This document shows, piece by piece, positions 1-33,552 of a DNA stretch of 33,552 nucleotides; position 1 is the first letter of the stretch; every line of letters begins with the position of its first letter. The stretch comes from Lysobacterales bacterium (GTDB lineage Bacteria; Pseudomonadota; Gammaproteobacteria; Xanthomonadales; Rhodanobacteraceae). The notes under the pieces were generated by a model. That model did not search any database and was not told the origin of the DNA. It saw only the letters and a program-made list of their open reading frames with translations. The stretch spans positions 1 to 33,552 of the forward strand of contig JAFKMZ010000035.1 of assembly GCA_017305055.1 (NCBI GenBank). The letters are read 5' to 3'. Made by a program: the position numbers and the translations under genes.

Positions 1-336
1 GGCGCCGCGTGCGGCGGCCAGGTCGGCGCCCAGGGTCATCGCCTCGCGGCTCTGGATGCGCGCCAGGGGCTGACCGCGGCGTACGGCCTCGCCTTCGCGC
101 GCCAGGATGGCCGTCGTCAGGCCGCCGAAGGGCGCGCTCACCACCGTGCTGTCCTGCAGCGGGGGAAGCACCGTTGCAGGCAGGCCTTCGAGCGGCACCT
201 GCGCAGCGGCCGGCACGGTGCCTACCTTGATGCCCAGGGCCTGGGTCTGCGCCGCGCTCAGCTTGAGCACAGACTGCGCCGCGAGCGGAGCTGCGAGCAG
301 GGCCAGCAGTACGCCGACCGGCAACCAACGATGCAT
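1..336 (-). CDS. RND efflux periplasmic adaptor, CzcB/CusB-like (3' end cut by window edge)
   Basis: The first 112 codons of a gene that runs off the left edge. The ATG at 336 begins a Sec signal peptide: MHRW, a hydrophobic core of about 17 residues, then a likely cleavage after APLAA. The mature part (LSAAQTQALGIKVGTV, then VSAPFGGLTTAILAREGEAVRRGQPLARI) has the look of the first beta-barrel strand and the biotinyl-lipoyl-like domain of heavy-metal type membrane fusion proteins. These proteins link an RND pump to an outer-membrane channel. The gene lies 170 bp downstream of a two-component system on the same strand, the usual arrangement for metal efflux loci (CusRS/CzcRS). The family assignment is good; the substrate cannot be judged from this fragment. 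Confidence 0.8.
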   Translation of the reverse strand, partial: MHRWLPVGVLLALLAAPLAAQSVLKLSAAQTQALGIKVGTVPAAAQVPLEGLPATVLPPLQDSTVVSAPFGGLTTAILAREGEAVRRGQPLARIQSREAMTLGADLAAARGA

Positions 337-506
337 GCCACCACCTCACGGCTGGATATCCGGCCGCAAGCATGCGCACTCCTGCTTTGAACAAGCTTAA
401 ATTTGATCAAAGGTCTTGAGAGCTTTCGCGCGCCGAAGGCGCACGAAGCGCTGTTGGAGCTCTTGAGCCGATGAAGGCCCGGCGCAAGCCGCACACCGGG
501 CGGTGG
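337..506 (-). promoter_or_regulatory. Intergenic leader of the RND adaptor gene with AT-rich dyad
   Basis: This gap between the kinase stop and the adaptor start holds an AT-rich patch (about 385-412) in an otherwise GC-rich context. It contains the inverted pair CTTTGA (385-390) and TCAAAG (407-412) and the perfect palindrome TTTGATCAAA (402-411). It is the natural place for a promoter and a response-regulator site driving the adaptor gene. No convincing -35/-10 pair could be assigned, so the regulatory role is inferred from position and composition. Confidence 0.35.
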
Positions 507-1901
507 TCAGGCGGGCAGATTCAGCAGGCGCAGGTCGGCGAGCGTCACCGTCAGCGTGCCGGCGTCAAGCCGGAACTCAAGGCGTTGCCCGAGCAATTCT
601 GCCAGCCCTTGGGCGAGAGCCAACCCCAATCCGCCGTGGTCGCCGGAAGTGCGGTCCGGCGATTTGCGCCAGAAGCGTTCGCCGAGTCGATGCAGATCCT
701 CCGGTGCCAGTTCGGGAGCTGGATTGCTGACGGCAATGCGCGCACCCACCCCGTCCTGGACGAGCCGGACGGACACCGTGCAGCCTGTTGGAGCGTAGGT
801 GGCGGCGTTCAGCAGCACATTGTCGAGGATGCGTTCGAGCAGCGCCGGATCGCTTTCGATCCAGCACTCGGCGGGTGCGTCCAGTGTGAACGACACGGCT
901 CGTTGCGTGCCCACGCGTTCGGCCGACCCCAGCATGTGGCGCAACAGGTCGGCCAGGTCGAGTGGTTCGGTCTGGACCTCCTGCAGGCCGGATTCGTAGC
1001 GCGACAGCGAAAGCAAGCCGTCGATGGATCGCGCCATGCGCTCGGCCGAAGCCAGCGCGCCATCCAGCGCCGGCGATGCGGGAGCGTCGCGGCGCGCCAG
1101 TTCCACCGCCGTGCGGATCTCGGCCAGCGGCGTGCGCAGTTCGTGCGCGACGTCGTGGGCGAAGCGGCGTTCACGCTGCAGGGCCTGGCTGAGGCGCGCA
1201 AAGGCGGCGTTCAAGGTGTCGGCCAGCGGACGCAGCTCGCGGGCCAGTTGCGCACTGGGCAGGACCAGGGTTTCCGAAGTGCGCTGCACCGTGCTGCCGA
1301 ACGCCAGCAGCGGCCGCAACCCGGCACGGACGCTCAACACGGCGAGCAGCACCGCAACCAGCGCGGTCATCACCGCGGCGGTGGTCAGGGCCACGTGCAG
1401 GCCGTGCTCGAGCGCGTCGATCTGCTCGCGCTCTTCGGCCACTGCGAGGATCGCGTCGCCGGCGCGACCCTGCAAGGTCACGCGCAGCGCGACCGCCCGC
1501 CCATGATGCAGATCCGGAAGCGCGAGGTCGTAGAAGTACGGTTCATTGGCCGGGACACCGGTGGGCCGGACCAGGTTGGCGGCGTCGTTGCTGTCCGAGG
1601 CCAGCAGCGTGCGCCCCTGCGCATCCCACAGCTGCAGGAAGTCGGTATGTTCGCCGCCGGCGTATTCCGGGCTCATGGCCTGCAGCTGGGCCAGCGCCTC
1701 GCCGGCCGGGTGCGACTCCAGCAGTACCGCGATCGCGTGCGCCCTGGCGCGCAAGGCGTTGTCCAGATAGCCGTGGGCGCTGCGGTCGATGCTCCGGTCG
1801 AGCATCACGAACAGCACCATCATCAGTGCCGCCAGGCCGACGCCGAGGAACAGCAGCAGGCGGACGTGGATCGACAGCGGCCGGGACTTACGCGACCACA
1901 T
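507..1901 (-). CDS. Two-component sensor histidine kinase (heavy-metal type)
   Basis: Inner-membrane sensor kinase of 464 residues. TM1 spans about residues 12-34, a periplasmic sensor region about 35-168, TM2 about 169-190, then a HAMP-like linker. The HisKA box HDVAHELRTPLAEI has the phospho-acceptor H253. The HATPase_c domain shows the N box (N361, N365) and the G2 box GDHGGLGLALA (420-430). The G1 position reads VSNPAP rather than the more usual D-x-G-x-G, a variation also seen in CusS-like kinases. The start ATG at 1901 overlaps the end of the response regulator gene by 14 bp, so the two are translationally coupled. It presumably senses a periplasmic metal or envelope signal and controls the RND adaptor gene downstream; the ligand is not known. 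Confidence 0.93.
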   Translation of the reverse strand: MWSRKSRPLSIHVRLLLFLGVGLAALMMVLFVMLDRSIDRSAHGYLDNALRARAHAIAVLLESHPAGEALAQLQAMSPEYAGGEHTDFLQLWDAQGRTLLASDSNDAANLVRPTGVPANEPYFYDLALPDLHHGRAVALRVTLQGRAGDAILAVAEEREQIDALEHGLHVALTTAAVMTALVAVLLAVLSVRAGLRPLLAFGSTVQRTSETLVLPSAQLARELRPLADTLNAAFARLSQALQRERRFAHDVAHELRTPLAEIRTAVELARRDAPASPALDGALASAERMARSIDGLLSLSRYESGLQEVQTEPLDLADLLRHMLGSAERVGTQRAVSFTLDAPAECWIESDPALLERILDNVLLNAATYAPTGCTVSVRLVQDGVGARIAVSNPAPELAPEDLHRLGERFWRKSPDRTSGDHGGLGLALAQGLAELLGQRLEFRLDAGTLTVTLADLRLLNLPA

Positions 1902-2550
1902 AGCCGTAGCCCCGCCGGGTCTCCACCAGCCTGGTGACGCCCGCCTTGGCGAGCTTGGTGCGCAGCGTGCTGACCAGCACCTCGATCACCTTGTCCGAGG
2001 CCTCGCTGCGCGCGTCGTACAGGCGCTCGAACAGCGTGGTGCGCGCAAACACGCGGCCGCGCTCCATGCACAGTGCTTCCAGCAGCGCGTATTCCTTCGG
2101 CGTGAGCGCCAGCGGGTTGCCAGCCACCCGGGCCTGGCGTGCGCGCGGATCGATTTCCAGCGCGCCCACGCGCAGGGTCGGCTCGGACGCCACGCGGCGT
2201 CGCGCCAACGCCAGCAGACGCGCGATCAGCTCGTCGTAGGCAAAAGGCTTGACCAGGTAGTCGTCGGCACCCAGATGCAGCGCCTCGACACGATCGCCCA
2301 CCTGGTCACGTGCGGACAGCACCAGCACCCGCGGTCGCGGCTCGCGCCCATGCAGCCAGCGCAGCACGCTCCAGCCGTCCACCCGCGGCAACATCAGATC
2401 CAGTACCACGGTGTCGTACGCATAGCTGGTCAGGAATTCCTGCGCCTGCGCGCCATCCACCGCCAGGTCGACGGCGTAGCCATCCCGGGTGAGGGCCTCG
2501 CGCAGATCGCGCCCGAGGTTTGCCGAGTCTTCGACCACGAGCAAGCGCAC
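1888..2550 (-). CDS. OmpR/PhoB-family response regulator
   Basis: DNA-binding response regulator of 220 residues. The receiver domain shows acidic pocket E7/D8, phospho-acceptor D51 (VVLDLMLP), S79 and K101-P102. A winged-helix Trans_reg_C domain follows (about 125-220), ending in the typical RRGYGYVV. The start is a GTG at 2550, chosen because GGAG lies 7 bp upstream and the receiver domain begins at once (MRLLVVED). It overlaps its kinase by 14 bp. Together with the kinase and the RND adaptor this looks like a CusR/CzcR-type metal response locus, though the metal is not identifiable. It faces away from the gene at 2770, so 2551-2769 must hold divergent promoters. Confidence 0.93.
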   Translation of the reverse strand: MRLLVVEDSANLGRDLREALTRDGYAVDLAVDGAQAQEFLTSYAYDTVVLDLMLPRVDGWSVLRWLHGREPRPRVLVLSARDQVGDRVEALHLGADDYLVKPFAYDELIARLLALARRRVASEPTLRVGALEIDPRARQARVAGNPLALTPKEYALLEALCMERGRVFARTTLFERLYDARSEASDKVIEVLVSTLRTKLAKAGVTRLVETRRGYGYVVA

Positions 2551-2769
2551 GGCGGGACTCCGCTTTCATCGACGAATGACGCAACTTAGCATCCCGCGGG
2601 GCGCGCGTGGCTGCGACGCGGTGGCGCAGCTGGCAGCCCGACCGCTTTCGCTCACCCCCTGGGTTTGGGGGCGTAACCGCGACGCCATCGCCGAGCCGCT
2701 GGGGCCTGTGCCGGTCGTGGGTGGACTTGGGACACAATAGGATCACTCCCGCGCGATCGGGCCCATGCC
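2551..2769. promoter_or_regulatory. Divergent intergenic region between response regulator and PatZ-like gene
   Basis: A 219-bp non-coding gap that must carry the promoters for the two-component operon (leftward) and the acyl-CoA-ligase/GNAT gene (rightward). The leftward side has a clear ribosome binding site (GGAG 7 bp before the GTG at 2550). A CACAAT hexamer at about 2734 could be a -10 for the rightward gene, but no good -35 accompanies it. I see no strong operator dyad. Confidence 0.3.
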
Positions 2770-5451
2770 ATGAGCACGTACAACCTCGACGCCTTCGTGA
2801 AGCCAGCCTCCGTGGCCCTGGTTGGTGCCAGCCGACGAGCGGGCTCGGTGGGTGCTGTTTCCGCGCGCAACCTGCGCTCGTTTCCGGGGCCCAAGTTCCT
2901 GGTCAATCCGCATTTGCAGGCCGATGCGGCGGCGGGCGTGTATTGCCAGGTGACAGACCTGCCGGCAGCACCGGACCTGGCCGTCATCGCCGTCCCGGCA
3001 GCGGGAGTGCCCGGGGTGGTCGCCGACCTGGGTCGGCTCGGCACGCGGGCCGCCGTGGTGCTGTCGGCCGGGTTTGCCGAGTCCTCGGCAGGTGATGCCG
3101 GGCGCAGCTTGCGTGACGAGCTGCTGGCTGCCGCGCACGCCACCGGCATGCGCATCCTGGGACCCAACGGCATCGGCATGCTGGCGCCGCACGCGGGGCT
3201 CAATGCCGGCTTTGCCCAGGCATTGCCGCCGCGCGGGCAGCTTGCGCTGCTGTCGCAGTCGGGTGCGGTGCTGACCACGATGATCGACTGGGCCTGTTCC
3301 CGCGAGGTCGGTTTTTCCGCGCTGGTCTCGCTGGGCGAGATGGCCGAGGTGGACGTTGCCGACTGGCTCGATTACCTGGCGACCGAGCCGGGTACGCGGG
3401 CCATCCTGCTGTACCTGGAGAGCGTCCACGACGCGCGCAAGTTCATGTCCGCGGCGCGGCACGCCGCGCGGCTCAAGCCGGTGATCATCCTGAAGTCGGG
3501 ACGCAGCCCGGCCGCGGCCAAGGCGGCAGCCTCGCACAGCGGTGCACTGGCCGGCGGCGACGCGGTGTTCGACGCCGCCTGCCGGCGTGCCGGCATCCAG
3601 CGCGTGGCTACCCTGCTGCACATGCTGGATGCGGCCGAGATCCTGGCCCGCCCGCGACACCTGGGCGGTGACCGTCTGGCCCTGCTCACCAATGGCGGCG
3701 GCATGGGCGTGCTCGCGGCGGACCAGCTGCTCGATTCGGGTGGCCGGCTGGCGACGCTGCGTGAGGCGACGTGCGCGGCGCTGGACGCCGTCCTGCCGGC
3801 GGCGTGGTCGCACGGCAATCCGGTCGACATCGTGGGCGATGCGGGACCGGGGCGCTATCGCGCCGCGCTCGACGTGCTGCTCGCGGCGCCGGAAGTCGAT
3901 GCGGTGGCGACCATGTATTGCCCCACCGGCCTGGGCGATGCCGCGGCCGCGGCCGGTGGCGTGGTGGCGGCACTCGACGCGGGCTCGGCGCACAAGCCGG
4001 TGCTGGCGGCCTGGCTCGGCCCGGTGGCCGAGGCGGCGGCGCGGGCGCCGTTTGCGGCCGCCGGCATTCCCGGCTTCGGCACGCCGGAAGCACTGGTGCG
4101 CGGGTTCATGCAATTGGTCGATCGGCAGCGCCAGCAAATCCAGCTGAGCGAAACCGTACCGGCGTTCCCCCTGCGCGGCGCGGCCAACCGCGACGAAGTG
4201 CGCCAGCTCATCGATGGCTGGCTGCGCGACGGGGTCGAGTGGCTGGACGAGGCCGATGCCAAGCTGCTGCTGGCCAGCGCCGGCTTCGAGGTCAACGCGA
4301 CCCGGCGCGCCGCGACGGCGGACGAGGCCCGGTTGGCGGCGCAGGCCATCCCCGGGCCGTATGCGGTCAAGATCCTGTCCCCCGACCTGTTGCACAAGAG
4401 CGACGTGGGTGGGGTCGCGCTCAACGTGGAAAGTGCCGACGAAGTGGCGCGGGTGGCGGCCGGCATGATCGAGCGCCTGCACACCGCCTATCCGCAGGCG
4501 CGCCTGTCCGGGGTTTCGGTGCAGACCATGGTCATGCGTACAGACGCGCGCGAGTTGATCGCTGGCCTGACCATGGATCCGATCTTCGGCCCGGTGATCG
4601 TGTTCGGTGCCGGTGGCGTGGCAGTCGAGGCCATGGACGACACCGCGCTGGCGCTGCCGCCGCTCAATGTGAACCTGGCGCGCGACCTGGTCGCGCAGAC
4701 GCGCATTTCCCGCGTGCTGGCCGGCGCCAAGGGCCGCCTGCGGCCGGCTGACCTGCCACGGCTGTACGCGTTGTTGATACGCCTGAGCGAACTGGTGTGC
4801 GAGTTTCCCGAGATCGTGGACCTCGACCTCAACCCCATCCTGCTCAATCCGGAAGGCTGCATCGCCATCGATGCCCGGGTCCGGCTCCGCGCCGTGCCTC
4901 CCGGTACGCCCAGCCGGCTGGCGATCGTGCCTTATCCGCGCGAGCTGGAGCAGCCGTTCGTGCTGCCCGACGGCAGCCGCTGCCTGCTGCGCCCGATCCG
5001 CGCCGAGGACGAGCTGCCGATGCGCGAGGCCTTCCGCCAGCTGTCGCCGGAGCGCCGCTACATGCGCATGTTTGCCGCGCTCGACGAGCTGCCGCACGAG
5101 CTGGCGGCGCGGGCCACGCAGATCGACTATGACCGCGAAATAGCCTTCGTCATCGCGCAGGACAAGCCGGCCGGCGAGGCGGCCCTGTACGGCGGCGTGC
5201 GCCTGCTCAGCGACGCCAACCGCGAGCGCGGCGAGTTCGCCATCACCCTCATCGACCCCCTGGTTGGCCACGGCATCGGACATCGCCTGATGCAGATACT
5301 CATCGATTACGCCAAGGGTCTCGGCCTGCGCGAGGTGACGGGCGACGTCCTGGTCGGCAACCAGCCGATGCTGGCCTTGTGCCGCAGCCTGGGCTTCCAA
5401 CTGGAGCGCCTGGAGGGCGACGTGGTGCGGGCGCATCTCGCCCTGCGCTGA
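2770..5451 (+). CDS. Acetate--CoA ligase (NDP-forming)-like / GNAT acetyltransferase fusion, PatZ/YfiQ type
   Basis: Large cytosolic protein of 893 residues. In order: a CoA-binding Rossmann domain (ASVALVGASRRAGSVG, 14-28); a succinyl-CoA-synthetase-like ligase domain (about 150-460) with SHSGALAG holding H256; an ATP-grasp domain (about 480-700; VKILSPDLLHKSDVGGV is its characteristic stretch); and a C-terminal GNAT domain (about 725-893; LVGHGIGHRLMQ is the acetyl-CoA pyrophosphate loop). In enterobacteria such fusions (Pat/PatZ) acetylate lysines of acetyl-CoA synthetase and other enzymes, and the ligase part senses acetyl-CoA. Here the histidine corresponding to the phospho-histidine of active ADP-forming ligases is retained, so ligase activity is possible. 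It is followed 98 bp later by a separately promoted stress protein. Confidence 0.9.
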   Translation: MSTYNLDAFVKPASVALVGASRRAGSVGAVSARNLRSFPGPKFLVNPHLQADAAAGVYCQVTDLPAAPDLAVIAVPAAGVPGVVADLGRLGTRAAVVLSAGFAESSAGDAGRSLRDELLAAAHATGMRILGPNGIGMLAPHAGLNAGFAQALPPRGQLALLSQSGAVLTTMIDWACSREVGFSALVSLGEMAEVDVADWLDYLATEPGTRAILLYLESVHDARKFMSAARHAARLKPVIILKSGRSPAAAKAAASHSGALAGGDAVFDAACRRAGIQRVATLLHMLDAAEILARPRHLGGDRLALLTNGGGMGVLAADQLLDSGGRLATLREATCAALDAVLPAAWSHGNPVDIVGDAGPGRYRAALDVLLAAPEVDAVATMYCPTGLGDAAAAAGGVVAALDAGSAHKPVLAAWLGPVAEAAARAPFAAAGIPGFGTPEALVRGFMQLVDRQRQQIQLSETVPAFPLRGAANRDEVRQLIDGWLRDGVEWLDEADAKLLLASAGFEVNATRRAATADEARLAAQAIPGPYAVKILSPDLLHKSDVGGVALNVESADEVARVAAGMIERLHTAYPQARLSGVSVQTMVMRTDARELIAGLTMDPIFGPVIVFGAGGVAVEAMDDTALALPPLNVNLARDLVAQTRISRVLAGAKGRLRPADLPRLYALLIRLSELVCEFPEIVDLDLNPILLNPEGCIAIDARVRLRAVPPGTPSRLAIVPYPRELEQPFVLPDGSRCLLRPIRAEDELPMREAFRQLSPERRYMRMFAALDELPHELAARATQIDYDREIAFVIAQDKPAGEAALYGGVRLLSDANRERGEFAITLIDPLVGHGIGHRLMQILIDYAKGLGLREVTGDVLVGNQPMLALCRSLGFQLERLEGDVVRAHLALR

Positions 5452-5461
5452 AACACGGCGT

Positions 5462-5503
5462 TTGATGCCGGTCAATTTGGCGTTGGCCGAAGCCTGCTAG
5501 TGT
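5462..5503 (+). promoter_or_regulatory. Fnr/Anr-like box and -10 for the universal stress protein gene
   Basis: TTGAT-GCCG-GTCAA at 5462-5475 matches the Fnr/Anr consensus (TTGAT-N4-ATCAA) at 9 of 10 positions. A -10-like TAGTGT lies at 5498-5503. The box centre is 32 bp from the -10 centre, which puts it at about -41.5 relative to a start near 5510, the class II activation geometry. The leader to the ATG at 5550 would be about 40 nt. Universal stress proteins are known Fnr/Anr targets in several proteobacteria. Confidence 0.7.
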
Positions 5504-5549
5504 CGCAACCGTAGCCGATTCTCCCGTGGCCAAGTGCCAGGAGCCGGAC

Positions 5550-6380
5550 ATGTACAAGACCTTGATGGTGCACCTTGAACTGGATGCCGAGCATGGGCCC
5601 TTGCTCGCCGTCGCCGCCGACCTGGCCGAGCGCTTCGATGCCGATGTGGTCGGCATCGTCGCCTGCCAGCTGGTACCCCTGGTCGTCGGCCACGGCATGG
5701 TGCCGGTGCAGGTGTTCGAAAGCGATCGGACCGAGATCGAGGCCCAGATGGGCCAAGCCGAGCAGGTCTTTCGCGCCGCGTTGGCCAAGCGCGCCGGACG
5801 CGTGCATTGGCTGGGCCTGCTGACCGCGGGGCCACCGACGGATGCGGTCGTGGAGCAGATGCGCGGTGCCGATCTGCTGATCACGGCGATCGATGCACAG
5901 GCTGGTTGGCCCGGTCCGGGCCGGCGCGTCGACGTGGAGGACCTGGTGATGCGCCTCGGCCGCCCGGCCCTGGTCGTGCCGGCACGCGCGCACAGCCTGG
6001 TGCCGGAGCGCATCCTGGTTGGCTGGAAGGACACGCGCGAGACGCGGGGGGCCGTGACTGATGCGCTGCCGCTGCTGCGCCTGGCCAAGCAGGTCGTCGT
6101 CGCCGAGGTGGTCACCCAGGAGACGCAACTGCCGGCGGCGCGCACGCATACTGGAGAGGTATGCACCTGGCTGCAACGGCATGGCGTCGTCGCCGAACCG
6201 CTGGCCCTGGCCACCGGCGACCAGTACGTGGTGTCGCTGGATGCCATTGCCGAGCAGGTTGGCGCCGACCTGATCGTCGCCGGTGCCTATGGACACAGCC
6301 GCATGCGCGAATGGGCGCTGGGCGGCGTGACCCGTGACTTGCTGAAGTATTCCAGGCGCTGCTCGCTGCTGTCGCACTGA
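5550..6380 (+). CDS. Universal stress protein with two tandem Usp domains
   Basis: Cytosolic protein of 276 residues made of two Usp folds. The first begins MYKTLMVHLELDAEHG; the second begins near residue 153 (ERILVGWKDTRETRGAV). The C-terminal domain keeps the nucleotide-binding signature G245-x2-G248-x9-G258, followed by G instead of the usual S/T. The start at 5550 is preferred over an in-frame ATG at 5526 because AGGAG lies 7 bp upstream and the Usp fold starts immediately. The Fnr-like promoter upstream suggests low-oxygen induction, as for stress proteins of Pseudomonas and Mycobacterium. It converges with the TauE/SafE gene, with a REP-like hairpin between them. Confidence 0.92.
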   Translation: MYKTLMVHLELDAEHGPLLAVAADLAERFDADVVGIVACQLVPLVVGHGMVPVQVFESDRTEIEAQMGQAEQVFRAALAKRAGRVHWLGLLTAGPPTDAVVEQMRGADLLITAIDAQAGWPGPGRRVDVEDLVMRLGRPALVVPARAHSLVPERILVGWKDTRETRGAVTDALPLLRLAKQVVVAEVVTQETQLPAARTHTGEVCTWLQRHGVVAEPLALATGDQYVVSLDAIAEQVGADLIVAGAYGHSRMREWALGGVTRDLLKYSRRCSLLSH

Positions 6381-6428
6381 AAAGGCACAACCGGCATCGA
6401 CCGTGGGATGCGACAGACGGATGAAAGT

Positions 6429-6502
6429 GGGGTCAGAGTGGACTTTCGGCAGATGGTCCAACGGATTCCCCGCCCCTTGTGCCGAAAGCCCACTCTGACC
6501 CC
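6429..6502. repeat. REP-like long inverted repeat (also possible bidirectional terminator)
   Basis: Two 23-nt arms at 6429-6451 and 6480-6502 are inverted copies with a single mismatch, separated by a 28-nt spacer. The outer part of the arm reads GGGGTCAGAGTGG and the inner part CTTTCGGCA. It lies in the gap between two convergent genes. Sequences beginning GGGGTCAGAGT are familiar as dispersed REP-type elements, often linked to RAYT (TnpA_REP) transposases, in Xanthomonadales; that parallel is from memory. No transposase gene is adjacent. As RNA it would form a long stem that could end transcription from both sides. Confidence 0.75.
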
Positions 6503-6549
6503 CTTGCGCACGACGACACCCTGCGGCGCATGCTGCCGCGACACCGCTT

Positions 6550-6568
6550 CGGCGGCGCGATACCGCCG
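6550..6568. terminator. GC-rich hairpin downstream of the TauE/SafE gene
   Basis: CGGCGG (6550-6555) and CCGCCG (6563-6568) form a 6-bp GC stem around a 7-nt loop. A second small palindrome GAGCC-GT-GGCTC sits at 6582-6593. Both lie just beyond the stop of the leftward TauE/SafE gene. No T-run follows, so if it acts as a terminator it is a weak or Rho-assisted one. Confidence 0.3.
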
Positions 6569-6611
6569 GTCGAGTGGATGCGAGCCGTGGCTCACGGTGC
6601 ACGATGGTGGC

Positions 6612-7388
6612 TCAGCCGCGCAGGCTGCGCACCAGCATCAGGATCGCCACGGCGGCGATGGCCAGCGCGAAAATCAGGTTCAGGGCGCCGCGGGTCCGTG
6701 CCAGGCGCGTCGCGGCCAGCGCGCCCAGCCAGCCGCCGACGGCACCGCCAAGGATGAACTCGGCGGTGATCCCCCAGGCGACCAGACCGGAGCGCGCGTA
6801 GTTGACCGCGGCGGTGAGGCCAAAGGCGCCCACCGCGAACAGCGAGGTACCGATCGCCTGGATGATCTCCATGCCGCTGGCGAACATCAGCCCCGGCACG
6901 ATCAGGAAGCCGCCGCCGATGCCGAAGAAGCCGGCCAGGCTGCCGGTACCCAGGCCCACGGCGCCGAGCCGCGGGTACATGCCGGGCAGCGGATAGCGAT
7001 CGTCCTGGCCGCGTCGGCCACGCAGCATGAAACCGGCCACGACCAGCATCAACAGCGCGAACAGGATCAGCAGGTGGCGGCCGTCGACCGCCTTGCCCAG
7101 GCTGGAGCCGGCAAACGCACCGAGCACGCCGGCGGCGGCAAATGCGAACGCCGCCTTCCAGCGCACATGGCCGGCGCGCGCGTGCGGGATCAGGTTGGCA
7201 AACGCGTTGACCGACACCGCCAGGGCGCTGGTGCCGATGGCCAGGTGCGGATCGTGGACGCCCACTACATACAGCAGCAAAGGCACGGCAAGGATCGAGC
7301 CGCCGCCACCGATCAAGGCCAGCGAGAAGCCCACCAGTGAGCCACAAGCCACGGCGAGGGCGGCCTGCAGGAGCGCGGGATCAGTCAT
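6612..7388 (-). CDS. Sulfite exporter TauE/SafE family membrane protein
   Basis: Inner-membrane protein of 258 residues, nearly all hydrophobic, with about eight predicted membrane segments. It shows the paired TauE/SafE repeats: the first around GFSLALIGGGGSILAVPLLLY (19-40), the second around GSLAGFFGIGGGFLIVPGL (about 154-172). The family moves small sulfur anions such as sulfite or sulfoacetate. It lies 33 bp downstream of the persulfide-dioxygenase-like gene, in the same order as in known bigR operons, where the exporter is thought to remove sulfite made by persulfide oxidation. The substrate here is inferred from that context. Confidence 0.88.
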   Translation of the reverse strand: MTDPALLQAALAVACGSLVGFSLALIGGGGSILAVPLLLYVVGVHDPHLAIGTSALAVSVNAFANLIPHARAGHVRWKAAFAFAAAGVLGAFAGSSLGKAVDGRHLLILFALLMLVVAGFMLRGRRGQDDRYPLPGMYPRLGAVGLGTGSLAGFFGIGGGFLIVPGLMFASGMEIIQAIGTSLFAVGAFGLTAAVNYARSGLVAWGITAEFILGGAVGGWLGALAATRLARTRGALNLIFALAIAAVAILMLVRSLRG

Positions 7389-7421
7389 GCCGGCGTGGGG
7401 CGCAGGGGACGAAAGGCACGC

Positions 7422-8288
7422 TCAGAGGACGTCCAGCGGGATCTTCAGGTAGTGCGTGCCGTTGTCCTCCGCAGGCGGGAAATGGCCGGCGCGCATGTTC
7501 ACCTGCACGGCGGGCAGCAGCAGCTGCGGCAGCTTCAGCGTGGCATCGCGGCGGTTGCGCATGGCCACGAACCCGGCTTCGTCGATGCCGTCATGGATGT
7601 GGATGTTGCGCTCCCGCTCGGCGGCCACCGTGGTTTCATGCGCGTACTCGTCGCGACCCGGTGCCTTGTAGTCGTGGCACAGGAAGACTCGCGTCGCGCT
7701 GGGCAGGGCGAAGATGCGGCGGATCGAGCGGTACAACGTGGCCGCGTCGCCGCCGGGGAAATCGCAGCGGGCGGTACCGTAGTCGGGCATGAACAGCGTG
7801 TCCCCCACGAACGCGGCATCACCGATCACGTGGGTCATGCAGGCCGGGGTGTGCCCAGGCGTGTGCAGTGCGGTGGCGGCGATGTGGCCCACCTGGTAGC
7901 GCTCACCGTCGGTGAACAGGTGGTCGAACTGGCTGCCGTCGCGGGCAAAGCCGTCGCCGGCGTTGAACAGCGTGCCGAACGTGTCCTGCACGTCGCGGAT
8001 GTGCTCGCCGATCGCCAGTTTGCCGCCCAGCTGGCTGCGCACATAGGGCGCGGCAGAGAGATGGTCGGCGTGCACGTGGGTCTCCAGCACCCAGGTCACC
8101 GTCAGCTCCCGGTTCTTGGCGAAGGCAATGAGCTGGTCGACGGACTGGTGGTCGCTACGCCCGGATGCCGCCTCGTAGTCCAGCACCGGGTCGATCACCG
8201 CGGCTTCGCGCGTGGCCGGGTCCCAGGCGATGTAGCTGAAGGTGCTGCTGGCGTGGTGGAAGAACGCCTCTACTTCAGGAGCGGACAT
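7422..8288 (-). CDS. MBL-fold persulfide dioxygenase-like hydrolase (Blh/ETHE1 type)
   Basis: Cytosolic protein of 288 residues with a metallo-beta-lactamase fold: H71-x-H73-x-D75-H76 (THVHADH), H146 in HTPGH, D163 in GDTLF, and H205 in FLCHDY. The GTARCDFPGGD segment is typical of the ETHE1/Blh branch, where a single iron oxidises glutathione persulfide to sulfite. The ATG at 8288 has GGAGAGAAG just upstream, so I prefer it to a longer open frame reaching 8471 that would overlap the repressor gene. It lies between a BigR-type repressor and a TauE/SafE exporter, matching bigR-blh operons of Xylella and Agrobacterium. Unlike those Blh proteins I see no attached DUF442/rhodanese domain. Confidence 0.9.
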   Translation of the reverse strand: MSAPEVEAFFHHASSTFSYIAWDPATREAAVIDPVLDYEAASGRSDHQSVDQLIAFAKNRELTVTWVLETHVHADHLSAAPYVRSQLGGKLAIGEHIRDVQDTFGTLFNAGDGFARDGSQFDHLFTDGERYQVGHIAATALHTPGHTPACMTHVIGDAAFVGDTLFMPDYGTARCDFPGGDAATLYRSIRRIFALPSATRVFLCHDYKAPGRDEYAHETTVAAERERNIHIHDGIDEAGFVAMRNRRDATLKLPQLLLPAVQVNMRAGHFPPAEDNGTHYLKIPLDVL

Positions 8289-8338
8289 CGACTTCTCTCC
8301 ATGCCATGGCCCGGCAGCGACCCCGCTGGCGGTCGGAA

Positions 8339-8695
8339 TCAACGGGTGGCCTTGCGCCGGCGCGCAGGCGGTGCCGCAGTGCAGTAGATATCGTACAGCG
8401 TGGCGATGATCTGCCCGGCCGGACCGGGCTCGAGCGCATACCAGATGGTCTGCGACTCGCGCCGCGTGCACACCAGGCCTTCGCTGCGCAGCCGGGCCAG
8501 ATGTTGCGACAGCGCCGACTGGGCCAGGTCGGGCAGGCGTTCGTTGATCTGCCCCACCGACATCTCACCATCGGCCAGAAGGCACAGCACGCGCAGGCGT
8601 TGCGCGTTGCCCAGGGCCTTGAGCAGGCGCGAGGCGTCCTCGGCGCGGGCCTGCATGGCCCCCAGGTCGGCATGGTTCGGCAAAGGCATGCTCAC
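8339..8695 (-). CDS. bigR: BigR/SqrR-type ArsR-family persulfide-sensing repressor
   Basis: Winged-helix repressor of 118 residues. The HTH is at about 55-75 (DLAQSALSQHLARLRSEGLV). Counting from the GTG start, cysteines are at 38 (LRVLCLLADGE), 76 and 105 (YDIYC). The pair C38/C105 lies in the same places, with almost the same spacing (67 against 66 residues), as the sensing pair of SqrR and BigR, which forms a polysulfide bridge. I choose the GTG at 8695 because GGAG lies 9 bp upstream; the ATG at 8689 is 15 bp from it and is the main alternative. It heads the blh-TauE operon and is divergent from the sqr operon, with operator-like dyads in between. Confidence 0.88.
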   Translation of the reverse strand: MSMPLPNHADLGAMQARAEDASRLLKALGNAQRLRVLCLLADGEMSVGQINERLPDLAQSALSQHLARLRSEGLVCTRRESQTIWYALEPGPAGQIIATLYDIYCTAAPPARRRKATR

Positions 8696-8742
8696 GCGTC
8701 CGGTCTCCGTAGGTCGGCTGCTGCAGGTATTGACCTTAGCAC

Positions 8743-8781
8743 GCGTTACTAAATAAGATAACGCTAATGTAGTAAACACTA
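8743..8781. promoter_or_regulatory. Operator-like dyads and promoter of the bigR operon
   Basis: A perfect inverted repeat GCGTTA-N10-TAACGC lies at 8743-8764 in an AT-rich stretch. A second, TAGT-AAAC-ACTA, is at 8770-8781. On the minus strand TTTACT (8776-8771), 17 bp, TTTAGT (8753-8748) is a plausible promoter for the repressor operon, with the first dyad covering the -10. This fits autorepression by the BigR-like protein. On the plus strand TTGACC (8730-8735) with TAAGAT (8754-8759) could be a second promoter toward sqr. Assignment to BigR is inference from position. Confidence 0.6.
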
Positions 8782-8790
8782 TTGCAGAGG

Positions 8791-8832
8791 TTGATTCCGA
8801 TCAAGTCGGTGTTGCAAGTACGTACCTATGGT
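8791..8832 (+). promoter_or_regulatory. Perfect Fnr/Anr box and -10 upstream of sqr
   Basis: TTGATTCCGATCAA at 8791-8804 is a full 10-of-10 match to TTGAT-N4-ATCAA. TATGGT at 8827-8832 is a good -10, and its centre is 32 bp from the box centre, the class II activation spacing. Transcription would start near 8839 and leave a leader of about 55 nt before the ATG at 8894. Anaerobic activation of the sqr operon by an Fnr/Anr/Dnr protein is therefore likely; which member binds cannot be told from the site. Confidence 0.8.
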
Positions 8833-8893
8833 GGGGCCGCCCTCGGTCACGGTGGGCGGGCTTGTCGCCATACATCACGCGGAGTGTCGAATC

Positions 8894-10180
8894 ATGGCAA
8901 GGATCATCATCCTGGGCGCTGGTCTGGCCGGCATGTCGGCGGCCTACGAGATTCGCGAGGCCGTGGGTCGCGGACATGCGATCACCGTGGTCGGCGATGG
9001 AGCGGAGTTCAATTTCACGCCGTCCAACCCCTGGGTCGCCGTGGGCTGGCGCCCGCAGGATGCGATCCGGGTCAAGGTCCGGGAGCCGCTGGCCCGGCAT
9101 GGCATCGACTTCATCGACGTCCGGGCCAGCCGTGTGCACCCGGCCGACAACCTGGTCGAGCTGGTCGACGGGCGCAGGCTGGACTATGACTACCTGGTGA
9201 TCACCACCGGCCCGCGTCTGGCTTTCGAGCGCGTTCCGGGCAGTGGTCCGGACGGCCACTCGCAGTCGATCTGCACCGGGCCGCATGCGCAGCAGGCCTG
9301 GGTGGCGTATCAGGAATTCCTGAAACACCCGGGACCGGTGGTCATCGCCGCCGCCCAGGGTGCCAGCTGCTTCGGCCCGGCCTACGAGTTCGCCATGATC
9401 GTGGATACCGACCTGCGCCGGCGCAAGCAGCGCGACCGCGTGCCGATGACCTACGTCACTTCCGAACCCTACGTTGGCCACATGGGCCTGGGCGGCATCG
9501 GCGATTCCAAGGGCCTGCTCGAATCGGAGCTGCGGCAGCGGCATATCAAATGGATCACCAATGCGCGGGTGACCTCAGTGGAGTCCGGCAAGCTCAACGT
9601 CGAGCAGCTCGATGAGCATGGCGGCGTGCGGGAGAACCACGCGCTGCCGTTCGCGTTCTCGATGTTGTTGCCGTCGTTTGCCGGCGTCGACGCAGTGCAG
9701 GGCATCGAGGGCCTGGTCAACCCGGGCGGCTTCGTGCTGATCGACGCCTTCCAGCGCAACCCGACCTACCCCAACGTGTACGCCGCAGGCGTGTGTGTGG
9801 CCATCCCGCCAGTCGAGGTCACGCCGGTACCCACTGGCGCGCCCAAGACCGGCTTGATGATCGAATCGATGATCGCGGCCATCGCACACAACCTGCGCGA
9901 TGCCCTTGCCGGCCGTCCGCCGCAGGCGCGCGCCACCTGGAACGCGATGTGCCTCGCTGACATGGGCGATCGCGGCTTTGCCTTCATCGCCTTGCCGCAG
10001 ATTCCCCCGCGCAATGTGACCAAGGCCATGGTGGGCAAGTGGGTACACCTGGCCAAGGTGGCCTACGAAAAATACTTCCTGCGCAAGATGCGCAAGGGCA
10101 AGGCCTACCCGAGCTACGAGAAACACATCATGGAGGCGTTCGGCATCACGCGCCTGAAGCAGGACCTCAAGCCGGACTGA
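8894..10180 (+). CDS. sqr: Sulfide:quinone oxidoreductase
   Basis: Membrane-associated flavoprotein of 428 residues that oxidises sulfide to polysulfide or persulfide and passes electrons to the quinone pool. The FAD dinucleotide fold is at the N-terminus (IIILGAGLAGMSAAYE, 4-19). Three cysteines, C127, C159 (GASCFGPAYEF) and C353 (WNAMCLADMGDRG), match the three functional cysteines of the Acidithiobacillus ferrooxidans enzyme (128, 160, 356 as I recall). PPVEVTPVPTGAPKTG and the basic C-terminus (WVHLAKVAYEKYFLRKM) are also characteristic. The ATG at 8894 has GGAG 9 bp upstream; an upstream in-frame ATG at 8828 would fall before the predicted transcript start. It is the first gene of a run of close plus-strand genes through 15699. 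Confidence 0.95.
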   Translation: MARIIILGAGLAGMSAAYEIREAVGRGHAITVVGDGAEFNFTPSNPWVAVGWRPQDAIRVKVREPLARHGIDFIDVRASRVHPADNLVELVDGRRLDYDYLVITTGPRLAFERVPGSGPDGHSQSICTGPHAQQAWVAYQEFLKHPGPVVIAAAQGASCFGPAYEFAMIVDTDLRRRKQRDRVPMTYVTSEPYVGHMGLGGIGDSKGLLESELRQRHIKWITNARVTSVESGKLNVEQLDEHGGVRENHALPFAFSMLLPSFAGVDAVQGIEGLVNPGGFVLIDAFQRNPTYPNVYAAGVCVAIPPVEVTPVPTGAPKTGLMIESMIAAIAHNLRDALAGRPPQARATWNAMCLADMGDRGFAFIALPQIPPRNVTKAMVGKWVHLAKVAYEKYFLRKMRKGKAYPSYEKHIMEAFGITRLKQDLKPD

Positions 10181-10223
10181 TGCCGCCACCTTCCGCTCTG
10201 TCCATTGAACGCTGGAGAACAAC

Positions 10224-10430
10224 ATGAGCATTGAACGTACGGTACTGGCCTTTGCCGGGGCGATGATCCTGATCAGCCTGGGCCTGGCCCACTTCGTGGC
10301 GCCGGGCTGGCTGTGGCTGACCGCCTTCGTCGGCCTGAACCTGTTCCAGTCCGCGTTCACCGGCTTCTGCCCGCTGGCGAAGGTGCTGAAAAAGCTGGGC
10401 CTGAAGCCGGGTTGCGCCTTTGCGCGCTGA
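10224..10430 (+). CDS. DUF2892 small membrane protein
   Basis: Protein of 68 residues with two hydrophobic segments (about 5-24 and 27-45) and [17 protein letters not shown] after the second. This pattern is typical of DUF2892 (YgaP-like membrane domain), often found fused or next to rhodanese and sulfide-oxidising proteins. Two cysteines, at 49 and 64, could carry sulfane sulfur, as proposed for YgaP-type proteins. The gene has GGAG before its ATG and sits 43 bp after sqr. Function is inferred from context: a membrane partner in sulfur handling. Confidence 0.85.
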
Positions 10431-10460
10431 GCCACCGCAGCATCCATCCGTGAGGTCACC

Positions 10461-10844
10461 ATGTATTACATCGTCGAGTCGGGGAAAACCTTTGCCCAGG
10501 CGGTCAGCGATCTGGACGCGGCCGTCCGTCGTCACCAATTCGGCGTGCTGCATGTGCACGATCTGGGCACCACCTTGCGCGGCAAGGGCCAGTCCTTTGC
10601 CGGCGAGTGCAAGGTGTTCGAGGTGTGCAGCCCGGCGCAGGCAGCCAAGGTTCTGGCCAGCGACCTGCGCCTGAACATGGCGCTGCCGTGCCGGATCTCC
10701 GTCTACACCGAAGGCGACGCGACGCGCATCGGCATGCTCAGGCCGGTGCCGATGCTGGGCATGCTGTCCGCCGACCCAACCCTGGCCGCCATCGCCCAGG
10801 AAGTCGAGCGCGCCACCATGCAGATGATCGACGAGGCGGCATGA
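10461..10844 (+). CDS. DUF302 protein
   Basis: Protein of 127 residues without a signal peptide. It matches the DUF302 pattern: YYIVESGKTFAQAVSDLDAAVRRHQFGVLHVHDLG at the N-terminus, then FEVCSPAQAAKVLASD and LPCRISVYTEGD. DUF302 proteins are small alpha/beta proteins of unknown biochemical role, often next to sulfur oxidation and cytochrome genes. Two cysteines (in FEVC and LPC) are conserved-looking. Its stop overlaps the start of the RND adaptor by 4 bp (ATGA), so translation is coupled to the pump genes. This ties the pump to the sulfide genes. Confidence 0.87.
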   Translation: MYYIVESGKTFAQAVSDLDAAVRRHQFGVLHVHDLGTTLRGKGQSFAGECKVFEVCSPAQAAKVLASDLRLNMALPCRISVYTEGDATRIGMLRPVPMLGMLSADPTLAAIAQEVERATMQMIDEAA

Positions 10845-11932
10845 GCGTGCCCCGCGGCCTGCGCTGGATCACGCTCGCGACAGCCGGTGTGCTGCTGGCC
10901 GGCTGCGCGGCGCCGTCACCACCGGACCATGCCGGGTCTCCACCGGAGCTCGCCACGCTGGTGGTGCAGGCGCAGGTGGCGCCGCGCGCGCAGACCTGGG
11001 ACGGCGTGGTCGAGGCGGTGCAGCAGGTGACGATCACCGCGCAGACCAATGCGCGGGTCACTGCGCTGCCCTATGACGTGGGCGACAAGGTGGGCAAAGG
11101 CGCGGTGCTGGCGCGCTTCAGCGCGGTCGAGCAGCAATCGGCGCGCGACAGCGCACAGGCGCAGGTGGCCTCGGCGCAGGCCGCCTATCGCGACGCGCAG
11201 GCGTCCTTCGAGCGCATCGCCACGGTCTACGGACAGGGTTATGTGTCCACGGCGCAGATGGATCAGCAGCGTGCCGCGCGCGATGCGGCCAAGGCCGCGC
11301 TGCAGGCGGCGCAGGCGCAGGCGCAGGCCGCTGGCCAGCAACTCGACTACACCGTATTGCGGGCGCCGTTTGCCGGCGTGCTCACGCAGCGCTACGTGCA
11401 CGTGGGGCAGGCCGTGCAGTCCGGGCCACCGTCGCCGCAGCCGCTGCTGCAGTTGCAGGCGCTGGACGCACTGCGCGTGACGGTGCAGGTTCCGCAGGGC
11501 GCGGCGGCCGTGATCCGGCGTGATCCGGTCGCCGAGGTGGCGATCGGCGGGCAGCGCCTTGCGGCCGGCCGGGTCGAAGTGCTGCCGTATGCCGATCCAC
11601 TGACCCACAGCGTCACCGTGCGCGTCGCGCTGCCGGCGGATCTGGGCGGCCTGTATCCGGGAGTCACTGCCAAGGTGACGTTTGCCGGCGGTGAGGCGAC
11701 GCGCCTGCTGGTGCCGCTGACGAGCGTGGTCGAGCGCGGAGAGTTGGTCGCGGTCTACGTGGTTGGCGCCGACGCGGTCACCCTGCGTCAGGTGCGCCTG
11801 GGCCAGCGTGAGGGCGGGCAGGTCGAAGTGTTGGCTGGACTCGGCGCCGGCGAGCGCGTGGCCAGCGATCCGGCGGCGGCCATGAACTGGCTGGTCAAGC
11901 GGCATGCGGCGGGCGCCAGCGGCCATGGCTGA
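10841..11932 (+). CDS. RND efflux periplasmic adaptor lipoprotein
   Basis: Protein of 363 residues. The signal sequence ends in the lipobox LLAGC (C22), so it is an inner-membrane-anchored lipoprotein facing the periplasm. It then has a lipoyl-like half (about 58-85), a long helical hairpin rich in Ala and Gln (about 95-165), the second lipoyl half (LDYTVLRAPFAGVLTQRYVHVGQAV) and beta-barrel and membrane-proximal domains. This is the normal membrane fusion protein layout. It starts inside the DUF302 stop codon and overlaps the permease gene by 8 bp. No outer-membrane factor gene lies in the window, so a TolC-like protein elsewhere would be needed. Confidence 0.92.
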   Translation: MSVPRGLRWITLATAGVLLAGCAAPSPPDHAGSPPELATLVVQAQVAPRAQTWDGVVEAVQQVTITAQTNARVTALPYDVGDKVGKGAVLARFSAVEQQSARDSAQAQVASAQAAYRDAQASFERIATVYGQGYVSTAQMDQQRAARDAAKAALQAAQAQAQAAGQQLDYTVLRAPFAGVLTQRYVHVGQAVQSGPPSPQPLLQLQALDALRVTVQVPQGAAAVIRRDPVAEVAIGGQRLAAGRVEVLPYADPLTHSVTVRVALPADLGGLYPGVTAKVTFAGGEATRLLVPLTSVVERGELVAVYVVGADAVTLRQVRLGQREGGQVEVLAGLGAGERVASDPAAAMNWLVKRHAAGASGHG

Positions 11933-14900
11933 CCCACAGCGGCTCGGCATCTCCGGGCGCATCGCCCGCGCCTTCCAGGCCGCGCAGCTCACGCCCTTGC
12001 TGGCGCTGGCGGCCCTGCTGTTGGGCATCGGCGCGGCCATCATCACGCCCAAGGAGGAGGACCCGCAGATCGAGGTGACCATGGCCAACGTGCTGGTGCC
12101 GTATCCCGGGGCCAGCGTGCGCAGCGTGGAGAACCTGGTCAGCTTTCCGCTCGAGCAGCAGCTGACGGCGATCAAGGGTGTCAAACACGTGTACTCGGTG
12201 AGCCGGCCGGGCATGGCGGTGCTGACCGTGGAATTCCAGGTCGGCGTGCCGCGCCAGCAGGCGCTGGTCGACCTGTACAACCAGATCTATTCCCATGCCG
12301 ACTGGATTCCTCCGGGTCTCGGCGTCGGCCAGCCGCTGGTCAAACCCTACGGCATCGACGATGTGCCGATGCTGGCCCTCACCCTGTGGTCGGACCGGCC
12401 CGAGACCACCGCAGGCCAGCTGGCCAAGGTTGCGCACACGCTGGAGACCGAGCTCAAGCGCATCCCCGGCACGCGCGACGTCTACACCATCGGCGCGCCC
12501 GACCGTGCGGTGATGGTCGAGCTCGATCCGGCCAGGCTGGCCGCCTACCAGCTCAGCGTGGGCGACCTGGCCAATGTCCTGCGCGCCGCCAATGTCGCCG
12601 CCGATGTGGGCAGCATGGTGGCCGGCAACCGCGACCTGCCGGTCAAGGCCGGCAGTCTGCTGATGCAGGCCGGGGACGTGGCGCAACTGGTGATCGGCGC
12701 GCGCGATGGCCATCCGCTGCATCTGTCCGATGTGGCCACCGTGACTGCCAGTCACGACCACCTCACGCAGCTGGTGTCCTTTGGCACCCCGCCTGGGCGC
12801 GCCGGGCCACGGACCGGGCTGACTCCGGCGGTGACCATCGCCGTCGCCAAGAAGAGTGGCACCAACGCGCACGACATTGCCGGAGCCATCCGCGACCGCC
12901 TGCAGGCGCTGCAGGGCGTGGCCATTCCCGAGGGCGTGCAGGTCACGCTGACCCGCGACTATGGGCAGACGGCCAATACCAAGGCCGACGAACTGCTGTT
13001 GCACCTGGCCCTGGCGGCGATGGCCGTGGTGCTGCTGGTGCTGGTGGCACTGGGTTGGCGCGAGGCGGTGGTGGTCGGCACCTCCGTGGTGGTGACCCTG
13101 GCCTTGACCCTGTTCGCCTCCTGGGCCATCGGCTTCACCATCAACCGCGTCTCGCTGTTTGCGCTGATCTTTTCCATCGGCATCCTGGTCGACGACGCCA
13201 TCGTGGTGGTGGAGAACATCCACCGGCACATGGCGCTGGGCGGCAAGCCGCTGCGGGAAGCCATCCCGGCGGCGGTCGACGAGGTCGGCGGCCCGACCAT
13301 CCTGGCCACCTTCACGGTGATCGCCGCGCTGCTGCCGATGGCCTTCGTCGGCGGCCTGATGGGGCCGTACATGCGGCCCATCCCGATCAATGCCTCGGTG
13401 GGCATGCTGATCTCGCTGGCGGTGGCCTTCGTGGTGGCGCCATGGCTTGCCCGGCAGCTGTTGCGCCGTCAGCACCCGGTGGTCGACGACGGTGCTGCGT
13501 CGGTTGAGGCAGGCGGGCAGTCGGCGCTCGACCGCTTCCTGCAGGGGCTGTTCAAGCGCGTGATGGGACCGTTCCTGGCGGGCCCCAAGGCGGCGCGCAA
13601 CCGGCACCGGCTGTTCCTCGGCATGGGCGTGCTGGTGCTGGCGGCGGCCGGCCTGGCCGGGGTCAAGCTGGTGATCCTGAAGATGCTGCCGTTCGACAAC
13701 AAGTCCGAGTTCCAGGTGGTGCTCGACCTGCCCGAGGGTTCCGCGCTGGAGCAGACCCAGCGCGCGCTGACCGAGCTCGGCCTGGTGCTGGATGGCGTGC
13801 CCGAGGTCGCGGACTACCAGCTCTATGCGGGGACGTCGGCGCCGATGAATTTCAACGGCCTGGTGCGCCAGTACTACCTGCGCAGCGAGCCCTGGCAGGG
13901 CGACATCCAGGTGAACCTGGTGGACAAGGCCGGGCGCAGGCGCCAGAGCCATGCCATCGCGCTGGCGGTGCGCCCGGCGCTGGCCGCGGTGGCCAAGCGC
14001 TTCGACGCGCGCCTGGTGGTGGCCGAGGTGCCGCCCGGCCCGCCGGTGCTGGCGCCGATCGTGGCCGAGATCTACGGGCCGGACCAGGCCGGACAGCGCG
14101 CCATGGCCGGCGCGCTGGAGCAGATGTTCGCGGCTACGCCGGGGATCGTGGACGTCAACCGCAGCGTCGAGGACACGCGCGCCACGCGCCAGCTGGTCGA
14201 GGTCGACCGCGCGCGCGCGGCGGCGCTGGGCATCAGCCAGGCGGAGATCGTCGCTGCCCTGCGCGCCGGCGTCGGCGGTGAGGCGGCCAGCCATCTCGCC
14301 GACGCCAACGCCAGGGTCGCGGTGCCGGTGGTGCTGCGCCTGCCCGCGGCCGACCTGGGTTCGCTGGACGCGGTGCTGGCCTTGCGCGTGCGCAGCGCCG
14401 CAGGGGGGCTCGTGCCGCTCTCCGAGCTGGTCACGGTGGTGCGCGAGCCCTGGGCGGACGCGGTCTACCACAAGGACCTGCGCCCCTACACCTTCGTCAC
14501 CGGCGACGATGCCGGGCCCGAGGACAGCCCGGTCTACGGCATGTTCGCCCTGGTCGCCAAGCTGGCCAGGGCCGGGCTCGACGGCCAGCGCCTGACCCAG
14601 GCCTTCGTCAACCCCGCCGCCAGCGACAGCAGCTACTCGATCCACTGGAGCGGCGAATGGGAGATCACCTACGAGACCTTCCGCGACATGGGCATCGCCT
14701 ACTCGCTCGGCCTGCTGCTGATCTACCTGCTGGTGGTGGCGCACTTCCACAGCTACCTGGTACCGCTGGTGATCATGGCGCCGATCCCGCTCACCGTGAT
14801 CGGGGTGATGCCCGGGCACTGGCTGCTCGGGGCGCAATTCACCGCCACCTCGATGATCGGCATGATCGCGCTGGCCGGCATCATCGTGCGCAACTCGATC

Positions 14901-15212
14901 CTGCTGGTGGATTTCATCAACCACGCGCTGGCGCGTGGGGCGGGCCTGGAGCAGGCCGTGGTCCAGGCCGGCGCGGTGCGCGCCAAGCCCATCATCCTCA
15001 CCGCCCTGGCGGCGATGCTCGGCGCGTTCTTCATTCTCGGCGACCCGATCTTCCAGGGCCTGGCGGTGTCCCTGGTGTTCGGCGTGCTGGTGTCGACCGT
15101 GCTGACCCTGCTGGTCATTCCGCTGCTGTATTACGTATGGTTGCGGCGGCGGCGCGCAGTCGACGACGCGCACAGCGACCAACGCCCCGTCACGCCGACG
15201 GAGGCCAACTGA
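11925..15212 (+). CDS. RND efflux permease (AcrB/HAE-like superfamily)
   Basis: Inner-membrane proton-driven pump of 1095 residues, a normal RND length with 12 membrane segments and two large periplasmic loops. TM4 carries D423-D424 (GILVDDAIVVVENIHRHMALGGK), the proton-relay acidic pair of HAE-type pumps, not the metal-type pattern. The N-terminus (ITPKEEDPQIEVTMANVLVPYPGAS) puts it in a branch distinct from classic AcrB. The ATG at 11925 overlaps the adaptor by 8 bp; an in-frame ATG at 11904 is possible. It is followed 16 bp later by an OsmC gene. Its place in a sulfide-oxidation operon suggests that it exports a sulfur metabolite or thiol conjugate; the sequence alone does not show the substrate. 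Confidence 0.95.
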   Translation: MADPQRLGISGRIARAFQAAQLTPLLALAALLLGIGAAIITPKEEDPQIEVTMANVLVPYPGASVRSVENLVSFPLEQQLTAIKGVKHVYSVSRPGMAVLTVEFQVGVPRQQALVDLYNQIYSHADWIPPGLGVGQPLVKPYGIDDVPMLALTLWSDRPETTAGQLAKVAHTLETELKRIPGTRDVYTIGAPDRAVMVELDPARLAAYQLSVGDLANVLRAANVAADVGSMVAGNRDLPVKAGSLLMQAGDVAQLVIGARDGHPLHLSDVATVTASHDHLTQLVSFGTPPGRAGPRTGLTPAVTIAVAKKSGTNAHDIAGAIRDRLQALQGVAIPEGVQVTLTRDYGQTANTKADELLLHLALAAMAVVLLVLVALGWREAVVVGTSVVVTLALTLFASWAIGFTINRVSLFALIFSIGILVDDAIVVVENIHRHMALGGKPLREAIPAAVDEVGGPTILATFTVIAALLPMAFVGGLMGPYMRPIPINASVGMLISLAVAFVVAPWLARQLLRRQHPVVDDGAASVEAGGQSALDRFLQGLFKRVMGPFLAGPKAARNRHRLFLGMGVLVLAAAGLAGVKLVILKMLPFDNKSEFQVVLDLPEGSALEQTQRALTELGLVLDGVPEVADYQLYAGTSAPMNFNGLVRQYYLRSEPWQGDIQVNLVDKAGRRRQSHAIALAVRPALAAVAKRFDARLVVAEVPPGPPVLAPIVAEIYGPDQAGQRAMAGALEQMFAATPGIVDVNRSVEDTRATRQLVEVDRARAAALGISQAEIVAALRAGVGGEAASHLADANARVAVPVVLRLPAADLGSLDAVLALRVRSAAGGLVPLSELVTVVREPWADAVYHKDLRPYTFVTGDDAGPEDSPVYGMFALVAKLARAGLDGQRLTQAFVNPAASDSSYSIHWSGEWEITYETFRDMGIAYSLGLLLIYLLVVAHFHSYLVPLVIMAPIPLTVIGVMPGHWLLGAQFTATSMIGMIALAGIIVRNSILLVDFINHALARGAGLEQAVVQAGAVRAKPIILTALAAMLGAFFILGDPIFQGLAVSLVFGVLVSTVLTLLVIPLLYYVWLRRRRAVDDAHSDQRPVTPTEAN

Positions 15213-15228
15213 ACCCAAGGAGCCTGTC

Positions 15229-15699
15229 ATGAGCGAGACCGAGGAATTCAGCATCACCCTGACCCAGGAATCGGACTACGCCTTCCGCATCGCCTTCGAC
15301 GACCCCGGGATACCGGCGTTGCATACCGACGAGCCCGCGCCGCTGGGCGGCGGCAGCGGGCCGAACCCGTCGCGGCTGCTGCTGGCCGCCGTGGCCAACT
15401 GCCTGAGCGCCAGCCTGCTGTTCGCGCTGCGCAAGTACAAGAACACACCGGGCACGATCGTGACCCACGCCAGGGCACAGCTGGAGCGCAACGACGAACG
15501 GCGCCTGCGGGTCACCCGCATCGAGGTGAGCATCGATCTGCCCGATGCCGCCGGCGACTACACGCAGGCCGAACGCCTGCTGCAGCAGTTCGAGAATTTC
15601 TGCGTGGTCACCGAGAGCGTGCGCAGCGGAATCGACGTGGATGTGAGCGTGCGGGATGCGACAGGGGCGGTTGTGCATCACAGCGCCGGACGCGGTTGA
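15229..15699 (+). CDS. OsmC-family thiol peroxidase-like protein
   Basis: Cytosolic protein of 156 residues with the OsmC/Ohr fold. The two signature cysteines are C58 (LLAAVANCLSASLLFALRK) and C125 (FENFCVVTESVRSGI), placed as in OsmC proteins that reduce hydroperoxides and, in some cases, organic polysulfides. The RBS AAGGAG lies upstream of the ATG. It is the last gene of the sqr-DUF2892-DUF302-RND run, 16 bp after the permease. In a sulfide operon it may act on persulfides as well as peroxides (inference). A hairpin follows at 15743-15770. Confidence 0.92.
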   Translation: MSETEEFSITLTQESDYAFRIAFDDPGIPALHTDEPAPLGGGSGPNPSRLLLAAVANCLSASLLFALRKYKNTPGTIVTHARAQLERNDERRLRVTRIEVSIDLPDAAGDYTQAERLLQQFENFCVVTESVRSGIDVDVSVRDATGAVVHHSAGRG

Positions 15700-15742
15700 C
15701 CTGACACCCACTGCGGCTTGAAAGCGATCGCTACATGATGAA

Positions 15743-15770
15743 GCGGGCTGCCGATACATTGGCAGTCCGC
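15743..15770. terminator. Hairpin between convergent OsmC and norB genes
   Basis: GCGGGCTGCC (15743-15752) and GGCAGTCCGC (15761-15770) form a 10-bp stem with one G-T wobble and an 8-nt loop (GATACATT). It lies between the ends of two converging operons, the place for a bidirectional terminator. No long T-run follows on either strand, so termination strength is uncertain. Confidence 0.6.
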
Positions 15771-15807
15771 CTCCTCTCCCCTGATCGATGGCTCGCGGTG
15801 CCGTGCG

Positions 15808-17508
15808 TTACACGAGGTTCGGCACCATCGCGTCGTCGGCAGTTGTCGGCTCGCCGGCCACCGCCATGCGTGCCTCCATGGATGCCAGGAAGCGCCAGAC
15901 GAACAGCATGGTCACCAGCAGCAGACCCGGGTAGCCCACACCGGCAAGCAGGTAGGGCAGGGTCGGGTCGCCATCCACGCGCACGCGCGGCAGGTTGAAG
16001 CTGAGCAGGCCAAGCGTGATGACGGTGCCGAACACCCACATCCACAGCAGCCAGATCCCGGCCTCGAATCCGGTCAGTGGCTTGCGCCAGCCGGTGACGC
16101 GACGGTCCGCGGTGACGTCGTGGTCGAACGTTCCCGCCGGCGTCTGCACGCGCTGGCCGAGCGTGATCAGGTCGTACATGATGGTCAGCGCGCCGGCCAC
16201 GAAGACCAGGCCGAAGATGGGCAGCATCAGCTTGAACACGCCCATGGAGCGGTAGATGTCGCCACCGAACCAGTCCAGCCCAAGGATGCGGTAGACGTAC
16301 ACCTGCACCGTGCCGCCGATGGAAAAGGCGAAGGCCAGGCCGAGCACGCCGGTGAACACCAGCCAGAAGCCGAGCTTGCCCAGGCGCTGGTCATAGTGCG
16401 GCACCTTGCGGATGATCGGCATGGCGTAGTACGCGGCTGCCAGTCCCAGCATGCCGAAGGTGCCGAACAAGGCCAGGTGCGCGTGGCCGGCCGTCACCCA
16501 GGTGCCGTGCGACCACACGTTGGTCAGCGCGAAGGTCATCACGAAGCCGAGGATGCCCGCGCCGACCAGCTCCAGCACGGTCGAGCCCAGCAGGAAGTAG
16601 AACGCCGGCGCGTTTTCCAGTGGTCGCTTGTTGGTGTGCGCATCCAGGTAGATGTGCCAGAAGCAGAACACCAGCGGCAGCGGTTCCAGCGCGCTGAACA
16701 GCGAGCCCCAGAACTGCCAGAACTCCGGCGTGCCGATCCAGAAGTAGTGGTGCGCGTTGCCGATCAGCCCGGACAGCCACACCAGGGTGATGCCCCAGAA
16801 CACCGCGAAGCCGACCGACTTGATGTCGGCCTTGAACATCAGCACCAGGAAGGTGCCGATCAGGCTGATGTGGATGACCTCCCACACGCCCTCGACCCAG
16901 TAGTGCACGACGAACCAGCGGAAGTACTCCTGCAGGTCGAGGCGCTGGATATAGAACAGGCCGAAGACCCACACCACCATCAGCGCGGTGAAGCCGAGGC
17001 CGAGGCCCCAGTGCACCTCATTCCACTGGCGGATGGGCGGGAAGGTGCGCAGCACCACGAAGGCGACGATGGCGAAGCCGACGAAGATCAGGATGCCGGC
17101 GATGCGCCCCGCCTCCAGGTATTCCAGCCCCTGCTGCAGCCAGGGCTGGTCCAGCCACCAGCCGGCGACGCCCCGTTCGGCCAGGAATTGGGTGAAGAAG
17201 TTCCACAGCACGATGACGATCACCGCATAGAACAGGAACTTGATCAGCCAGGGCGCCACCATCTCGCGCTTGGACAGCAACGGCCCGACAAACAGGATCG
17301 AGCCGATGAAGCCGCACACGATCCACATGATGCCGAGGTTCAGATGCTCGGCGCGGGCGACGTTGAAGTTCAGCACGCCGCTGAGCAGGGTCGGATCGAC
17401 CTGCTGGGCCGCCAGGATCATGCCGTAGATGACCTGGAAGCCGAACAGCACCAGCATCAGCATGAAGAAGCGCAGGCTCAAGCGTTGTGTCTTGTATTGG
17501 ATTTGCAT
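15808..17508 (-). CDS. norB: Nitric oxide reductase catalytic subunit NorB, C-terminally extended
   Basis: Polytopic haem protein of 566 residues, about 14 predicted membrane segments, which reduces NO to N2O. All cNOR ligands are visible: H55 (EHLNL) and H344 for low-spin haem b, H342 for haem b3 (AGHAHLALFG), H202 (VHYWVEGVWE), H253 and H254 (NAHHYFWIG) for FeB. The NOR-type glutamates E206, E210 and E275 (SALEPLPL) are also present. All these numbers are offset by a constant 5 from Pseudomonas aeruginosa NorB as I remember it. cNorB is usually 450-470 residues, so about 100 residues and two helices are added at the C-terminus. The ATG at 17508 (GGAG 8 bp upstream) overlaps the norC stop by 1 bp; a GTG at 17511 is the alternative. 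Confidence 0.9.
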   Translation of the reverse strand: MQIQYKTQRLSLRFFMLMLVLFGFQVIYGMILAAQQVDPTLLSGVLNFNVARAEHLNLGIMWIVCGFIGSILFVGPLLSKREMVAPWLIKFLFYAVIVIVLWNFFTQFLAERGVAGWWLDQPWLQQGLEYLEAGRIAGILIFVGFAIVAFVVLRTFPPIRQWNEVHWGLGLGFTALMVVWVFGLFYIQRLDLQEYFRWFVVHYWVEGVWEVIHISLIGTFLVLMFKADIKSVGFAVFWGITLVWLSGLIGNAHHYFWIGTPEFWQFWGSLFSALEPLPLVFCFWHIYLDAHTNKRPLENAPAFYFLLGSTVLELVGAGILGFVMTFALTNVWSHGTWVTAGHAHLALFGTFGMLGLAAAYYAMPIIRKVPHYDQRLGKLGFWLVFTGVLGLAFAFSIGGTVQVYVYRILGLDWFGGDIYRSMGVFKLMLPIFGLVFVAGALTIMYDLITLGQRVQTPAGTFDHDVTADRRVTGWRKPLTGFEAGIWLLWMWVFGTVITLGLLSFNLPRVRVDGDPTLPYLLAGVGYPGLLLVTMLFVWRFLASMEARMAVAGEPTTADDAMVPNLV

Positions 17509-18497
17509 CACTGCTTCTCCTGGCCGCGAAGCGAGGCTATGTAGGAGACGATGGCTTTGACCTCGTCTTCCTTCAGCAGGGTCGAGTAGTCCGGCATCAC
17601 GCCAGGTGTATAGCCGTCCACGATCTGTGCGTTCGGCTTGACGATGGATTCGGTGATATAGGCGTCATCGGCGGTCACCGAGGTGCCATCGCTGAGCTTG
17701 ACCTGCGACCCGTACAGGCCGCCCCAGCCGGGACCGACGAGCTTCTGCTTGTCGCTGGCATGGCAGGCAATGCAGCCATAGTCCCTGGCCAGCCGTTCGC
17801 CGTGCACGGCCGGGTCCTCCGGGGTGGCCGCGGCCTCCGTTGGCACGGCGGCAGCCGGCGCCACTTGTCCGCCCGTCGGCGTGAACCCGGCGCCATGGGC
17901 CATGCGCAGGCGGTCGTTCAAATCACCCTTGACCAGGATCTTGGCTGGCCAGCCCTCGGTGTTCATGGCCGAGGTGTACTTGAGGTAGGCGAGCAGCTTG
18001 CCGATTTCCTCCTGGGTGAACGGCAGGTTTGGCATGCTGGTGGTGCCTCCGCCGCGTCGTGCGATACGGTCTGCCGCGCCGGGATATTTCTTCAGGTAGG
18101 CCTCGATGGTGTCGACGCCGGCTTCGGCCTGCATTCCGGGGTTGACCAGCTGAGTACGCACCGCTGCCTCGGTGGGCCAGCCGCCGGCCGAGGGCAGGAA
18201 GGCCGCAAGCCACGCCGGACCGGCGAGCCGGTATTCCTCGGTGAGGTCCGGGCCGAGATAGGCGCCGTTGCCGACCAGGGTGTGGCAACCCATGCAGTTG
18301 TAGGCCTGGAAGATGTGCTTGCCCTGGTCAGCGGTATAGGCGCCGTAGGTGATCTGGCTGGGGACCGTCTGGTTCCGCGATCTGGTGAACGAGAACACCG
18401 ACAGGAAAATGAAGATGGCGGTCATCACTCCCAGCATGACGAAGGCGCCACGCCGGCGCGGTATCTCGCAACTGCTGTCGCCTGCTCCGCAGCTCAT
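17508..18497 (-). CDS. norC: NorC-like cytochrome c with a second, COX II-type cytochrome c domain
   Basis: Membrane-anchored periplasmic protein of 329 residues. One TM helix (about 19-37) is followed by a NorC domain with C68-x-x-C71-H72 (NCMGCHTLVGNGAYLGPDLT) and a likely axial Met at 155. A Pro/Ala-rich linker (about 203-228) leads to a second class I cytochrome c with C242-x-x-C245-H246 and a likely axial Met at 301 (GVMPDYS). The second domain (KLVGPGWGGLYGSQVKLSDG) resembles the C-terminal cytochrome c of caa3-type oxidase subunit II rather than NorC. Usual NorC is about 150 residues with one haem. The fused domain would be an extra electron entry point. It overlaps its upstream neighbour by 4 bp and norB by 1 bp. 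Confidence 0.88.
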   Translation of the reverse strand: MSCGAGDSSCEIPRRRGAFVMLGVMTAIFIFLSVFSFTRSRNQTVPSQITYGAYTADQGKHIFQAYNCMGCHTLVGNGAYLGPDLTEEYRLAGPAWLAAFLPSAGGWPTEAAVRTQLVNPGMQAEAGVDTIEAYLKKYPGAADRIARRGGGTTSMPNLPFTQEEIGKLLAYLKYTSAMNTEGWPAKILVKGDLNDRLRMAHGAGFTPTGGQVAPAAAVPTEAAATPEDPAVHGERLARDYGCIACHASDKQKLVGPGWGGLYGSQVKLSDGTSVTADDAYITESIVKPNAQIVDGYTPGVMPDYSTLLKEDEVKAIVSYIASLRGQEKQ

Positions 18498-18760
18498 GGC
18501 TGTGCCTCCCGATTGCCGGTCGACTTGGCATCGGCCGAATTGGCGGCGGCATTCTGCGTGTCATGCAGGAACAGGATGTGCAGGCTGCCGATGAAGACGT
18601 AAAACACGTAGACGGCGAGCACGAAGCCGACCACGAAATAAATCCACCACGCCACGTGGGATTCCGGCCAATATTCGAAGTCGCGCCAGAACGGCCAGGA
18701 AAGCAGGAAAGCGGCCACGCTGGCCACTATCGACAGCACCAGGTCAATGGATCGTTGCAT
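18494..18760 (-). CDS. Small two-helix membrane protein, first gene of the NOR operon
   Basis: Protein of 88 residues with two hydrophobic segments (about 7-24 and 37-62) and a polar C-terminal tail rich in Ala, Asn and Ser. The family is not recognised with certainty. It heads the NOR operon, with GGGGAG 8 bp before its ATG and a 4-bp ATGA overlap with norC, so it is almost certainly co-translated with the reductase. It may be a structural or assembly subunit, comparable to the small accessory subunits of other haem-copper enzymes. Canonical two-subunit cNOR has no such partner in the complex. Confidence 0.75.
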   Translation of the reverse strand: MQRSIDLVLSIVASVAAFLLSWPFWRDFEYWPESHVAWWIYFVVGFVLAVYVFYVFIGSLHILFLHDTQNAAANSADAKSTGNREAQP

Positions 18761-18854
18761 CGCAGTGGCTCCCCAGGACAGGCTTGAATGAAGCTCTGCC
18801 AGGCTCGCGCCAGCGCAACCGGTGGCACGTCGATGCGCGGGTCAGGCAAGGTGG

Positions 18855-18896
18855 AATGTACGGGGGCGCGCAGAACGCTAACCTGACTCAAGTCAA
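18855..18896 (-). promoter_or_regulatory. Fnr/Dnr-like box and -10 of the NOR operon
   Basis: Read on the minus strand, TTGAC-TTGA-GTCAG at 18896-18883 keeps the invariant TGA/TCA core of Fnr/Dnr sites. TACATT at 18860-18855 is a -10-like hexamer (4 of 6). The two centres are 32 bp apart, the class II spacing also seen upstream of sqr and the stress protein gene. Transcription would start near 18848, with an 88-nt leader. The GTCA-type half-sites resemble NO-responsive Dnr/NnrR targets more than classic Fnr ones. Confidence 0.65.
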
Positions 18897-19030
18897 CCGG
18901 GCGAGACATTTCGCGCGCCCATCGACAAGTGCGACGTCTTGCCACAGCATGGCTGCTGCCAATACATGGACGGCCAAACCGGAGGCGCCCAGAATGGCCC
19001 GGCGACACCGTGGCATCCGTTGCTTCACGC

Positions 19031-19055
19031 GCCAGTGCCATCATGTGGCACTGGC
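19031..19055 (+). promoter_or_regulatory. Perfect 9-bp-stem inverted repeat upstream of the HD-GYP gene
   Basis: GCCAGTGCC (19031-19039), loop ATCATGT, GGCACTGGC (19047-19055). The dyad is perfect and ends 33 bp before the ATG at 19089. In RNA it would be a stable hairpin in the leader; in DNA it could be an operator. No T-run follows, so it is not a typical terminator. The role is unknown. Confidence 0.5.
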
Positions 19056-19088
19056 CCGGGGAGCCCGCGCGCATGTATTGGGGATCCG

Positions 19089-19685
19089 ATGAATTTCCAC
19101 TTGGCAAACCTGGAGCCGCTGCCCAGTGCTGTGCTGATGCGGCGCGATGCGTCCACGGCGCAGCACTGCGACCGCGTCGGCGCCATGGCACTGGCCCTGG
19201 CCACGTTGCTGGGCTTTTCCGACGCGCAACTGCGGGTCATCGGCGTGGCGGCGCACATGCACGACGTCGGCAAGATCGGCATTCCCGATGCAATCCTGCG
19301 CAAGCCCGGCGCGCTGAATGCGCAGGAATGGGCGGTGATGCGTGAACACAGCGCGCGTGGTGAAGCCATCATCCGTGCCGACCAGACCCTGACGCAGCGC
19401 GACGAGGCCGCCGCCATCGTTCGTCACCACCACGAGCATTTCGATGGCAGCGGCTATCCCGACGGCATCGGGGGCGAGGAGATTCCGCTGGCGGCGCGTC
19501 TGCTGTCCGTCGTCGACAGCTACGACGCCATGACCGAGTCGCGTGCCTACCATCGGGTGCGCTCGCACCAGGAGGCGCTGGCCGTGCTCGAGAGCGAACG
19601 TGGCAGCAAGCACGATCCACTGATGGTGGAGCTGATCCGTTCCTGCGACGCCAGCTGGCTGATCGGGCTGCAGCTGGCGAAGTGA
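19089..19685 (+). CDS. Stand-alone HD-GYP domain protein (likely cyclic-di-GMP phosphodiesterase)
   Basis: Cytosolic protein of 198 residues made of little more than an HD-GYP domain. Metal and catalytic motifs are intact: H58-D59 with GK (HMHDVGKIGIP), H87, the HHHEHFDGSGYPDG block with GYP at 122-124, and DSYDAMTESR downstream. Such domains hydrolyse cyclic di-GMP to pGpG or GMP. No sensor or receiver domain is attached, so control must be transcriptional or through a partner. The ATG at 19089 is preferred (GGGGA upstream, homology starts just after); a start at 18939 would add 50 residues without recognisable features. It is divergent from the NOR operon, which hints at a link between NO or low oxygen and biofilm dispersal. 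Confidence 0.9.
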   Translation: MNFHLANLEPLPSAVLMRRDASTAQHCDRVGAMALALATLLGFSDAQLRVIGVAAHMHDVGKIGIPDAILRKPGALNAQEWAVMREHSARGEAIIRADQTLTQRDEAAAIVRHHHEHFDGSGYPDGIGGEEIPLAARLLSVVDSYDAMTESRAYHRVRSHQEALAVLESERGSKHDPLMVELIRSCDASWLIGLQLAK

Positions 19686-19734
19686 CGTTCCCCTGCGATC
19701 CCGCGCTCCTGGCGCGCCGGACGTATGTTGCGGC

Positions 19735-21126
19735 TCAGGCCAGTTTGATGGGTTCGTGCCGACCGGGCAGCTGGGTGGCCACGCCGCGCGCGTCCAGCAC
19801 CTCCTGCAGCGCGCGCATGCCGCGGTCGTATTCGCCGTGCACCAGGAACACCTTGCGGCGCGGCGCATCGCCCAGCCAGGCCAGCAGCGCCGGCTGGTCG
19901 GCGTGGGCCGAGAAGCCGTTGATGGTCCAGACCTGCGCGCGTACCTGGATGTCCTCGTTGAACACGCGCACGGTGGGCGCGCCGTCGACGATGCGCCGCG
20001 CCAGGGTGCCCTCGGCCGCGTAACCGACAAACACCACGCTGCTGCGCTCGCGCCACAGGTTGTGCTTGAGGTGATGGCGCACGCGGCCGCCGTTGCACAT
20101 GCCCGAGCCGGCCAAAATGATGGCGCCGTTGTCGATGCTGTTGATCACCATGGACTCGGCGGTTTCGCGGGTGAAATGCAGGCTGGGCATCGCGAACGGG
20201 TCGCCATGCTGCAGTTCGTCGTGGAATCGCTGGTCGAAGCATTCTGGGTGGCGACGGAAGATCTCGGTGGCGGAGATCGCCATGGGTGAATCCAGAAATA
20301 CGCGCACGTACGGCGGGATCGCGCCGTCGCGTATGCCGCGATGCAGGTAATAGAGGATTTCCTGCGCGCGTTCCAGGGCGAAGGTGGGTATCACCACGTT
20401 GCCGCGCCGGGCCATGGTGGCGCGGATCGCCAGGTACATCTCGTCCACGGAGTCGGGTACCGCGCGGTGCGGGCGGTCGCCGTAGGTGCTCTCGATCACC
20501 ACGTAGTCGGCGGCAGGTGCCGGGCTCGGGTCGCGCAGGATCGGACGGCCCGGATTGCCCAGGTCACCGGAGAACAGCATGCTGCACTGCTGCCTGCCGT
20601 CGTCGAGTTGCAGCAGGATCGAGGCGGAGCCGAGGATGTGGCCGGCGTCGAGGAAGCGCGCGCTGATGCCGTCGGTGACCGTGACCGTTTCGTCGTAGCG
20701 CACATCCGCGGCAAAAAAATCCAGGGTATGCAGTGCGTTATCCATCGTGTACAGCGGTGCTGCGGGCGCCTCGCTGCGACGTTCGTTGCGTTGCGCCCGG
20801 CGCGCGTCCTCCTCCTGGAGGCCCGCCGCGTCGAGCAGCACCACCCGGGCCAACTCGCGCGTGGCGGCGGTGGTGATGATGCGGCCGCGAAAGCCTCGCC
20901 GCACCAGCAGCGGGATGCGCCCGCAGTGGTCCAGGTGCGCATGGGTCAGGAGCAGCGCATCGATGCTGGCCGGGTCGAAGCCGAAAGGTTCGGCGTTCGC
21001 CTGCTCGACTTCCTCGCTGCCTTGGAACATCCCGCAGTCGATCAGCACGCGTCGGTCGTTGCAGGTGATCAGGTGACAGGACCCGGTGACTTGTTTGGCA
21101 GCGCCGTGGCAGCTGTAGATGAGCAT
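19735..21126 (-). CDS. MBL-fold beta-CASP RNA exonuclease-like protein
   Basis: Cytosolic protein of 463 residues. The MBL metal motif H62-x-H64-x-D66-H67 (LTHAHLDHCGR) is at the N-terminus, with FSGDLGNPGRP further on. The beta-CASP motifs follow: IESTYGDR, FLDSPMAISATEIFRRH, ILAGSGMCNGGRVRHHL, and GFSAHADQ holding the last metal histidine. This layout is that of the CPSF/Int11-like nucleases (YsnF/Rv2752-type relatives), which cut or trim RNA. The ATG at 21126 is chosen because the protein opens with the usual beta strand (MLIYSCHGAAKQVTGSCHL). It converges on the HD-GYP gene with a 49-bp gap. The cellular RNA target is unknown. Confidence 0.9.
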   Translation of the reverse strand: MLIYSCHGAAKQVTGSCHLITCNDRRVLIDCGMFQGSEEVEQANAEPFGFDPASIDALLLTHAHLDHCGRIPLLVRRGFRGRIITTAATRELARVVLLDAAGLQEEDARRAQRNERRSEAPAAPLYTMDNALHTLDFFAADVRYDETVTVTDGISARFLDAGHILGSASILLQLDDGRQQCSMLFSGDLGNPGRPILRDPSPAPAADYVVIESTYGDRPHRAVPDSVDEMYLAIRATMARRGNVVIPTFALERAQEILYYLHRGIRDGAIPPYVRVFLDSPMAISATEIFRRHPECFDQRFHDELQHGDPFAMPSLHFTRETAESMVINSIDNGAIILAGSGMCNGGRVRHHLKHNLWRERSSVVFVGYAAEGTLARRIVDGAPTVRVFNEDIQVRAQVWTINGFSAHADQPALLAWLGDAPRRKVFLVHGEYDRGMRALQEVLDARGVATQLPGRHEPIKLA

Positions 21127-21298
21127 GTCTCTCTCGCATCGGCAGGGGGGCAGCGGGACATCGCGTGGATGCACTGTGCCACGCCGGGGCGGGTCGCGGA
21201 CGGCACGCCGTCAACCGGCGTTGGCGGCAGACCCCAGCGCCGCCACGATGCCGGTTGCCATGCGGTGGATTGACGCATGCCGAGTACCGCAGTACGGC

Positions 21299-21315
21299 CT
21301 TAAGACTCGCATAAG
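21299..21315 (+). promoter_or_regulatory. PmrA-like direct repeat upstream of the PepSY operon
   Basis: CTTAAG-ACTCG-CATAAG: two hexamers differing at one base and separated by 5 bp, giving the 11-bp period typical of OmpR/PmrA-class regulator sites (PmrA box CTTAAG-N5-CTTAAG). It lies 55 bp before the PepSY start, in an operon that encodes an OmpR-family regulator of this type. Autoregulation is therefore likely. No clear -10 could be placed. Confidence 0.55.
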
Positions 21316-21369
21316 CCACGCCCGTTGCAATGGCCCCCAAGGCAATCCTGCCGAGACCGGAGAACCATC

Positions 21370-21642
21370 ATGAAACACATCATTGCAGCACCGTTGTTCC
21401 TGGCCGCCGCACTGCTGTCGGCGGCTGCCGTAGCTGCCCCACAGTGCACCACGGCACCGCGCGCGCAGTGGCTGACCGAAGCGGCGATTAAGCAGCAGGT
21501 CCTCGACCAGGGCTACACCATCAAGGTGTTCCAGGTCAGCGGCAACTGCTACGAGATCTACGGCAAGGACAAGGCAGGCAAGAACGTCGAGATCTATTTC
21601 GATCCGACTGATGGCCACATCGTCAAGAAGAAGGGCGGCTGA
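21370..21642 (+). CDS. Periplasmic PepSY-domain protein
   Basis: Protein of 90 residues. A Sec signal (MKHIIAAPLFLAAALLSAAAVAA) is followed by one PepSY-like domain: WLTEAAIKQQVLDQGYTIKVFQVSGNCYEIYGKDKAGKNVEIYFDPTDGHIVKK. The mature part has two cysteines (C26, C60) that may form a disulfide. The start at 21370 has GGAGA 8 bp upstream. It is 26 bp before a cytochrome b561 gene. Such PepSY, cytochrome b561 and two-component clusters are common in gammaproteobacteria, where the small PepSY protein is thought to bind metal or act as an electron-transfer or sensing accessory. The role is inferred. Confidence 0.88.
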   Translation: MKHIIAAPLFLAAALLSAAAVAAPQCTTAPRAQWLTEAAIKQQVLDQGYTIKVFQVSGNCYEIYGKDKAGKNVEIYFDPTDGHIVKKKGG

Positions 21643-21668
21643 TCATCCACCCGAGCGAGGACAAGCCC

Positions 21669-22220
21669 ATGAACGCCACGGTCAAGGTATGGGATCCGCT
21701 GGTACGCGTGTTTCACTGGTCGCTGGCGGGCTTGTTACTCGCCAACTTCTTCACCGAGGATGGCGAGCTGGTCCATCGCGGGATCGGTTACGCCGTGCTG
21801 GCCCTGCTCGCCGTGCGATTGGTGTGGGGCTGGGTCGGCACCCGGCATGCGCGCTTCGGCGACTGGGTGCCCGGCCCGCGCGGCGTGCGCGACTACCTGC
21901 GCGCACGCCTGGCCGGCCGCTCGCAGCGGCAGCTGGGGCACAACCCGGGCGCGGCGGTGATGATTCTGGCCTTGCTCGTGGGCGTGCTGCTGGTGGGTGT
22001 TACCGGCTGGCTGCAGACCACGGATGCCTTCTTCGGCACGCCCTGGCTGGAGGACCTGCACGAAGCGCTGGCCTACGGCGTGCTGGGACTGGTCGTCGTG
22101 CACGTGCTGGCGGCGGTGGGCGAGAGCGTGCACTACGGCGAGAACCTGATCGCCTCGATGATCCACGGCCGCAAGCGCGCACTGGAGTCCGACGAGGCTG
22201 ACCATCGGGGCCTGCGATGA
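21669..22220 (+). CDS. Cytochrome b561 / hydrogenase-type cytochrome b
   Basis: Inner-membrane dihaem cytochrome of 183 residues with four membrane segments (about 14-28, 38-55, 94-113, 132-150). Candidate haem b ligands are H16 (VFHWSLAG), H36 (LVHRGIGY), H131 (EDLHEALAY) and H145 (VVVHVLAAV). The family passes electrons between quinol and a periplasmic partner, often a cytochrome c' or hydrogenase. In this locus the partner may be the upstream PepSY protein; a decayed cytochrome c-like gene lies beyond the kinase gene at 24343-24468. The neighbouring response regulator starts 48 bp downstream. Confidence 0.9.
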   Translation: MNATVKVWDPLVRVFHWSLAGLLLANFFTEDGELVHRGIGYAVLALLAVRLVWGWVGTRHARFGDWVPGPRGVRDYLRARLAGRSQRQLGHNPGAAVMILALLVGVLLVGVTGWLQTTDAFFGTPWLEDLHEALAYGVLGLVVVHVLAAVGESVHYGENLIASMIHGRKRALESDEADHRGLR

Positions 22221-22268
22221 ATTGCCTCAGGCCGAATTGGCCCACCGGCCCCTGACTAGAATCCGGCC

Positions 22269-22943
22269 ATGCGCATCCTGCTTGCCGAAGACGACCGGGC
22301 ACTGGGCCAGGCACTGGCTGACGGTCTGCACCAGCTCGGCTATGCGGTGGACTGGGTCACCGACGGCAACCAGGCCGCCGCGGCTTTGGCCGATACGTCC
22401 TACGCCGCCGCAGTGTTGGACTGGAACCTGCCGCGCAGCAGTGGGCCGGCGATCATCGCCGGCATGCGCCGACGCAAGGATGCCACGCCGGTGTTGCTGC
22501 TGACCGCGCGTGACGGCCTGTCCGATCGTGTGGCCGGTCTCGATGCCGGCGCCGATGACTACGTGGTCAAACCGGTGCATCTGGATGAATTGGCCGCCCG
22601 CTTGCGGGCACTGTTGCGGCGTGCCGATGGCCAGGTCGAGCCGGCCATCCGTGTGGGTGCGCTGGAGGTCAGTCCGGCTGCACGCGTGGCCACGCTGGAT
22701 GGCGTCGCACTGGATCTCACCGCACGCGAGTACCAGCTGCTGGAAACGCTGGTGCGCCACCCCGGCCGCGCCTATTCGCGCGACCAGCTGGAAGATGCGC
22801 TGTACGGCTGGGACCAGGAAGTGGCCAGCAACGCGGTGGAAGTACATATCCACCACCTGCGCCACAAGCTGGGGCTGGGCTGGATCCGCACCCTGCGCGG
22901 TATTGGCTACGCCATCAACCGGCCCGGCGGGCCGGCCATGTGA
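22269..22943 (+). CDS. OmpR-family response regulator (PmrA/QseB-like)
   Basis: Protein of 224 residues. Receiver: E7/D8/D9 pocket, phospho-acceptor D51 (AVLDWNLP), T79, K101-P102. Winged helix: about 125-222, with the typical TAREYQLLETLVRHPGRAYSR and TLRGIGYAI. It overlaps the kinase gene by 4 bp (GTGA). A PmrA-like direct repeat upstream of the PepSY gene (21299-21315) is a likely binding site, making the four genes one autoregulated unit. Relatives include PmrA, QseB and TctD types; which signal it follows is not known. Confidence 0.93.
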   Translation: MRILLAEDDRALGQALADGLHQLGYAVDWVTDGNQAAAALADTSYAAAVLDWNLPRSSGPAIIAGMRRRKDATPVLLLTARDGLSDRVAGLDAGADDYVVKPVHLDELAARLRALLRRADGQVEPAIRVGALEVSPAARVATLDGVALDLTAREYQLLETLVRHPGRAYSRDQLEDALYGWDQEVASNAVEVHIHHLRHKLGLGWIRTLRGIGYAINRPGGPAM

Positions 22944-24319
22944 TCCGCCCCTCGCTCAACCGGCGTCTGGTGCTGCGGCTGGTGGCCGGCATCGTGCTGG
23001 TATGGTGTGCTGCGGCCGGCTGGCTGGCCTGGCGCAGCCTGCACGAGGTCGACGAGATCTTCGACCAGATGCTGGTGCGCACCGCCGCCAGCGTGTTCGC
23101 GGTGATACCGGACGATGCGAGCCGCATCGGCGCCGTGCACCTGCCGGACCGGAAGCTGGTCGGTTCGGACGCTACCGCCCAGCGGCCGGCCATCGTGCTG
23201 CGCGACGCCCGCGGCGAGCAACTGGTCGAAAGCGCCGAGCTGCCGGCGCTGCGCTTCGATCCGGGCGACGCCCACTTCCACACGATCACCCACGACGGGC
23301 GGCGCTGGCGGGTATTCCAGCGCTGGGATGCGCGGCACCAGTACTGGATCCAGGTGGGCGCGCCGCTGGACGAGCGCGACGAACTGCTGCGCAAGCTGCT
23401 GGCGCCGGCTCTGCTGGCCTTGCTGGCGCTGCTGGTGCTGGTGCCACCGACGGTATTCGCCGGCCTGCGCAGCGGCTTGAGGCCGTTGCGACGCTTGACC
23501 CGGAGCCTGTCCGCCGGCGCCAACCTGACGTTCGGCTCACTTACGGACGAGCGGGTGCCGGTCGAGCTGGCGCCGTTCACCGAGGCGATCGACAAGCTGG
23601 TCGACCGGCTGCGGCTCAGCCTGGAGCACGAGCGCCGCTTCACCGCCGACGCGTCCCACGAACTGCGCCACCCGCTGGCGGCGCTGCGGCTGGAGCTGGA
23701 CCTCGCCGGGCGCGGCGACGATGCGGCCGCCCGCGCCGCGCACCTGCAGCGCGCGCAGGAGGCGCTGGACCGCATGCAGCGGCTGGTGACCCAGCTGTTG
23801 CTGCTGGCGCGGGTCGAGAAACTGGCCGAGCTGGACGATGCCGGCCCGTTGCGCCTGGCCAGCGTGGCCGAAGCCGCCTTGCGCGATGCCAGCGAACGTG
23901 CGGCGGTGCGCGGCATCGAGCTGTCGCTGGACCACGACGGCAACGACTTCGTTCTGGGCAGCCGCGGCCTGCTCGGCATCCTGCTGCAGAACCTGCTCGA
24001 CAACGCCTTGCGCCATGCGCCCGACCACGGCCGGGTGAATGTGCGCGTCGGTGGCCATGACGAACAGGTGGTGCTCACGGTGGATGACAACGGCGCGGGC
24101 TTCACGGCGACCGATACGGCGCGGCTGGGCGAGCGCTTCCACCGTCCCGAAGGCAGTGTGGGCGAGGGCAGCGGGCTGGGCCTGTCGATCGCGCGGGCAA
24201 TCGCCCGGCTGCACCACGGCGAGCTGACGTTCGGCCGTTCCGCGCTGGGCGGCGCGCGGGTCGCCTTGAGCTTACCGCGCGTCGCGGGCACGGCGCCGCA
24301 TGTCCCCGGCTATGTGTGA
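22940..24319 (+). CDS. Two-component sensor histidine kinase with HELRHP H-box
   Basis: Inner-membrane kinase of 459 residues, GTG start within the regulator's stop. TM1 about 9-31, periplasmic region about 32-152, TM2 about 153-175, HAMP-like linker, then HisKA with H240 in DASHELRHPLAALR. HATPase_c: N351/N355 (QNLLDNALRHAP), G1 box VDDNGAGF (381-388), G2 box GEGSGLGLSIARA. The residue four places after the histidine is His (244) instead of the usual Thr. In HisKA kinases that Thr/Asn supports phosphatase action on the regulator, so this kinase may be a weaker phosphatase. It pairs with the regulator just upstream and likely reports on the envelope or redox state served by the PepSY and cytochrome genes. 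Confidence 0.93.
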   Translation: MIRPSLNRRLVLRLVAGIVLVWCAAAGWLAWRSLHEVDEIFDQMLVRTAASVFAVIPDDASRIGAVHLPDRKLVGSDATAQRPAIVLRDARGEQLVESAELPALRFDPGDAHFHTITHDGRRWRVFQRWDARHQYWIQVGAPLDERDELLRKLLAPALLALLALLVLVPPTVFAGLRSGLRPLRRLTRSLSAGANLTFGSLTDERVPVELAPFTEAIDKLVDRLRLSLEHERRFTADASHELRHPLAALRLELDLAGRGDDAAARAAHLQRAQEALDRMQRLVTQLLLLARVEKLAELDDAGPLRLASVAEAALRDASERAAVRGIELSLDHDGNDFVLGSRGLLGILLQNLLDNALRHAPDHGRVNVRVGGHDEQVVLTVDDNGAGFTATDTARLGERFHRPEGSVGEGSGLGLSIARAIARLHHGELTFGRSALGGARVALSLPRVAGTAPHVPGYV

Positions 24320-24342
24320 CGCCTGGCGCCGCCGTGGGCAGT

Positions 24343-24468
24343 TCAGGGCTGGTCGTGAAAGTGTTCGCGGAACGGCTTGCCGAATCGCTGGTGGCAGCCC
24401 ATGCAGGCACCCTGCACGTTGGCGAACGCCGTGCTCGCCGCGACACCGTCCTGCCGTTGCGCGGCCAT
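24343..24468 (-). pseudogene. Remnant of a cytochrome c'-like gene (C-terminal haem segment)
   Basis: An open frame of 41 codons from ATG 24468 to TGA 24343 encodes AFANVQGACMGCHQRFGKPF near its end. It has a C-x-x-C-H haem motif followed by a basic residue, Phe and a short tail, exactly as at the C-terminus of cytochrome c'/c-556 proteins (about 130 residues when whole). No signal peptide or four-helix body is present, and the upstream sequence is the end of an ABC permease in another frame. It is best read as the leftover 3' end of a lost gene. Its place beside a cytochrome b561/PepSY operon is telling, since c' and b561 genes often travel together. Confidence 0.6.
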
Positions 24469-24481
24469 GGCCAAAGGGCGG

Positions 24482-25597
24482 TCACTGCAGGCGACTGCGC
24501 ACCAACGCCGTGGCCAGGGTCAGCGTGACCAGCGCGATGACCGCCAGCGGCCAGAGGTTGGCGAGGATGTCCGCCGCCGGCATCGCCTTGAGAAAGGTGC
24601 CTTCGACGACGACCAGGAAGTGGGTGAGCGGGATCGCCTGTGCCATCCACTGCAGCGCCACCGGCATGTTTTCCACCGGCGTGGCGAAGCCGGACATCAG
24701 CACCGCCGGCACGCCGATGGCGAAGGCGCCCAGGATGGCCTGCTGTTGCGTCGCGCTGACGGCGGAGATCATCAGGCCGATGCCGACCACCGACAGGATG
24801 AACAGCACCAGGCTCGCCAGCAGCAGGCCGAACGAGCCGGTGAACGGGATGTTGAACAGGAACACGCCCGCGCCGATCATGAACAAGCCCAGCAAGGTGC
24901 CGATCGCCAGTGCTGGCAGTGACTTGGAAATGATGATTTCCGGGGTCGAGGTGGGCGACACCAGCAACTGGTCGAAGGTGCCCAGTTCGCGCTCCCGTGC
25001 GATCGACAGCGAGGTGATGAGCAGGGCGCTGAACAGCGCCAGGATGCCGGTCAGTCCGGGCACGATGAACCAGCGGTAGACCAGGTTCGGATTGAACCAG
25101 TGGCGCACGACCACCGGCGCGGGTGCCTGCGCGTCGGGCACGAGTCCGGCGCCGATCCCGGCCGCGATGGTGGACAGGTAGGCGACGGTGATCTGGCCGG
25201 CGTTGCTGCGCCGGCCATCGACCAGCACCTGCGCATGGCCGCCGCCGGTGGCGACCGCGCGCGAGAAATCCACCGGAATGGCGAGCGCGGCAATCACCTC
25301 GCCCCGGTCGATCAGCTCGTGCAGGCGCCGCGGGCTGTCCACGTGCCGCACGTGGCTGATGAAGCGGGCGCCGTCCAGGCGCTGCAGCAGTTCGTGCGAC
25401 CAGCGGCCGGTGTCCTGGTTGTACACGGCAACGTCGACGTTGCGCACTTCCAGCGTGGCGGCAAACGCGAACACCAGCAGCTGCAGGATTGGCGGCACGA
25501 ATACCAGCATGCGGCTGCGCGGGTCGCGCAGGACGCTGAGGACCTCCTTGACGAACTGCGCGCGCAGGCGGGTGAAGCTGAGCATGGCGTGGGACAC
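24482..25597 (-). CDS. ABC-2 type exporter permease (YbhR-like)
   Basis: Membrane protein of 371 residues: an N-terminal TM (about 28-47; MLVFVPPILQLLVFAFAATLEV), a large periplasmic domain (about 48-175), then five C-terminal TMs with VPGLTGILALFSALLITSLSIARERELGTFDQLLVSP. This is the ABC2_membrane_3 layout of YbhR/YhhJ. The GTG start at 25597 has GGAG 6 bp upstream, overlapping the end of the preceding permease gene; an ATG at 25585 is possible. It is the last gene of the exporter operon. It pairs with the next permease upstream to form the membrane part of a heterodimeric exporter. Confidence 0.92.
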   Translation of the reverse strand: MSHAMLSFTRLRAQFVKEVLSVLRDPRSRMLVFVPPILQLLVFAFAATLEVRNVDVAVYNQDTGRWSHELLQRLDGARFISHVRHVDSPRRLHELIDRGEVIAALAIPVDFSRAVATGGGHAQVLVDGRRSNAGQITVAYLSTIAAGIGAGLVPDAQAPAPVVVRHWFNPNLVYRWFIVPGLTGILALFSALLITSLSIARERELGTFDQLLVSPTSTPEIIISKSLPALAIGTLLGLFMIGAGVFLFNIPFTGSFGLLLASLVLFILSVVGIGLMISAVSATQQQAILGAFAIGVPAVLMSGFATPVENMPVALQWMAQAIPLTHFLVVVEGTFLKAMPAADILANLWPLAVIALVTLTLATALVRSRLQ

Positions 25598-25600
25598 GGT

Positions 25601-26766
25601 CTACTCCAGGTTCTTGCGCGTGGCGCGCTTGGCCAGCAGGAAGAACACCGCCCCGATGGCCAGCATCGCCAGCACGTTGGGGATGAATGCCGCCCGGATG
25701 TCCCCGGCCAGGAACACCGTCTTGAGCGAGTCGACGAAGTAGCGCGCCGGGATCGCCCAGGTGATGGCGCGGATCGGCGCCGGCATGGCGTCGATCTCGT
25801 ACAGGAAGCCCGACAGCATGAACGCCGGCAGGAAGCCGGAGAACAGCGCGATCTGCGCCGCCAGGAACTGGTTGCGCGCCAGCGAGGAGATCAGCAGGCC
25901 CTGGCCCAGCGCCGGCACCATGAATACCGCCGACAGCAGCAGCAGTGCCACCAGCGAGCCGCGTAGCGGCACGTCGAAAACGAACACCGCCAGCGCCGCC
26001 GCGCCCAGCGTCGAGAGCATGCCGAGCGCGAAGTAGGGCAGCAGCTTGCCGACCAGGATCTCGGCCACCGAGGCGGGCGTGGACAGCACCGCCTCCATGG
26101 TGCCGCGCTCCCATTCGCGCGCCACCACCAGGGCGGTGAGCATGGTGCCGATGATGGTCATGACGATGGCGATGGCGCCGGGGATGAGCGCGCGGCGACT
26201 CTCCAGCTCGGGGTTGAACCAGTAGCGCGGCTCCAGCGTCACGGCCTGCGTCGGTGTGGCGACGCCGAGCCCGGCGCGCCAGCCCTGCACCACGCCGCGG
26301 GCGTAGTTCTCGACGTAATTGGCGGTGTTGGGGTAGGAGCCGTCGGTGACAATCTGCACCAGCGGCACACTGCCGCGCCTGGCCAGGCGCTGCTCGAAGT
26401 CCTGTGGAATGACGACGTAGCCGCGCAGCGCGCCGGAGACGAGCCGGTCGGCGACTTCGCGGCGGTCATGGGCGAAGTGTGCATCCAGGAAGCGCGTGCC
26501 CGCGAAGGCCGCGGCCAGGGACTGCGCCGACGCGCCGGGTGATTCCAGCACCACGCCGATGCGGACGTGTTTGGCATCCAGCGACACCGCATAGGCGAAC
26601 AGCAACAGCAGCACCACCGGCAGCACGAACGCGATCAGCAGCGTCGAGGGATCGCGCAAGGCCTGGTGGCTTTCCTTGACGACCAGGGCCAGCAGGCGTC
26701 GCCGGTCGAAACGGCGTACGTCGGCCGGCATCGTGTGGTCTCCGTCGCGGCGCTTGGCGGCGGCGT

Positions 26767-26770
<4 letters not shown>
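25601..26770 (-). CDS. ABC-2 type exporter permease (YbhS-like)
   Basis: Membrane protein of 389 residues with the same plan as its partner: an N-terminal TM (about 44-65; LLIAFVLPVVLLLLFAYAVSL), a periplasmic domain (about 66-200), then a TM bundle including IPGAIAIVMTIIGTMLTALVVAREWERGTMEAVLSTP. Its start overlaps the ATPase gene by 4 bp (ATGA) and its stop is 3 bp from the next permease start, so the three are tightly coupled. Likely forms a heterodimer with the downstream permease. YbhFSR in Escherichia coli has been linked to drug and cation export; the substrate here is unknown. Confidence 0.92.
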
Positions 26771-28539
<1,769 letters not shown>

Positions 28540-28541
28540 CT

Positions 28542-29576
28542 TCAGTGCCCGCGCGCGGGTTGACCGGCCACGCCGGTGGTATCGACGTCGATCGTCACCG
28601 GCATGCCCTGGCGCAGGCCCTCGTCGGCATCGGACACCACCACGCGCAGGCGGTAGACCAGGTCGGTGCGCAGGTCGGTGGTTTCCACCGTCTTCGGCGT
28701 GAACTCGGCGCGCGGCGAGATGAAGCCGATCTGGCCGTGGTAGACGGTGTCCGATGAATCGGTGCGCACGCGCACCTTGGTACCCGGCGCGATGCGGCCC
28801 AGGTCGGACTCGCCGACATACGCCCGCAGGTAGACCGGGTCGCGCAGGCTCAGGCTGTACACCGGCGTGCTGCTCGCCACCATGCTGCCCGGTTCGCGCA
28901 CGCGGGCGATCACGATGCCGTTGCTGGGGGCGGTCAGGGTCGCGTCCGCCAGTGCGGTGCGTGCCTGGGCCAGGGTGGCGGTGGCCGCGGCAACGCGCGC
29001 CTTGCCCGCGGCGATGTCCTCGCTGCGGAAACCGGCGCTGGCCAGCGACAGCGATGCGTTGGCCGCGGCCAGGTTGGCGGCGGACTGGTCGCGTGCGGCA
29101 CGTGCGGCATCCGCGGAGTGCTGGCTGCTGGCACCCGATTTGAGCAAGATGTCCTGGCGCTTGAAGTTGCGTTCGGCCTCGGTGGCGGCCGCCTGCACCT
29201 GGCGCACCTGCTCGCGCGCCTGGGCGATTTCCTGCGGGCGATTGCCGCGCTGCAGCTTCTCCAGCTGTGCCTGTGCCGCCTGCAGCTCAGCTTCGGCCGC
29301 CGCCAGCTTTTCGCGGTAAGGCGTGGCGTCGAGCTGTGCCATGACCGCGCCGGTAGTGACGGCGTCGCCTTCGTCGAACGCCATGCTGGCCAGGCGGCCA
29401 GGCTGGCGAAAAGCCAGCTCCACCTCGCGGATGTCCACGTTGCCGTACAGCAGCAGGGCATCCTGGTTGCCGTGGTCGCGCAACAGCCAGGATGCCAGCG
29501 CGCCGCCCATGAGAATCACGGCGGCGGCGATCACGATCCGGCGGGTCTTTCCAGTGGGGAGGCTCGGGATTCTCAT
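28542..29576 (-). CDS. HlyD/YbhG-family membrane fusion protein
   Basis: Periplasmic adaptor of 344 residues. It is anchored by one N-terminal TM (about 13-31; RIVIAAAVILMGGALASWLL), followed by a barrel/lipoyl start (GNVDIREVELAFRQPGRLASM), a long Ala/Gln-rich coiled coil (about 80-205), the second lipoyl half (TLTAPSNGIVIARVREPGSMV) and a C-terminal beta domain. The ATG at 29576 fits the TM start; an in-frame ATG at 29747 would add 57 residues without features. It is the first structural gene of the exporter operon, 118 bp after the TetR gene. It would connect the ABC pump to an outer-membrane channel encoded elsewhere. Confidence 0.92.
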   Translation of the reverse strand: MRIPSLPTGKTRRIVIAAAVILMGGALASWLLRDHGNQDALLLYGNVDIREVELAFRQPGRLASMAFDEGDAVTTGAVMAQLDATPYREKLAAAEAELQAAQAQLEKLQRGNRPQEIAQAREQVRQVQAAATEAERNFKRQDILLKSGASSQHSADAARAARDQSAANLAAANASLSLASAGFRSEDIAAGKARVAAATATLAQARTALADATLTAPSNGIVIARVREPGSMVASSTPVYSLSLRDPVYLRAYVGESDLGRIAPGTKVRVRTDSSDTVYHGQIGFISPRAEFTPKTVETTDLRTDLVYRLRVVVSDADEGLRQGMPVTIDVDTTGVAGQPARGH

Positions 29577-29694
29577 CGGTTGGTTTCCGCGTGGAAGAGG
29601 CGTCTGGTGCGCGTGGCAGATGGACGCGGGGTGATGGCGACGGCCGCTACCGCAACCGAGCAGGCGGCTTGGCGAGCGCAGGAAGGAATGCGCT

Positions 29695-30303
29695 TCATGG
29701 GGTGCGCGCGATGCCGCGGCGGTAGATCGCGAAGGCGCCAGGGGCATCCTTGCGCATGCGCCGCGTGTCGCCGGCCAGCATGGCCTGCATCACCAGGCCC
29801 TGGACGCTGCCGATGAACAGCGTGGCCGCCGCGGCCGGGTCCAGACGGGGGTCCAGTTCACCGGCGGCCTTGCCGTCCTCGATCAACGCGCGCAGGCGCT
29901 CGCCGTAGCGGCGGATCAGCGTCTGCGCCATGCGCTTGGCGGCGCTGTCCTCGGCGCGCTGCAGTTCGCCGAACAGCATGCGCGGCACCCCGGCGTGCTC
30001 GGCGACGAAGGCGATGTGCGTCATGAACATCGCCTCCAGCGCGGCCAGCGGGCTGGTGGCACCGCGCGCGGCGCGCTCGACCCGCGCCAGCAGGTGGTCG
30101 GCCACCCATTCCATCACCGCCTGCCAGATCGCGTCCTTGTTCGGGAAGTGGCGGAACAGGGCGCCCTGGGTCAGCTTCATCGAGGTGGCGATCGCCGCGG
30201 TGGTGATCTCGCTGGGGTTCTGTTCGGCCGCCAGCTTGATGACCGCCTCAATCGTGACGGCGCGGCGTTCGTCCGCCGGCAGGTACTTGCGTTTGGTATC
30301 CAT
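29695..30303 (-). CDS. TetR-family repressor of the ABC exporter (CecR-like position)
   Basis: Protein of 202 residues. The N-terminal HTH (about 14-58) includes ITTAAIATSMKLTQGALFRHFPNKDAIW, a classic TetR DNA-binding segment. The C-terminal ligand domain is alpha-helical. It heads the ABC exporter operon, the place held by cecR (ybiH) before ybhGFSR in Escherichia coli. The ATG at 30303 is chosen because the HTH follows in register; longer frames run through the promoter. A palindromic operator at 30322-30343 overlaps its own promoter, so it very likely represses itself and the operon until a ligand binds. Confidence 0.92.
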   Translation of the reverse strand: MDTKRKYLPADERRAVTIEAVIKLAAEQNPSEITTAAIATSMKLTQGALFRHFPNKDAIWQAVMEWVADHLLARVERAARGATSPLAALEAMFMTHIAFVAEHAGVPRMLFGELQRAEDSAAKRMAQTLIRRYGERLRALIEDGKAAGELDPRLDPAAAATLFIGSVQGLVMQAMLAGDTRRMRKDAPGAFAIYRRGIARTP

Positions 30304-30321
30304 CGTGATGACCGATAGAAG

Positions 30322-30365
30322 TAAGTAAGTAGTTACTATCTTATTTGGACGAAGGCCATTGTCAA
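30322..30365 (-). promoter_or_regulatory. Promoter with overlapping TetR-type operator
   Basis: On the minus strand a consensus -35 TTGACA (30365-30360) is followed after 16 bp by TAAGAT (30343-30338) as -10. Overlapping the -10 is a 22-bp dyad, TAAG-N2-AGTA-N2-TACT-N2-CTTA (30322-30343), in which every specified base is symmetric. It ends 19 bp before the TetR ATG. A repressor bound here would block the -10 directly. Length and symmetry fit a TetR dimer or pair of dimers. Confidence 0.8.
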
Positions 30366-30513
30366 CCACGCCGTCGGCGGTCTCGACATGGAGGACGACG
30401 GGCTGGCCCATGCGCCCGTGGCGCACAGGAAGCCGGGCGGCCTCAGCGGCCATCGAGCGAGCAGGACGCCGACCGGCGTCTGCGCAACCGCTCCAGTGCA
30501 CCGCTGTCGGGTG

Positions 30514-33024
<2,511 letters not shown>

Positions 33025-33243
33025 GTCCGGATCCCAGGCGCCTGTCGTGCCCGCGTCCGGGATTCGGCGCGAGGTACCAGAGTGCCGCCACGGCCAATGG
33101 TAGCTACCGGCCCTGTTGGTGCAACACCACCCGGCGCGGCGCCGACACGGTCGTGAGGCCAAACAGTCTTTGCCCAGGGGTGGATCTGAGTGCGCGTGCT
33201 GGACTGGTTGCTGCCTCTTCGGACTCTGGTCGCCACAGCACGC
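33025..33243. other. Non-coding gap between P-type ATPase and pseudopilin gene
   Basis: A 219-bp region on the leftward side of the pseudopilin stop. It must carry the P-type ATPase promoter if that gene is transcribed alone. The only structure seen is a short GC palindrome (GGCGCGGCGCC, about 33135-33145). No clear promoter hexamers or terminator stem with T-run were found. Confidence 0.4.
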
Positions 33244-33552
33244 TCAAGGTGCGGCTACGCAACTGGCAGTTTGCGCGGCGGTGGCCGGGGCGCCGCGCAT
33301 GCGGCCGGAATTGGATACCACGATGCTGAGTGCCTGGTTGCCGCCGGCCTGCTGGCAGATCAGCAGGGTGAGGTTGCTGCCGCCGGCCGAGCCGTCCGGC
33401 TGGTAGCGCACGATCTGGCGCCCGACGCTGCTGCGGATGTGCAATTGCTTGCCGTGCCCGACGCCGGTGTAGCGGGCACGCCCTTCCGGCTGGTTGTCGT
33501 TGTCGGCATCCAGCCCGATCACCCAGCCATGCTCCCATTGCGTGGTGGCGGC
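33244..33552 (-). CDS. Type IV pilus/secretion pseudopilin FimT/GspH, C-terminal part (5' end outside window)
   Basis: The last 103 codons of a gene that begins beyond the right edge. The visible part shows QWEHGWVIGLDADNDNQ, matching the W-x-x-GW-(I/V)-x-x-D-x-N stretch of FimT/GspH minor pseudopilins. It then has the closing strands GRQIVRYQPDGSAGG and ALSIVVSNSGRMR, and a C-terminal cysteine pair (LLICQQ and TASCV) likely to form a disulfide. Minor pseudopilins start pilus assembly or, for FimT-like proteins, help DNA uptake. The prepilin signal and N-terminal helix are off the window. A GTG at 33522 could look like a start but falls inside the conserved stretch, so it is not one. Confidence 0.82.
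   Translation of the reverse strand, partial: AATTQWEHGWVIGLDADNDNQPEGRARYTGVGHGKQLHIRSSVGRQIVRYQPDGSAGGSNLTLLICQQAGGNQALSIVVSNSGRMRGAPATAAQTASCVAAP

Follow-up and report, generated by a model that had tools for sequence, protein, structure and literature searches.

A divergent sulfide-oxidation locus with an RND pump from a branch recurrently found beside sulfur genes, a candidate route for sulfane-sulfur export

The window analyzed here, a stretch of 33,552 nucleotides from a Lysobacterales bacterium, contains six plus-strand open reading frames arranged head to tail between positions 8894 and 15699. They encode a sulfide:quinone oxidoreductase (SQR; sqr, 8894–10180), a DUF2892/YgaP-like transmembrane protein (10224–10430; PF11127, 49 bits), a DUF302 protein with two conserved cysteines (10461–10844; PF03625, 51 bits), an RND periplasmic adaptor (membrane fusion protein, MFP; 10841–11932; TIGR01730, 185 bits vs. 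a cut-off of 95), an RND permease of a sulfur-linked clade (11925–15212), and an OsmC/Ohr-like protein with both cysteines present (osmC, 15229–15699; PF02566, 54 bits). All six genes listed in the original prediction were found, under names that are consistent with the Pfam matches, and its spacing was recovered exactly, with gaps of 43, 30, and 16 bp and overlaps of 4 bp (DUF302/adaptor) and 8 bp (adaptor/permease). The permease has an alternative in-frame ATG at 11904, and the adaptor carries a lipobox (LAGC, read by eye).

A second, divergent arm, which the original prediction had overlooked, lies on the minus strand at 6612–8689. It comprises a BigR/SqrR-type ArsR regulator (8339–8689), a persulfide dioxygenase-like protein of the MBL fold (7422–8288), and a TauE/SafE-family exporter (sulfite exporter family; 6612–7388; PF01925, 161 bits, E 4.5e-47). 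Also overlooked was a predicted operator between both arms, CTAAATAAGATAACGCTAATGTAGT (8749–8773, plus strand), which overlaps the −10 element of a promoter-like site for the sqr-pump operon (TTGACC-18-TAAGAT; 8730–8759, plus strand). Computed without the window from the regions of 11 relatives, which were picked out of 33 in a choice that was not blind because all 33 and the window's own had already been viewed, the operator motif scored 31.7 bits at this position. The best score outside the sqr/regulator intergenic region was 13.6 bits, and none of 1000 shuffles in each of three shuffle types reached the operator score. The promoter-like site is the only one in 8600–15850, where shuffles give a mean of 0.4 (sd 0.6). 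No second promoter was found for the pump in this region; one predicted operator and one promoter-like site stand ahead of the sqr-pump set, in keeping with the single operon that had been proposed.

SQR is similar over its full length (residues 2–424) to PDB 3sz0 (E 1e-158), which we take to be the Acidithiobacillus ferrooxidans enzyme, and it has the three cysteines expected of that type (C127, C159, and C353, each in 46/46 panel rows; presumably numbered 128/160/356 in A. ferrooxidans-type SQR). C49 of DUF2892 is present in 91/92 panel rows, and the cysteine columns of OsmC are kept in 20/21 and 19/21 rows. Each of the two DUF302 cysteines occurs in 14/18 rows, obtained with profile seeds that included two mixed-frame rows; these were left by an apparent ArsR-DUF302 fusion in loci L139 and L151 that proved to be two adjacent genes in different frames. 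The MBL protein matched positions 140–423 of the model for the bifunctional sulfurtransferase/dioxygenase Blh (NF040641) at 368 bits vs. a cut-off of 625, with the N-terminal part unmatched, and so resembles the dioxygenase half rather than full-length Blh. Its best PDB relatives were 9g8t and 4ysk, and the ETHE1 persulfide dioxygenase 4chl matched at 85 bits (start ATG read by eye; the searched stretch started 3 bases upstream of it). From these similarities we infer the enzyme activities of both arms in this strain.

The regulator scored 88 bits against the BigR model NF040642, below its equivalog cut-off of 155, and its PDB relatives were HlyU (4k2e), ArsR (6o8k), YgaV (3cuo), and 3pqj; its start ATG was read by eye, and the searched stretch began one codon late, missing the first codon. 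Its cysteines C36 and C103 (counted by hand) fall at what we take to be the two SqrR-type positions. Both are present in 44/70 neighboring regulators, the window's among them, and one or both are absent in 26/70, the rows labeled BigR in our panel being a mix of SqrR-type and another ArsR type. A persulfide-type regulator that senses sulfane sulfur and contacts the predicted operator would be consistent with these features.

The permease belongs to the AcrB/AcrD/AcrF family of the RND superfamily (PF00873, 510 bits vs. a gathering cut-off of 28) but scores far below the cut-offs for HAE1 multidrug permeases (TIGR00915, 312 vs. 940 bits) and for heavy-metal RND pumps (TIGR00914, CusA/CzcA; 258 vs. 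701 bits). Its predicted fold is AcrB-like, with TM scores of 0.79–0.84 and 21–24% identity among the 50 matches listed, all of which are drug pumps (AcrB/CmeB/AcrD-like). The acidic pair D423-D424, noted in the original prediction, was confirmed, and both residues are present in 150/150 relatives; among other RND rows of the same genome, D423 occurs in 19/19 and D424 in 12/19. No cysteine column common to more than 30% of the permease family was found, so nothing found in the permease marks sulfur binding, and at the thresholds used no residues told sulfur-linked from unlinked permeases. A TriC-like pump was considered and rejected: PDB 6vej, which we take to be TriC, scored 201 bits, between MdtB (229) and AcrB (about 183), and hence there is no special TriC kinship. 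As had been claimed, no outer-membrane factor (OMF) is encoded nearby: the contig that holds the window gave no PF02321 match, and the operon therefore lacks the third component of a tripartite RND pump. Elsewhere in the genome there are 31 PF02321 stretches, and an OMF lies within the stretch of 29/60 sampled relatives and of 16/80 named relatives (the best 80 of 588).

An HAE-type fold suits amphiphiles. It is conceivable that what leaves through the pump is not inorganic sulfane sulfur but an organic by-product arising under sulfide stress (oxidized quinones, thiol conjugates, damaged lipids); the predicted HAE-type fold would agree with this, and OsmC hints at peroxide or organic damage. 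We regard this as improbable, since no enzyme of such a pathway was noticed among the annotated recurring neighbor clusters, which were a minority of all clusters.

The expectation that sulfide-linked pumps would form a clade of their own was borne out in part. In a FastTree phylogeny, which gave long-branch warnings and from which L231 and L181 were dropped as too short, the 150 relatives formed a single clade (support 100) apart from the 19 other RND pumps of the genome, to which the permease is 22–32% identical (tblastn segments). On this placement we rejected a grouping with the ordinary drug pumps of the strain's own genome. The clade is not exclusively sulfide-linked, as 57/150 rows have no nearby SQR, DUF2892, or rhodanese, and 35 of these fall in one subclade. 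The 57 rows, which include loci of Allochromatium, Halochromatium, Thiohalocapsa, and Thioalkalivibrio, are defined by these three genes only; some carry a gene resembling BigR, and some lie at contig ends (e.g., L096, L104, L184, L191, L203, L234). Neighbors in the clades that lack the three genes were LysR, an AI-2E transporter, PhoH, EAL genes, OMF, and a ~185-aa protein without a Pfam match over cut-off, and no shared function was seen among them.

The subclade devoid of sulfur neighbors and the AcrB/CmeB/AcrD-like fold would both fit a general multidrug or envelope-stress pump that is under sulfane-sulfur control and has no sulfur substrate. Such control has precedents, as the E. coli efflux regulator MarR responds to sulfane sulfur (PMC8614764), and MexR does likewise (PMC9495516). 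We nonetheless think it doubtful that this accounts for the pump, given its separate clade, its low identity to the genome's other RND pumps, and a sulfur linkage that persists over 11 family codes despite shuffled gene order.

That linkage is not specific to this strain. In 299 Pseudomonadota genomes (that of the window included), a permease of the family lies within 10 kb of at least 38 of 77 SQR genes; these linked genes are spread over 11 GTDB-family codes, with 16 of the 38 from one (f42). Both genes were present in 63 genomes, the permease alone in 75, SQR alone in 14, and neither in 147 (odds ratio 8.8, p 1.4e-13, kinship ignored); permease counts and distances rest on permeases among the matches listed, and SQR matches were drawn from at most five scored candidates a genome. 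The remaining 25 of the 63 SQR genes in permease-bearing genomes were not near any listed permease. Several of these are in broken-up assemblies, and in G156, G364, G391, G412, and G415 the two genes share a contig yet lie far apart.

Viewed from the pump, SQR, DUF2892, or rhodanese was nearby in 28/60 sampled loci and in 56/80 named loci, the latter biased to close relatives because they are the best 80 of 588, compared with 0/20 control stretches surrounding other RND pumps in the window's own genome. "Nearby" means, contigs allowing, within flanks of about 8 kb for the sampled and control loci and about 9 kb for the named ones. The sampled loci were not random: 35/60 were all rows of at least 53% identity among the matches listed, minus the window and G022, and the other 25 were hand-picked from lower rows before their context was viewed, favoring complete genomes and varied families. 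Of the 24 further PF00873 matches in the genome, the control took in 21, three having been set aside as short or partial, and it was run with the same gene panel, which had been seeded from the pump loci, at identical cut-offs. It is informative for DUF2892, rhodanese, and BigR but says little on SQR, because the genome has one match to the window's SQR at E 1e-100. A tblastn form of the control gave one weak OsmC match (L173, E 3e-05), and the panel form gave none. Across loci, gene content is kept while order is shuffled, with an OMF inside some (MFP-RND-DUF2892-OMF-SQR); at about 40% permease identity, locus L159 reads ArsR-OMF-MFP-RND-DUF2892-rhodaneses-DUF302-SQR-OsmC. Neither outcome that the original prediction had named against itself was seen; the permease lies outside the genome's other RND pumps, and its linkage with sqr extends beyond one strain. 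By sequence comparison, the permease belongs to a widespread, uncharacterized RND branch that is recurrently found beside sulfur genes.

ArsR-type regulators neighbor the pump in 16/60 sampled and 36/80 named loci (best 80 of 588), and this abundance could indicate that the pump clears metal-sulfide or metal(loid)-thiol complexes formed where sulfide meets metals, thio-arsenicals included. Metal-sulfide export has been suggested for an Azospira operon (PMC5358917), and in the cyanobacterium Geitlerinema sqr2 has genes for arsenic and for a multidrug efflux pump beside it (PMC5061849). We consider this unlikely for the present pump, as the permease falls far under the heavy-metal cut-off, the 50 listed fold matches are drug pumps, and the recurring partners noted are sulfur-transfer or thiol proteins, in a survey that was not aimed at metal genes.

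Taken together, we regard as evenly poised the reading of the locus as a two-armed module for sulfide/persulfide detoxification, equipped with a sulfane-sulfur-induced pump that exports surplus zero-valent sulfur. In such a module, a build-up of sulfane sulfur would cause the BigR/SqrR-type repressor, through C36 and C103, to quit the single operator, which lies between both arms, and the plus arm would then yield SQR, which would oxidize H2S on the quinone pool, together with the thiol proteins DUF2892, DUF302, and OsmC and the adaptor-permease pair; this pair would recruit a putative TolC-type channel encoded elsewhere and rid the membrane or periplasm of excess zero-valent sulfur in the form of polysulfide, S8, or a thiol persulfide. 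On the minus arm, the MBL protein would oxidize persulfide to sulfite, and TauE would export the sulfite. Because the pump branch is repeatedly found beside sulfur genes, the pump probably removes a sulfur product, and the exported substrate is probably polysulfide, S8, or persulfide. That the RND clade as a whole is a dedicated zero-valent-sulfur exporter, moving SQR-made polysulfide, S8 dissolved in the membrane, or thiol persulfide through the outer membrane and so letting sulfide-oxidizing cells discard sulfur outside, is a possibility that we put forward more tentatively.

Sulfane-sulfur efflux is spoken of in one SqrR paper, with its mechanism given as unknown (PMC9995734), and in bacterial sulfide metabolism the exit of sulfane sulfur is a step still to be explained. 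The RND clade that recurs in sulfide operons offers a candidate exit, together with a predicted operator and with partners open to testing, DUF2892 foremost among them. If this is true, a whole RND branch otherwise annotated as multidrug efflux would gain a natural role, and this would be, to our knowledge and within the literature searched, the first demonstration of a pump that exports sulfane sulfur.

Compared with AcrB, AcrD, and CmeB (HAE1), the permease shares the predicted fold, the D423-D424 pair, and the adaptor. It differs in its 21–24% identity among the matches listed, its scores far under HAE1 cut-offs, and family-fixed columns, among them a VExPPGPPV stretch and R989, which is K in 10/19 other RND rows of the genome. 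In Acinetobacter baumannii, the BigR and FisR sulfide operons follow a similar logic of PDO, SQR, TauE, and BigR but, judged by the main text of the paper describing them, where "RND" has 0 occurrences, appear to include no RND pump (PMC7315123). Persulfide-sensing ArsR regulators have also been described near rhodaneses and sulfur transporters (PMC10509353), and an RND/CzcA set was up on pyrite (PMC11267869). A literature search joining DUF302 with sulfide quinone and RND gave no match. The sqr-RND linkage itself is already in print (PMC5358917; PMC12423496). In Azospira suillum PS, Dsui_3440-3443 (unknown, efflux pump, SQR, RND MFP) showed high expression under H2S and were flagged by Bar-seq for a fitness effect in one direction or the other; H2S was oxidized at the same rate when the entire operon had been deleted, and metal sulfides are the exported material that the authors favor (PMC5358917, 2017). 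Compared by gene types and numbering alone, that operon likewise joins SQR, RND MFP, and efflux pump, and its numbering is consistent with the order MFP-SQR-RND-DUF2892 of our loci L211 and L240, whereas DUF302 and OsmC are not named in its description; by analogy, its efflux pump may belong to the same permease clade. Finally, RND pumps were named, with SQR, PDO, rhodanese, or TauE, among the likely targets of SqrR-type ArsR regulators that respond to sulfane sulfur (PMC12423496, 2025). That statement is a general genomic remark, whereas the present analysis defines one clade of permeases and a motif for the operator and sets its counts against a control.

The six plus-strand genes of the original prediction were present as described, and Pfam agreed with the name of each: sqr (sulfide:quinone oxidoreductase, SQR; 8894–10180), DUF2892 (10224–10430), DUF302 (10461–10844), the RND adaptor (MFP; 10841–11932), the RND permease (11925–15212) and osmC (15229–15699). 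Divergent from sqr, the minus strand encodes a BigR/SqrR-like ArsR regulator (8339–8689), an MBL protein resembling the dioxygenase half of Blh (7422–8288) and a TauE exporter (6612–7388); the locus therefore forms a sulfide/persulfide module with two arms, extending beyond the six-gene operon. The same gene set occurs in genomes of the window's genus (loci L039, L040 and L043; permease 67–68%), and the permease of a Rhodanobacter MAG (L183) shares 68% identity with the window's, within one-tenth of the closest among the named matches listed. Past osmC by ~110 bp, and convergent with the operon, the minus strand (15808–18497) encodes a NorB-like member of the COX1 family together with a cytochrome c protein; the latter has two stretches of haem domain and looks NorC-like by eye. 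The window also holds a second exporter set (25601–29747, minus strand; HlyD-type protein, double ABC ATPase and ABC-2 permease) and a CoA-ligase/ATP-grasp/acetyltransferase fusion, Pat-like by eye (2770–5451, plus strand).

The predicted linkage of pump and sulfide genes largely held beyond this strain. Across 299 Pseudomonadota genomes, including the window's own, 138 matched the permease (E ≤ 1e-200), 77 matched SQR (E ≤ 1e-100) and 63 matched both. At least 38 of the 77 SQR genes had a family permease ≤10 kb away, and these spanned 11 family codes, with 16/38 in one code (among the matches listed). SQR, DUF2892 or rhodanese genes neighbored the permease at 28/60 sampled loci (SQR 15, DUF2892 25, rhodanese 16, BigR-like 16, outer-membrane factor [OMF] 29, DUF302 5, OsmC 4) and at 56/80 named loci, the best 80 of 588 (SQR 21, DUF2892 56, rhodanese 15, BigR-like 36, OMF 16, OsmC 11, DUF302 2), compared with 0/20 control stretches flanking other RND pumps that the window's genome encodes. 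In these panels DUF2892 was a more constant partner than SQR, with DUF302 and OsmC less constant. Gene orders differed (SQR-DUF2892-MFP-RND-OsmC; MFP-RND-DUF2892-OMF-SQR; MFP-SQR-RND-DUF2892) while content was kept, which speaks for a shared task; in the last order (L211 and L240), SQR sits between adaptor and permease, placing it still more tightly with the pump. Plasmid relatives extend the linkage to a cyanobacterium, Pseudanabaena (ArsR-DUF2892-SQR-ArsR, then DUF3122, an SCP-2-annotated protein, rhodanese, MFP and RND), and in Asticcacaulis SQR-DUF2892 is divergent from rhodanese-MFP-RND. The linkage is real, conserved and more than chance.

The expectation that sulfide-linked pumps form their own permease clade was borne out in the main. 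A single branch (support 100, starred) separated the 150 relatives from 19 other RND permeases of the window's genome, to which identity is 22–32% (tblastn segments). All 150 rows were recruited for resembling the window's permease or its alignment, so that intermediates may exist. Seventy-five columns, including a VExPPGPPV stretch and R989, are fixed (≥95%) within the family, and the other RND pumps in the genome diverge at them. The window's permease belongs to a starred set of 10 rows, seven with SQR and three with DUF2892, and sulfur linkage is present in deep branches (L155, L060, L158, L159) and most others. Of the 150 rows, 57 lacked SQR, DUF2892 and rhodanese: 35 in a 37-row subclade (the remaining two have rhodanese), six in another and five in a small group. 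At L104, L105, L112, L113, L115 and other loci, in genomes belonging to a different class of the phylum, paired ~185-aa proteins stand directly behind the unlinked pumps; the L104 protein, the one example scanned, gave no Pfam match over cut-off.

Intergenic regions lying between a BigR/SqrR-like regulator gene and an SQR, DUF2892 or adaptor gene were taken from 33 relatives; 11 of the 33, picked by eye as window-type, served to train a 25-base motif, with the window excluded. Across all 33.5 kb of the window the motif scores highest at 8749–8773, the predicted operator (31.7 bits, matched by 0/1000 shuffles of each of three kinds), the best score outside the regulator–sqr intergenic region being 13.6 bits; leave-one-out scores of the training sites were 18 to 37 bits. 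The predicted operator overlaps the -10 of TTGACC-18-TAAGAT, the sole promoter-like site in 8600–15850, where simple scans found neither a second such site nor a plus-strand terminator-like site. We infer that the window's regulator represses here; its two cysteines match the SqrR positions and recur in 44/70 neighboring regulators. Two other regulator columns, 91 and 95, carry Cys in 18/70 and 21/70 rows, respectively. A different ArsR without the two SqrR cysteines precedes the adaptor at L109, L198, L201, L206, L210, L228, L229, L230, L231, L235, L246 and L260 (by title mostly Burkholderiales or other Proteobacteria), with another AT-rich repeat by eye; the pump may thereby have a second sensor.

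With regard to function, cysteines are conserved in SQR (three in 46/46 rows; it resembles the A. ferrooxidans enzyme), DUF2892 (one, near-invariant, 91/92), OsmC (two, 20/21 and 19/21), the rhodaneses of relatives (one, 45/47) and DUF302 (two, 14/18). The recurring partners are therefore conserved-cysteine proteins, several from known sulfur-handling families. The permease scored far under the cut-offs of the listed NCBIfam models, and a PDB sequence search found no close solved structure (top match 233 bits). Its AlphaFold model (mean pLDDT 82.5) resembles AcrB, AcrD and CmeB-like drug pumps at 21–24% identity (TM 0.79–0.84, query-normalised; among the 50 matches listed of 330 at E ≤ 0.001). 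A fold of the HAE type is suited to amphiphilic or hydrophobic molecules drawn from the membrane or periplasm, and S8 and polysulfides made by SQR at the membrane would be fitting candidate substrates. The outer channel would have to be supplied from elsewhere in the window's genome, which has 31 PF02321 stretches; many relatives encode an OMF within the permease stretch. The pump's most likely, but putative, role is sulfur export.

The linkage is partly in print. Our literature search, short on subscription journals and excluding supplements, found no work defining the permease clade or showing its substrate. PMC5358917 describes an Azospira suillum operon (unknown protein, efflux pump, SQR and RND MFP) with high expression with H2S and a Bar-seq flag, for which the authors suggested metal sulfide export; deleting the whole operon left the H2S oxidation rate unchanged, and a separate DUF2892 gene was ~10-fold up. 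According to PMC12423496, sulfane-sulfur-responsive ArsR regulators seem to target RND pumps as well. To these our analysis adds the permease clade, linkage counts with a control, the recurrence of DUF302 and OsmC, the place of DUF2892 as main partner, and a predicted operator.
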